Of a DNA stretch of 64,000 bases, positions 1-64,000 are shown piece after piece. Numbering within the stretch: the stretch's first letter is position 1; every line of letters begins with the position of its first letter. Below the pieces are notes generated by a model. It was given only the letters and a program-made list of their open reading frames with translations. It was not told the DNA's origin and searched no databases. The position numbers and the translations under genes are program-made. The stretch is from Antedon bifida (Eukaryota > Echinodermata > Crinoidea > Comatulida > Antedonidae), in the NCBI GenBank assembly GCA_963402885.1, contig OY727095.1:19969001-20033000 (forward strand), written 5' to 3'.

Positions 1-2220
1 TTTTAAAAGATGAGAATGCAAGTGAATATCAGATTCTTAGTCCTCATTATACACAATGATTTTCTACTATCACATATTAAAATATAAAACAAACATATAG
101 CCTTTAATGAATTTACATGAAGGTCTATTCAAATAAATTTAAATAAAAGGGTCATAATATGTCTTCGTCTCCAGTTGTTGCGAAGAAGTTAGGATTCCAT
201 TCATTTCAACAATAAAAAATATTCAAAATATCCTGCCAGTTTGCGTTCAAGAGTACAACCTGCTTAGTTTTTAATACGAGTACTGCTTTCTATACACATA
301 ACTTTGATTTCTGAAAAAAAAAAAAAAAAATCTCTGTAATAATGTACTTTAATTACTGTAATAATCTAGGTATAGATTATGTTGACCGGGCCAGTGAGAG
401 GGCGTTCGACTGTACTACCATAAGTCCTCTAGGTGTATACAACTTACTTCTTGTCTACAAAGTGTATAGTAGTATGCTAATAGTACTATTATTAGATTAG
501 GTAGATTGGAGAGATACATCTATTTATAAGAGAGTACTGTATATATGGAACTATCTGTGTTAGCCGCCTTTGTATTTTTAGATATAATACCAATAGGTAC
601 TATGTATTGTATGATAAAAAAGAAATATTATAATATCTATCTTTCTCCTTTATATAAATATATTATTTTATCCAAGGGGTTGCAAACACAAGTGTTCACA
701 TGTCTTGTTATGTATTGCACCTTTGTCCTGTCTTTATGTTGTCCGTAATGTCACTGCACTAACGGGTGACCGGTAAACGAGCTTCGCTCTTATGGTTATC
801 CATCCATATAAGTTGTTCATCTCTTATGTTCAGAAATTGAAATGGTAAATAAACTGAAACTGAAACTGTGCTTATGTGGTCCAGGTTGACGAGCCAGGAA
901 TGATGGTAGTGCCAGTATACCGTGTAGTTTAGCCTCAAGGCAATACCATGTAGCTGGAGTAGCTTGGACAAATACAGTATGATAAATTTGTGCTGTGAAA
1001 GACAAAATTGTAGAATTATAAAGAAAATATTGTAAAATATAACAAGGAAATTATACTATAGTATAATTAAGGGGTAACCGTATAATATATAATTAATAAT
1101 AATAAATGCAATGGCAATTAGGGCCTAGGTACTATTACAAATAAATTCATATATTATTTTATTATGATAAGGAACTCTGTTTTAGAATGAGAAAAAAGCC
1201 GTCCCAACCCAGATTTGAACCCAGCTATCAATAAAGCTATAAAACAAAATAGACCATATTGTAGCCGGACTGGGTAGCGTAGACTTACTTGAGGCCTAGG
1301 CCTAGTACGATTAGCTAGAAAGAAGGATACAGGTCAACCCGTACCCATGCCAACTCGCTCGTACCCAAATTTTGGTTTACTTATATCCAAAATTTTGGCT
1401 TACTCGTAACCATCATGGGCTGGCTGCCTAGTAGTAGTAGTAGTAGTAGCCTATAGCCTAGCCTAAGGCAGCAGGCCCGGCCCTAGCCTACTACAACTTA
1501 AGTCTAGGCCTAGCCTAGGCTAGTACTAGTAGGCCTAGGCCTAGTAGTTAACATCATACATACGCCCTAACCCCCCTAGAGCCTAGTAGTAGCTAACCTA
1601 CCTAGTACTCTACTAGCTAGGCCTAAGTATTAGCAGTAGTAGTTATTGCATTAGTAGTATTATTGTATTGTAGTATTAGTTGTAGCTGTCCGGTGGTCCT
1701 TAGTCACTTGTCTAACTAGCTACGTCTAGGCTAGATCCCCTAGTAGGCCTAGGCTAGGCCTAGTACGTAGTATAGTTATTCTTCAACAGTCACACAATTC
1801 AGATTCTGCCGCTGATTGCTAGTGAACAGGGGGAGGGAGAGAAAGAGTTAGAAGAACTGAAATGAGCCGTGACGTATAATAAACATCATACAAAATAATA
1901 ATATAACTAACGAATCCGTATAATATAATAATGTTGTATGTTATAAAGTAAGGTAAATGGGTTTAATATAATACAATTATATTATAATATAATGTATTTT
2001 ATTAATAATATAATAGTAAATGTTCATAATATAATGCCAAAACCGAATAATATAATACAAAAAGTCAATAATTTGTTACATTTTTCACATAATATATTAG
2101 AAATAGATATAATATAATGCTAAAACCAAGTAATATAATGCAAAACGTATAATTCATTACAATACAATATATAATATAATAAAAAAATGATATAATAATA
2201 TAATATTTTGAATACTTCAG
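1..2220. repeat. partial fold-back element arm, inverted copy of 2221-4455
   Basis: This stretch is an almost perfect reverse complement of 2221-4455 and a direct relative of 6831-9194. It runs off the left edge and stops at 2220 (ending CTTCAG), about 19 bases short of the terminus seen at 9194. It contains a TAG trinucleotide run near 1430-1450, many GGCCTA/TAGGCC motifs, and a very AT-rich tract of short ATAATATA-type repeats (1870-2215). Short open frames near 545-1005 recur in every copy with the repeat and have no recognisable domain, so I do not call genes. Confidence 0.85.
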
Positions 2221-5200
2221 TATGGCAAGCCTCAGCTGTCTGAAGTATTCAAAATATTATATTATTATATCATTTTTTTATTATATTATATATTGTATTG
2301 TATTGAATTATACGTTTTGCATTATATTACTTGGTTTTAGCATTATATTATATCTATTTCTAATATATTATGTGAAAAATGTAACAAATTATTGACTTTT
2401 TGTATTATATTATTCGGTTTTGGCATTATATTATGAACATTTACTATTATATTATTAATAAAATACATTATATTATAATATAATTGTATTATATTAAACC
2501 CATTTACCTTACTTTATAACATACAACATTATTATATTATACGGATTCGTATAGTTATATTATTATTTTGTATGATGTTTATTATACGTCACGGCTCATT
2601 TCAGTTCTTCTAACTCTTTCTCTCCCTCCCCCTGTTCACTAGCAATCAGCGGCAGAATCTGAATTGTGTGACTGTTGAAGAATAACTATACTACGTACTA
2701 GGCCTAGCCTAGGCCTACTAGGGGATCTAGCCTAGACGTAGCTAGTTAGACAAGTGACCAAGGACCACCGGACAGCTACAACTAATACTACAATACAATA
2801 ATACTACTAATGCAATAACTACTACTGCTAATACTTAGGCCTAGCTAGTAGAGTACTAGGTAGGTTAGCTACTACTAGGCTCTAGGGGGGTTAGGGCGTA
2901 TGTATGATGTTAACTACTAGGCCTAGGCCTACTAGTACTAGCCTAGGCTAGGCCTAGACTTAAGTTGTAGTAGGCTAGGGCCGGGCCTGCTGCCTTAGGC
3001 TAGGCTAGGCTACTACTACTACTACTACTAGGCAGCCAGCCCATGATGGTTACGAGTAAGCCAAAATTTTGGATATAAGTAAACCAAAATTTGGGTACGA
3101 GCGAGTTGGCATGGGTACGGGTTGACCTGTATCCTTCTTTCTAGCTAATCGTACTAGGCCTAGGCCTTAAGTAAGTCTACGCTACCCAGTCCGGCTACAA
3201 TATGGTCTATTTTGTTTTATAGCTTTATTGATAGCTTGGTTCAAATCTGGGTTGGGACGGCTTTTTCTCATTCTAAAACAGAGTTCCTTATCATAATAAA
3301 ATAATATATGAATTTATTTGTAATAGTACCTAGGCCCTAATTGCCATTGCATTTATTATTATTAATTATATATTATACGGTTACCCCTTAATTATACTAT
3401 AGTATAATTTCCTTGTTATATTTTACAATATTTTCTTTATAATTCTACAATTTTGTCTTTCACAGCACAAATTTATCATACTGTATTTGTCCAAGCTACT
3501 CCAGCTACATGGTATTGCCTTGAGGCTAAACTACACGGTATACTGGCACTACCATCATTCCTGGCTCGTCAACCTGGACCACATAAGCACAGTTTCAGTT
3601 TCAGTTTATTTACCATTTCAATTTCTGAACATAAGAGATGAACAACTTATATGGATGGATAACCATAAGAGCGAAGCTCGTTTACCGGTCACCCGTTAGT
3701 GCAGTGACATTACGGACAACATAAAGACAGGACAAAGGTGCAATACATAACAAGACATGTGAACACTTGTGTTTGCAACCCCTTGGATAAAATAATATAT
3801 TTATATAAAGGAGAAAGATAGATATTATAATATTTCTTTTTTATCATACAATACATAGTACCTATTGGTATTATATCTAAAAATACAAAGGCGGCTAACA
3901 CAGATAGTTCCATATATACAGTACTCTCTTATAAATAGATGTATCTCTCCAATCTACCTAATCTAATAATAGTACTATTAGCATACTACTATACACTTTG
4001 TAGACAAGAAGTAAGTTGTATACACCTAGAGGACTTATGGTAGTACAGTCGAACGCCCTCTCACTGGCCCGGTCAACATAATCTATACCTAGATTATTAC
4101 AGTAATTAAAGTACATTATTACAGAGATTTTTTTTTTTTTTTTGCAGAAATCAAAGTTATGTGTATAGAAAGCAGTACTCGTATTAAAAACTAAGCAGGT
4201 TGTACTCTTGAACGCAAACTGGCAGGATATTTTGAATATTTTTTATTGTTGAAATGAATGGAATCCTAACTTCTTTGCAACAACTGGAGACGAAGACATA
4301 TTATGACCCTTTTATTTAAATTTATTTGAATAGACCTTCATGTAAATTCATTAAAGGCTATATGTTTGTTTTATATTTTAATATGTGATAGTAGAAAATC
4401 ATTGTGTATAATGAGGACTAAGAATCTGATATTCACTTGCATTCTCATCTTTTAAAAATTTTATTTATAATGCTGGTAATGAGTTTAAAATTTAATTATA
4501 TTGACTAGTTTTGATAATCATTATTTCTTTTGTGTAATATAGTTCATATATTATGTATTGAATAAATTGGTAAGGCCCTATACTGTTATTATTTAAGGAA
4601 AGTTTATATACACTTATTTTATGCCTACTTAGTATTAATTGTTTATATAAATATTTTGTCTAATTGCCTTGATTTTTTGTATAGGCCAATGGCATCAATG
4701 TTTTTCTCAACGCAAATTAGCCTAATAATGCCACATTTAAACACATGATTCATTGATTTCTGATATTCTGTACTTGAGTATGCATTACTAAAATAACCAA
4801 GTAGTTAATATATTTCATTTGTAATGTATGTATAAACATTAAGTTTTTTTTCACATTTTTAAATTTAAAAATTATTACAATACCTACCTTTCTGATATTG
4901 TTACTATTGTATAATATATTTTGAGGCAGCAATAAAAAAAAATTAAAACAATTAATTTGACTTATACTGTACTATGTTAGTTCAGGATATGAAATGTGTG
5001 TGGGCATCTGGTGTGTTGGAGGTTGGTGGTGTGAGGTGTATATTTGTCACTTTAAGACCTAAATTAGATGTTTTCTGAAGAAAAGAAGTAAGAGGATACG
5101 CTTTCAAACAATTCCAAGAAGATTCACACAAAAATAATTACTTTCCAATAAAATAGTATAACAGTGTATATTACAGTACATTGAATAAACTTGAGCGGAA

Positions 5201-8200
5201 AAATAACGCACATAAAAAAACACTCATATTCTTGTCGAAAAGTGCCCTCTATAGTTTTCTATTAATTTATTAATAATTATTATTAATTAATGAGTAATAT
5301 GAACATATTTTTAACATTCAATGCTGGAAACTGGTTCTACTCCTAACAAAGTTTCATACCTCCAAATTTCATCAACGTATTCAAAGCACTTCAATATTAA
5401 ATATCACATTTAACATAAAAAATTCGGGTTTTGGATAGAATTTTGCTTAAAAACATATACAAAAAACATCGATAAAAAATACTTTTCGTATTCAAAAACA
5501 GATGATACTTGGTATAAATGTTCACTATAGGTTGCTCTATTCACAGAAACAAAATTGCATTCATGAACGTTTTTTGTTGGTTGTTTTTTCAAAATAGTTA
5601 TTAGCTTGAAAAAAATGAGTTGGAATTGTATAGTCTTTCATAAGTGTACATTTTGTAAAAACGTAAATTTAAAAAATCAGTGATATGGCTTGATAGTTAT
5701 TTTTTTTTTGCAATATGGATGGAGCAACCTATATTGAACATTTATACCAAGTATCAAATGTTTTTGAATACGAAAAGTATTTTTTATCGATGTTTTTTGT
5801 ATATGTTTTTAAGCAAAATTCTATCAAAACCTGGATTTGTAATGTTAAATGATATTTATTTAAGTGCTTTGAATACGTTGATGAAATTTGGAGGTATGAA
5901 ACTTTGTTAGGAGTAGAACCAGTTTCCAGCATTGAATGTTAAAAATATGTTCATATTACTCATTAATTAATAATAATTATTAATAAATTAATAGAAAACT
6001 AGAGAGGGCACCTTTCGACAAGAAAATGAATGTTTTTTTATGTGCGTTATTTTTCCGCTCGAGTTTATTCAATGTACTGTAATATACACTGTTATACTAT
6101 TTTATTGGAAAGTAATTATTTTTGTGTGAATCTTCTTGGAGTTGTTTGAAAGCGTATCCTTTTACTTCTTTTCTTCAGAAAACATCTAATTTAGGTCTTA
6201 AAGTGACAAATATACACCTCACACCAGATTCTGCCCACACACACTTCATCTCCTGAACTAACATAGTACAGTATAAGTCAAAATAATTGTTTGTTAAAAT
6301 TTTTTTTTATTGAAAACAATCTGCCTCAAAAAATATCATACAATAGTAACAATATCAGAAAGGTAGGTATTGTAATAATGTTTAAATTTAAAAATGTGAA
6401 AAAAAAATGAATGTTTATACATACATTACAAATGAAATATATTAACTACTAGGTTATTTTAGTAATGCATACACAAGTACAGAATATCAGAAATCAATGA
6501 ATCATGTGTCTAAATGTGGCATTATTAGGCTAATTTGCTTTGAGAAAAACATTGATGCCATTGGCCTATACAAAAAATCAAGGCAATTAGACAAAATATT
6601 TATATAAACAATTATACTAATATTGGTAGGCATAAAATAAGTGTATATAAACTTTCCTTAAATAATAACAGTACAGGGCCTTACCAATTTGTTTAATACA
6701 TAATATATGAACTATATTACACAAAAGAAATGTAAATGAATTTATAAGGACATAATTATTATCAAAACTAGTCAATATAATTAAATTTTAAACTCATTAC
6801 CAGCATTATAAATAAAATTTTAAAAAGATGAGAATGCAAGTGAATATCAGATTCTTAGTCCTCATTATACACAATAATTTTCTACTATTAGTATCACATA
6901 TTAAAATATAAAACAATCATGTAGCCTTTAATGAATTTACATGGAGGTCTATTCAAATAAATTTAAATAAAAGGGTCATAATATGTCTTTGTCTCCAGTT
7001 CGTAGAAAATGAAGTTAGGATTCCATTCATTTCAACAATAAAAAATATTCAAAATATCCTGCCAGTTTGCGTTCAAGAGTACAACCTGCTTAGTTTTTAA
7101 TACGAGTACTGCTTTCTATACACATAACTTTGATTTCTGCAACAAAAAAAAAATCTCTGTAATAATGTACTTTAATTACTGCAATAATCTAGGTATAGAT
7201 TATGTTGACCGGGCCAGTGAGAGGGCGTTCGACTGTACTACCATAAGTCCTCTAGGTGTATACAACTTACTTCTTGTCTACAAAGTGTATAGTAGTATGC
7301 TAATAGTACTATTATTAGATTAGGTAGTTGGGAGTAGATTGGAGAGATACATCTATTTATAAGAGAGTACTGTATATATGGAACTATCTGTGTTAGTTGC
7401 CTTTGTATTTTTAGTTATACTGTAATACCAATAGGTACTGTGTATTGGGATGCAATTCAATAGTTATGAATAAAAATAGTCCTATGTACTCTGTATGTTG
7501 GAGGAAATAAGCATAAGAGCAAGTCTTGACCACAGGGTGTAAGTCAGTCACTATTTTGAATCAGTAGTATGACTTCTTAGGATTTAATTAATTTTAAAAT
7601 TATCATTGTATGATCGAAAAGAAATATTATAATATCTAACTTTCTCCTTTATATAAATATATTATTTTATCCAAGGGGTTGCAAACACAAGTGTTCACAT
7701 GTATTGCACCTTTGTCCTGTCTTTATGTTGTCCGTAATGTTACTGCACTAACGGGTGACCGGTAAACGAGCTTCGCTCTTACGGTTATCCATCCATATAA
7801 GTTGTTCATCTCTTATGTTCAGAAATTGAAATGGTAAATAAACTGAAACTGAAACTGTGCTTATGTGGTCCAGGTTGACGAGCCAGGAATAATGGTAGTG
7901 CCAGTATACCGTGTAGTTTAGCCTCAAGGCAATACCATGTAGCTGGAGTAGCTTGGACAAATACAGTAGAAATTTATGAGACTTGGTGTGTGATGATTCA
8001 GTATGATAAATTTGTGCTGTGAAAGACAAAATTGTAGAATTATGAAGAAAATATTGTAAAATATAACAAGGAAATTATACTATAGTATAATTAAGGGGTA
8101 ACCGTATAATATATAATAAATAATAATAAATGCAATGGCAATTACTTATATTATGTATACATTACAATATTACAAATAAATTCATATATTATTTTATTAT

Positions 8201-9194
8201 GATAAGGAAATCTGTTTTTGAATGAGAAAAAGCCATCCCAACCCAGATTTGAACCCAGCTATCAATAAAGCTATAAAACAAAATAAACCATATTATAGCC
8301 GGACTGGGTAGCGTAGACTTACTTGAGCCCTAGGCCTAGTACAATTAGCTAGAAGGATGCAGGTCAACCCGTACCCATGCCAACTCGCTCGTACCCAAAT
8401 TTTGGTTTACTTATCCAAAATTTTGGCTTACTCATCATCATGGGCTGACTGCCTAGTAGTAGTAGTAGCCTAGCCTAAGGCAGCAGGCCCGGCCCTAGCC
8501 TACTACAACTTAAGTCTAGGCCTAGCCTAGTACTAGTAGGCCTAACATCATACATACGCCCTAGAGCCTAGTAGTAGCTACCTAGTACTCTACTAGCTAG
8601 GCCTAGGTAGTAGCAGTATTAGTTATTGTAGTAGTATTATTGTATTGTAGTATTAGTTGTAGCTGTCCGGTGGTCCTTGGTCACTTGTCTAACTAGGCCT
8701 AGGCCTAGTACGTAGTAAAGATAATTAGTTATTCTTCAACTCAGTCACACAATTCAGATTCTGCCGCTGATTGTTAGTGAGCAGGGGGAGGGAGAGAAAG
8801 AGTTAGAAGAACTGAAATAAGTCGTGACGTATAATAAACATCATACAAAATAATAATATAACTAACGAATCCGTATAATATAATAATGTTGTATGTTATA
8901 AAGTAAGGTAAATGCGTTTAATATAATACAATTATATTATAATATAATGTATTTTATTAATAATATAATAGTAAATGTTCATAATATAATGCCAAAACCG
9001 AATAATATAATACAAAAAGTCAATAATTTGTTACATTTTTCACATAATATATTAGAAATAGATATAATATAATGCTAAAACCAAGTAATATAATGCAAAA
9101 CGTATAATTCATTACAATACAATATATAATATAATAAAAAAATGATATAATAATATAATATTTTGAATACTTCAGACAGCTGAGGCTTGCCATA
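2221..9194. mobile_element. 6.97-kb giant palindromic (fold-back) element
   Basis: The left end begins TATGGCAAGCCTCAGCTG and the right end is its reverse complement, ending at 9194. The two halves are inverted copies over about 3.4 kb each: 2221-4455 pairs with 6831-9194, and inside that 4456-5640 pairs with 5641-6830. If TA is the target duplication, the termini are TGGCAAG...CTTGCCA. No transposase or other long coding frame is visible, so it would be non-autonomous. The right arm differs by small indels and by insertions at about 7330-7620 and 7965-7995, so the arms have diverged and are not a simple read artefact. Superfamily not assigned. Confidence 0.7.
4456..6830. repeat. central palindrome of the fold-back element (arms about 1.19 kb)
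   Basis: 4456-5640 reads in reverse complement as 5641-6830, with many substitutions and short indels and a centre near 5640. Matching landmarks include the block around 4480-4530 against 6740-6800, and 5300-5480 against 5780-5960. AT-rich; short open frames (for example around 5410-5592 and 5680-5910) are mirror images of each other and look incidental. Confidence 0.75.
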
Positions 9195-9502
9195 TGCTAC
9201 AGCTGTTAATAATTATTACTTCCATTGCTAGTGTGCCGCGTGCGGAAGTACGCGCGCGCGTTCCGTTGATGAAGGTAAGTATGTCAAAATAAAATGTTTA
9301 AAAACATTTTATGTTTTAGATTATCATATTGATTTAATCTACTATACGATTTATATATAAAAGGTCGTTTTTATATTGTATACAAATTTATTGTTAGAAA
9401 TGCAATTATATGCGATATCAAAAATTGACACCTGCTAGCTGCGAGATTTAAAAATGTGTCTGTTATATAGTAGAAGTAACATACGTTATCAGTGAAAACT
9501 AA
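9195..9502. other. spacer between fold-back element and NACHT gene
   Basis: About 300 bases of single-copy-looking DNA containing a CG-alternating run near 9248-9262. It should hold the 3' untranslated region of the minus-strand NACHT gene; no recognisable element. Confidence 0.4.
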
Positions 9503-12500
9503 CTAATAACCAAATGTAATATTTCTTATTGAACACTTTTCAAACACGTGACGAATGTCGTCAGCTGATAGATTGCAATCGAACATGCCAAGCAACTCCA
9601 GCTCAGGACACATAATGAGAAATGAAGACATTGTATTAACATCAATGTTGTGAAGTTCACTATCATAGATACCGAGAGTACGTAATGCTAATTGAACTTG
9701 TTTGAGAGAACATTCTGATACAAAGTCATTAAATACATCACGTGATAGATTCTTAATCCCAACACGGTAACATTTACCTTCAATGCCTAAAATGTGTGCA
9801 ATAACTCTTCCCTTTCGCTCCAATGCCATCTTACTACAAAAGGCATCGATACTATCATCATATTGCATACAATACAATTGCATAATTAGACGTATGAAAT
9901 GCCCGTCACATTGTACACCTGGACTAATGTAATCAATAAACATTCTTATGGAGGTAGATATATTATCCAAATGATTATTTATTTCTAAATCTTTGCTTGT
10001 CATGTAATTAATTAATTCATTAACCACAGCATCTTTATGTTCTTTTTTAACAAAGTTTAAATTTCTCGGCAGAGAGCGATATGTTGACAAACGATTTGTA
10101 ACCCAGTGCTTGAGGAAACCGCCAGCTTTATCACCAAGGAAACCAATTGCAAACTCTCTCGCTCTGTATAAATGCTCACTATCTCGTATCACCTCCCATT
10201 CATCATCACCCAATGGTGTAAGTAATGTTCGTACATCTGAGCACTCAATCTCCATACCTTCACTTTCACATAATTTGCACAAGTAAAATCCCACCAATGA
10301 CTCTACTATCAATTTGTGAGGAGGCATAAAAATTTTATCAAATTTAGATTTTGAAATTGGCGCTTCTTCGTAAACGAACCCGAGTTTTAAGGCCATATCA
10401 ACCATAGCTTTGTTCGAATGTTTAGTCAAATCCGTTTTGTTTATTGAAAGTTGGTTTACTTTTAAGCTATCATACATAAATTTCCCTAATAAAATCATAG
10501 CATTTACATACTTCGCTGGTGTTTTTTCAAATTCAGAAATCTTTGGTATATTTTCTTGTTTGTTGAACTGATTCAAAATACTACGAAAGAGTTCTTTGAA
10601 GAGGTCAGTTTTATTTTCGGGGAGACTTTGATTATCTTCCCACAATATACAGAGTGAAAGAAGTAGCATCGGGTTTTTGCACATTGCATACGCTTCAGGA
10701 TGTTTTAGCTCTTCCTCTCTTATCATACGCTGCATCAACGACATAGGCCTAACTGTTTCAAGATGCGTGTCAATATCTAATTCCTTTTTAAGGGATTTTC
10801 CCAATTGTGGTTCTTCAAAATACTCAAAATGTTTGTCAATATACTTTCCTATGCTCTCGTCATTAAATCCCTTAACCCTTACATGTACGTTACTCTCTTT
10901 TACAAATTCGTCTATATTTTCTGATCGTGAAGTAAGTATCACTGTACTTTTCTCTAAATACTTATTTCTGAACAAACTAATTACGCTTGGATTATTAAAT
11001 CTCAATTCATCTAACCCATCTAACAACAGCACTAGGTTGTCTTCATGGGTCATTAGAACATTTTGAAATGGCACTTTTTTAATAATTTGTGTACGCCTAC
11101 TGAAATCTTTCATATCAATTTCCTTTACAATCATATCCAAGATGTCGTCATCTTGTTCTAAATCTCTTAAACTTAAAAGAAATACAATTTTACCTTTAAA
11201 TACTTTAATTGATTGCCCAGTAGCCCAATTGTATGATAAATGCCTTAATATGGTAGATTTACCTATCCCACCCTCCCCATCAATAAGAGCTCTACATCCA
11301 GGTTTGGAACTGATAACATCTACCACTTCTGTCAATGTTGGTTTGCTTCCTTTATTGTTTTCACGTTCTTTCAGTAGTTCCATATCGGTAAACATCTGTG
11401 AAATGTCAACTGTGTATCTAGCATGCATTGTTGCTGGTGTAAATCTACTGGCCTGGCTACACAATTTCTTTTGTCTTTGAAGCAGATATTCTTTAATCTT
11501 TTCTAATGAGAAGAAAAATGTAAAGAAAGATATTTAGTTTAAATTAATTTTAATTAATAAAGGCTTATAATTTGCAATTTCCTCTTGTAAGCGGCCACCT
11601 CCGTTAACAGCCGCACTTTCAAAAGCCCATTTGTAAGGTAAATTACCTCCCGTAAGCGGCCACCCGAAAAATTCGTATTGACTTTTGACAAAAATAGAAT
11701 GTTTATACATATTGTGCTTTATATAGGCTATTAGCTTTATTTCGAAGCGGTTTTAAAAGCATTTCTGTGATTTTTATAGTAGATGAGATGAGAAAACTAC
11801 ACAGATTTTCACCGAAAATTTTCATATTATGATAAAGCTTGTAAAACTTAACTGAAAATCATAAATAATACTAAACCATAAAATACAATTAGCTGGAGAA
11901 TTTAGAGAACCGTTGCGTTAAGAACGCCGACAAATATCGTGCATAGCCGTAATACTGTACGTGATTTTGGCCCTGTATCGGTCACTTTTCCCGGTCCCGA
12001 GGGTGGCCGCTTACGGGAGTTTTAACTGTAAAACAATTGTGTAGTGGTTAATATGGAGCTGACGTACACCAGAGTAAATTATATAGAGGGCGACAAACAC
12101 AATATATTATCAATCAGAAAGAAAACTTGTTTGGAACGACTGGGTCGCCAGAGCTGCTAATGTAACCGTAATATGTAGCAAATGCCGCTTATGTAGTAAA
12201 CCGCAAGCTATAATGTGGTCGCTTACAAGATGTCCGCTTTTAGGAAGGCGCTCGAGAGGTGGATAGACGGACAAGTGTAGCACACATTTTATAGACAAGG
12301 TTTTGTAAAATAAAGTAAACGTATATCTGTTTCTCGTTACTACATTCTTTACTCCATGCACATTACATGTCGGGCGCGTGCTACATTAGCTGGTGTTGAA
12401 TTGTAGTATAACAAATTTTAATATTTTTCAGGTGTATCAGCATTCAGTACAATACACAATATACGACAGCAGAGCAGTAACAATATTTAAGTTATTATAG

Positions 12501-15500
12501 GTTAAAAGGCGATTTGTTGTGTAGAACATTTATGATTTATTACTGAAACTAAACTCACAATCTACGTAATAATCACATTCATTTATGATCATCCACAATT
12601 TTATGCCGAATGACATACACTTTTGCATTATAGGTCCTAATTAATACAACAGTACCTATAACGTGTATACATGAAAATAAAATGGATTATAGAGGGCGGC
12701 AAACAAAATATATCATTAATCAGAACGAAACTGTGTCAATTAAAATTTTGAATTTGATTAAAAAATATCATGAATTGTTTTTGACATTCTATTTTCAAAT
12801 TAATTATGATTAAATCAACCAAAACGATGTGATTTTATTTGATAAACATTTTTTCAAACATTCTATCTAACCAATCAAAGTTTTACTTAATATACTTTCT
12901 AAATAGGAAATCTTTTTTTTGGTGCAATTATTAACTTTAAATACCATATTATTATGTAATGCGTACATATAACTGAAGTAACTCACTTGAATCTGATTTT
13001 TTCAAACCCAATCTTTCGAGAGTGATAACAAACCAAGATTTTCTGTTTCCTCGTGAGGCAGAGTCATTATATTCTATCATTTCTGAATTTATTTTATTTT
13101 GGAAAATATATATTACATTGCTGATTAACAATTTATCTTTTGATCCATTAGGCAGTATTTTTACCAAATTAATATGAATGTAATCATGTTAACTATTTAT
13201 TTGAAGTTTTTGCAGGGCTAGATAATATCATCCGTGAATAAGTGCATTTTGTAGGATTGGATTTCCAGTAAGTAGCAGTAGACCGGATCAAGCCATCAGC
13301 CAGATGGCGAAAGCTAAAGAATGTGATTAATTTCATTACTGGATTTGTCAAACAAAATGATTTATTTAGATAATATCATGTTTTTAATGCATTAAGAATC
13401 TTTGATTGTTTTCACTTTCAAATTTTCCCATTTATATATAATTGTTTTTAATTTTTTTCGCCAGTATCAGAAACTATAATCACATACTTATTAATGAAGT
13501 TAGTGCAATTGCAACTTTCGTTGGTTTTTTCATTAAATTGTTGTATAGGCGGAATTATAGAGGGCGACAAACATAAGTTTTAATCCATCAGGAGGTGTCG
13601 AAATATGCTCAACAGAGGGCAGCAAATAAAGTTTTCATTCACCAAAATGATTCTGGATGTCAAACAATAATGTTATCGCAGTTCAACAAGTGATTCTCCA
13701 TGGAGAAGGAACCAACAAGATGGCGGCTGCAATCGACCAATCAGATATGCCCTACGCAGTACGCACTACTACGCATGTGTTGAGAGCCTATAATCTGCGT
13801 GAGAACGATACGCAACGCAGTGTGTTAAGCGTATAAACGCGAACGCATTCTATATGATCCTCGTATTAAATAGATTACAAAGAAATTATTCATCCTACTG
13901 TGATTAACAATTATTATATTTAATTGTATAAAAACTTCACTGTGCTTTGACAAGAATATGTGTTGTAATTTATGTGGTCTTAATGTATTATATTAGATTA
14001 TTATTTTTTATATTAAATAATGTTTTTGAACACATTTATGGCCGCAATCTTGTTGGTTCCCCCTCCTGTTTTTGGAATCACTTTTCAGTCTGGAGTACGC
14101 CCTAGCCTTCGGCTTACATCTCACTGGGCCGAACACAATGCGGAGTTTTAGTGAAACGTAATAAAAAAATTTTAAAAGTAATAAAATCTTCCTAAAACCG
14201 TATAAAGTATAAAAATGTCATTATTATTCCTTGCCAGTAATTTTGTAAAATTCTTAATTCCGTTCCAATAATTACAGACAATTCATGTCCCGCCGACTGC
14301 ATTGAGAGTGTGCAATAATATGGAATCGAATCTGGGCAGATTTCTGTTCCGATTATCTTGTAACTGTAACGCTATAGTTTGTAACTTGTTGTGAAGGTCA
14401 TATTGAAAAAGTTAGTTTCGTATTTTTAGTGTGGGAATGTATTCTTTTGATGTTTTTTGCATATTCTTTGTTTTAAATATTATTATTTTGAAAGCAACTA
14501 ACCTGTTTCTGATTTACCCTCTTTTCTCATTGCTTGTTTTTCATTACTACTGGTTGCCACTTGACCTGTTTTAATAATAGAATAATAATAACAACAAAAT
14601 GAAATACTTATTCTACCTAAAAAAACACCGATTGAGAGCACAATTATACTGTATACATTATTAGTAACTAACCTGTTTCTGATTTAACTTCTTTTCGCAT
14701 TCCTTGTTCTTCATTACTACTGGTTGCCACTTGACCTGGTTTAATAAATGACAGGAAAGAACCTAAATTTAGGCTACAATGATATTCTTTACCGGTTGTC
14801 TACTTCTTTAAAAATATCAGTTACTGCATTAATATTTGTCATTGTATATACAAAATAATAATTAACATACCAAAACAACAGCAATGTATTAACATGTACC
14901 TTCAGTCGGCGGACATGGATTTATTGTAGTCAGACTGTTTTTAAAATTTATTTTTACCAAATTAATGTTTTTTACGCTTTTCGCACTAACATACCTTCAG
15001 TCAGAGATGTTACTCTTGCTTCCAGTCCAACTTGTCTTAAATTGTTAATACATTTTTCAATTTTTTCTTCACAGATTATTTTTCTCTGTTCCAAATCCAG
15101 AATCATACTCCAGGCATCTTTATAATTCTTTAACGCACTACCATTGTACAGTGCATCAATTTTTCCCACATCAGCCTGTCTAAGTCCATTTCCGAAAGCT
15201 ACAATTTGTAGTCGATATCGAGTGAACTTATTAATTTCTTGAACTTCGAGAAAAGATTGTTTGAGACGATCGATGACACCAAACTGTTCAGTTACTTTTA
15301 TTGTCTCGTATAGCAATATACGATTGTCTGAACTTAAACGTCCATTTGCCCTTAATTCCTGTAGTAAGTGTATTGTGTTGGTGGCGCTGTCTATGTTCGT
15401 TAATGCAATCAAATCTTGGTACAAAACTTTCAGCTTTGTGACGAGATTACGTTCATCATACCAAGTTGAAACATTTACTAAATCAAGATCAAAATCTATA

Positions 15501-15714
15501 AAATGGTGAAAACAGAACAATTTTAAAAAGTATATTATTATTTAATGCAACACTAGGATTACTGTATATACAGCATTGTCATTTTTTCTGTAATTTTGCC
15601 TATATAATCCGGACCCATCTTTTTTTTATATGTCGGTAGTTATTATACTAATATGTTTATAATATTGTATTAAGTCTTTATGAGTGAATACATTATCAGT
15701 GTACCTGTTGCCAT
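9503..15714 (-). CDS. NOD-like receptor: death-effector-like domain + NACHT NTPase (five exons)
   Basis: Predicted intracellular immune receptor. Coding exons on the minus strand: 15714-15705 (ATG), 15495-14995, 14735-14673, 14565-14503 and 11502-9503 (TAG). Every junction has AG/GT borders and phase 1; the coding total is 2637 nt, exactly 879 codons. Exon 2 carries a death-effector-like helical fold with the hallmark stretch ELRANGRLSSDN. Exons 3 and 4 encode near-identical 21-residue Ser/Thr/Glu-rich linkers. Exon 5 holds the NACHT domain: P-loop GEGGIGKST (near 11278), Walker B LLLLDGLDEL-like motif (near 11030), sensor ILTSRS, and a C-terminal FMPPHKLIVESL segment typical of the winged/helical region. 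Only about one leucine-rich-repeat-like unit follows before the stop, so the LRR array is short or lost. Family role (oligomerising sensor signalling via the death fold) is established; ligand unknown. Confidence 0.8.
11583..12019. mobile_element. MITE-like element in the large NACHT-gene intron
   Basis: CTCCCGTAAGCGGCCACCC at about 11648 is matched by GGGTGGCCGCTTACGGGAG at about 12001-12019, giving a short terminal-inverted-repeat element of about 370 bp. A related degenerate end (TTGTAAGCGGCCACCTCC) lies just left at about 11585-11604, and another degenerate fragment at about 12215-12245, suggesting several old insertions of one family. No coding capacity. Confidence 0.6.
12066..13660. repeat. 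intronic dispersed short repeat (TAGAGGGCG motif)
   Basis: The motif TATAGAGGGCGACAAACA or close variants occurs at about 12082, 12690 and 13555, with a weaker version near 13614, each followed by an AT-rich tail and a variant of ATCAGAA/ATCAGGA. This suggests decayed ends of related non-autonomous elements in the intron. Element boundaries cannot be set from this sequence. Confidence 0.35.
13702..14067. mobile_element. about 365-bp MITE in the NACHT-gene intron
   Basis: GGAACCAACAAGATGGCGGC at 13709-13728 is mirrored by GGCCGCAATCTTGTTGGTTC near 14040-14059; the inverted similarity extends outward to GGAG/CTCC ends. The interior is non-coding. I could not identify a clear target-site duplication. 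Confidence 0.6.
14503..14735 (-). repeat. tandemly duplicated 63-nt exons of the NACHT receptor
   Basis: Two 63-nt blocks, 14735-14673 and 14565-14503, each flanked by a splice acceptor (AACAG or ACCAG) and donor (CAG/GTTAGT), are about 90% identical and both symmetrical phase 1-1. They encode related 21-residue linkers beginning QVATSSNE. Exon duplication within the gene is the simplest explanation; because they are symmetrical, one or both can be skipped without changing frame. Confidence 0.7.
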
Positions 15715-15950
15715 TTTTTCAAATTTCTCTCTTCAATTCTGAAAAATAAGTGTTAAATCGGATCATAATTCACAAATATATCTACTTCCGATAGGCTAAT
15801 GTGTATATACTTAGTAAATGATGATCGTTTCATACTAAGTTCAATGTAACGATAAGATAAACGATTGAACTGTCTGCAGTTTGTTTATATTCGATAGTGA
15901 GGAGCAACCGGGCAATTTATATAATGTTCTTTGTGTCTTGCTACCCGTCG

Positions 15951-16858
15951 GGCGTACTTTAGGAATTATGTTGGACAGGTTGGCAAACTAAACGTCATGA
16001 TTAACACGCGTACTATAGGATTATGTTGGACAGGTTGGCAAACTAAACGTCATGATTAACACGCGTACTATAGGATTATGTTGGACAGGTTGGCAAACTA
16101 AACGTCATGATTAACACGCGTACTATAGGATTATGTTGGACAGGTTGTGGACAGGTTGGCAAACTAAATGTCATGATTAACACGCGTACTTTAGGAATTA
16201 TGTTGGACAGGTTGGCAAACTAAACGTCATGATTAACACGCGTACTATAGGATTATGTTGGACAGGTTGGCAAACTAAACATGTCATGATTAACACGCGT
16301 ACTATAGGATTATGTTGGACAGGTTGGCAAACTAAACGTCATGATTAACACGCGTACTATAGGATTATGTTGGACAGGTTGGCAAACTAAACGTCATGAT
16401 TAACACGCGTACTATAGGATTATGTTGGACAGGTTGGCAAACTAAACGTCATGATTAACACGCGTACTATAGGATTATGTTGGACAGGTTGGCAAACTAA
16501 ACATGTCATGATTAACACGCGTACTATAGGATTATGTTGGACAGGTTGGCAAACTAAACGTCATAATTAACACGCGTACTATAGGATTATGTTGGACAGG
16601 TTGGCAAACTAAACATGTCATGATTAACAAGCGTACTATAGGATTATGCTGGACAGGTTGGCAAACTAAACGTCATGATAAACACGCGTACTATATGATT
16701 ATGTTGGACAGGTTGGCAAACTAAACGTCATGATTAACACGCGTACTATAGGATTATGTTGGACAGGTTGGCAAACTAAACATGTCATGATTAACACGCG
16801 TACTATAGGATTATGTTGGACAGGTTGGCAAACTAAACATGTCATGATTAACCTCACA
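15951..16858. repeat. minisatellite, 55-bp unit, about 16 copies
   Basis: Head-to-tail repeats of a 55-bp unit containing GGATTATGTTGGACAGGTTG and ACACGCGTACTATAG. Some units carry a 2-bp insertion (AACATGTCATG instead of AACGTCATG) and one has a duplicated GGACAGGTTG segment near 16138-16156. Copies are nearly identical, implying recent expansion. It lies between the 5' end of the NACHT gene and the left border of the virus-like block. Confidence 0.95.
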
Positions 16859-16904
16859 CATTAATTGAATATTAGTCAAAACTAAACGAATTTACTGTAT
16901 TACA

Positions 16905-19900
16905 CTAGCATGTTAAAATATAAAAACAGAAAGATAGGCCTAAGTATGTATCTACCTGCTCTCGACTTTTTAACATGTTCTCTGCATCATGTTTTAACGA
17001 AGCAGAGTTTATTTTTTCGGCATCAAGTTGCGACGCCAAATCGTCAACATGTCGGCTCATCAACTGTTCATTTTTTTGTACGCTCGACTGATACAATCTG
17101 CTCTTTTCTTCGTACGTTTGCAAATCAGTTTCCAACTGTTGAATTCGTTGCCTGTACGTTGTCTCCGAAATCGTGTTGGCCGTGTCCAATCTTCTGTTCA
17201 GCACGCGCAATTCACCAACTTCGTTTGTGAGCGCTTCGATGCGACGACTCGTTTCCTCGTCAACGTGTTCTTTTGACGATATCAATTCGGATTGCTTGCG
17301 CTTCAAATTCAATTCATGTGCGCGTGCTTCGTCCGTCTTTTTGTTAAGCAAGGCTTTCAGAGTGTCTGACTCGTCGACATTTTGCATTTCAGTGTCGTGA
17401 AGTTGTTGCTTCATTTCGTTCACAAGACGTTCACTGTTTCGCAGTTCGCCTTCGGTCTTGTCCAGTTTCGTTTCCAACTCTTTAATTTTTGCGTCGCTCA
17501 CTCGCGTCTTTTTTTCATTTTCTCTCGACGACTCTGCATTCCTGGTGGCCATGGTCTTTTTGAACTCTTCGTGTTCTACTCGTTGAGTCTCGAGCGTGTT
17601 CAAAGCCGTCCGTCGTTCTTCTTCGGCTTTTGCCTTTGCCCATTGCATGACTTCAATCTGCGATTGGGATTCGGCATTAGAATCGGGCTGAGATGATATC
17701 CAATCTTCAATATCGTAGAGTTTTACGTGCATTGTACTATTGTGAGCGTTCACATCGTCCGAGATTTCACGCAATCTTTGAACGGTGTCTTCGTCCAAGT
17801 TGGGCAAATCGTCGTTTGTTGAAAGTACGGTGCTGTTGGCCGTGTTCACGTAAGGAGCGAGCAGTTGACCGATGCTAGGTAAATCATCATCTTCATCACC
17901 GTCACCTTCTTCTTCTTCGTTTACAATTGCGGTGTTCACCGGCATGCTTGCTATGGCAATAGATTCGAGCACAGAAATTGTATCATCGGTGTGTGTACGC
18001 GCGTCAGCAGTTTCGGTGTTCATCACCGCCGGCGTCGTACCAGATTCGAGCACAGAAAGTGTGTCTTGGGTGGTGTTTGCCGGCATGCTTGCTATGGCAA
18101 TAGATTCGAGCACAGAAATTGTATCATCGGTGTGTGTACGCGCGTCAGCAGTTTCGGTGTTCATCACCGCCGGCATCGTACCAGATTCGAACACAGAAAG
18201 TGTGTCTTGGGTGGTGTTTGCCGGCATACCTTCCATGACCAGAGATTCGAGCACAGAAAGCGTATCTGATGCGTTTGTAGTACGCGCGTCGTCGTCAACA
18301 GTTTCGATGTTCACCTGCTGCACCACCGGCATATTATCAACAGTTTCGGTGTTCACCACCAGCATACGAGATTCAGAATCGGTAGTAGTGATGTTGGCGG
18401 CACGTTCGCGCGCTTTAGCCTCCAAACTTAGCAGATGTTGGTAACTGAGTTGCGTTATTTCGAACCGACTTTGTTCGACCATTGCCATGCCTTCGGTGGC
18501 CGTGTCGAGTGAAATCTTGCGCGTTGATTCAGGAGATCTAACCGGTATATTGCAAAGAGCGTTGAGTAGAATAGCGCATACGTTCGCCTCGTAATGGCAA
18601 CAGTCTCTCCATGGCAAGTCATCTTGGGCAGTGGGCGTTCCGAACGGAGGTCGTTCACATTGAAACGGTTTAAGTTCGTCGATCGTTCCAGTAACGAGTG
18701 CATGATCTCTTAGACGAATCTTGAGAAATTCGTGTTTTTTAATGTACGACACGAGCGCACCAAACAAATGGTCAAAGTCAATGTCCAAAGCATTTCTTTC
18801 GTATGGCGCAAAGTCCTCTTGTATCTTTTTTGCCAACTTTCTGATCCATTCGACGGTGGGACGTTCCGCTGAGTCAACGGTCAACCACGGAGCGTGTGTT
18901 GCGTTCCATTTACTCTCAGCTGCCGTGATTTCCGCGTCGATTCTTTCAAAGTTCCAGCTGTTTGTGATCTCTTCACTCTGTCCCAACACGAGATTCCACA
19001 TGTCGGCTCTGGCGAGCAGTGTAGCATCGCCGATGTGATGAGCTATGCGATGTAGCACGAGGCAAGCGAAAATCATGTACAGATTCGGTCTTTTGTCGAA
19101 CAGCGCGCACACGTATTTCATCAATCGAAACGTGGTTCCGATTTCCACGTTTTGAATGTGCGTACACGCTTTCAACAATCTCTCGAAATCGTCTTTACTT
19201 AATCCGGTTTCGTTGAACAGAGCATCACGATCGCTGGAATTGTTACCTTGCGTAGATGTGTAGTGTTTCAGAAAAAAATCTTTCATGGTCAGTCTATTGC
19301 CGGCCTGAAACTTTCCCAGCTGTAGAAACGATTTCTCTTTTCCTGCGCCGCCACCGCCTATTACAGGCGACTGTGAATGTATACCTGGAACGGCAGTCAT
19401 TGTCTTGAGATGTTTTGCAAAGTGTATCTTTTGTTGTATTAGATTACCGTCTTTGATGACGATTGAGACCCGCACTTGTTTCGAATTTAGAAAGCTACCG
19501 CCGAGAAACAAACTGTCGCACAATTTACGCGTTCTCTCTTTCATGTCAGCATGTTTGTTGATTTCTGTGATGATTTTAATCATTTTGATTATTTCACACA
19601 GACTTTCGTACAAGCTTTTAAGATTCTTTGCGTCGGCAACAACTATGCGACCAGAAACGAACGCGTTTGAAAACTGTTTTGAAAAGCCGTCCATTCGAAG
19701 TAGCTGCGCTTTTAGACCCAGCATGGATCCATCTGGAGGGTAGCCGGATCTGTAAGCAGTCGATACCATTCTCATGAGCGTCGTTGATGTGAGCGTCGGG
19801 TCTGCGAGTTCGTCGAGAACTCGTCCAAGATACGGCGTAATTTTTTTCGACTGTTCGCCAACCTCTTTATTATCATCCCGTCCTTTTCTCTTTGTCGGCC

Positions 19901-19955
19901 TCTGTCTAACAGCCGTCGTGTCCATCAACGTTTCGGTCTGTGATGATGTATACAT
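16905..19955 (-). CDS. large coiled-coil protein of the herpesvirus-like block, function unknown
   Basis: An open frame of 1026 codons from 19985; the second in-frame ATG at 19955 or the third at 19925 is a more natural start because the first ten codons are low-complexity. Visible features: a basic, nuclear-signal-like cluster (RPTKRKGR) near the N-terminus; a globular region to about residue 560 rich in Cys, Trp and His; two 47-residue repeats (about residues 588-681); an acidic stretch with EEEEGDGDEDDD; then a long Glu/Lys/Arg coiled coil (about residues 760-1010). The last coding bases sit about 50 nt from the minisatellite, and CAG/GTAGAT near 16955 resembles a splice donor, so the natural C-terminus may be elsewhere or lost at the junction. 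A structural or tegument-like role is possible by composition only; I do not recognise the family. Confidence 0.7.
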   Translation of the reverse strand: MYTSSQTETLMDTTAVRQRPTKRKGRDDNKEVGEQSKKITPYLGRVLDELADPTLTSTTLMRMVSTAYRSGYPPDGSMLGLKAQLLRMDGFSKQFSNAFVSGRIVVADAKNLKSLYESLCEIIKMIKIITEINKHADMKERTRKLCDSLFLGGSFLNSKQVRVSIVIKDGNLIQQKIHFAKHLKTMTAVPGIHSQSPVIGGGGAGKEKSFLQLGKFQAGNRLTMKDFFLKHYTSTQGNNSSDRDALFNETGLSKDDFERLLKACTHIQNVEIGTTFRLMKYVCALFDKRPNLYMIFACLVLHRIAHHIGDATLLARADMWNLVLGQSEEITNSWNFERIDAEITAAESKWNATHAPWLTVDSAERPTVEWIRKLAKKIQEDFAPYERNALDIDFDHLFGALVSYIKKHEFLKIRLRDHALVTGTIDELKPFQCERPPFGTPTAQDDLPWRDCCHYEANVCAILLNALCNIPVRSPESTRKISLDTATEGMAMVEQSRFEITQLSYQHLLSLEAKARERAANITTTDSESRMLVVNTETVDNMPVVQQVNIETVDDDARTTNASDTLSVLESLVMEGMPANTTQDTLSVFESGTMPAVMNTETADARTHTDDTISVLESIAIASMPANTTQDTLSVLESGTTPAVMNTETADARTHTDDTISVLESIAIASMPVNTAIVNEEEEGDGDEDDDLPSIGQLLAPYVNTANSTVLSTNDDLPNLDEDTVQRLREISDDVNAHNSTMHVKLYDIEDWISSQPDSNAESQSQIEVMQWAKAKAEEERRTALNTLETQRVEHEEFKKTMATRNAESSRENEKKTRVSDAKIKELETKLDKTEGELRNSERLVNEMKQQLHDTEMQNVDESDTLKALLNKKTDEARAHELNLKRKQSELISSKEHVDEETSRRIEALTNEVGELRVLNRRLDTANTISETTYRQRIQQLETDLQTYEEKSRLYQSSVQKNEQLMSRHVDDLASQLDAEKINSASLKHDAENMLKSREQVDTYLGLSFCFYILTC
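17941..18262 (-). repeat. 141-bp coding tandem repeat inside the coiled-coil gene
   Basis: The segment starting GGCATGCTTGCTATGGCAAT at 17941 recurs 141 bp later at 18082, and a third diverged partial copy starts at about 18223. It encodes a 47-residue unit with the submotifs DTISVLES and TLSVLESGT. The repeat keeps frame, as expected if it expanded while the protein was under selection. Confidence 0.85.
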
Positions 19956-20052
19956 GATGATGATGATTATCTTTGAATTTACCATTATGTCATTAATGAC
20001 ATGTTGCGCATACGTACGTCGTGTGAAGAAGAAGAAGAAGAAGAGCGAGAAA

Positions 20053-20427
20053 ATGTCATGGCGTCGATCGGCCGATGAACTAATTCAACGCAATTTCTGG
20101 TACATGACCACATCAACTGTAAATTCATCATCATCAACACCACCACCATCAACAACAACAACGACACAATCTTCATCATCATCATCATCATCATCAAAAC
20201 CGTTATTGAAGAAAGAAAACGTAATCAAGAAGAAAAAACACAAACAAAAACGTACTAAGATTCTCGATTTAATTTTGCCAAATGATAACGACAAATCTTT
20301 TCATTCGCCATCCTCTGTAACAACCTCGAGCACGCTGTCAGTTGAGAGGTCGACACCTGAAATATCGGAAACATCAACCGATCACCTGGCATGGGTTTCA
20401 GTTGAGGAAAGCGTGGTTTTAGAATGA
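20053..20427 (+). CDS. small Ser/Thr-rich basic protein, unknown (virus-like block)
   Basis: 124-residue frame starting at an ATG (20053) with a purine at -3. It starts MSWRRSADELIQRNFWYM, then a Ser/Thr/Pro-rich low-complexity stretch encoded by TCA repeats (20120-20200), then a Lys-rich stretch (KKKKHKQKR) that could act as a nuclear signal. Its last 173 bases overlap, antisense, the end of the gene at 20255-21151. It is divergent from the coiled-coil gene. I do not recognise it; low complexity means it could be a chance frame. Confidence 0.4.
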   Translation: MSWRRSADELIQRNFWYMTTSTVNSSSSTPPPSTTTTTQSSSSSSSSSKPLLKKENVIKKKKHKQKRTKILDLILPNDNDKSFHSPSSVTTSSTLSVERSTPEISETSTDHLAWVSVEESVVLE

Positions 20428-21151
20428 CGCTTTCCGCCGAACGAATACCATTCAACGTGCTCTTTAGTAAGTACACGACCGTTTCGTGGCCGTTGCTGAG
20501 TAGAAAGTCTTTCTTGGCATATTGTAACGTCGAGTAGTACATGAACACAGACATAACGTCGAAAATAAAGTCTACCACGTCGTCCAGCATGTTTTCGTCT
20601 AGAAGCGCTGCATCCGGTAATCTGTTTGCTGATACGTATTTTAGAAAGGTGTATCTGATTACGGACACGATGTTCTGTTTGCCCATGTTCTCCAAAATCA
20701 TTTCACAGGCCTTGTGTTCAAAGAAATTTACGTTGTTGTACTTGCATCGTTTCTTTCGATCGTACAATCGTTTCAGAACCTGACGTACGGTTGTGCCGAA
20801 ACGAAACATTTTATCGTGTTTTTTTCGCGTCGTTGTCGTCTTTCTAACGTCTTGCATGCCGTTGTATAGCGGCGTATCGAGTCCAACGACAATCGGTTCA
20901 TAGTCGTCTGTATAGAATTCTTTACCAGTCAATGCGCATCTTCGAGTGTTGTGATCTAAATTTTCCACGACGCAGTCTGCCGACAATGAACAGGTGTGCG
21001 TGCGTAGTGACAACATGCACACGAAATTCTCACCGTCTTGCATGGGTTGCACGAACGTACATCTATTCGGTACACATTCGTGAAGTTCGTCCACGTGATA
21101 TATGTCGAAACGATTTGCTTGTAGATACGCGTTCAGAGCAGCTGTTGTCAT
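20255..21151 (-). CDS. 298-aa Cys/His-rich protein, antisense in a terminase intron
   Basis: An uninterrupted frame from ATG 21151. The N-terminal third has a Cys/His pattern suggestive of metal binding: C at about residues 26 and 31, then C, HTC, C and C between residues 44 and 70, ending near CALTGKEFY. The middle is basic (KRLYDRKKRCKY) and the rest helical. The gene starts only 18 bases upstream, on the opposite strand, of the terminase exon at 21170, so it lies within the inferred upstream terminase intron. Herpesviruses are known to place unrelated genes in the terminase intron on the opposite strand. No specific family is recognised; a zinc-binding virion or capsid-associated protein is a guess. 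Confidence 0.65.
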   Translation of the reverse strand: MTTAALNAYLQANRFDIYHVDELHECVPNRCTFVQPMQDGENFVCMLSLRTHTCSLSADCVVENLDHNTRRCALTGKEFYTDDYEPIVVGLDTPLYNGMQDVRKTTTTRKKHDKMFRFGTTVRQVLKRLYDRKKRCKYNNVNFFEHKACEMILENMGKQNIVSVIRYTFLKYVSANRLPDAALLDENMLDDVVDFIFDVMSVFMYYSTLQYAKKDFLLSNGHETVVYLLKSTLNGIRSAESVILKPRFPQLKPMPGDRLMFPIFQVSTSQLTACSRLLQRMANEKICRYHLAKLNRES

Positions 21152-21169
21152 CTTTATTTTTGTTTTCAG

Positions 21170-23110
21170 GCTTCAAGAGGAACCGGTTGTGATATGGGAT
21201 GGATGGACGAGTATCCGTGGATAAAGCAAACGGCTATGCTATCAACTCTGCCAATCTTTCAACCTAAGAACGTGTCGGTTCTTTTAACATCGTCGATGAC
21301 TTCGAGTGATCACTGGTCGCAAGAGTTTGTGAATATTAAACACGATGGACGTGCACTGGTTAAATACATTACTCAGTCGTACCTGTGCGATGCGTGCTTC
21401 GAGAAAGGAACGCGAACAGTGTGCGCTCACAGGCGACATTTGGTACCGGAACACATTGATGGAAACGACGGTAATGTCGTTCAGCAGATGATGAACCTCA
21501 TAGCCACCGGAAGCTATGAACTAGAGTGTATGGGCATTCCGGTCTGTTCACCGTCTTCACTCGCCGAGCGACTTTTTTCCGGTAAACTGCTAACCAAACT
21601 GTTTTCAGACGAAAGAAGATCGACTACAAGATCTGGCTTCTCATCGGGTCTGTTGATTGCCGTCGATCCAACTCCGTCGGACGTGTCCGGCATTGGATTG
21701 GTTGCCGGTGTGTTAACGACGTCGGACGTTAGACAGGTAAGTCGAACGGGTGGTATTTTGCACGCGGTGCTTCTTCTCTCCATAATTCTTCGAAGCGCGT
21801 ACGTAGCGTGCCCTGGGAGCCCGGCCCGAATCGTAGACAGACCACGACAACTGGTATTCTGTACTCGATTTCGAATCGTTGCAACGGCCACGGCCAACGG
21901 TGATCCGCATCCGACAGAATGCCACATTGGCTGATCGTACGTGTTGGTCAACAGCTGTACGATGATCTTGCGAACGCTATCTATTATCCAATGTTTATCG
22001 GTTGGCGTTGATGCTCTGTACTCACGTTCTACATCTGGTAAAAATGTCAAATTGAACATTTCTATTGCCTGTAAGAGAAACGTGTTCAATTGCGATATCT
22101 CTCGTTGTCGACCCATTTCAAATTGCGTGGCGGCCATCATTGCCGTTCTTGTGTAAGCAAGAATCGATTGTTTTTGTCGTTGTTCGACCATATCTTGTAC
22201 GGTTGCATCATTCATTTCCACCAACAACACTGTCTCTCTACCACACGTTCTCACAATCTTTTCGACAATAGGTAATGCGGATGCATTAATCTCGTCCGTT
22301 ATAGCCGCCTTGTCTATAGCGCTCTTCCATTCGAAAAATATTCTTTGTCGTTCTTGTAGAAATTCCAGATTGCAATACACGGGATGAAATGCATTCGTCA
22401 ACATTACGCTACCAATTGATTCTCTTTTTCCTTTTCTTTTTCTTTTATATATATATATATATATTTAAACTTTATTGATACAGTTTCTCTCTCTCTCTCT
22501 CCCTACTATACGTTGAGACGAACACAAGAAAAGAAAAGCATTTAATAATCGTAATAGCCTTTATTTTACTACGCAGATACTTGCTTTGAAACACCACGTT
22601 GCACATATGGATCGTATGGATTCTTTACTGGACATGCACGCCCAACTAATAATAGACACGGTGAACAGGACATTGGCTACGTACAATCAGTTGACATTCA
22701 TGCCAGTTCGTGTGTACGTAGAACGTAATACATCGCACGCGCACGCCGCTCGCATGGCCAAACAAGTAACGGATCGTTTTGCCGGTACGTCAGTCGACAT
22801 ATCTTTCGAAAAAGAGAGACGTCGAACGGACGGGCGTAAGTGTGTCGGAATTTGGACAAGAGACAAAGGAAATCTGGTACATTTGTCACAAATGTTGCTG
22901 GAGAACGATCGAGTCGTGTTTGCACAAGACATCGATGACGAACAGATGAGCATTTTACAGGATCAACTGTGTAACTTCAGAAGACTCGTAAAATCCGACG
23001 GTAAAATCACGATAAGTGGAAAGACAGCTGGTGTTCGTGATGATCTTGCCATGACGTTTATTCTGTGGTTGGCGTGGACTTGCTTTCTTTCTAATAAAGT
23101 TTATCAATAA
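21170..23110 (+). CDS. herpesvirus-like terminase large subunit, two 3' exons (5' ATPase exon missing)
   Basis: DNA-packaging motor ATPase/nuclease. Exons 21170-21736 (189 codons) and 22577-23110 (177 codons plus stop), both phase 0, with a strong acceptor (TTTTTGTTTTCAG), donor (CAG/GTAAGT) and acceptor (TTTTACTACGCAG). The first exon begins just before a Walker B-like DMGWMDEYPW, followed by a TSSMTSSD coupling-like motif, a Cys/His group (residues CDAC and CAH, near 21390-21430) and AVDPTPSD (near 21660), matching the first metal-binding Asp of the RNase H-like nuclease. The second exon has VYVERN (second acidic site; a Gly usual in the family is Arg) and GVRDDLAM near the C-terminus (third acidic site). 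The Walker A exon is not found upstream, so this copy cannot encode a whole protein here. AATAAA signals overlap the stop. The order of motifs and the intron position support Herpesvirales rather than tailed phage. Confidence 0.82.
21514..22404 (-). CDS. 296-aa protein encoded antisense in the terminase intron, unknown
   Basis: An open frame from ATG 22404 covering most of the 840-bp terminase intron and continuing 223 bases into the antisense of the upstream terminase exon. The first two thirds look like a normal helical protein (residues such as HPVYCNLEFLQERQRIFFEW); the last third, antisense to the exon, is Ser/Pro-rich and lower in complexity, so the functional product may depend mostly on the intron-located part. 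Position is analogous to intron-embedded genes of vertebrate herpesviruses, but I see no sequence signature that identifies it. Confidence 0.55.
   Translation of the reverse strand: MLTNAFHPVYCNLEFLQERQRIFFEWKSAIDKAAITDEINASALPIVEKIVRTCGRETVLLVEMNDATVQDMVEQRQKQSILAYTRTAMMAATQFEMGRQREISQLNTFLLQAIEMFNLTFLPDVEREYRASTPTDKHWIIDSVRKIIVQLLTNTYDQPMWHSVGCGSPLAVAVATIRNRVQNTSCRGLSTIRAGLPGHATYALRRIMERRSTACKIPPVRLTCLTSDVVNTPATNPMPDTSDGVGSTAINRPDEKPDLVVDLLSSENSLVSSLPEKSRSASEDGEQTGMPIHSSS
22405..22576. repeat. AT and CT microsatellites before the last terminase exon
   Basis: Short spacer with an alternating TA run (about 22447-22466) and a CT run (about 22487-22501), inside the terminase intron just upstream of the acceptor at 22576. 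Confidence 0.8.
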
Positions 23111-23178
23111 AAAACAGTTTCAACTTCATTTCTTTTGTCTACATCTCGAGTCTATTAGCTTTTAAAATCGGCACATGT

Positions 23179-23817
23179 CTATGTTCGATATTTCAAGAAG
23201 CCGATTCCAGCCACAAACACAATTATCATCATCTTAATCATCAATTTCGATTGTACTCGTTGTGCTGAGGAGAAGGAGGAGGAGGAGGACGTTCGTCGTT
23301 CGCGCACATTTACTGCAACGAACAGCTCAAGACCTTTCTCCGTTAATCTTGGTGCAATAATCAACTTTTGAAAGTTGACGCCAAACTTTTTCCGTAACTT
23401 TGAGATTATGGCTGGTAACCAGAAAGAAGTGTGAACATAGAATTTATAATGTATAGTTTCTGGCGTTTCGTACGTACACTCGGCCATCTCTAATCCTTTA
23501 GTACCGTTCACACCCATCACCGCCTCCTCTTCCTCCTCCTCCTCCTCATCGTCGTCATCATCTTCTTCTTCTTCTTTTGAAGGTTCGATATATAAAATAT
23601 ATTTGATTTTCTTGTTTGTACTTTTTGGCTTGGATACGTTAATCGAAATTCCAGCCGATTTGGTGACGGCATACAATTGCGTGAGATCGATCTCTGTTCG
23701 ACCGTCACCCGTCAGCGTTGCACCCCACAAGTCGTCCGTTATCAAGATAGGCTTTGACTTTTCGACAAGTCCACTAGGCAGACTATCCGTAAATCTTTTC
23801 CAAGCATCAATCAACAT
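23179..23817 (-). CDS. 212-aa tail-anchored membrane protein with acidic insert (virus-like block)
   Basis: ATG 23817. A mixed alpha/beta N-terminal part; a long Glu/Asp run (about residues 80-100, from CTC/TCC/TCATCG repeats); a second folded part; a Ser-rich linker; then a single hydrophobic segment close to the end (MMIIVFVAGIGF) followed by a few basic residues. That is the topology of a tail-anchored protein. Herpesvirus nuclear-egress membrane proteins have the same overall size and C-terminal anchor, so this is a reasonable candidate, but topology alone is weak evidence and no specific motif is recognised. It is convergent with the terminase gene, 68 bases apart. Confidence 0.55.
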   Translation of the reverse strand: MLIDAWKRFTDSLPSGLVEKSKPILITDDLWGATLTGDGRTEIDLTQLYAVTKSAGISINVSKPKSTNKKIKYILYIEPSKEEEEDDDDDEEEEEEEEAVMGVNGTKGLEMAECTYETPETIHYKFYVHTSFWLPAIISKLRKKFGVNFQKLIIAPRLTEKGLELFVAVNVRERRTSSSSSFSSAQRVQSKLMIKMMIIVFVAGIGFLKYRT

Positions 23818-24052
23818 TTTTTTGACCGCTGCTGCTGCTGCTGCTTTTGAAATGTGTGGTTATCGGCAAAGAATACTCAAAGTAGTCAATTGTTTGAAAG
23901 TGAATCGAATCGGTGGAAATCACATCACCTCTGGCCAAAATGAATCTTCTGGGTGGGAAAGTAATGCCTCTGACTACGGTCGATAGTAACGTGACCAAAA
24001 AGACTGTTGACAGCATTAGAGCATCCATTGATCAGAGATTCGAGACGCTAAC
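23818..24052. promoter_or_regulatory. divergent intergenic region between 212-aa and portal-like genes
   Basis: 235 bases between two divergent starts. It contains a GCT repeat (about 23829-23846) and overlapping short open frames on both strands, including a 57-codon frame from ATG 23941 that overlaps the start of the next gene in another frame. No TATA-like or defined promoter motif can be assigned. Confidence 0.3.
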
Positions 24053-25453
24053 ATGTTCCTCGACGCAAAAGACTATGCACAACGTGTGTTTGAAAAACGC
24101 AAAACATGCATGACGGCCGTCAATGAAGAGTTTAAGAACAAAACGTTTTATCTACTCGACGAAGAGCACGCCAAACTATTGCGTCGAACGTTCGATCAGT
24201 TGCCAATGTGCATGTGTATACTCAACAGACTGTGTGCATCCATCTCGGTAAAATCAATGTTTGAACATGGAATGCGTGCTAGTGCCGAAGCGATCGTTAG
24301 AACGCAGTCCACAACAGTCGAAATACCATCGCCGTCTTCATGTACAGTTGCCGTCTTTTGTCAAACGTACAAAGAATCCATCGAACGTTTCATACGCGAC
24401 ACCATTCGATGTATATGGATCTATGGATTTGTGGTGACGACGTGTGTCGATGGTCGTCCGGTTGCCGTCGACATGGACGAATGTTTAGTGTTCAGAGACG
24501 ACGAAGGTGATCTGTATGCTAGATCGATTAAAAGTCAATCTCGTTTGCGTGTTGTTGTCGTTCATCGGCCAGGCGTTGACGGTAGAATGCACAGCGCTCT
24601 ATCAAATCTGCTCGCCAGCTGTGAAAACGTACGTCTCTTGACCGAATATCATTTGGCGGCCGTGCGCAATTCGGCCACGAACATTATTGTGACCGGTCCT
24701 AAAATTCAAGCGAAATCTAACCGCATGATTGATGGCGATGATGACGACAACAACAACAACAACACAGAAGACTTGGTAACCGGAGCAGCCGTAGCGAATC
24801 TGATCAAAGCCAGAACCATGGGCGTTCCAATGGCAACGTCTCTACTGGACGACGTTAACAAAACGAGCACTGTAGACGAAAAAGAGAAACTTATCGGCGA
24901 TCTAGTCAGATGCAGAAAGGAGAAGGAAAACTTGAGAAAGAGTTTTCTTTTCGATAAAAGACGTGAACGACACTTGTTACCGGTTATGACGACCGAGGAT
25001 GTTGGTGACGAGAGAAGTATGTTGGCGTCCAGATTGGATGTAAAAACTCAATCGGGACTCGAACAGGCATCCGCCCATCTCGATGTTCTCGTCAGAAACG
25101 TGCTATTGGGATCAATACCGGTGTCGGGGGGAGGCGCCGGCAACGTTGCACGCCACGGAACAACGTCTGCGCTTCCAGCGAAAATGTTACAGCAGATTGT
25201 CAGCGATTGTTCGGCATCGTGGCAAGATTTCATCGTCAGTTCACTGCTCGACGATTGGATGAAAGAATACGGCGTACCGCTGAAACCATGGACAAAGAGA
25301 GCGTTTGAGGACATCGAAATGATGTTGCCTCTTCTGCCCTACTTTCGATCAGGCTGTGGACGGCGTATGCTCGCCGAAATGCTCGACGTTTCCGAATATG
25401 ATTTCACGTCAGCTTTTCAGCTTACTACTACTACTACTACTACTTCTTATTGA
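24053..25453 (+). CDS. candidate portal protein of the herpesvirus-like block
   Basis: 466 residues from ATG 24053; the frame is closed by a TGA just upstream. The layout resembles portal proteins of herpesviruses and tailed phages: a helical N-terminal part, a segment IYGFVVTTCVDGRPVAVD leading into a beta-rich part with an acidic/aromatic turn, a segment with VHRPGVDGRMHSALSNLLA, an Asp/Asn low-complexity insert (from 24735), a charged helical stretch like a stem helix, then a Gly-rich loop and a helical crown-like C-terminus. Portals form the dodecameric ring through which terminase pumps DNA, so proximity to terminase fits. The call rests on pattern and context, not on a diagnostic motif. 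Its end overlaps the next, convergent gene by 45 bases; both ends are low-complexity. Confidence 0.45.
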   Translation: MFLDAKDYAQRVFEKRKTCMTAVNEEFKNKTFYLLDEEHAKLLRRTFDQLPMCMCILNRLCASISVKSMFEHGMRASAEAIVRTQSTTVEIPSPSSCTVAVFCQTYKESIERFIRDTIRCIWIYGFVVTTCVDGRPVAVDMDECLVFRDDEGDLYARSIKSQSRLRVVVVHRPGVDGRMHSALSNLLASCENVRLLTEYHLAAVRNSATNIIVTGPKIQAKSNRMIDGDDDDNNNNNTEDLVTGAAVANLIKARTMGVPMATSLLDDVNKTSTVDEKEKLIGDLVRCRKEKENLRKSFLFDKRRERHLLPVMTTEDVGDERSMLASRLDVKTQSGLEQASAHLDVLVRNVLLGSIPVSGGGAGNVARHGTTSALPAKMLQQIVSDCSASWQDFIVSSLLDDWMKEYGVPLKPWTKRAFEDIEMMLPLLPYFRSGCGRRMLAEMLDVSEYDFTSAFQLTTTTTTTSY

Positions 25454-26191
25454 TCGTCGAAAGAGAGAGAATCTGTGTTGTTTCTTTATGGAATTCAAAA
25501 CGGATGCATGCAGCACTGTCGGTCGCACTGCACCATCGGGAAAGAGAAGCGGTGCGCACGCAACAATAGTACCGTGCTCGAGTTTTATTTTTCTGTTGAC
25601 AATCTGTATTTTAAATTCGTCGGCAGCAGCAGCAGAAGCAGCAGCAGCAGCAACAGACTGTTTGAAAACAAATGTGTCTACAATGCCGTTACAGCCGATG
25701 CGTTGAACAGTGTTTTCGTGTTTCACCTCGCAGATCCATTCACCGGGCGTAGGATGCAATGGTGCCGTTGTTTTCACGAACCTTCCCGACGGTACGTGTA
25801 CAGTGATGACGGTGTTGCCGTGGAACGCTACAATCGTGTTTGCGTCAAAGAACGAATGCACACTGGTACGTTTCACGTTCTTTTGCTTTTCGTTTTCGTC
25901 CATGGAAATTGGATGTCTGAGTAGGACGTGCCACGTTTTTCTGGTACGTCGCAACATCACCAGAAGATGATCACCCGCTTGATCCACGTACCATGCGCAT
26001 AGGTCACGGCCGTGTTGACACGTTGCGTGCGACGTGTACAATTCACCAACGACGCCCGTATCCAACGACTGTTCCACGCTCCACGCACCACTATCCAAAT
26101 CGAACGTTTCAAATTCTTTAGCTCCACCACCGCTTAGTATCAACAAATCTTCGTTCATTCTCGTCCAAAGAGTTAAGTTGGGTAATACCAT
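25409..26191 (-). CDS. unknown beta-rich protein, probably cut at its 5' end by the host junction
   Basis: Frame open from the stop at 25409 leftward-reading to ATG 26191 (260 residues) and remaining open to 26341 across the apparent junction with AT-rich host-like sequence. ATG 26191 lies within about 15 bases of where composition and homology change, so the true N-terminus may be lost. Residues include short beta-strand-like repeats with Trp and Gly-rich turns (ILSGGGAKEFETFDL, GRDLCAWYVDQAGDHLLV), suggestive of a propeller-like fold, an Ala-rich run from GCAGCAGCAGC repeats, and a Ser-rich C-terminus. No family recognised. Confidence 0.5.
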   Translation of the reverse strand: MVLPNLTLWTRMNEDLLILSGGGAKEFETFDLDSGAWSVEQSLDTGVVGELYTSHATCQHGRDLCAWYVDQAGDHLLVMLRRTRKTWHVLLRHPISMDENEKQKNVKRTSVHSFFDANTIVAFHGNTVITVHVPSGRFVKTTAPLHPTPGEWICEVKHENTVQRIGCNGIVDTFVFKQSVAAAAASAAAADEFKIQIVNRKIKLEHGTIVACAPLLFPDGAVRPTVLHASVLNSIKKQHRFSLFRRSIRSSSSSSSKLKS

Positions 26192-26199
26192 ATATAGGG

Positions 26200-29142
26200 G
26201 ACTGGCATCTGTTGAAAAATTACCAAGCCCCTTTAATGAAGGTATATTTGGATGCAGGATTGAAGACCATACTAGAGAGGTGCGGATATCAAGGTGCAAA
26301 ACTTGTATCAGTGGCCAATGGTAATAGTTTTGATGCCACACATCAGTTTTTGTTACAGATTTGGGAAAGCTTTTACAGGTATCAACTAGGTATATTTCTT
26401 AAATTCAGCACAGATGCCACAACACAAGCAATAGAGACAGATGTCCACAATATTATTGATGCCTCTTCACAGGGTACAACCTCATGTGTAACAAATCACA
26501 ATATTCAATTACTTTGTGACAATGCTGGTGTAGTCACATTAAAGCAGATGTTCACAAAATTTAATGATGACAAATCAAATATTAATGCATCTTACAGGTT
26601 CTGGAACAACTTTTCTTCATCGTGACATGTTTCATTATATTGCACTTTATCTTTCAATCCGTGGTCGTAACTTTGATCTAAGAAATGCCTCATTGATGAA
26701 AATGGGTCCAATGTTTCATGCACTTGATCGACAGAATTATCTACGCATAATACCATACCATATTTCTGATCTGAAGAAATGTCCATCTGAGGTTATGACT
26801 GTTTTGAAAAGAGGTGGATTTGTTGCTAGTTTGACAGGAAACAGTTGGTCATGTGTAGGAATCGATGAAGCCCATGAAATGGTCATAAACAAGAACATAA
26901 AAATGGCAATGACAAGTTCTGATGGAGATTATCTATCGAAACTCCTACACTATTTGCCCCATAGAACTAAGGCCATGGCAAATCTAACATCAGTGACAAA
27001 ACGAAAATGTTCCTCTACTCCCCCATTTTTATCTCCAACACTCATTAGGTATGAGGAACAGAATGTTCTAGCCATGTTATCGGAAATTAGCAAGACTTCT
27101 GTTTTTATTTCAGATTCTACTGACACTTGCATTAGACATCTGTTTACAAATGAGCCTGCTGCACTAAAAGCAAACACTGATTTATCTAAGTTTTATTCTA
27201 TCGGAGAAGAGAGCTACCTTTCTTTTGTAAAATTTGTTGTTCTAGCTGACCCATCAGTGAAGCGGCCTGTTAGAAGGAAACACAACATTTCTACATTCAC
27301 GCCACCCAAGCAAACTGTTTCAAAACAAAAATCAAAGCTGAAGGATGCAGAGCTGCAACTAAAAATTATGAAACTTAGGTATGCTAATCAGTGTTCCTCA
27401 GACAGCAAAAGAGGCAGCCATCAACAGTGCATTCCTCTTCCTAAAGCTCTTTGCAATGATGATGGTTTGCCTTTCAAATCCAACAAAGCAATTTCGTCTT
27501 CTGTCTATAATAAAAAATATCCAGATTCGTTTACAGATACGTATGTTACTACAGATGATACACAAACAGCTTACATAGCAGAAGGTATGATTATCATTCA
27601 CAATTACAAGCCTCTACCAAGCCATGAAACATTTATTGATTATTTTAATTTTATTTTCAGGCAATGGGTTCAAAAACCATTTGAGGAATACAAAGCTTCG
27701 GAAGTTCATATTTTATTTGATCATCCAAGTAGACATGGGTTGAGCCCGAAGGATCTCGAAAGATCTAGAAGAGATAAAGGCACTAACAATACACTTTATA
27801 TTCAGTTGAGGATGATGCAAAAATCCCAAAACAATGGTCTTCTTTTTTGGCAGACCGCCGCAATAAACGTTCCTTGGTCAATAAACTATCTTCCTTTCTT
27901 CTGTTTAAAGCAATGAATTGTTTAAAACCTAATGAAACATTCATTACAGCAGGAGGGTTTGATGGCATTGACAGAGACAAGGCGTTTCTAAGCTGACCAT
28001 GTTTTAAACAAGAAGAAGCAAAGTACACATCAAATCATGAAGAAGGCGACTCCCGTGTGTGGTTTCATTGTAAACAAACTCCTTGCCCAAATGTAATCAT
28101 CTATAGCCCAGACAGAGATATAATACACATTGGAATACCGCTAATGAAACATATAGATAAGAATGTCAATGTTCAACTCAGAGCAAAGAGAGGTGACAAT
28201 CTGTTTTTGAATATGAATGCATTGTTGCACAATATACAGAATGATCTTCAGTTAGACAAACTAATTAATTTCAAAGCTGAAGTCCCAGAGTTCCTTCAAA
28301 TCTTATTTATCTGTAGTGGATGTGACTTTGTTTCTTTTTTCAGGGCACACTCTAAGAAGACATTTTTGGATGCCTTTTATGACAATTGTAGTTTTATTAC
28401 AGGTGGATCATTTAAGGGAAAGTTAAGTCGGGTTAAATTTGATCAAAGAGATTGTGGATTTTTAGCATTTTTGCGACTAGTTGCATGTGTTTATCACAAG
28501 AAGTACCACAATGCCTTTAATGGATGTACAGCTGAACAAGTGTTTGTAGAAGTAAACAATGAAGGAATTAATTCTAATCTTTCTGAAATTAAGACACATT
28601 CATTGTTTATAAAACATGTTCGTGATACTATAGACTGCCGAGTGGGACTTGAGGAACTCATGATTCCTTCTGATGATGCATTAAGATTGCATTGGTACCG
28701 CACATGTTATGTGTCTCAGATGTGGTCTCAAGCAGGAGATGCATTTGTTGAGCTTCCAGATATGAATGAGTATGGTTGGATTACAGTTGCAGATAGAGTG
28801 TCTGTAGTGTGGGATAGTGATGATAATTTAAAGAAAGTTAGAGATGATGCAAAATACCTAAAAAGAGGTTGTTCCTGTAAGTCTGGCTGTAAAAGCAATC
28901 AATGCTCATGTAGAAAATCAGATAGAAAGTGTGGAGTAAGTTGTAAATGTATAAACTGTGTTAATGTACATAGTTCAAGTGAGCAGGTTTATGCAAGTCA
29001 AGGAGATGGAACTAATATAGAGATGGTGGGTAATGTTGATTATGAAGAATGTAGTTCTGATGACAGTTGTAGTGATATTGATTTTGATGTAGAGTGTGTT
29101 TATAATGAATATGATGATTTAGAAGAGATTTTGAAACTGTAA
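26200..29142 (+). pseudogene. multicopy-type protein with PIN/FEN-like region and tesmin/TSO1 CXC domain, frameshifted
   Basis: Three overlapping open blocks (about 26230-26625, 26600-27810, 28040-29142) in different frames read as one protein of roughly 900 residues, broken by at least three frameshifts or stops (near 26610, 27810 and 27990-28040). The middle has DHPSRHGLSPKDLERSRRDK; the C-terminal block has YSPDRDIIHIGIPL and FICSGCDFVSFF, patterns of a PIN/FEN-like nuclease fold, then a Cys-rich CXC domain beginning GCSCKSGCKSNQCSC and an acidic tail. Such CXC proteins occur in many copies in invertebrate and fish genomes and behave like mobile or expanded genes, but the mechanism is not known to me. 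Its 5' end abuts the virus-like block. Almost intron-free structure suggests a retrocopy or transposon-borne gene. Confidence 0.65.
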
Positions 29143-30221
29143 ATTGAGAGATTCTCAATTTCTATTGGCTAATATTAATCATAACTATTTCTTTTTTTTT
29201 AAATGATTAACTTTATGAACTTTACCTTACTGTATATTTATTTACAGAAATAAGCATGAGTAGCTTTGTTATACTATCAATTAAAGTGCATTAAATCTAT
29301 CTATAAGTGTGATACTGAATTAAAATATATTCTTTTATTTTGTCTTTCAGAATGCAATGTGGTGTTTTTGTTCTGATACCAAAGGGAGTGCTTAATGATA
29401 AAGGGAAAAAAAGTTTGAACAGATTAAATTGAACATTTACATTTTACTGTATTTTTTATTTTTAGTATTTAGGTTTATGTACAAATTTCTACTGCATGCC
29501 AACCACAACAACGGTCAATAATATTTATGAAGTTAAGTAGCAAAAAAGAAACAAAAAACATGTTTATTTGAAATAAATTTCCCTTGAAAATATTTTCAAA
29601 AATGAAATTTAAGTACCATACTTCAGTTTAAGTATATCAAGGGAAACAATTTGAATAGATAAATATTTCTGTTTTTTTAGTTTTAGTCATTTATTTTTTG
29701 TTAGTGTTTCAATTTACTGTATACAGTATGACCGTGTATAGTCTCAGAGATTCTAATTATAAAATTTGGGTGAAAACTATTGAGTGAGAGATACATAAAT
29801 GGATACACCAAAGTCTTGTGTTTAAATTTAATCTAAGTAAGGGGATGGTATTTATACTAGTTCATAGTAGGATTATACTCGGTCATTCATAATTATACAG
29901 TAACATCAAATGAGCATACTAAATCACTAATATTTTATAACAAAGTTTTATTTATTGCATTCTAAGATAACCTTGTAATTTAATATAAAACATAACCAAA
30001 TTTGAGGTTAATTTAAGTTTCATATAACTTTGAAAATGGTTTATATTATTATTAATGTTGCCATATATTACATTTAACACTAATGACTTCTAAAGAGTAC
30101 AACTAAATGGTAAATTGTTGAATTGTATTTAATTTGTTCATGGAATTTAAAATAACTTTTTACACAATGTAATATAAAAGTTTTAAATCTAAAAGTTATT
30201 AAAGTTAAAATTGTCAACTGT

Positions 30222-30281
<60 letters not shown>

Positions 30282-31286
30282 AATACTAATATATCACAAT
30301 AAAGAAAGGGTTAAAATTGGTTGTGCAGTCATTTTGGAGTTCATTTACACTCATTACCCCAAAGCAGTGTTTTAGAAAATTCATATTGTTTTCATATTAC
30401 AGTATTAGTTTACCATTGTTTTCAAAACCAATTATTTTAGTACTTGAAAACCATGGTAATCAAGTAGTGTGGATATAATAAGGGCATTCCATTTTTATGA
30501 CATTAAAGTGGTTTAAAATTATTTTTTCATGGGGTCAATATCTCTAAGTCAAAGTTTGTAATTGTGTTTTGTATTGTGTAAACTTTTTGTATGTATGCAA
30601 CGTTTAATGACTTTAAATTGAGTAAAATATGAATGTTAAATTAAAATAATTACATTAAATTTATTGAAAAGACTTAACGTCAAATATAGTATAGTATATA
30701 ATATATATAAGAAGGTATTGACTTGTAGTGCAGTATTCGAAAAACATCGTAACAATAATATTTATGAAGCGTGTAAAATAAATCTGTATAGCTCAGAATT
30801 GTATTGGTGTTTCGTATCAAAGACTTTCTATATCCAATCTTTGTATTGGCAATAGAATTGTGTAAAAAAGTTTGGGTATGTAAAGGTTTCAATTGTATGT
30901 TTTTAAAAAAAGAATTATAACTGATTTGATGTTGTTTGTTTATATTGTATAAATAATAATACTGTAGTTGAATGTGCATTTTCATGTAAATAATTGCTGA
31001 GTCTTTGGCATACTGTTACTGTTCTATAACATAATATATAAACATTATTTTAATTGTTTGAAATGACTTGTTACATCGTTAATTTATATATTCACATACA
31101 GTATGATGTGTTATTTATATTGTTGATAGAACCTCACTGTATAATATAATATGTGGTGTATGTATATATTTTTTTAAAGTTTGTTCAGCAATTCAGTTTC
31201 ATTTCATTATTTAACATGAACAAAAATTGGATTCTGACGAATGTACCTTGTTGTTGTTCAATTAAATAGGCCTAGTTTACAAAACA
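29143..31286. other. AT-rich non-coding stretch with AAT microsatellite
   Basis: No supported gene. An uninterrupted (AAT)n microsatellite lies at about 30223-30279. The rest is AT-rich sequence with poly-T and poly-A runs; short frames near 30664-30985 have no features. Confidence 0.6.
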
Positions 31287-31345
31287 ATATTGAACGGTCA
31301 TACTAATCTTCGCCCGGACGAAGATTAGTATGACCCATATTGAAC
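31287..31345. repeat. perfect 17-bp hairpin flanked by 9-bp direct repeats
   Basis: GGTCATACTAATCTTCG (31296-31312) pairs perfectly with its complement at 31319-31335 across a CCCGGA loop. The hairpin is bracketed by ATATTGAAC at 31287-31295 and 31337-31345. The layout resembles a tiny palindromic insertion with a 9-bp target duplication. It could alternatively be a DNA-structure footprint or a non-coding RNA stem. Confidence 0.75.
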
Positions 31346-31558
31346 ATTATTTAAACAGAATATCTCCGAATTTATTCAATTACTGTACCATTTGATATGC
31401 CTCTAATGTATGATCTGAATAAATAAACGTTTACAACTGTTAATTGATATTTCAGTGACTTTTAAACATTTTAATCAGATGCATTATACATATTTGCAAA
31501 ACCAAATCTCTTACCAACATAATATACATATCAATAATAATCAAATTGTATGTTTTAC

Positions 31559-32168
31559 TTAAAGGCCAGGTACGGGCAAAAAATTTCTATTGATCGTACA
31601 TTCCAATAATTATCGATCTTTAGTTTCCCCTATGTTTCATAATTTTTTGGATTTTATTTGTGTTACAGGAGCTTGTTGAAAATAAGCACTTTCTTATCAG
31701 TGGGGGGATAGTTCAAATTACACAGTAAAATCTCTATTCTTTTGTACACAAATTTTGTAAATAGAGAGGCATTTTAAAAAGCTATGAAAAATAAACGGTG
31801 TGGTAAAAAATGTTCAATATCAGATCAGATGACTAAATATAGGTAATATAACTTGAATATTACATTTCTGATATTTTTATTCAACTTCAGATTTTTATTT
31901 TCATGCTATAGCAAAAATTATCCACTGTATATCCACCATCTTTTTTCACTGTCTAGGGAGTCATCAGACATGTTATTACATTAGGTTAACTACCTAACTA
32001 CTGAAAAAAAGTCTTCCTGGTTTTTATGGAAGAATTTTGCCAAATTTTGTATTTGACCATATTAAGAGAAATTCATGTTTTTTGTCTCAATTTCTGTTAC
32101 AAATATTTGATTTATGTACAATTAACCAAATATTATATTTAAAATTCATGCCTGTACCTGAGCTTTAA
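31559..32168. mobile_element. 610-bp TTAA-flanked MITE
   Basis: TTAA at 31559-31562 and 32165-32168 bracket inverted ends: AGGCCAGGTACGGGCA on the left, and TGCCTGTACCTGAGCT on the right (three mismatches). No coding frame. TTAA targets are used by piggyBac- and Kolobok-type transposases, so it is probably a non-autonomous member of one of these; which one is not decidable here. Confidence 0.7.
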
Positions 32169-33172
32169 TATAATTCCGACAGAATGACCATTTGCACTTT
32201 TTAGGCCGAAACGACTTTCGAACAGAGTTAACAGCGCTTTAGCCTTAGAATGATCGCGAGGCAGGTTGTCCTATGACTGAAGAGAATCGGCAGAGATCGG
32301 TATTCCCCGAGGTACGCGAAATTATAGGTGGTTGGTTTGATTGGTGGGATTTGCTTGCAGGTGAACGTAGAACGTTAATTTTTGCTTCATTAGGTAGTTT
32401 AGTAATTTTTCTATAATAGATTTTAAACTTGTAATTTGTACTTCACTTTTATAATTTGCAATTTTACCGTATTTTCAGACATAAAAAAAAATGGATGTGC
32501 GGCTTTAAATGTAAAAAAACCAAATTATTTTAAATGATAAACCTAATAAAAGTATAACGGTATATTGTTCATATATATTAACTAACGTTGAACGTCATAA
32601 AATTCAATGAACAAGTCGATTTAACATCCAAAAAATGAATTTTTACCACCATATTAAATTCGCACAAAATCGTGACTTGTTTACAAACAGCGCCCTCACA
32701 ATGTATGAAATCAGTGATGCGTTACCAACGCGGCTCTCCGACTGTTATGGTATAAAATTGATTCGCCATTTTCCAACACATAATTTACCAAAGAGGAGAC
32801 ATTTCACCAATGCGTTCACCGGCGACTAAAACGCGTCAGTCGCTAAGTGTTTTGCGACGTATTGTAAACTAATAACCCCTAAGTTACTGAAAAAGTGTAA
32901 TGTAGTAAAAAAACACTATTTTCTGACCGATTTTTTAGAAATTAGTTTTTGGAAAATATTGCCATATCTTCCCTGTTCTTTGTATGTAATCACTTTCAAT
33001 TAGCTCCACTTTAAACATGCTATAGCTAGGCTTAGTCTCTAAACCGTAAACAGTATCTGTACCTCTCTGTCTTTATTCTTTTTCGTCAAGACCGTTATGT
33101 GCCACGGAAGTCCACGCTTTCCAAACCAGTCTCTTTGGCTTTTGCGGTATTTACGTGGTACAAACTTTATTG
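32169..33172. other. non-coding host sequence between MITE and LINE
   Basis: No supported gene or repeat boundary. A 64-codon frame at 32635 has no recognisable features. The last bases include the upstream copy of the LINE target-site duplication, AAACTTTATTG at 33162-33172. Confidence 0.45.
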
Positions 33173-33366
33173 TGACTGTGACTTCATGGAGAGCGGACGT
33201 GTTTTTTATTCGCTCCGCTAGGCTGCTAACTTTATGTTAATTGAGCAGCGGGTAATATGAATACCTAAACCTCCACGCCCAGGTGAGGCATGCATGCAAT
33301 AGTTACCGAGCACGTTAAACATACTGAAGATACAATTGTACTGTAGGATAACCAATCGAATACAAT

Positions 33367-34071
33367 ATGGCAACAAAAACTAGATCAAAAGCGGACAGTG
33401 AGGACAAGTTGGACACAATTATAGGGAAACTAAAGAAACTGGAAATACTAGACTCCATTAACGAAAGGCTCGTCATTTTGGAAGAGGATTTCAAAAACAT
33501 GTGGCAGAAGGTTAAGGATATGAAAGCATCCCAAGAATCACTACAGGCAAATTTAGATGAAAAGGCAGACTCGCAGGATATGGAAGTACTACAAAATCGG
33601 GTAGACGAACTGGAAAATAGGCAACGGAGGAACAACATAGTTATTTTTGGCATTCCAGAGCAGTCGGAAGGTAATAATTGTTCAGATTATATTCTAGGCT
33701 TCTTTAAAACATACCTGAAAGTGGATAGCAATAGGCCTATGGACATAGAACGAGCTCACCGTACCCCGACATTCCTGCCCACAGGTGGTAAACGAGCCAA
33801 GTATCCGAGGCCAATACATATTGCCTTCAATAAATTCACCGACAAAATTAAAGTAATGAAAGGAGCTGTAAACTTGAAAAACAGTCCCTTTCCGGGAAAA
33901 AAAGTTTGGATAACGGATGACTTTACCCCAAATCTGAGAACAAAGAGGAAGCGGTTGTGTGCCAAACGTAAGAGACTGTTAGAGGAGAAACCCGGCAGAA
34001 AAGTTTTCTTAAATTACCCGGTCGTACTAAGAATTGTAGAAGAAGACGGGAGTTCGAGACTAGTGCAGTAA
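33367..34071 (+). CDS. LINE ORF1 protein (coiled coil + L1-type RRM)
   Basis: 234 residues, intact. An N-terminal coiled coil (about residues 15-85, heptad-rich Leu/Glu/Lys) is followed by an L1-type RNA-recognition region marked by RRNNIVIFGIPE and then by DIERAHRTP, and a basic C-terminal domain with KRKRLCAKRKRLLEEKPGRK. In L1-like elements this protein trimerises through the coil and binds the element's RNA as a chaperone in the ribonucleoprotein. It precedes ORF2 by about 900 bases, an unusually long gap. Confidence 0.88.
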   Translation: MATKTRSKADSEDKLDTIIGKLKKLEILDSINERLVILEEDFKNMWQKVKDMKASQESLQANLDEKADSQDMEVLQNRVDELENRQRRNNIVIFGIPEQSEGNNCSDYILGFFKTYLKVDSNRPMDIERAHRTPTFLPTGGKRAKYPRPIHIAFNKFTDKIKVMKGAVNLKNSPFPGKKVWITDDFTPNLRTKRKRLCAKRKRLLEEKPGRKVFLNYPVVLRIVEEDGSSRLVQ

Positions 34072-34167
34072 ATCTGTCTGTATATGCTGTACTTTAACTT
34101 TAAAAACATAACTCTGTGTCGCAATATGATATATTAATTTATCCAACAATGTACTGATATTGTATGT

Positions 34168-34683
34168 ATGCCTGTTAGGGGTATATCAGTGATGATTGTA
34201 TTGATACTTATCTTTTTTCACTTTTTTTTTTGTTGCTTAAAAAAGAAAATTAGGCTATTATTATATTTGAGGAGAATTTACGTTTCGGGGGTTTGGAAGG
34301 GGGAAGGATATACGGGGTCTTGTTATCATTTGTTGGGTGGGTTTTCTTTGTTTCTCTTTTTTTATTTTATTTTATTTTTACTCTATAACAAAAAAAACCT
34401 GAACACATATGCTAATTTTAACACGAGGTATGATAGAACAATTGGTAATCTGAATACAAAAGCAATACGCATTGTCACAGCACGTGGCTATTTTGGACTG
34501 CGATTACATACAAATTTTACTTTACCTAATGATCTTGGAAAATGTAATTGCCCACTGACAATTAGTAATAAAACTTACTGGATACTTGAGGTTAACACTA
34601 ATTACGACTCATTCATTTCGGCAGGAACATGGTGTATAGACATTGTTAAGCCCCATAAAAACTTTATTTTAAATTATTGTTAA
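34168..34683 (+). other. 171-codon open frame between LINE ORF1 and ORF2
   Basis: An open frame starting 97 bases after ORF1. The first half is hydrophobic and low-complexity (Phe/Leu from poly-T); the second half (from about 34430) is of more normal composition with several Cys and Trp. I do not recognise it, and it may simply be inter-ORF spacer that happens to be open. Confidence 0.25.
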
Positions 34684-34967
34684 AATAAAAGAAAATATAG
34701 GAGAGCAATCAAGTAAACTTATAATCGTCTGTAACAAAAATTTAATTAACATAAAATGCAAATTTTACAAACGTGCTAAAATACAATGCAATAGAATCGG
34801 TCTGTTGATTAATGTAAACATATTCCCCGAAGCTAAAACAATTTTTGGCCTGCTATGGTTTATGGTTGTTACACAAAACAACCATTATGACACCATATAT
34901 ACTCTTGCTCTATTATTTTATCTACCGTTATATATAAACAAAATAGGTAAAAAAATAACAATTAAAA

Positions 34968-37900
34968 ATGTCTAATAATAATAATACGCTATCAATAGTT
35001 TCAATGAACTGTCGAGGTCTAGCAGAAAAATCAAAACGCAGAGATGTGTTACACTATCTAAAGTCAAAAAAATACAATATTATCTGCCTCCAAGATGTAC
35101 ACTTTTCGGCAGAAACTGAGTCACTTGTTAGATTGGAGTGGGACCTTGATTGTTTTTTTAGTTCATATCGTAGTAATGCAAGGGGAGTCGCAATTTTTTT
35201 CAATAATAACTTTCCCTACACTGTTACAAAGCATAAAAAAGATAATGATGGAAATATGTTAGCGTTGGAGGTAAAGGTTGATGATCTAAAATTTACGCTA
35301 ATTTCAATTTATGGGCCCAACAACGACACCCCCGGCTTTTACGACAAAATGAGGGAAGTTGTTTTAGAATATGAAAACCCACATAATATCGTTTGTGGCG
35401 ACTGGAATTGTATTCTGGACAAAAAATTAGACTAAAAATTATCTAAAGCTTAATAACCCAAAGGCAAGAGAAAAGATAATAAATATTTGTAGTGAATTTA
35501 ATCTTACAGATGTTTGGCGGGTTTACAACCAAGATGAACAAAAGTTTACTTGGAGACAGAATAAATTCAATAAACAAGCCAGGCTTGATTATTTCCTAAT
35601 CTCATCTGAACTAAACAGCAAAATGCTGGAATGTAATATAAAACCAGGTTACCGAACCGATCACTCACTCGTAGATATTAAAATGACGATGAACCAGATA
35701 AAACACGGACCAGGCTATTGGAAATTTGACAATACCTTATTAAAAGATATTCAATACGTGCAACAAGTTAAGGAAACGATAAATAGAGTCCGGAAACAAT
35801 ATATACTGCAAAACGAAAAAGATAATAAAGATGCTAATAAAGCGCTGTTTAGCATCAGTGATCAACTTCTTTTAGAAATTATATTAATGGAAATTAGAGC
35901 AAAAACAATTTCTTACGGGGCTTATAAGAAAAAGACTGAAAATAAAAAAGAAAAAGAATTAGAAAGGGAAATTGAAAAAATAACACTTGATATCAATAAG
36001 GGCGACTCCACGTTAAATGGTACACTAGAACTTAAGTCTGGGGAACTTATGGGTATCAGAAAAGTGAAGATGGAAAGAATAATGATGAAAACTAAACTTA
36101 AATGGATCGAAGAAGGCGAAAGGCCCACCAAATTTTTTCTTAATATGGAAAAGAAAAATGTTGTTGATAAAACTATAAATAAAATAGTAAAGGAAAGCAA
36201 CAATAGTATTCTGCAAAACACAAATGAAATTCTTGAGGAGTCTAGACACTTTTATAAAAACCTTTATTCCTCAAACCACAAAACAGATGACGAAAAAAAT
36301 ATTGTAAAACTTCTCAAAACTATGACTACATTACCAACATTAACAAAAGAACAACAAAATAAAATTGAAGGGCCAATTACTTATAATGAACTTTTAGAGG
36401 TCACAAAATGGAAAGTCACCTGGTATTGACGGCTTTAGCTATTAGTTTTTTAAGTTCTTTTTTGCGGATTTAGTTTCCTATCTTTTGAGAGCTATTAACA
36501 AGTCGTATAACTCAGGTCAACTGTCAATTTCCCAAAAGTCAGGAATAATTACTTTACTGCCTAAGGGGGATAAACCCCGAGAGTATCTAAAAAACTGGAG
36601 ACCTATTACCCTGTTAAGTGTCACTTATAAACTTGTTTCGTCATGTATTGCAGAAACGAATAAAATCGGTCCTTGATATACTAATTAGTGAACAACAGAA
36701 AGGATTTATTAATGGGAGATATATAGGCGAAAATACAAGACTTATGTATGATATTATGCAAATTTGTGAAAAGAAGAAAATTCCTGGTCTGCTTTTACTG
36801 ATAGATTTTGAAAAAGCGTTCGACTGCATTTCTCATACATTTGTTAACTGCGTTCTTAAAAATTTTAACTTCGGACAATCCATTCAAAAATGGGTGAAAG
36901 TACTATATAAAGATGCAAGATCCTCAGTTCTTGTTAATGGCTTCCTCTCCGAATCATTCCTAATTGAAAGAGGATGTAGACAAGGGGATGGGTTGAGTCC
37001 ATACCTGTTTCTTCTTTGCGCAGAAATTTTATCCTCAATGATATCTAAAAATAAACAAATTAAAGGAATATCAATTGCAAATCACGAGTATCGATTATCC
37101 CAGTATGCGGACGACACTGTATTGTTTCTTGACGGTAAAGACGGTAAAGTATTTTCCAAATTTTCCGGGCTAAAAGTGAATGTGAACAAAACAAATGCTG
37201 TCTGGGTTGGTTCGTTTAAAGACCGAGGTGACTCAATATGCGAAAACTATAATATAAAATGGATCAAACATGGAGAGCCTTTTGTATCATTGGGTATTCG
37301 GTTCAGTACAAATTTAAATGAAATGGTAGATCTGAACTATGAAGACGCATATAAATCAATAAAAAATACAATGAGACATTGGTCAAAAAGAAACTTAACT
37401 GTTTTGGGAAGAATCACGGTAGTTAAGTCTTTACTACTGTCCAAACTTACCTATGTCCTTTCGACATTACCCGATCCCCCTGAAAAAGTAATAAAATCAC
37501 TTAAGTCAGAACTATATCGTTTCATATGGAAAGGGGTGGATAGAATATCCAGAGATCAACTTATACAAGAAAAGAAATTTGGAGGCTTACGAATGGTCGA
37601 TATAAATGCATATATTCAATCGGTAAAAATCACGTGGGTTAGACGGTTAGTAACGTCCAATGAGACGGGCTGGGCTCTTTTAGTTCCAATCGTGTTGAAT
37701 ATTCATAAAACTTGGCTCATAGAAGGCGGATCAGCGAAGTTAATCAAATTAGCGAAGGTTAAGCCCTACAATGCATTTTGGCTGGATGTAATGAAGGCGT
37801 GGTGCGTATTCGTGAAACACAACATTCCTATGAGCACCGAATCGATATGTAGACAATCACTCTGGATGAATGACAATATTAAAGTCGGCGGAGAAAGTAT

Positions 37901-38759
37901 CTATTATAAAAACTGGAGTAATCATGGGGTGAATTTTATAAATGATTTAGTTGATAGACATGGAATAACTCCATTTAAACAATTTAGTAAACATCATAAC
38001 CTTAACATAAACTTTCTTCAATATGAAGGCCTAATAAATGCGGTCAGACAACATACGTCTTTAAATCAAATTTCTCCAAAAGGAAAAATAAATAGTCCAT
38101 TACTACCTTTTAACCTTAGCGTAGTTATTAAAAATAAAAAAGGATCAAAGCTAATTTATAATACTCTAATCAATTCCAGAAAAAAACAATCGAAAGCTAA
38201 AATTAAGTGGGAGAAGGCATTGGATACTTTATATGTTGATAAAGAGTGGGAAATTATTAATACCATGTCTTTCTCACTTACTATGTCCACACCACTAATC
38301 TGGTTTCAATATAAAATTGTGCATAGAATTCTAGGTAATAACTCCTTTTTGTTTAAAATTGGGAAAATTGACTCACCTTTATGTGCTTTATGTAAAGCAG
38401 AAACAGAAACCTTAATACATATTTTTGCACAATGCTGTGAAATTAAAATATTTTGGAGAAAGGTTAAACAATGGTTGAAATCATATTTTAATATAAATGT
38501 AATTATTAACCCCGAATTATGCCTTTTTGGAGTTAGAAAAAAAACATTTAAAGCCCTAAATACTATTTTACTAATTTGTCGACACTACATATATAGCTGT
38601 AAAATGAGAAAAAGTAAGCCTAATATTGCAAGATTCGTGAATGAGATTAAGTTACACGTTAAACAAGAAGAATATATTTTGAAAACTAAAGGGGAGCATC
38701 ATACTTACTTAAACAAATGGAGTACTTTCTTGGAAAAACATGAACTTATTGACTGGTAA
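34968..38759 (+). pseudogene. LINE ORF2: AP-like endonuclease + reverse transcriptase, frameshifted
   Basis: Encodes the element's nicking endonuclease and reverse transcriptase. The endonuclease starts at ATG 34968 with SIVSMNCRGL and IICLQDVH, then CGDWNCIL; the frame breaks near 35430-35450 and continues with RLDYFL and YRTDHSLVD. The RT region follows, with breaks near 36405-36430 and 36640-36660. Clear RT motifs: LLIDFEKAFD (palm A), GCRQGDGLSPYLF (motif B region) and QYADDTVLF (catalytic YADD, near 37100). The stretch right after YADD is shorter than usual, suggesting a small in-frame deletion near 37135-37160. A C-terminal Cys-His knuckle (CALCKAETETLIHIFAQC) is present. Family: L1/Tx1-like by ORF1 type and endonuclease. 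Confidence 0.88.
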
Positions 38760-39159
38760 CTTTGCATTTAAAAAAAAAAGACTTAGTATTGTTTTTTTAT
38801 ATAATGTTTTTTAATCTTGAATTATTTATAGACTTTTATCGTCTGTTTATTTAGTAAGTAGGCCTAATAACTATTTATTTGAATAAGAAAGTTATATGTT
38901 TAGTTAAATTATTTTTTAATTGAAATATGCTATAAAAAAAAAAAATTTTGACAACAAATTATTTATAGATTTGTTTTTAAGAGAGAAAAAAAAGAAGATT
39001 TATATTTATTACATTATGAAATTATTTACATTTTGTTCTTAAGAGAAATGTATATTGTATATTATTATTAATAAGAAAGTGTTATTATTTTAAGCTATTT
39101 TTTTAAATTGAAATATGAAAGTGTTCAATAAAAAAAAAAAAAAAAAAAAAACTTTATTG

Positions 39160-39726
39160 CTCAGTCTAAAACAATTAGGGCACAACCAGGATTCAAATCT
39201 CCTAAAATATCATGTCATGCAGCGTCTTGATTAATGGATCTTAAGATATACGTCTCGATGTCTTGAATTAACTGTGTAATTACGTACTGCATGTCATTTT
39301 CTGCAGCGCACTTCGTTTAAAGCTTCATAAATTTCAGACAAAAGACATCTGTCACATCTTGCATTGTGGTCATGATCACAGACAGTCTGGTAATCTTTGT
39401 CTTCGCAAGAACTAAGAGCTATACGCCCTACAATGATCGGCAATTTCAGAATGGAGAGCGTAGAAACGTTTAGTACGGTCTTAAACTTGCTCTAGCGGTG
39501 CAGATAAAGGATATTTAATTGGAATTGAGAAATGCATTTAATTTGAATAAGTTGAAGCAAATGTTGGATCACAAAATTGATATAGGCTCATTTGAGTATC
39601 CATAACATCACACGCCGGTGTTTGACAAGTTGGAGTGGCTAATGGCATGTAGAACTCATTATTACTTTCCTGAAAATCAGAATAATATAAAAATTACTAC
39701 TGATTTTAATTCAATTATTATTATAT
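39160..39726. other. non-coding host sequence after the LINE
   Basis: No gene supported. It ends in AT-rich sequence that supplies the TTAA target of the next element. Confidence 0.45.
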
Positions 39727-41124
39727 TTAAAGACCCCTTCCCTGCAATTTTGGACGTTTTTTGGAAAATAATACATATATATCACTTTAAAAACATTAAA
39801 CCATGTCATTCCTTGTTTTAAATGTACGTTTTATGGTAAATTATGATAAAAAGTGAGAAACAATGCACTACCTAAGTAGCTCGCGGCGATCGACCTCTCA
39901 TGGACGGTCTTAGGCATAGCCTAGCTAGGCTTAGTTTTGTAGGCCTAGCTGGTAAACATCGGTAACGTACGGTCATCGTACGCTAGCTATATACCTAGCC
40001 TGACGTTGTATAGTTGCTGCATTAATTGTCTTTCTATTTTTGCCAGACTCCGTTGATACATTGGGGAAAACCCGGTATTTTCGCTGAAAAGTTAGGAGTC
40101 TTCCATTTGTTTTGGCCTCACGATCGATCGAAAAGTGGGCAAATTACAGGTGAAAAACAAAAATATCAATCCGCGCGCAATGCATTTTGGGATTTATAGC
40201 GGGCCGCTATAATTATTAGAATCGACTTATTTTTCACATTTTTAACCGTTTAAAGACGAAAAAAGTTATCGCAATAGGACCATATACCGTAGTTCCTCGG
40301 GTATAATCCCACCCCCGACTTTACGATTACCTTCGCACGCAAGCATATCCCCGGGCAAAGTCCCAGTGTATAATTTAACATTAGGCCAGAGGTGGGCCTA
40401 GGCCTACTGTAGCTAGCTAGGCCGACGTCAATTTCTCACCAAAAAAATAGAGTAATTTCTCTGAATTTGGCTGACTTAAAACTCATTAAACATTGTTAAG
40501 TTGAAAACAACCTTAAGGCTAGCATGCCCCGATCGTCACGTTTTGTACATCCTTTCGCCGTCGTGTACATTCTTTCTTGTTGTTTACACTACTCTGCATG
40601 CTTGATTACCATAAAAAAACACCGCCCTCTATACCGACCGGCTTGTGCAGTAGAGTTTGTGTCACATGCAACAACATGCGATTTACACAGAGAGCTCGAG
40701 CGTGTGGGTGAACATGGAGAACTCGTATGATCGAGTTCATGTCGATTTAGGAAGCTAGGCCTAGCCTAGATCACATTTTAGGGTATTTTTTAAGTAGAAA
40801 TCTCGGGGAAAATCTATACGGTAGGCATAGCACAGGTAAGACCAATTAGGCCGTGTAGGCCTAGATGTCCTGGCCGTCTAATTGCTAGGCCTACATCGGA
40901 ATATAGCTTTTAGATAGCCTAAATCGTAGCTAGAAGAAATATCGTCATTTTCAGTTCATGCAGTGGGAAATCCCCGGGTATAGTCCCACCTCCCAAATTC
41001 GGGCAAATTTCACGTACAAGGGGGGTGGGATTATACCCGGGGAACTACGGTAGTATTATTTTTACATTAAATATAGTTTGTGATCTTAAATTAGATCTAA
41101 AAAACGTAGGGAAGGGGGCTTTAA
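39727..41124. mobile_element. TTAA MITE (family also at 47577 and 52196) carrying a nested element
   Basis: TTAA at 39727-39730 and 41121-41124 bracket the inverted ends AGACCCCTTCCCT and AGGGAAGGGGGCT. Without the nested insertion (40287-41050 plus a duplicated TA) the element matches the 627-bp copies in the tandem array at 47581-48207 and 52200-52827. It includes GGCCTAGC-rich sequence near 39905-39950. No coding capacity. Confidence 0.85.
40287..41050. mobile_element. 764-bp TA-target element nested in the TTAA MITE
   Basis: Ends CCGTAGTTCCTCGGGTATAA on the left and the near-exact reverse complement on the right (to 41050), flanked by TA on both sides. The related MITE copies at 48139 and 52759 show the uninterrupted sequence GACCATATAGTATTATT, which proves the insertion and its TA duplication. 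A second internal copy of the CCCCGGGTATAGTCCCACC motif lies at about 40972-40990. TA duplication is typical of Tc1/mariner-type non-autonomous elements; the family is inferred only from that. Confidence 0.85.
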
Positions 41125-41129
41125 CTTAC

Positions 41130-41564
41130 AGTTGCGTGCGCTCATCTGATCGACGAGACTAGGGCTATTTGTTTCAGCGGTCGAGGTTGTAGGTATTACA
41201 ATGACTTCAGCATCTTATGGCAAGTTGAACAGATAAAAAGCGTAAAAACATTTACTTACAGGTTCTTGTTTAACAGTTTAAATTACATGAAATATATAAA
41301 AATATAAAAATTTAATTATATTTACCTGAACCAACTTGCAGGAAAGTTCCTATTTTCTTTAATATTAGTTGCGAATCTTCTTTGCTAATCGCACTTGGGT
41401 CCCTCTTTCCCTTGCTTTGGATGTGATTAGAGAGATCTGGCGGCACACTATGTATACATATGTTGTTATTTCCTCGAGACCAACCTAACCCAATTTCCGA
41501 TCGATGGAAGGGACAAACAGTCCAACTATGAATATCAGCGGGCAAGGTAAATATGGCTGCTCGA
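41130..41564 (-). CDS. two candidate exons of an unknown Cys/His-containing protein
   Basis: Minus strand. The upstream exon runs from about 41564 (or 41555) to 41326 and ends CAG/GTAAAT; it contains VCPFHRSEIGLGWSRG followed by a later Cys and His, a pattern I have seen in multicopy invertebrate proteins of unknown role. The downstream exon 41213-41130 (84 nt) ends at a GTAAG donor and reads DAEVIVIPTTSTAETNS. Both junctions are phase 1, so the exons can join in frame. Neighbouring exons were not found; the TTAA MITE begins right after the second donor. It may be a fragment of a larger or decayed gene. Confidence 0.4.
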
Positions 41565-42085
41565 CTAAGAATTAGTCGAATCCACAAGTTCCGCCAACAA
41601 CCGATTTAAAAGAACATGAAGTATCTATGTTGTTTGAACTTAAAGTTATATATAAGAATTGTTGTTAAGAAGTAAATTGTAAGAAGTTAACTAAACTGGA
41701 TAACAAATCAGTTCCTTTGTCAACATCAATAAAGATATCGTTGTCTATCGAATATACGCTTCGCACTCAGTAAAGTGTTTTGTCTACTGTGGCTAATGTT
41801 TAAAAAAAATTTGTCGCACATGAAAAAAAACGCGCTTGTTTTTACCCTACTATTTAAGAGTTTTATATATGCTAATTAGTAATTTTAAATTGGTTAACTG
41901 TTAAATAAACACAATGATAAAGTAGGAATTTAATATAAACATGATAAATGACATTTACATCACAATTTAGCACTGTGATTTACTATATAACCAGTTTGGT
42001 TATAATGTTTAGAAAACAAATAGTATAATAAATTACATTTATATAGTAATTAATTAGCACTGGGTTTTATCTAAATTTGGTTTAG
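41565..42085. repeat. AT-rich flank with diverged 100-bp satellite monomers
   Basis: 41890-42010 contains a monomer related to the satellite inside the tandem array (ACACAATGATAAAG, GATAAATGACATTTACAT, TTTAGCACTGTG), followed by a more degenerate one to about 42080. The array itself begins at 42086, where similarity to the other units starts abruptly. Confidence 0.6.
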
Positions 42086-42404
42086 TTGCAGTGCATTTGT
42101 AATGATGGTATGCAAATAAACATTTATTTCTCTTCATGTACAAATACAAAAAAACAACTTACATTATATTAAACGAAAGAATGGAAGTATTTAATTTAAA
42201 AAAATATAAAAAAAACTAAAGAACAGAAGCTAAAAACCGTAAAAAAAGTATTTAAAACAAATTGATGTAAAAAGATATAGATAAACATTGAATTTTCTTC
42301 TAAAATCGTAGTACTCAAATATAGCATTAAAAATATGAAGTAATTCAAATGAGTATTTACAAAATTGGTCACAAAAGCTTTTTTTTTTGTTCTGAGAAGA
42401 CTAT

Positions 42405-42586
42405 TGCTGAGAGGCCAAAAAGGATCTATAAGAGCATGTGAGGCTGTGTCATGCACTGCCCAAAGGCAGGCAACAGAGTGGATCTGTTGTGTGTGGGAGG
42501 TGGTATCATAAAAATACATGTACCTCCCCCATCACAGTAGATACCGTTGAATGGGAATGTCAAATATGCAATGCCAGATACAGATA
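42405..42586 (+). pseudogene. PHD-finger exon remnant, unit 1 (frameshifted)
   Basis: Corresponds to the PHD-like exon of units 2-4 but lacks five bases (GATGT) after GGATCTGTTGT near 42487, which shifts frame between the first Cys pair and the WYH core. So unit 1 cannot encode the finger. Confidence 0.75.
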
Positions 42587-43229
42587 AAGTTTTACGTGAC
42601 TGTTCTTTCTTGTTCTCCTATGTCTATAAAGTTTAAAGACTCATTCCCTACTGATTTCGACGTTCTGTAAATATAAAATACTATATATTACTCTGCGCGC
42701 GATGCATTTCAGGATTTATAGCCGGCCGCTTTTTTTTTACTGAAAGAAAAAAAAAATGGTGCAATAGGTCAATATAGTATTTAAATTTACATAAAATGCA
42801 GCTTGTGACCTTAAATTAGATTATAAGTGGTTATATTACTAATGTTTACTCTGAAAAGGTGAAGCATTGTAGATTCTATATTTCAAATGTTATTTTTGTT
42901 CATCTTCATGAATTAATGATAATAATGTTTAATATGACAAATTCTTTTATAGACCTGACATGATGAAACTCATCTTTACCCTTAAGTGACCTACATAGTT
43001 CACAATGAAACATTCTGTCTAAAATAATTGATCTAGTTATTTTTACCATGGTATTTTGATGCTTAAAAGTAGACCAACAGGAATAAAGTGTAATTGTAAA
43101 ATATTAATTATTTGTACTGGCCTATTTGTGAGTGAATCCCAGAGTATATGAGAATATTTGATATACAAGCATTTACTGAGTTGACAAAATTATGTTTAAT
43201 CTGCAATCTGTTGAATCATGGAGGTATAA

Positions 43230-43940
43230 CCATGGTTGAATCAATAATAAGCAAATAATTATTTCCATGTTAAATAAACGCAATGATATGAAATAGGAAA
43301 TATTTAAACACAATGATAAATAATAGGAAACATTTAATAATAATATTATGATACATGAAATTTACATAGCAATGTAGCACTGTGTTTTAATATATAACCA
43401 ATTTGGTTAGAGTTAAACACAATGATAAAGAATAGGAAACATTTAATAGTATGAAAAATGACATTTACAAAAATCAAAAATAGGAATTTAATATGATAAA
43501 TTACATTTACTACGGTAGCAATTTAGCACTGTGGTTTACTATAACCAATGTGGTAGAGTAAAACACTGTTTAACTAAAAGCATTTTGGTTACAGTTAAAC
43601 ACAATGATAAAGAATAGGAATTTAATATAAACATGATAAATGACATTTACATAGCAATTTAGCACTGTGTTTTACTTTAACCAATTTGGTTACGGTTAAA
43701 CACAATGATAAAGAATATGAATTTAATATAAACATGATAAATGACATTTACATAGCAATTTAGCACTGTGTTTTACTATATAACCAATTTGGTTACGGTT
43801 AAACACAATGATTATGAATAGGAATTTAATATAAACATGATAAATGACATTTACATAGCAATTTAGTACTGTGTTTTACTATAACCAATTTGGTTACGGT
43901 TAAACACAATGATTATGAATAGGAATTTAATATAAACATG
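43230..43940. repeat. about 100-bp satellite block, unit 1 (uninterrupted)
   Basis: About seven monomers of roughly 100 bp built on AACACAATGATAAAGAATAG, GACATTTACATAGCAATTTA and CCAATTTGGTTACGG. The same block is at 47240-48560 (unit 2), 51860-53180 (unit 3) and 62790-63480 (unit 4). In units 2 and 3 the MITE interrupts it at the TTAA after TTGGTTACAG; unit 1 shows the empty site near 43590. Confidence 0.85.
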
Positions 43941-45301
43941 ATAATAATTATGATATGATACAATATGATTTTCTCCCAATTAGTGAAGACATTTGAGATA
44001 CTGCATAGTGTACCTAATAAGATCATTTCATTAACATACAGCAATACAGATATGTACAAAAAGAGCAGAACAATTAAATGTAACTGTCTCATTACATCAA
44101 GTGACGAATCGCATATTCACCGGTTATTGTTGAGGCGCATAGAGGTTTGCGCAATGCATGTTTTCCTCCCACATACGTTTCCAAGTGAATACTGTTCTAC
44201 GCATGCGCGTCCATGCACCGTTTAAATACCACGCGCAGTTGTTTTTGTATTTTCGCGTAACGGTCGATTACATATTGATCAACAAATGACCTGGCATTTT
44301 ACATAACCTTTCTATAAAATTATGACCTTCAAACAAGTTATTTTATTTTCCTTTAAATATTATTATTTAAAATATCTAAAAATACAAAACACAGTATAGC
44401 TATTATTGATGTTAACTTTCACTAAAATTTTACGTCGAAAATCATGTAATTTTCAAACATCTATAAAAAAATTTCAAAAGTTTTTTGAAAGGTCAGATAT
44501 TCTCATACATATTCATGAGGGATTGACCTTGTTATTTTTAAAGCATTATGGAGGTAATTGATGGGGCGACGAGATAAAGGTGGAGAAAATGGTAAAAAAT
44601 AACTATTTTCCCCCTAAAATATGGTTGTTTTGAATATGCTTCGATGAGATTATTGAGACACATTCGCCGGGATTGGTATCAGGATTGAAATTTACATTAA
44701 TTCTGTAAAAGATCATCATAGCCAACCTAGCCAACAAATACAGAAAAAGATTTTCTCTCGAATTTCTAAAGCATTTCAAAACTTACGAGACTATCAAAGA
44801 AAGGCTGCTGTTAAATTTGGTTTTAGTAAATCTTTAATGATAAAAAATATAATTTGTTAAACACAGTAATAAAGAATAGGAATTTAATAATATATTTATA
44901 TCAAAATTTGCTCTATGAATTAAGTAGCATATTAATTATTCAATATTATTCACACACAATGTGCAGTAAGATTCAACCATAGGTACGAAATATAAAAGTA
45001 ACTATCTAATCTAAAACTGATTAAAATGGCCAAAAGAGACATGATGATCAAGAGATTACTTGAAATACTGTATTTTCTTAACTAATTGACATCAAAAAAT
45101 TAAAATAAAAGTAACTTGACTTGTGGGGATAATGACTATAATAATGCGAAATGGACGACTGTGTAAACTTTACAACTTTAATGTAAAACTCCAGATTCAA
45201 GATGGCTGTCCAAACCATGTGCACGAATTGTGCGGTGGGGCGCTGTACACATTACAGTTGTTTTCAGATCCTAAAATAATGTTTGCCTGTATCTTTTTCA
45301 G

Positions 45302-46104
45302 ATAATAAATGCTTTTCTGGGCCTTTTGGCACATGACAATAACCAAAATGATTCTGGCCACATTTGTGTGCTACCCACACACATATCATCTAGGTGGGAC
45401 AATCCAAATATATCTACCTGGATGACATCAAAGGTAGGGCCTTGCATGAAGTATTTTAACAAATTTGATTGTGACAATTAAAGATATTCAATCAAATTTG
45501 TCTAACCAGTCTTAAGTATGCAATTAAGAAAAATTATTATAACATAAATATAATAATAATTATATTTAATATAATATAATCTACCATGCTCATTTTTAGT
45601 GAAACTGTCAACTATAATTCTTTTTTTTTCCATTTGTTAATAATACAGGTTGTGCTATCAAAATTCAAGTGGTTGTTTGCACCAACACAAATCACTGGAT
45701 TCTTCTTGTAGCACACATCTCATCAATGAGTGTGTGTATTTTAGATTCTTTGAATCTAAATAATGAACGTCACTCTGACAACTTCAGGTAAATATTTCAG
45801 AATATGACAAATATAAGATCTAATATTCAGAATAATAATTCTCAATTCCTGTGTGTAATTGGTTATGTAAAGTTTTGGGTATATTATTACTGTACAACCT
45901 TATAGTATTTTGCTATTATGTTTTTGATATTTTTATAAATAAAGTAAAGTAGTTTTCTTTTTAAGAAAATACATGAAGAAACGTTTCATACAGACTAATG
46001 AACTTGGAGGCAACTAGAAAAAACTTGCATTTGTCATCTTGTCAGCAGAAAGATGGACATAGTTGCAGTGCATTTGTAATGATGGTATGCAAATAAACAT
46101 TTAT
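45302..46104 (+). pseudogene. Ulp1-type (C48) cysteine protease exons, unit 1 boundary
   Basis: Three exons with GT/AG borders: 45302-45433 (IINAFLGLLA..., N-terminal part of the fold), 45649-45787 (contains NHWILLV with the catalytic His and CILDSL with the catalytic Asp) and about 45966-46104 (QQKDGHSCSAFVMM, with the catalytic Gln and Cys). Ulp1 proteases cleave SUMO/ubiquitin-like tags and are often carried by eukaryotic DNA transposons. Exon 2 is 139 nt and needs a frame change between its first half (reads VVLSKFKWLFAP) and its second half (NHWILLV), so the copy looks inactivated. No transposase is visible in the unit. Confidence 0.72.
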
Positions 46105-46381
46105 TTCTCTTCATGTACAAATACAAAAAAACAACTTACATTATATTAAACGAAAGAATGGAAGTATTTAATTAAAAAAAATATAAAAAAAACTAAAGAA
46201 CAGAAGCTAAAAACCGTAAAAAAAGTATTTAAAACAAATTGATGTAAAAAGATATAGATAAACATTGAATTTTCTTCTAAAATCGTAGTACTCAAATATA
46301 GCATTAAAAATATGAAGTAATTCAAATGAGCATTTACAAAATTGGTCACAAAAGCTTTTTTTTTTTGTTCTGAGAAGACTA

Positions 46382-46570
46382 TTGCTGAGAGGCCAAAAAG
46401 GATCTATAAGAGCATGTGAGGCTGTGTCATGCACTGCCCAAAGGCAGGCAACAGAGTGGATCTGTTGTGATGTGTGTGGGAGGTGGTATCATAAAAATAC
46501 ATGTACCTCCCCCATCACAGTAGATACCGTTGAATGGGAATGTCAAATATGCAATGCCAGATACAGATAA
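46382..46570 (+). CDS. PHD-finger-like exon, unit 2
   Basis: Open block with WICCDVCGRWYHKNTC and later ECQICNARYR: Cys pairs, the WYH core and a final Cys pair spaced as in a PHD zinc finger (which normally reads histone tails). It follows a polypyrimidine tract and AG near 46375. It lies about 280 bases downstream of the Ulp1 catalytic-Cys exon on the same strand; Ulp1-PHD combinations occur in invertebrate transposon-like genes. The splice phase to the Ulp1 exon does not match simply, so joining is unproven. Ends at a TAA. Confidence 0.55.
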   Translation: MLRGQKGSIRACEAVSCTAQRQATEWICCDVCGRWYHKNTCTSPITVDTVEWECQICNARYR

Positions 46571-47576
46571 AGTTTTACGTGACTGTTCTTTCTTGTTCTC
46601 CTATATGTTTATAAAGTTTAAAGACCCATTCCCTACTAATTTCGACGTTCTGTAAAAAATACTATATATTACTCTGCGCGCGATGCATTTCAGGATTTAT
46701 AGCCGGCCGCTTTTTTTTTACTGAAAGAAAAAAAAAAATGGTGCAATAGGTCAATATAGTATTTAAATTTACATAAAATGCAGCTTGTGACCTTAAATTA
46801 GATTATAAGTGGTTATATTACTAATGTTTACTCTGAAAAGGTGAAGCATTGTAGATTCTATATTTCAAATGTTATTTTTGTTCATCTTCATGAATTAATG
46901 ATAATAATGTTTAATATGACAAATTCTTTTATAGACCTGACATGATGAAACTCATCTTTACCCTTAAGTGACCTACATAGTTCACAATGAAACATTCTGT
47001 CTAAAATAATTGATCTAGTTATTTTTACCATGGTATTTTGATGCTTAAAAGTAGACCAACAGGAATAAAGTGTAATTGTAAAATATTAATTATTTGTACT
47101 GGCCTATTTGTGAGTGAATCCCAGAGTATATGAGAATATTTGATATACAAGCATTTACTGAGTTGACAAAATTATGTTTAATCTGCAATCTGTTGAATCA
47201 TGGAGGTATAACCATGGTTGAATCAATAATAAGCAAATAATTATTTCCATGTTAAATAAACGCAATGATATGAAATAGGAAATATTTAAACACAATGATA
47301 AATAATAGGAAACATTTAATAATAATATTATGATACATGAAATTTACATAGCAATGTAGCACTGTGTTTTAATATATAACCAATTTGGTTAGAGTTAAAC
47401 ACAATGATAAAGAATAGGAAACATTTAATAGTATGAAAAATGACATTTACAAAAATCAAAAATAGGAATTTAATATGATAAATTACATTTACTACGGTAG
47501 CAATTTAGCACTGTGGTTTACTATAACCAATGTGGTAGAGTAAAACACTGTTTAACTAAAAGCATTTTGGTTACAG

Positions 47577-48211
47577 TTAAAGACCCCTTCCCTGCAATTT
47601 TGGACGTTTTTGGAAAATAATACATATATATCACTTTAAAAACATTAAACCATGTCATTCCTTGTCTTAAATGTACGTTTTATGGTAAATTATGATAAAA
47701 AGTGAGAAACAATGCACTACCTAAGTAGCTCGCGGCGATCGACCTCTCGTGGACGGTCTTAGGCCTAGCCTAGCTAGGCTTAGTTTTGTAGGCCTAGCTG
47801 GTAAACATCGGTAACGTACGAAACTTCATACGCTAGCTATATACCTAGCCTGACGTTGTATAGTTGCTGCATTAATTGTCTTTCTATTTTTGCCAGACTC
47901 CGTTGATACAAATTGGGGAAAACCCGGTATTTTCGCTGAAAAGTTAGGAGTCTTCCATTTGTTTTGGCCGGCACAATCGATCGAAAAGTGGGCGAATTAC
48001 AGGTGAAAAACAAAAATATCAATCCGCGCGCAATGCATTTTGGGATTTATAGCGGGCCGCTATAATTATTAGAATCGACTTATTTTTCACATTTTTAACC
48101 GTTTAAAGACGAAAAAAGTTATCGCAATAGGACCATATAGTATTATTTTTACATTAAATATAGTTTGTGATCTTAAATTAGATCTAAAAAACGTAGGGAA
48201 GGGGGCTTTAA
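47577..48211. mobile_element. TTAA MITE in satellite block, unit 2
   Basis: TTAA duplicated at 47577-47580 and 48208-48211 around inverted ends AGACCCCTTCCC and GGGAAGGGGGCT. Units 1 and 4 carry the intact TTAA without the insert, directly confirming mobility. Same family as 39727-41124. Confidence 0.93.
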
Positions 48212-49914
48212 ACACAATGATAAAGAATAGGAATTTAATATAAACATGATAAATGACATTTACATAGCAATTTAGCACTGTGTTTTACTTTAACCAATTT
48301 GGTTACGGTTAAACACAATGATAAAGAATATGAATTTAATATAAACATGATAAATGACATTTACATAGCAATTTAGCACTGTGTTTTACTATATAACCAA
48401 TTTGGTTACGGTTAAACACAATGATTATGAATAGGAATTTAATATAAACATGATAAATGACATTTACATAGCAATTTAGTACTGTGTTTTACTATAACCA
48501 ATTTGGTTACGGTTAAACACAATGATTATGAATAGGAATTTAATATAAACATGATAATAATTATGATATGATACAATATGATTTTCTCCCAATTAGTGAA
48601 GACATTTGAGATACTGCATAGTGTACCTAATAAGATCATTTCATTAACATACAGCAATACAGATATGTACAAAAAGAGCAGAACAATTAAATGTAACTGT
48701 CTCATTACATCAAGTGACGAATCGCATATTCACCGGTTATTGTTGAGGCGCATAGAGGTTTGCGCAATGCATGTTTTCCTCCCACATACGTTTCCAAGTG
48801 AATACTGTTCTACGCATGCGCGTCCATGCACCGTTTAAATACCACGCGCAGTTGTTTTTGTATTTTCGCGTAACGGTCGATTACATTTTGATCAACAAAT
48901 GACCTGGCATTTTACATAACCTTTCTATAAAATTATGACCTTCAAACAAGTTATTTTATTTTCCTTTAAATATTATTATTTAAAATATCTAAAAATACAA
49001 AACACAGTATAGCTATTATTGATGTTAACTTTCACTAAAATTTTACGTCGAAAATCATGTAATTTTCAAACATCTATAAAAAAATTTCAAAAGTTTTTTG
49101 AAAGGTCAGATATTCTCATACATATTCATGAGGGATTGACCTTGTTATTTTTAAAGCATTATGGAGGTAATTGATGGGGCGACGAGATAAAGGTGGAGAA
49201 AATGGTAAAAAATAACTATTTTCCCCCTAAAATATGGTTGTTTTGAATATGCTTCGATGAGATTATTGAGACACATTCGCCGGGATTGGTATCAGGATTT
49301 AAATTTACATTAATTCTGTAAAAGATCATCATAGCCAACCTAGCCAACAAATACAGAAAAAGATTTTCTCTCGAATTTCTAAAGCATTTCAAAACTTACG
49401 AGACTATCAAAGAAAGGCTGCTGTTAAATTTGGTTTTAGTAAATCTTTAATGATAAAAAATATAATTTGTTAAACACAGTAATAAAGAATAGGAATTTAA
49501 TAATATATTTATATCAAAATTTGCTCTATGAATTAAGTAGCATATTAATTATTCAATATTATTCACACACAATGTGCAGTAAGATTCAACCATAGGTACG
49601 AAATATAAAAGTAACTATCTAATCTAAAACTGATTAAAATGGCCAAAAGAGACATGATGATCAAGAGATTACTTGAAATACTGTATTTTCTTAACTAATT
49701 GACATCAAAAAATTAAAATAAAAGTAACTTGACTTGTGGGGATAATGACTATAATAATGCGAAATGGACGACTGTGTAAACTTTACAACTTTAATGTAAA
49801 ACTCCAGATTCAAGATGGCTGTCCAAACCATGTGCACGAATTGTGCGGTGGGGCGCTGTACACATTACAGTTGTTTTCAGATCCTAAAATAATGTTTGCC
49901 TGTATCTTTTTCAG

Positions 49915-50720
49915 ATAATAAATGCTTTTCTGGGCCTTTTGGCACATGACAATAACCAAAATGATTCTGGCCACATTTGTGTGCTACCCACACACATATC
50001 ATCTAGGTGGGACAATCCAAATATATCTACCTGGATGACATCAAAGGTAGGGCCTTGCATGAAGTATTTTAACAAATTTGATTGTGACAATTAAAGATAT
50101 TCAATCAAATTTGTCTAACCAGTCTTAATAAGTATGCAATTAAGAAAAATTATTATAACATAAATATAATAATAATTATATTTAATATAATATAATCTAC
50201 CATGCTCATTTTTAGTGAAACTGTCAACTATAATTCTTTTTTTTTCCATTTGTTAATAATACAGGTTGTGCTATCAAAATTCAAGTGGTTGTTTGCACCA
50301 ACACAAATCACTGGATTCTTCTTGTAGCACACATCTCATCAATGAGTGTGTGTATTTTAGATTCTTTGAATCTAAATAATGAACGTCACTCTGACAACTT
50401 CAGGTAAATATTTCAGAATATGACAAATATAAGATCTAATATTCAGAATAATAATTCTCAATTCCTGTGTGTAATTGGTTATGTAAAGTTTTGGGTATAT
50501 TATTACTGTACAACCTTATATATAGTATTTTGCTATTATGTTTTTGATATTTTTATAAATAAAGTAAAGTAGTTTTCTTTTTAAGAAAATACATGAAGAA
50601 ACGTTTCATACAGACTAATGAACTTGGAGGCAACTAGAAAAAACTTGCATTTGTCATCTTGTCAGCAGAAAGATGGACATAGTTGCAGTGCATTTGTAAT
50701 GATGGTATGCAAATAAACAT
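49915..50720 (+). pseudogene. Ulp1-type protease exons, unit 2
   Basis: Exons at 49915-50046, 50265-50403 and about 50586-50720, equivalent to the unit-1 exons, with the same 139-nt middle exon and hence the same frame conflict before NHWILLV. The catalytic Cys motif spans the unit 2/3 boundary near 50681. Confidence 0.7.
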
Positions 50721-51001
50721 TTATTTCTCTTCATGTACAAATACAAAAAAACAACTTACATTATATTAAACGAAAGAATGGAAGTATTTAATTTAAAAAA
50801 ATATAAAAAAAACTAAAGAACAGAAGCTAAAAACCGTAAAAAAAGTATTTAAAACAAATTGATGTAAAAAGATATAGATAAACATTGAATTTTCTTCTAA
50901 AATCGTAGTACTCAAATATAGCATTAAAAATATGAAGTAATTCAAATGAGCATTTACAAAATTGGTCACAAAAGCTTTTTTTTTTTGTTCTGAGAAGACT
51001 A

Positions 51002-51190
51002 TTGCTGAGAGGCCAAAAAGGATCTATAAGAGCATGTGAGGCTGTGTCATGCACTGCCCAAAGGCAGGCAACAGAGTGGATCTGTTGTGATGTGTGTGGG
51101 AGGTGGTATCATAAAAATACATGTACCTCCCCCATCACAGTAGATACCGTTGAATGGGAATGTCAAATATGCAATGCCAGATACAGATAA
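51002..51190 (+). CDS. PHD-finger-like exon, unit 3
   Basis: Identical in translation to the unit-2 copy (CDVCGRWYHKNTC core). Flanks are the same. Confidence 0.55.
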   Translation: MLRGQKGSIRACEAVSCTAQRQATEWICCDVCGRWYHKNTCTSPITVDTVEWECQICNARYR

Positions 51191-52195
51191 AGTTTTACGT
51201 GACTGTTCTTTCTTGTTCTCCTATATGTTTATAAAGTTTAAAGACCCATTCCCTACTAATTTCGACGTTCTGTAAAAAATACTATATATTACTCTGCGCG
51301 CGATGCATTTCAGGATTTATAGCCGGCCGCTTTTTTTTTACTGAAAGAAAAAAAAAATGGTGCAATAGGTCAATATAGTATTTAAATTTACATAAAATGC
51401 AGCTTGTGACCTTAAATTAGATTATAAGTGGTTATATTACTAATGTTTACTCTGAAAAGGTGAAGCATTGTAGATTCTATATTTCAAATGTTATTTTTGT
51501 TCATCTTCATGAATTAATGATAATAATGTTTAATATGACAAATTCTTTTATAGACCTGACATGATGAAACTCATCTTTACCCTTAAGTGACCTACATAGT
51601 TCACAATGAAACATTCTGTCTAAAATAATTGATCTAGTTATTTTTACCATGGTATTTTGATGCTTAAAAGTAGACCAACAGGAATAAAGTGTAATTGTAA
51701 AATATTAATTATTTGTACTGGCCTATTTTTGAGTGAATCCCAGAGTATATGAGAATATTTGATATACAAGCATTTACTGAGTTGACAAAATTATGTTTAA
51801 TCTGCAATCTGTTGAATCATGGAGGTATAACCATGGTTGAATCAATAATAAGCAAATAATTATTTCCATGTTAAATAAACGCAATGATATGAAATAGGAA
51901 ATATTTAAACACAATGATAAATAATAGGAAACATTTAATAATAATATTATGATACATGAAATTTACATAGCAATGTAGCACTGTGTTTTAATATATAACC
52001 AATTTGGTTAGAGTTAAACACAATGATAAAGAATAGGAAACATTTAATAGTATGAAAAATGACATTTACAAAAATCAAAAATAGGAATTTAATATGATAA
52101 ATTACATTTACTACGGTAGCAATTTAGCACTGTGGTTTACTATAACCAATGTGGTAGAGTAAAACACTGTTTAACTAAAAGCATTTTGGTTACAG

Positions 52196-52831
52196 TTAAA
52201 GACCCCTTCCCTGCAATTTTGGACGTTTTTTGGAAAATAATACATATATATCACTTTAAAAACATTAAACCATGTCATTCCTTGTCTTAAATGTACGTTT
52301 TATGGTAAATTATGATAAAAAGTGAGAAACAATGCACTACCTAAGTAGCTCGCGGCGATCGACCTCTCGTGGACGGTCTTAGGCCTAGCCTAGCTAGGCT
52401 TAGTTTTGTAGGCCTAGCTGGTAAACATCGGTAACGTACGAAACTTCATACGCTAGCTATATACCTAGCCTGACGTTGTATAGTTGCTGCATTAATTGTC
52501 TTTCTATTTTTGCCAGACTCCGTTGATACAAATTGGGGAAAACCCGGTATTTTCGCTGAAAAGTTAGGAGTCTTCCATTTGTTTTGGCCGGCACAATCGA
52601 TCGAAAAGTGGGCGAATTACAGGTGAAAAACAAAAATATCAATCCGCGCGCAATGCATTTTGGGATTTATAGCGGGCCGCTATAATTATTAGAATCGACT
52701 TATTTTTCACATTTTTAACCGTTTAAAGACGAAAAAAGTTATCGCAATAGGACCATATAGTATTATTTTTACATTAAATATAGTTTGTGATCTTAAATTA
52801 GATCTAAAAAACGTAGGGAAGGGGGCTTTAA
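52196..52831. mobile_element. TTAA MITE in satellite block, unit 3
   Basis: Same insertion site, ends and TTAA duplication as in unit 2, differing by a base or so in the TTTTTGG run. A shared site means it was copied with the unit rather than inserted twice. Confidence 0.93.
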
Positions 52832-54534
52832 ACACAATGATAAAGAATAGGAATTTAATATAAACATGATAAATGACATTTACATAGCAATTTAGCACTG
52901 TGTTTTACTTTAACCAATTTGGTTACGGTTAAACACAATGATAAAGAATATGAATTTAATATAAACATGATAAATGACATTTACATAGCAATTTAGCACT
53001 GTGTTTTACTATATAACCAATTTGGTTACGGTTAAACACAATGATTATGAATAGGAATTTAATATAAACATGATAAATGACATTTACATAGCAATTTAGT
53101 ACTGTGTTTTACTATAACCAATTTGGTTACGGTTAAACACAATGATTATGAATAGGAATTTAATATAAACATGATAATAATTATGATATGATACAATATG
53201 ATTTTCTCCCAATTAGTGAAGACATTTGAGATACTGCATAGTGTACCTAATAAGATCATTTCATTAACATACAGCAATACAGATATGTACAAAAAGAGCA
53301 GAACAATTAAATGTAACTGTCTCATTACATCAAGTGACGAATCGCATATTCACCGGTTATTGTTGAGGCGCATAGAGGTTTGCGCAATGCATGTTTTCCT
53401 CCCACATACGTTTCCAAGTGAATACTGTTCTACGCATGCGCGTCCATGCACCGTTTAAATACCACGCGCAGTTGTTTTTGTATTTTCGCGTAACGGTCGA
53501 TTACATTTTGATCAACAAATGACCTGGCATTTTACATAACCTTTCTATAAAATTATGACCTTCAAACAAGTTATTTTATTTTCCTTTAAATATTATTATT
53601 TAAAATATCTAAAAATACAAAACACAGTATAGCTATTATTGATGTTAACTTTCACTAAAATTTTACGTCGAAAATCATGTAATTTTCAAACATCTATAAA
53701 AAAATTTCAAAAGTTTTTTGAAAGGTCAGATATTCTCATACATATTCATGAGGGATTGACCTTGTTATTTTTAAAGCATTATGGAGGTAATTGATGGGGC
53801 GACGAGATAAAGGTGGAGAAAATGGTAAAAAATAACTATTTTCCCCCTAAAATATGGTTGTTTTGAATATGCTTCGATGAGATTATTGAGACACATTCGC
53901 CGGGATTGGTATCAGGATTTAAATTTACATTAATTCTGTAAAAGATCATCATAGCCAACCTAGCCAACAAATACAGAAAAAGATTTTCTCTCGAATTTCT
54001 AAAGCATTTCAAAACTTACGAGACTATCAAAGAAAGGCTGCTGTTAAATTTGGTTTTAGTAAATCTTTAATGATAAAAAATATAATTTGTTAAACACAGT
54101 AATAAAGAATAGGAATTTAATAATATATTTATATCAAAATTTGCTCTATGAATTAAGTAGCATATTAATTATTCAATATTATTCACACACAATGTGCAGT
54201 AAGATTCAACCATAGGTACGAAATATAAAAGTAACTATCTAATCTAAAACTGATTAAAATGGCCAAAAGAGACATGATGATCAAGAGATTACTTGAAATA
54301 CTGTATTTTCTTAACTAATTGACATCAAAAAATTAAAATAAAAGTAACTTGACTTGTGGGGATAATGACTATAATAATGCGAAATGGACGACTGTGTAAA
54401 CTTTACAACTTTAATGTAAAACTCCAGATTCAAGATGGCTGTCCAAACCATGTGCACGAATTGTGCGGTGGGGCGCTGTACACATTACAGTTGTTTTCAG
54501 ATCCTAAAATAATGTTTGCCTGTATCTTTTTCAG

Positions 54535-55340
54535 ATAATAAATGCTTTTCTGGGCCTTTTGGCACATGACAATAACCAAAATGATTCTGGCCACATTTGT
54601 GTGCTACCCACACACATATCATCTAGGTGGGACAATCCAAATATATCTACCTGGATGACATCAAAGGTAGGGCCTTGCATGAAGTATTTTAACAAATTTG
54701 ATTGTGACAATTAAAGATATTCAATCAAATTTGTCTAACCAGTCTTAATAAGTATGCAATTAAGAAAAATTATTATAACATAAATATAATAATAATTATA
54801 TTTAATATAATATAATCTACCATGCTCATTTTTAGTGAAACTGTCAACTATAATTCTTTTTTTTTCCATTTGTTAATAATACAGGTTGTGCTATCAAAAT
54901 TCAAGTGGTTGTTTGCACCAACACAAATCACTGGATTCTTCTTGTAGCACACATCTCATCAATGAGTGTGTGTATTTTAGATTCTTTGAATCTAAATAAT
55001 GAACGTCACTCTGACAACTTCAGGTAAATATTTCAGAATATGACAAATATAAGATCTAATATTCAGAATAATAATTCTCAATTCCTGTGTGTAATTGGTT
55101 ATGTAAAGTTTTGGGTATATTATTACTGTACAACCTTATAGTATTTTGCTATTATGTTTTTGATATTTTTATAAATAAAGTAAAGTAGTTTTCTTTTTAA
55201 GAAAATACATGAAGAAACGTTTCATACAGACTAATGAACTTGGAGGCAACTAGAAAAAACTTGCATTTGTCATCTTGTCAGCAGAAAGATGGACATAGTT
55301 GCAGTGCATTTGTAATGATGGTATGCAAATAAACATTTAT
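54535..55340 (+). pseudogene. Ulp1-type protease exons, unit 3
   Basis: Exons at 54535-54666, 54885-55023 and about 55202-55340; same sequence and same frame conflict in the middle exon as in units 1 and 2. Confidence 0.7.
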
Positions 55341-55617
55341 TTCTCTTCATGTACAAATACAAAAAAACAACTTACATTATATTAAACGAAAGAATGGAAG
55401 TATTTAATTTAAAAAAATATAAAAAAAACTAAAGAACAGAAGCTAAAAACCGTAAAAAAAGTATTTAAAACAAATTGATGTAAAAAGATATAGATAAACA
55501 TTGAATTTTCTTCTAAAATCGTAGTACTCAAATATAGCATTAAAAATATGAAGTAATTCAAATGAGCATTTACAAAATTGGTCACAAAAGCTTTTTTTTT
55601 TTGTTCTGAGAAAACTA

Positions 55618-55806
55618 TTGCTGAGAGGCCAAAAAGGATCTATAAGAGCATGTGAGGCTGTGTCATGCACTGCCCAAAGGCAGGCAACAGAGTGGATCTG
55701 TTGTGATGTGTGTGGGAGGTGGTATCATAAAAATACATGTACCTCCCCCATCACAGTAGATACCGTTGAATGGGAATGTCAAATATGCAATGCCAGATAC
55801 AGATAA
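55618..55806 (+). CDS. PHD-finger-like exon, unit 4
   Basis: Same translation as units 2 and 3 (CDVCGRWYHKNTC core); one upstream base differs (AAAACTATTG instead of AAGACTATTG). Confidence 0.55.
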   Translation: MLRGQKGSIRACEAVSCTAQRQATEWICCDVCGRWYHKNTCTSPITVDTVEWECQICNARYR

Positions 55807-56163
55807 AGTTTTACGTGACTGTTCTTTCTTGTTCTCCTATATGTTTATAAAGTTTAAAGACCCATTCCCTACTAATTTCGACGTTCTGTAAATATAAAAT
55901 ACTATATATTACTCTGCGCGCGATGCATTTCAGGATTTATAGCCGGCCGCTTTTTTTTTACTGAAAGAAAAAAAAAAATGGTGCAATAGGTCAATATAGT
56001 ATTTAAATTTACATAAAATGCAGCTTGTGACCTTAAATTAGATTATAAGTGGTTATATTACTAATGTTTACTCTGAAAAGGTGAAGCATTGTAGATTCTA
56101 TATTTCAAATGTTATTTTTGTTCATCTTCATGAATTAATGATAATAATGTTTAATATGACAAA

Positions 56164-58010
56164 TAGTCCATGGGCCAGGTCCAGTTTTTTGCGAAAGCAG
56201 TATCAAATTGGTGGCAAATGCTACCATACATTTTTGGAAAGCTTAATATGTCTACTTTTCAGAAATCCATGATAGCAATGCCAATTGTACAGCTTAATAG
56301 TCATTTTTTAGGATTATATAACACCGCCTACGGAAAATATGCAACACAAAATTTTGGGGTAGGGGGTAACATTTTTGCTAATAACTTGGGATTGAGTGAA
56401 CATATTTGCATTTTCTTTGTGTCAGTATGTAGTGTATAGACTGCTTAAGCATAATATATTTTTATAAGTAAATCCAACAATTATTGACGCCATTAGAGGT
56501 CACAAGGTCACTGAACTTTTATAAAAAATGAATTTTTTTCTAATATTAACTTATAACTTTCAGTTTTTAACAAAAAAAATACAATAGATGTTATGCAAAC
56601 TGATGTTTTCATGAACATATAGACCCAATAAACAAGAAAATTGAAGTTAAAGATTACCAAAATATGAATATACTGTGTATTATGAAGAAATTTGTTGTTT
56701 TTAGTAATTTGTAATCGTTTACAATTATGGGGTAGGGGGTAACATTTTTGCGAATAATTTACAATTTAGTTAACAGATTTGCATTTTCTTGCTATCAGTA
56801 TGTAGTGTATAGATTGCCTAATTGTAATATACTTTTTAAAAATGAATCCCGCATTTATTGACATCTTTAGAGGTCAAAAGGTCACTGACCTTTAATCAAA
56901 AATGCAATTTCTTCTAAAATAGCTTATGAATTTCAATTTTAAACACAAAAATACAAGAAATCTTATGCAAACTAATGTTTTCTTAAACCTATAGACACAA
57001 TAAATAAGAAAATTGAAGTTAACATTTTTTCAAAAATGAATATGCTGTTCATTATAAAGAAACTTGTTCGTCATTAGTAATTTGTGACAATTATGGGGTA
57101 GGGGGTAACATTTTTGCAAATAACTTAAGATTTAGTTAACAGATTTACATTTTCTTGTTATCATTATGTAGTGTATGGATTTCTTTATTGTAATATGCTT
57201 TAAAAAAATGAATCCAACATCTATTGATGCCTTTTAGAGGTCAAAGGTCAATTACCTTTAATCAAAAATGCAATTTCTTCTAAATTAACTTATAAATTTC
57301 AATTTTAAACACAAAAATATATAGAGATCTTATGTTAATGTTTTCCCAAACCTATAGACACAATGAACAAGGAAATTGAAGTTAAACAAACAAATATTCT
57401 GTGAATTTATGAAGACATTCTGTCTGTTAATAGTAATTTCTTATTAACAATTATAAGGTAAGGGGTTACATTTTTCCTAATAACTTTGTATTTAGTGATC
57501 ACATTTGAATTTATTTTGGTATTAATATGTACTGTGTAGGTTGCTTAATTGTTATATTCATTTTGAAAAAAATAAAATGTAACATATATTGACATCTTTT
57601 TAGGTAAAATGGTCATTGAACATTTAAAAAATGCAATTTCGTCCAAATTTACATTAATAAAGTTTCAATATTTAACGCAAAAATACAACAAATCTAATAC
57701 AAACTTTTTTTTAAACCTATAAAGACAATGGACAAGAAATTGAAGTTAAAGATTAAAAACAAATAAACATGTGTACAGTAATAATAATATTAAGAATTGT
57801 GACCGTATTAGTAATTTGTAATTATTCAAAATTATGGGGTAAGGGGTAACATTTTTGCTAATAACTTTGAATTTAGTGAACAGATTTTGCCTTTCTTGGT
57901 ACCAATAAATAGTATATCAACTGTTTAATTGCTATATATTAAAACATTATCAAATTGTTATTACCAATAGATTTATGTGGTTTTTATTTTATTAAACCTA
58001 TAGAAAAATA
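56164..58010. repeat. left-arm array of about 370-bp repeats (5 units)
   Basis: Each unit carries GGGGTAGGGGGTAACATTTT (near 56344, 56729, 57094; variants GGTAAGGGGTTAC and GGGTAAGGGGTAAC near 57465 and 57838), followed by TATGTAGTGTATAGA and AGAGGTCA-GGTCACTGA-type blocks. Units become more diverged toward the centre. The right arm (about 60400-62470) holds six inverted units. Confidence 0.85.
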
Positions 58011-58083
58011 TTAACCGTTTAGTATTGTTATAGGTTACGAAATAACATGACCTTTTGGAGGGTATACATTATTTGATTTATTA

Positions 58084-58637
58084 TTAAAGATGTATTGTCC
58101 CTTGAAACACAAAAAAATGAAGATCAAAATATTCTAAATTTAAATTGGCCATATCAAAGTAATATTAAAGTTATTCACTTTAAGTCGAAAATTCGAGCCA
58201 AAAGCAACAAGTTTACGTAATTTACAGGTAAATTCGTTGGATTACATTTCGTCTGGAAAATCGTTGCGAGCGAAAGTAAACAAAGATTTCAAACCATGAG
58301 TACGCATTATGCATATGCTAATTATGATTGTTTACAACTCGTCACGGTTGAGAAGGTATTTTCACACAGATCGTGAGGAAGTTTTATGATTATGCATACA
58401 GAGAGTAGCCAAACAAGCGCGTTTCATTATGGGATATGTTTTGACTGAAAACTTTGACTGGAAGTCAAAGTTATTTTTTTAACAAAAAACGTCTGTATTT
58501 CAGTTAAATGATTTTTTTTTCGACAAATTTTTGGTGATAGTTAATAACTATATGATACTTCAAAATGACCCACCTTTTTTCGAAATCTGTTATTTTTTAT
58601 TTTTTTGGAATTAGTCAAAGGGACAATACATCTTTAA
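58084..58637. mobile_element. 554-bp TTAA-flanked MITE in the palindrome centre
   Basis: TTAA at 58084-58087 and 58634-58637 bracket inverted ends AGATGTATTGTCCCTT and AAGGGACAATACATCT (the right copy has an extra A before the run of G). Interior contains two pseudo-symmetrical halves and no coding frame. Confidence 0.8.
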
Positions 58638-59018
58638 TTAAAAATATCGTTGATGTTTCATTGTTATTACATATTGATAATAATATTAATAAACATATCC
58701 AGCTTCTGTGTTGTAAATTGTTTTTTATAATTTACATATTCCAAACATTCAATTGTCTATAGTAATCATAGAAATGACAATTGTTTAGATTACCAATTAT
58801 ATCTGTAATTGATCTGTATTTGTAAATGATAAGATATTCTAAGGTTATAAATGTTCATCTCGTCTGCAAATTAGGTAGTTTTCTTCTTTTTTTTAAAAAC
58901 AAAACTGTTATGGTATTGTAATACTGTATTACAGGACAATAACATTTTCCTTCATCTTGATTTAAAGAAAACAGTTAGTTTATTCAAACTCATTAATATG
59001 TCAATTTTTTAGATTTTC

Positions 59019-59661
59019 ATATTAGCTGCAGTTCAGCAATTCACACTTACTAGGAAATTTACACTACAGCCTCAGAGACCGGTGGCGCTTCCACATACGT
59101 TTGAAAGAACTGGGTATCTCTCTGTTTTCATATCTCAGTTTGAATTATATTGGAGGATAACTTTGACACAACCACCTAAAGTTAGGTCCAGTCAATGCAA
59201 TTTACACAGGAAGGAAAAATCATATCTGGTATCTTCAGAAGAGACTGTCATGTATACTTTACATTTTCTTCATTGATCACAGACGCCACTGAGCCAAATA
59301 GTGTTTCTATCCATTGTTGGATGCCCTTCACATCTCTAGAGAATACAGACTGAAGACTATAACGTGCTGTACCAGGGTACTTGGTTCTAGTATTTTTGTC
59401 AGCTTTTTCCATAACATTTTAAAAGATATTAGCGGTAACATTGATCAAAATCGGGAAACTTGCAAAGTATCACATTCCAAAATGTCAAGGAACATTGTAC
59501 AAGATCATACTTCATTTTGCGATAACAAAATCATGTCTTTTTAAGATTTCCATATATACCCAGTTGTTTTAAATGATGTAGGCTCCACTGGAATTTGACG
59601 ATGTAATATAATAGAATTAATTCTATTATGAATGTGTGAATTGCTAAACTGCAGCTGATAT
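59019..59661. mobile_element. about 640-bp inverted-repeat element in the palindrome centre
   Basis: AGCTGCAGTTCAGCAATTC at 59024-59042 and its complement with one mismatch at 59638-59656; inverted similarity continues to CATAT on the outer side and CACAC on the inner side. Short frames (59082-59276, 59314-59544) show no domain. Target duplication unclear. Confidence 0.6.
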
Positions 59662-59921
59662 GCAGATCTGAAACATTTACCTATTGTTAATGAGTTCATT
59701 TTTGTAAACCAAGATACAGGAAATTGTCAGATGAACATTTATAGAAAAGAATATCTTTTAAATACAAATTTAATTGGTAGGCCCTAGTGTCATTTTTAAA
59801 ATTACTATATAAGTCGATTAATTCATTTAAAGTACAAAATGTAAAATAATAACAATTTACACAGTATAGCCTAAAAACTAGAGCAGCAGCGTGAAAATAA
59901 CCAAATACCCTATCAAAAGTA

Positions 59922-60120
59922 GTGGAGCTGTAGCTTGGTAATTAACGTGCTTGCCTTCCAATCCCAAGGTCCGGGGTTTAATCCTGACCTAGTGCCAGGG
60001 TTGTAACTCACAACTCTTTCAACTCCACTTCTTCACGATAAATTATAAAATAGTTTATCCATCCTGAAACTTTACGATGAAATAAATGTTTTTATAAAGC
60101 TCTATATCCTCATATTAAAA
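59922..60120 (+). mobile_element. tRNA-derived SINE fragment
   Basis: GTAGCTTGGTAATTAACGTG resembles a pol III A box and GGTCCGGGGTTTAATCC (near 59968) a B box with tRNA-like spacing; the sequence continues into a non-tRNA tail. The 3' acceptor stem of a tRNA is absent, so this is not a functional tRNA gene. Boundaries are approximate. Confidence 0.5.
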
Positions 60121-60399
60121 CAAAATCATTATTTTTTTTTTTCAATAAATAAAATAATGTATACCCTCCAACAAGTCATGCATAATGTTATTTTGTACCC
60201 CACAACAACACTAAATACTACAATTTTTCAATTTGTCTACAGGCTTTAAATAAAACTACACAGCCACTATTGGTAATATTATTTGAGATCAAAATGTTGC
60301 ATAATTTTTTGATATAACAATTTTTAATTAAACAGCTTATACAGTACCCTACTTATTGTTACCAAGAAATGCAAAATATGTTTAATAAATTCAAAGTTA

Positions 60400-62470
60400 T
60401 TAGCAAAAATGTTACCCCTTACCCCATCATTTTAAGGATTACAAATTACTAATACGGTCAAAATTCTTCATATTGTTAGGGCCTATACATGTTTATTTGT
60501 GTTTAATCTGTAACTTCAATTTGTATTTGTACATTGTCTGTATAGGTTTAAAAAAAACACCAGTTTGTAATAGATTTCTGGTATTTTTGTGTTTAAAATT
60601 GAAACTTTATTTATGTTAAATTTTGACGAAATTGTATTTTTTGTTAATGTTCAATGACCCTTTGACCTACAATGATGTCAATATGTTACGTTTTATTTTT
60701 TCAACATGAATATAACAATTAGCCAACCTACACAGTACATATTAATACAAAAAAAAAAAAAAGCAAATTAGATCAGTAAATACAAAGTTATTAGAAAAAA
60801 TGTTACCCCTTACCCTATAATTGTTAAACAAAGTATTATTAACGGACAAAATGTCTTCATAAATTCATAGAATATTTGTTTGTTTAATTTAAATTTCTTG
60901 TTCATTGTGTCTATATGTTTAGGAAAACATAAACATAAGATCTCTTATAAGTTTGTGTTTAAAATTTAAATGTATAAGTTATTTTAGAAGAAATTGCATT
61001 TTTGATTGAAGGTCATTGACCTTTGACCTCTAAAGATGTCAATAAATGTTGGATTCATTTTTTAAAAGTATATTACAATTAGGCAATCTATACACTACAT
61101 ACTGATAGCAAGAAAATGCAAATCTGTTAACTAAATTGTAAATTATTCGCAAAAATGTTACCCCCTACCCCATAATTGTAAACGATTACAAATTACTGAA
61201 AACGAACAAATTTCTTCACAATACATACCATATTCATTTTTTGTTAATCTTTAATTTCAATTTTCTTGTTTATTGGGTCTATATGTTCATGAAAATATCT
61301 GTTTGCATAATATCTATTGTATTTTTTTGGTTAAAAACTGAAAGTTATAAGTTAATATTAGAAAAAAAATCGTTTTTTATTAATTAAAGTTCAATGACCT
61401 TCTGACCTCTAATGTCGTCAATATTTGTTGGATTAACTTAGAAAAATATATTACGCTTAAGCAGTTTATACACTACATACTGATACCAAGAAAATGCAAA
61501 TCTGTTCACTCAATCCCAAATTATTAGCAAAAATGTTACCCCCTACCCCATTATTGTCAATGATTACTAATGACGAACAAGTTTCTTTATAATGCACAGC
61601 ATATTCAATTTTGAAAAAATGTTAAATTCAATTTTCTTATTTATTGTGTCTATAGGTTTAAGAAAAAATTAGTTTGCATAAGATTTCTTGTATTTTTGTG
61701 TTTAAAATTGAAATTTATAAGCTAATTTAGAAGAAATTGCATTTTTGATTAAAGGTCAGTGACCTTTTGACCTCTAAAGATTTCAATAAATGCGGGATTC
61801 ATTTTTAAAAAGTATATTACAATTAGGCAATCTATACACTACATACTGATAGCAAGAAAATGCAAATCTGTTAACTAAATTGTAAATTATTCGCAAAAAT
61901 GTTACCCCCTACCCCATAATTGTAAACGATTACAAATTACTAAAAACAACAAATTTCTTCATAATACACAGTATATTCATATTTTGTTAATCTTTAACTT
62001 CAATTTTCTTGTTTATTGGGTCTATATGTTCATGAAAACATCAGTTTGCATAACATCTATTTTATTTTTTTTGTTGAAAACTGAAAGTTTTAAGCTAATA
62101 TTAGAAAAAAATTCATTTTTTATTAAAGTTCAATGACCTTCTGACCTCTAATGGCGTCAATAATTGTTATATTTACTTATAAAAATATATTATGCTTAAG
62201 CAGTCTATACACTACATACTGACAAAAAGAAAATGCAAATATGTTCACTCAATCCCAAGTTATTAGCAAAAATGTTACCCCCTACCCCAAAATTTTGTGT
62301 TGCATATTTTCCGTAGGCGGTGTTATATAATCCTAAAAATTGACTATTAAGCTGTACAATTGACATTGCTATCATGGATTTCTGAAAAGTAGACATATTA
62401 AGCTTTCCAAAAATGTATGGTAGCATTTGCCACCAATTTGATACCGAAAAAATGTCTGGCCCATGGACTA
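60400..62470. repeat. right-arm array of about 370-bp repeats (6 units, inverted to left arm)
   Basis: AATGTTACCCCCTACCCCAT-type blocks recur near 60408, 60800, 61156, 61532, 61898 and 62272, each with TCTATACACTACATACTGA nearby; these are reverse complements of the left-arm units. One unit more than the left arm, so unequal change in copy number has occurred since the palindrome formed. Confidence 0.85.
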
Positions 62471-64000
62471 AAATTCTTTTATAGACCTGACATGATGAAA
62501 CTCATCTTTACCCTTAAGTGACCTACATAGTTCACAATGAAACATTCTGTCTAAAATAATTGATCTAGTTATTTTTACCATGGTATTTTGATGCTTAAAA
62601 GTAGACCAACAGGAATAAAGTGTAATTGTAAAATATTAATTATTTGTACTGGCCTATTTGTGAGTGAATCCCAGAGTATATGAGAATATTTGATATACAA
62701 GCATTTACTGAGTTGACAAAATTATGTTTAATCTGCAATCTGTTGAATCATGGAGGTATAACCATGGTTGAATCAATAATAAGCAAATAATTATTTCCAT
62801 GTTAAATAAACGCAATGATATGAAATAGGAAATATTTAAACACAATGATAAATAATAGGAAACATTTAATAATAATATTATGATACATGAAATTTACATA
62901 GCAATGTAGCACTGTGTTTTAATATATAACCAATTTGGTTAGAGTTAAACACAATGATAAAGAATAGGAAACATTTAATAGTATGAAAAATGACATTTAC
63001 AAAAATCAAAAATAGGAATTTAATATGATAAATTACATTTACTACGGTAGCAATTTAGCACTGTGGTTTACTATAACCAATGTGGTAGAGTAAAACACTG
63101 TTTAACTAAAAGCATTTTGGTTACAGTTAAACACAATGATAAAGAATAGGAATTTAATATAAACATGATAAATGACATTTACATAGCAATTTAGCACTGT
63201 GTTTTACTTTAACCAATTTGGTTACGGTTAAACACAATGATAAAGAATATGAATTTAATATAAACATGATAAATGACATTTACATAGCAATTTAGCACTG
63301 TGTTTTACTATATAACCAATTTGGTTACGGTTAAACACAATGATTATGAATAGGAATTTAATATAAACATGATAAATGACATTTACATAGCAATTTAGTA
63401 CTGTGTTTTACTATAACCAATTTGGTTACGGTTAAACACAATGATTATGAATAGGAATTTAATATAAACATGATAATAATTATGATATGATACAATATGA
63501 TTTTCTCCCAATTAGTGAAGACATTTGAGATACTGCATAGTGTACCTAATAAGATCATTTCATTAACATACAGCAATACAGATATGTACAAAAAGAGCAG
63601 AACAATTAAATGTAACTGTCTCATTACATCAAGTGACGAATCGCATATTCACCGGTTATTGTTGAGGCGCATAGAGGTTTGCGCAATGCATGTTTTCCTC
63701 CCACATACGTTTCCAAGTGAATACTGTTCTACGCATGCGCGTCCATGCACCGTTTAAATACCACGCGCAGTTGTTTTTGTATTTTCGCGTAACGGTCGAT
63801 TACATATTGATCAACAAATGACCTGGCATTTTACATAACCTTTCTATAAAATTATGACCTTCAAACAAGTTATTTTATTTTCCTTTAAATATTATTATTT
63901 AAAATATCTAAAAATACAAAACACAGTATAGCTATTATTGATGTTAACTTTCACTAAAATTTTACGTCGAAAATCATGTAATTTTCAAACATCTATAAAA

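What the first reader, a model, noticed from the sequence alone, without database searches (positions are those of the whole stretch)
16905..26191. Herpesvirus-like genome fragment embedded in an AT-rich invertebrate locus
Seen: a 9.3-kb block of seven or eight tightly packed, mostly uninterrupted genes on both strands, with visibly higher GC and plentiful CG dinucleotides, between a minisatellite and a CXC-type pseudogene. One gene is a spliced terminase and another looks like a portal. Known: terminase plus portal define the herpesvirus/tailed-phage packaging module, and a spliced terminase points to Herpesvirales. Inference: an endogenous or recently integrated invertebrate herpesvirus (malacoherpesvirus-like or a new lineage). 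Open frames suggest recent arrival or selection.
Basis: partly seen in the sequence, partly recalled or inferred. Interest (0 to 1): 0.92.

Follow-up and report, generated by a model that had tools for sequence, protein, structure and literature searches.

The report
Herpesvirus-like fragment in an animal chromosome
A 9.2-kb piece of a very divergent herpesvirus-like genome sits in a chromosome that looks like an invertebrate animal's, and larger near-identical copies and older decayed pieces lie elsewhere in the same genome, so such viruses have probably entered this germline more than once.

Summary
The block is real. Over 16905-26191 it has GC 0.45 and CpG o/e 1.44, against 0.31 and 0.75 outside; its borders are 16955 and 26165. 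It is a truncated fragment. The genome holds two more young copies (98-99% identical): one on C1 spanning at least 71 kb with a family-B DNA polymerase, one of about 13.6 kb on C14. A host LINE is nested in the C1 copy, and C7 and C10 hold older decayed pieces, so mis-assembly is very unlikely. The herpesvirus link rests on the terminase. Exon 3 and its seven relatives match Pfam DNA_pack_C in 8 of 8; a profile finds herpes UL15/UL89 as 5 of 6 PDB hits. Exon 2 has a Walker-B-like motif; exon 1 (Walker A) is missing here but present at C1. Three exons with antisense genes in the introns match the alloherpesvirus layout. No library supports the portal call, the UL92 match is weak, and malacoherpesvirus affinity is untested. 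Most likely: a recently endogenised, truncated piece of a divergent Herpesvirales-like virus, possibly a new family. Capsid genes, RNA and host species were not determined.

The parts
16955..26165 (.). viral block: truncated fragment of a larger herpesvirus-like provirus
   Evidence: 99% identical to C1:16411119-16420309; two pieces 98% and 100% identical on C14; viral-looking sequence continues past both borders at C1 and, identically in the stretch printed, past the right border at C14
16955..20084 (-). part of a long coiled-coil gene (about 1040 codons here; its 3' end is cut off at the left border)
   Evidence: open frame; a coiled-coil-like frame lies on the far side of the border in C1 (L024:8309-10000); no family match above chance
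17931..18290 (.). 141-bp tandem repeat inside the coiled-coil frame, 2.5 copies
20258..21172 (-). ORF305, antisense in terminase intron 1, next to exon 2; weak UL92-family match
   Evidence: PF03048 E 0.0012, 19.2 bits against cut-off 21; 49% relative P0009 has no Pfam hit at E<=1
21170..21736 (+). terminase exon 2 (Walker-B-like MDE, LLTSS, first nuclease Asp in AVDP; motifs read by eye)
   Evidence: splice sites TTTTCAG|G and ACAG|GTAAGT, 567 bases, phase 0; start conserved in a relative, read antisense in P0009; no Pfam or PDB match of its own beyond one chance hit
21517..22464 (-). ORF316, antisense, mostly inside intron 2; its 3' part overlaps exon 2
   Evidence: open frame; no family match above chance
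22577..23110 (+). terminase exon 3: RNase-H-like nuclease part (VYVERN ... DDLAMTF)
   Evidence: PF02499 E 6.9e-4 alone, below cut-off; 8 of 8 members of A1 match PF02499, best 8.9e-6; PDB profile hits UL15/UL89
23182..23859 (-). ORF226, unknown; Asp/Glu-rich
   Evidence: open frame; no family match above chance
24053..25450 (+).
   Evidence: open in C8, C1 and C14, the C14 copy with gaps of 6, 2 and 7 bases; relative P0001 55%; no packaging-protein match
25412..26165 (-). 3' part of a viral gene that has 639 codons at C1, cut at the right border
   Evidence: L025:166-2085; junction
14675..16953 (.). left host flank: repeated host segment with a DED-like frame and a minisatellite; interrupted by the viral block
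   Evidence: paralogues L005, L006, L012 match to 16953 and go on into other sequence, not found in the window; DED below cut-off
26166..29142 (+). right host flank: CXC-type frames, repeated in the host
   Evidence: 72% copies on C8, C9 and C12 and weaker ones on C8 and C10; PF03638 below cut-off

Best explanation
Window 16955-26165 is a truncated, recently endogenised piece of a large, very divergent herpesvirus-like DNA virus. Shown: three chromosomes of this genome carry nearly identical viral DNA; the largest copy (C1) spans at least 71 kb, holds a family-B DNA polymerase and all three predicted terminase exons, and is interrupted by a host LINE. Inferred: the virus copies its DNA with its own polymerase in the nucleus, its terminase RNA is spliced by the host, and the terminase motor fills capsids; the DNA entered the germline by end joining rather than by a transposase or an integrase. 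The window copy lacks terminase exon 1 (Walker A) and is cut inside genes at both ends, so it cannot encode a whole packaging motor and is most likely inert, with open frames because it is young.
For: Terminase exon 3: PF02499 in 8 of 8 sequences, best 8.9e-6; 5 of the 6 PDB sequences at E<=1 are UL15/UL89, best 4iox E 0.0011. Exon 1 at C1: PF02500 E 0.0095 with VPRRSGKN; the UL15 Walker A of duck enteritis virus is VPRRHGKT (PMC3079670, passages). Both introns GT-AG and phase 0 with antisense ORFs inside. DNA polymerase B at C1, 1.3e-20. Copies on C1 and C14. Host LINE at C1 inside a frame that is whole on C14. Three host paralogues match the left flank up to the same base. Older decayed pieces on C7 and C10.
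Against: Single-sequence matches lie below Pfam cut-offs: PF02499 19.1 against 22.8 bits, PF02500 16.2 against 25, UL92 19.2 against 21. Exon 2 matches nothing relevant by itself, nor does exon 1 in the PDB. The polymerase's PDB hits are cellular, archaeal and engineered family-B enzymes, with no herpesvirus chain among the 60. No hit to herpes major capsid or portal families in the genome, though the controls were silent too. P0009 does not support UL92. No RNA evidence for splicing. Changed codons between C8 and C1 are 4 synonymous and 14 other, so substitutions show no clear purifying selection.
Confidence: 0.85

Rival explanations
1. It comes from a mirusvirus-like virus of a protist rather than from an animal herpesvirus; mirusvirus terminases are related to those of herpesviruses and are split by introns that can hold genes.
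For: Mirusvirus terminases can have ATPase and nuclease parts about 30 kb apart and genes nested in introns (PMC12768974, passages); the matches to herpes profiles are weak.
Against: The integration lies in a genome with a NACHT frame and a sub-threshold DED frame, which looks animal. The paper says that mirusviruses predominantly infect unicellular eukaryotes and that the intron-rich ones lack DNA polymerase, whereas this one has one. Three exons, with one ORF between exons 2 and 3, is the alloherpesvirus layout.
Confidence: 0.08
2. It is a transposon that has captured herpesvirus genes and moves as a unit, in the manner of Teratorn.
For: Several near-identical copies on different chromosomes.
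Against: The copies have different ends: C1 continues past both ends of the window copy and C14 past the right one. No terminal inverted repeat or target duplication is visible at the window borders (by eye). Among the frames scanned with Pfam, the reverse-transcriptase and CXC/DUF6589-like ones lie in host sequence.
Confidence: 0.05
3. Mis-assembly or contamination: viral or foreign contigs joined to host contigs.
For: GC and CpG contrast are abrupt; no reads could be inspected.
Against: Copies on three chromosomes with different borders, a host LINE nested in viral sequence, older decayed copies, and host paralogues that match up to the border.
Confidence: 0.03

Closest known systems
Alloherpesviridae (fish and amphibian herpesviruses: IcHV1, SalHV-1)
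   Same: Terminase gene of three exons (IcHV1 ORFs 62, 69, 71; SalHV-1 ORFs 72/80/82; PMC3230846 passages; PMC13030845 section 9); the ORF numbers imply several genes between exons 1 and 2 and one between exons 2 and 3 (my inference), as here. Family-B DNA polymerase.
   Different: The host genome looks invertebrate; similarity to herpes profiles is near the detection limit; the polymerase match lies in one open frame of 752 codons, whereas IcHV1 and EsHV-1 polymerases are spliced.
Endogenous malacoherpesvirus-like genomes of lancelets and of the annelid Capitella
   Same: Large integrated herpes-like DNA in invertebrate or basal chordate genomes, GC about 45%, in several blocks (BelcheriHV-1: PMC12373286, passages and section 8; Capitella: PMC5552708, passages).
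   Different: Those have terminase hits to OsHV-1 at E 1e-95 to 1e-105. No malacoherpesvirus sequence was at hand here, so the distance was not measured; each terminase exon of this virus is below Pfam cut-offs on its own.
Teratorn and other endogenous herpesviruses of vertebrates
   Same: Herpesvirus DNA carried in a host genome (PMC10175614 passages; sturgeon AciHV-3, PMC12031113, search listing and start of abstract only).
   Different: No inverted repeat was seen at the window borders (by eye), and copies have different ends.
Mirusviricota
   Same: Related terminase, gene-bearing introns (PMC12768974 passages).
   Different: Described there as predominantly in unicellular hosts; the intron-rich ones lack DNA polymerase.

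Membership tests
Herpesvirales | terminase large subunit with ATPase and RNase-H-like nuclease | tested here: met
   nuclease exon; ATPase part weaker (exon 1 PF02500 E 0.0095, below cut-off; exon 2 no match); motifs read by eye
Herpesvirales | terminase gene spliced, with other genes inside the intron (shown for ortho- and alloherpesviruses) | tested here: met
   splice sites in DNA, antisense ORFs inside; no RNA
Herpesvirales | family-B DNA polymerase | tested here: met
   C1:16464409-16465293, PF00136 1.3e-20, 74.1 bits; no herpesvirus chain among the 60 PDB sequences matched, so its kinship is open
Herpesvirales | HK97-type major capsid protein | tested here: inconclusive
   PF03122: no match, controls silent; about 24 kb of the C1 span was not read
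Herpesvirales | portal protein | tested here: inconclusive
   PF01763: no match in the genome, controls silent; ORF473 matches no packaging family
Herpesvirales | icosahedral capsid, tegument and envelope | not testable with these tools
   needs virions
Alloherpesviridae | terminase of three exons | tested here: met
   against PMC3230846 and PMC13030845
Alloherpesviridae | polymerase and terminase phylogeny inside the family | not tested
   no named herpesvirus proteins could be fetched for a tree
Malacoherpesviridae | close protein similarity to OsHV-1 / HaHV-1 | not tested
   no reference proteins at hand; only Pfam, PHROGs, NCBIfam, PDB and unnamed relatives from public assemblies were used
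Mirusviricota | mirusvirus-type capsid and terminase clade | not tested
   no mirusvirus sequences or profiles were compared
Teratorn-like transposon | fixed ends with terminal inverted repeats in all copies | tested here: not met
   copies have different ends; no inverted repeat at the window borders (by eye); the ends of the C1 copy were not reached

The most novel reading that the evidence does not exclude
A new family-level lineage of Herpesvirales that infects invertebrates, keeps the alloherpesvirus-type three-exon terminase, and has entered this host's germline repeatedly (young copies on C1, C8, C14; decayed pieces on C7, C10); relatives exist in public assemblies (terminase exon 3 at 41-43% and 78%, ORF305 at 49%, ORF473 at 55%). 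This would place the split-terminase layout outside the fish and amphibian viruses and earlier in the order.
Probability: 0.45. Interest if true: 0.8.

Novelty: new member of a known kind. Interest (0 to 1): 0.66.

Why it matters
A 2021 paper title speaks of 'the only two herpesviruses infecting invertebrates' (PMC8537636, listing), and endogenous herpes-like genomes have been reported in lancelets and an annelid. A further, very divergent lineage with young and old copies in one genome, and with the three-exon terminase known from fish viruses, would help to root Herpesvirales and make the age and host range of the order testable by sequence.

Tried and rejected
UL92: kept as weak only, since P0009 has no Pfam hit at E<=1. 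Viral contigs: terminase alone (no pattern hit), A1 (42 pattern hits), A2 (31), A3 (32), none a relative; genome contigs with A1: 29 pattern hits, none a relative. PF02499 in the whole genome: no match, controls silent, although the terminase exon is there, so the misses for PF03122 and PF01763 mean little. In the ORF473 protein search only the 7,992 candidates sharing most words were scored. Host species: two paper searches by assembly size and one for bryozoan genomes gave no identification; 'invertebrate' is my inference from genome size and the NACHT and DED-like frames. A transposon with fixed ends was considered and rejected. My first idea that intron 1 is 16 kb was wrong; by hand from the coordinates it is about 9.6 kb at C1. 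A paper that seems central (Rosani et al. 2023, on tracing invertebrate herpesviruses) is known to me only from reference lists; a DOI that I recalled for it was not held, nor was PMC7172337.
Full report
What is there. The window lies at C8:19969001-20033000 of a 315.6-Mb genome in 27 contigs. Between 16905 and 26191 the sequence has GC 0.452 and CpG o/e 1.44, against 0.307 and 0.75 in the rest of the window (1-15950 and 28001-64000), and long open frames on both strands. A DNA search of the same genome found the block again on C1 (16411119-16420309, 99%) and in two pieces on C14 (98% and 100%); the other matches listed were short. The shared stretch is window 16955-26165. At these two places the C1 copy goes on with other high-GC, open-frame sequence, and in the 60 bases printed C14 agrees with C1 past the right one (over some 6.5 kb). 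The window copy is therefore a 9,211-bp fragment of a larger genome, cut inside a gene at each end.

The larger copies. On C1, GC- and CpG-rich sequence with packed frames was read from about 16395855 (L059; judged viral by composition and frames only) through L024, L002, L025 and L060 to 16439399, with host-like stretches between, and again at 16463800-16467299, where a family-B DNA polymerase lies in an open frame of 752 codons (Pfam 1.3e-20) and another frame ends at 16467033. The span is thus at least 71 kb; about 24 kb of it (16439400-16463799) was not read. A host LINE (RVT_1, 3.4e-38) fills L025:7893 to L060:1504; its end has 38 further listed matches at 97-100% elsewhere in the genome. 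It splits a frame that is whole (396 codons) on C14, with a short repeated TATT at its ends (by eye). On C14 the colinear viral sequence runs from 10642377 to 10660263 with a 4.3-kb insert. Other C1 frames include a 1063-aa protein with laminin-G domains (7.1e-33), which by eye has a signal peptide and a membrane anchor, and a 533-aa frame with a sub-threshold XRN match (E 0.0061).

Terminase. The frame at 22517-23110 matches Pfam DNA_pack_C below the cut-off (E 6.9e-4). A protein search found seven relatives (78% and 41-43% identity). Aligned as A1, all 8 of 8 match DNA_pack_C, best 8.9e-6 (three other families match 1 to 3 members), and a profile search of the PDB returned six sequences at E<=1, of which five are herpes terminases UL15/UL89, best E 0.0011; the sixth is a retinoic-acid-binding protein, which was also the best hit of the single sequence. 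Exon 1 at C1 (L024:4026-4748) carries VPRRSGKN and matches DNA_pack_N at 0.0095, below the cut-off; the UL15 Walker A of duck enteritis virus reads VPRRHGKT (PMC3079670, passages). Exon 2 (21170-21736) carries a Walker-B-like MDE and AVDP, which I read by eye as the first of the Asp-Glu-Asp triad described in PMC6466031 (passages); E69 and D175/D176 of exon 3 are invariant in A1. Exon 2 alone matches no Pfam family at E<=1 and only one unrelated PDB entry at E 1.5. The splice sites are AAC|GTGAGT, TTTTCAG|GCT, ACAG|GTAAGT and CGCAG|ATA; the exons are 723, 567 and 534 bases (the first counted from the start of its open frame, the last with its stop), all phase 0. Intron 1 at C1 is about 9.6 kb (by hand) with five frames of 239 codons or more, four of them antisense; intron 2 is 840 bp, with ORF316 antisense across it.

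A relative with the same order. ORF305 has a 49% relative, P0009, whose longest contig is 19,013 bp, the same length as that of the 78% terminase relative P0002, so probably the same contig. The extra N-terminal residues of P0009 are the antisense reading of a terminase exon 2: 23 of 27 residues agree with the antisense of window exon 2 (counted by eye). Terminase exon 2 and ORF305 are thus neighbours in another virus too. ORF305 itself hits Herpes_UL92 at E 0.0012, below the cut-off, but P0009 hits no Pfam family, so I do not rest on it. In rat cytomegalovirus, genes R91-R94 lie antisense between the terminase exons (PMC3079670, passages); that R92 is the UL92 homologue is recalled.

Age and integration. 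C8 and C1 differ by 22 substitutions and 7 gaps over the first 8,518 aligned columns; 6 of 7 gaps are multiples of three. Counted frame by frame, C8 against C1 gives 4 synonymous and 14 other changed codons (the second row of a 207-base stretch of ORF473 is dropped, and two of the eight frames, ORF316 and exon 2, overlap). That shows no clear purifying selection. The C14 copy of ORF473 has gaps of 2 and 7 bases as well as 6 but is listed as open. C7 and C10 hold short pieces 76-92% identical to L024 in which 18 of 29 gaps are not multiples of three: older and decayed. The left flank is a repeated host segment; three paralogues (L005, L006, L012) match it up to 16953 and then go on into other sequence, which is not found in the window. 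The right flank is another host repeat. No inverted repeat or target duplication is visible at the borders (by eye), so end joining is the likeliest route. The host looks animal: NACHT 5.4e-21 and a sub-threshold DED frame in the window. The species was not identified.

What it is called. Alloherpesvirus terminases have three exons (PMC3230846, passages), and the exon numbers of IcHV1 (62, 69, 71) and SalHV-1 (72/80/82; PMC13030845, section 9) leave one ORF between exons 2 and 3 and several between 1 and 2, as here. Herpes-like integrations are known from lancelets (149,856 bp, PMC12373286, section 8) and Capitella (PMC5552708, passages). So the kind is known; the lineage looks new, but I had no named herpesvirus sequences to build a tree. 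One survey of 31 invertebrate phyla says that Malacoherpesviridae-like reads were rare (PMC11097642, passages).

Limits. No structure prediction, no reads, no RNA, no capsid gene found, about 24 kb of C1 unread. Whole-genome family searches are insensitive here: PF02499 missed a terminase exon that is present, so the misses for capsid and portal families say little. The polymerase matched no herpesvirus chain in the PDB.

Noticed in passing
window 9506-11533 (-) and 14975-15541 (-): NACHT frame (5.4e-21) and a DED-like frame (1.8e-5, below cut-off): immune-type genes; the second lies in a segment found at least three more times in the genome.
   Followed up: partly
window 15952-16852: Minisatellite of 55-bp units, 16 copies, next to the viral block.
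   Followed up: no
window 43275-53177 and 62807-63476: 30-bp and 101-bp repeats recurring at intervals of about 4 to 4.6 kb in the first stretch, suggesting a larger tandem repeat.
   Followed up: no
window 56350-57901 and 60777-62294: Arrays of 366- and 373-bp units that by eye look like the same repeat in opposite orientation.
   Followed up: no
window 2005-2197 and 8960-9152: Two 83-bp-unit arrays with the same consensus 6,955 bases apart, a likely local duplication.
   Followed up: no
window 36618-38756 (+): Reverse-transcriptase frame (RVT_1, 1.8e-20) of a LINE-like element.
   Followed up: no
L024:779-3967 (-): 1063-aa laminin-G protein in the C1 viral copy, perhaps a captured host gene used as an envelope protein (inference).
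   Followed up: partly
L060:4567-6165 (+): 533-aa frame with a weak XRN exonuclease match (E 0.0061); one match in the genome, itself.
   Followed up: partly
L027:4446-8752: 4.3-kb insert, mostly of lower CpG, in the C14 viral copy, at an (AT)n run.
   Followed up: no
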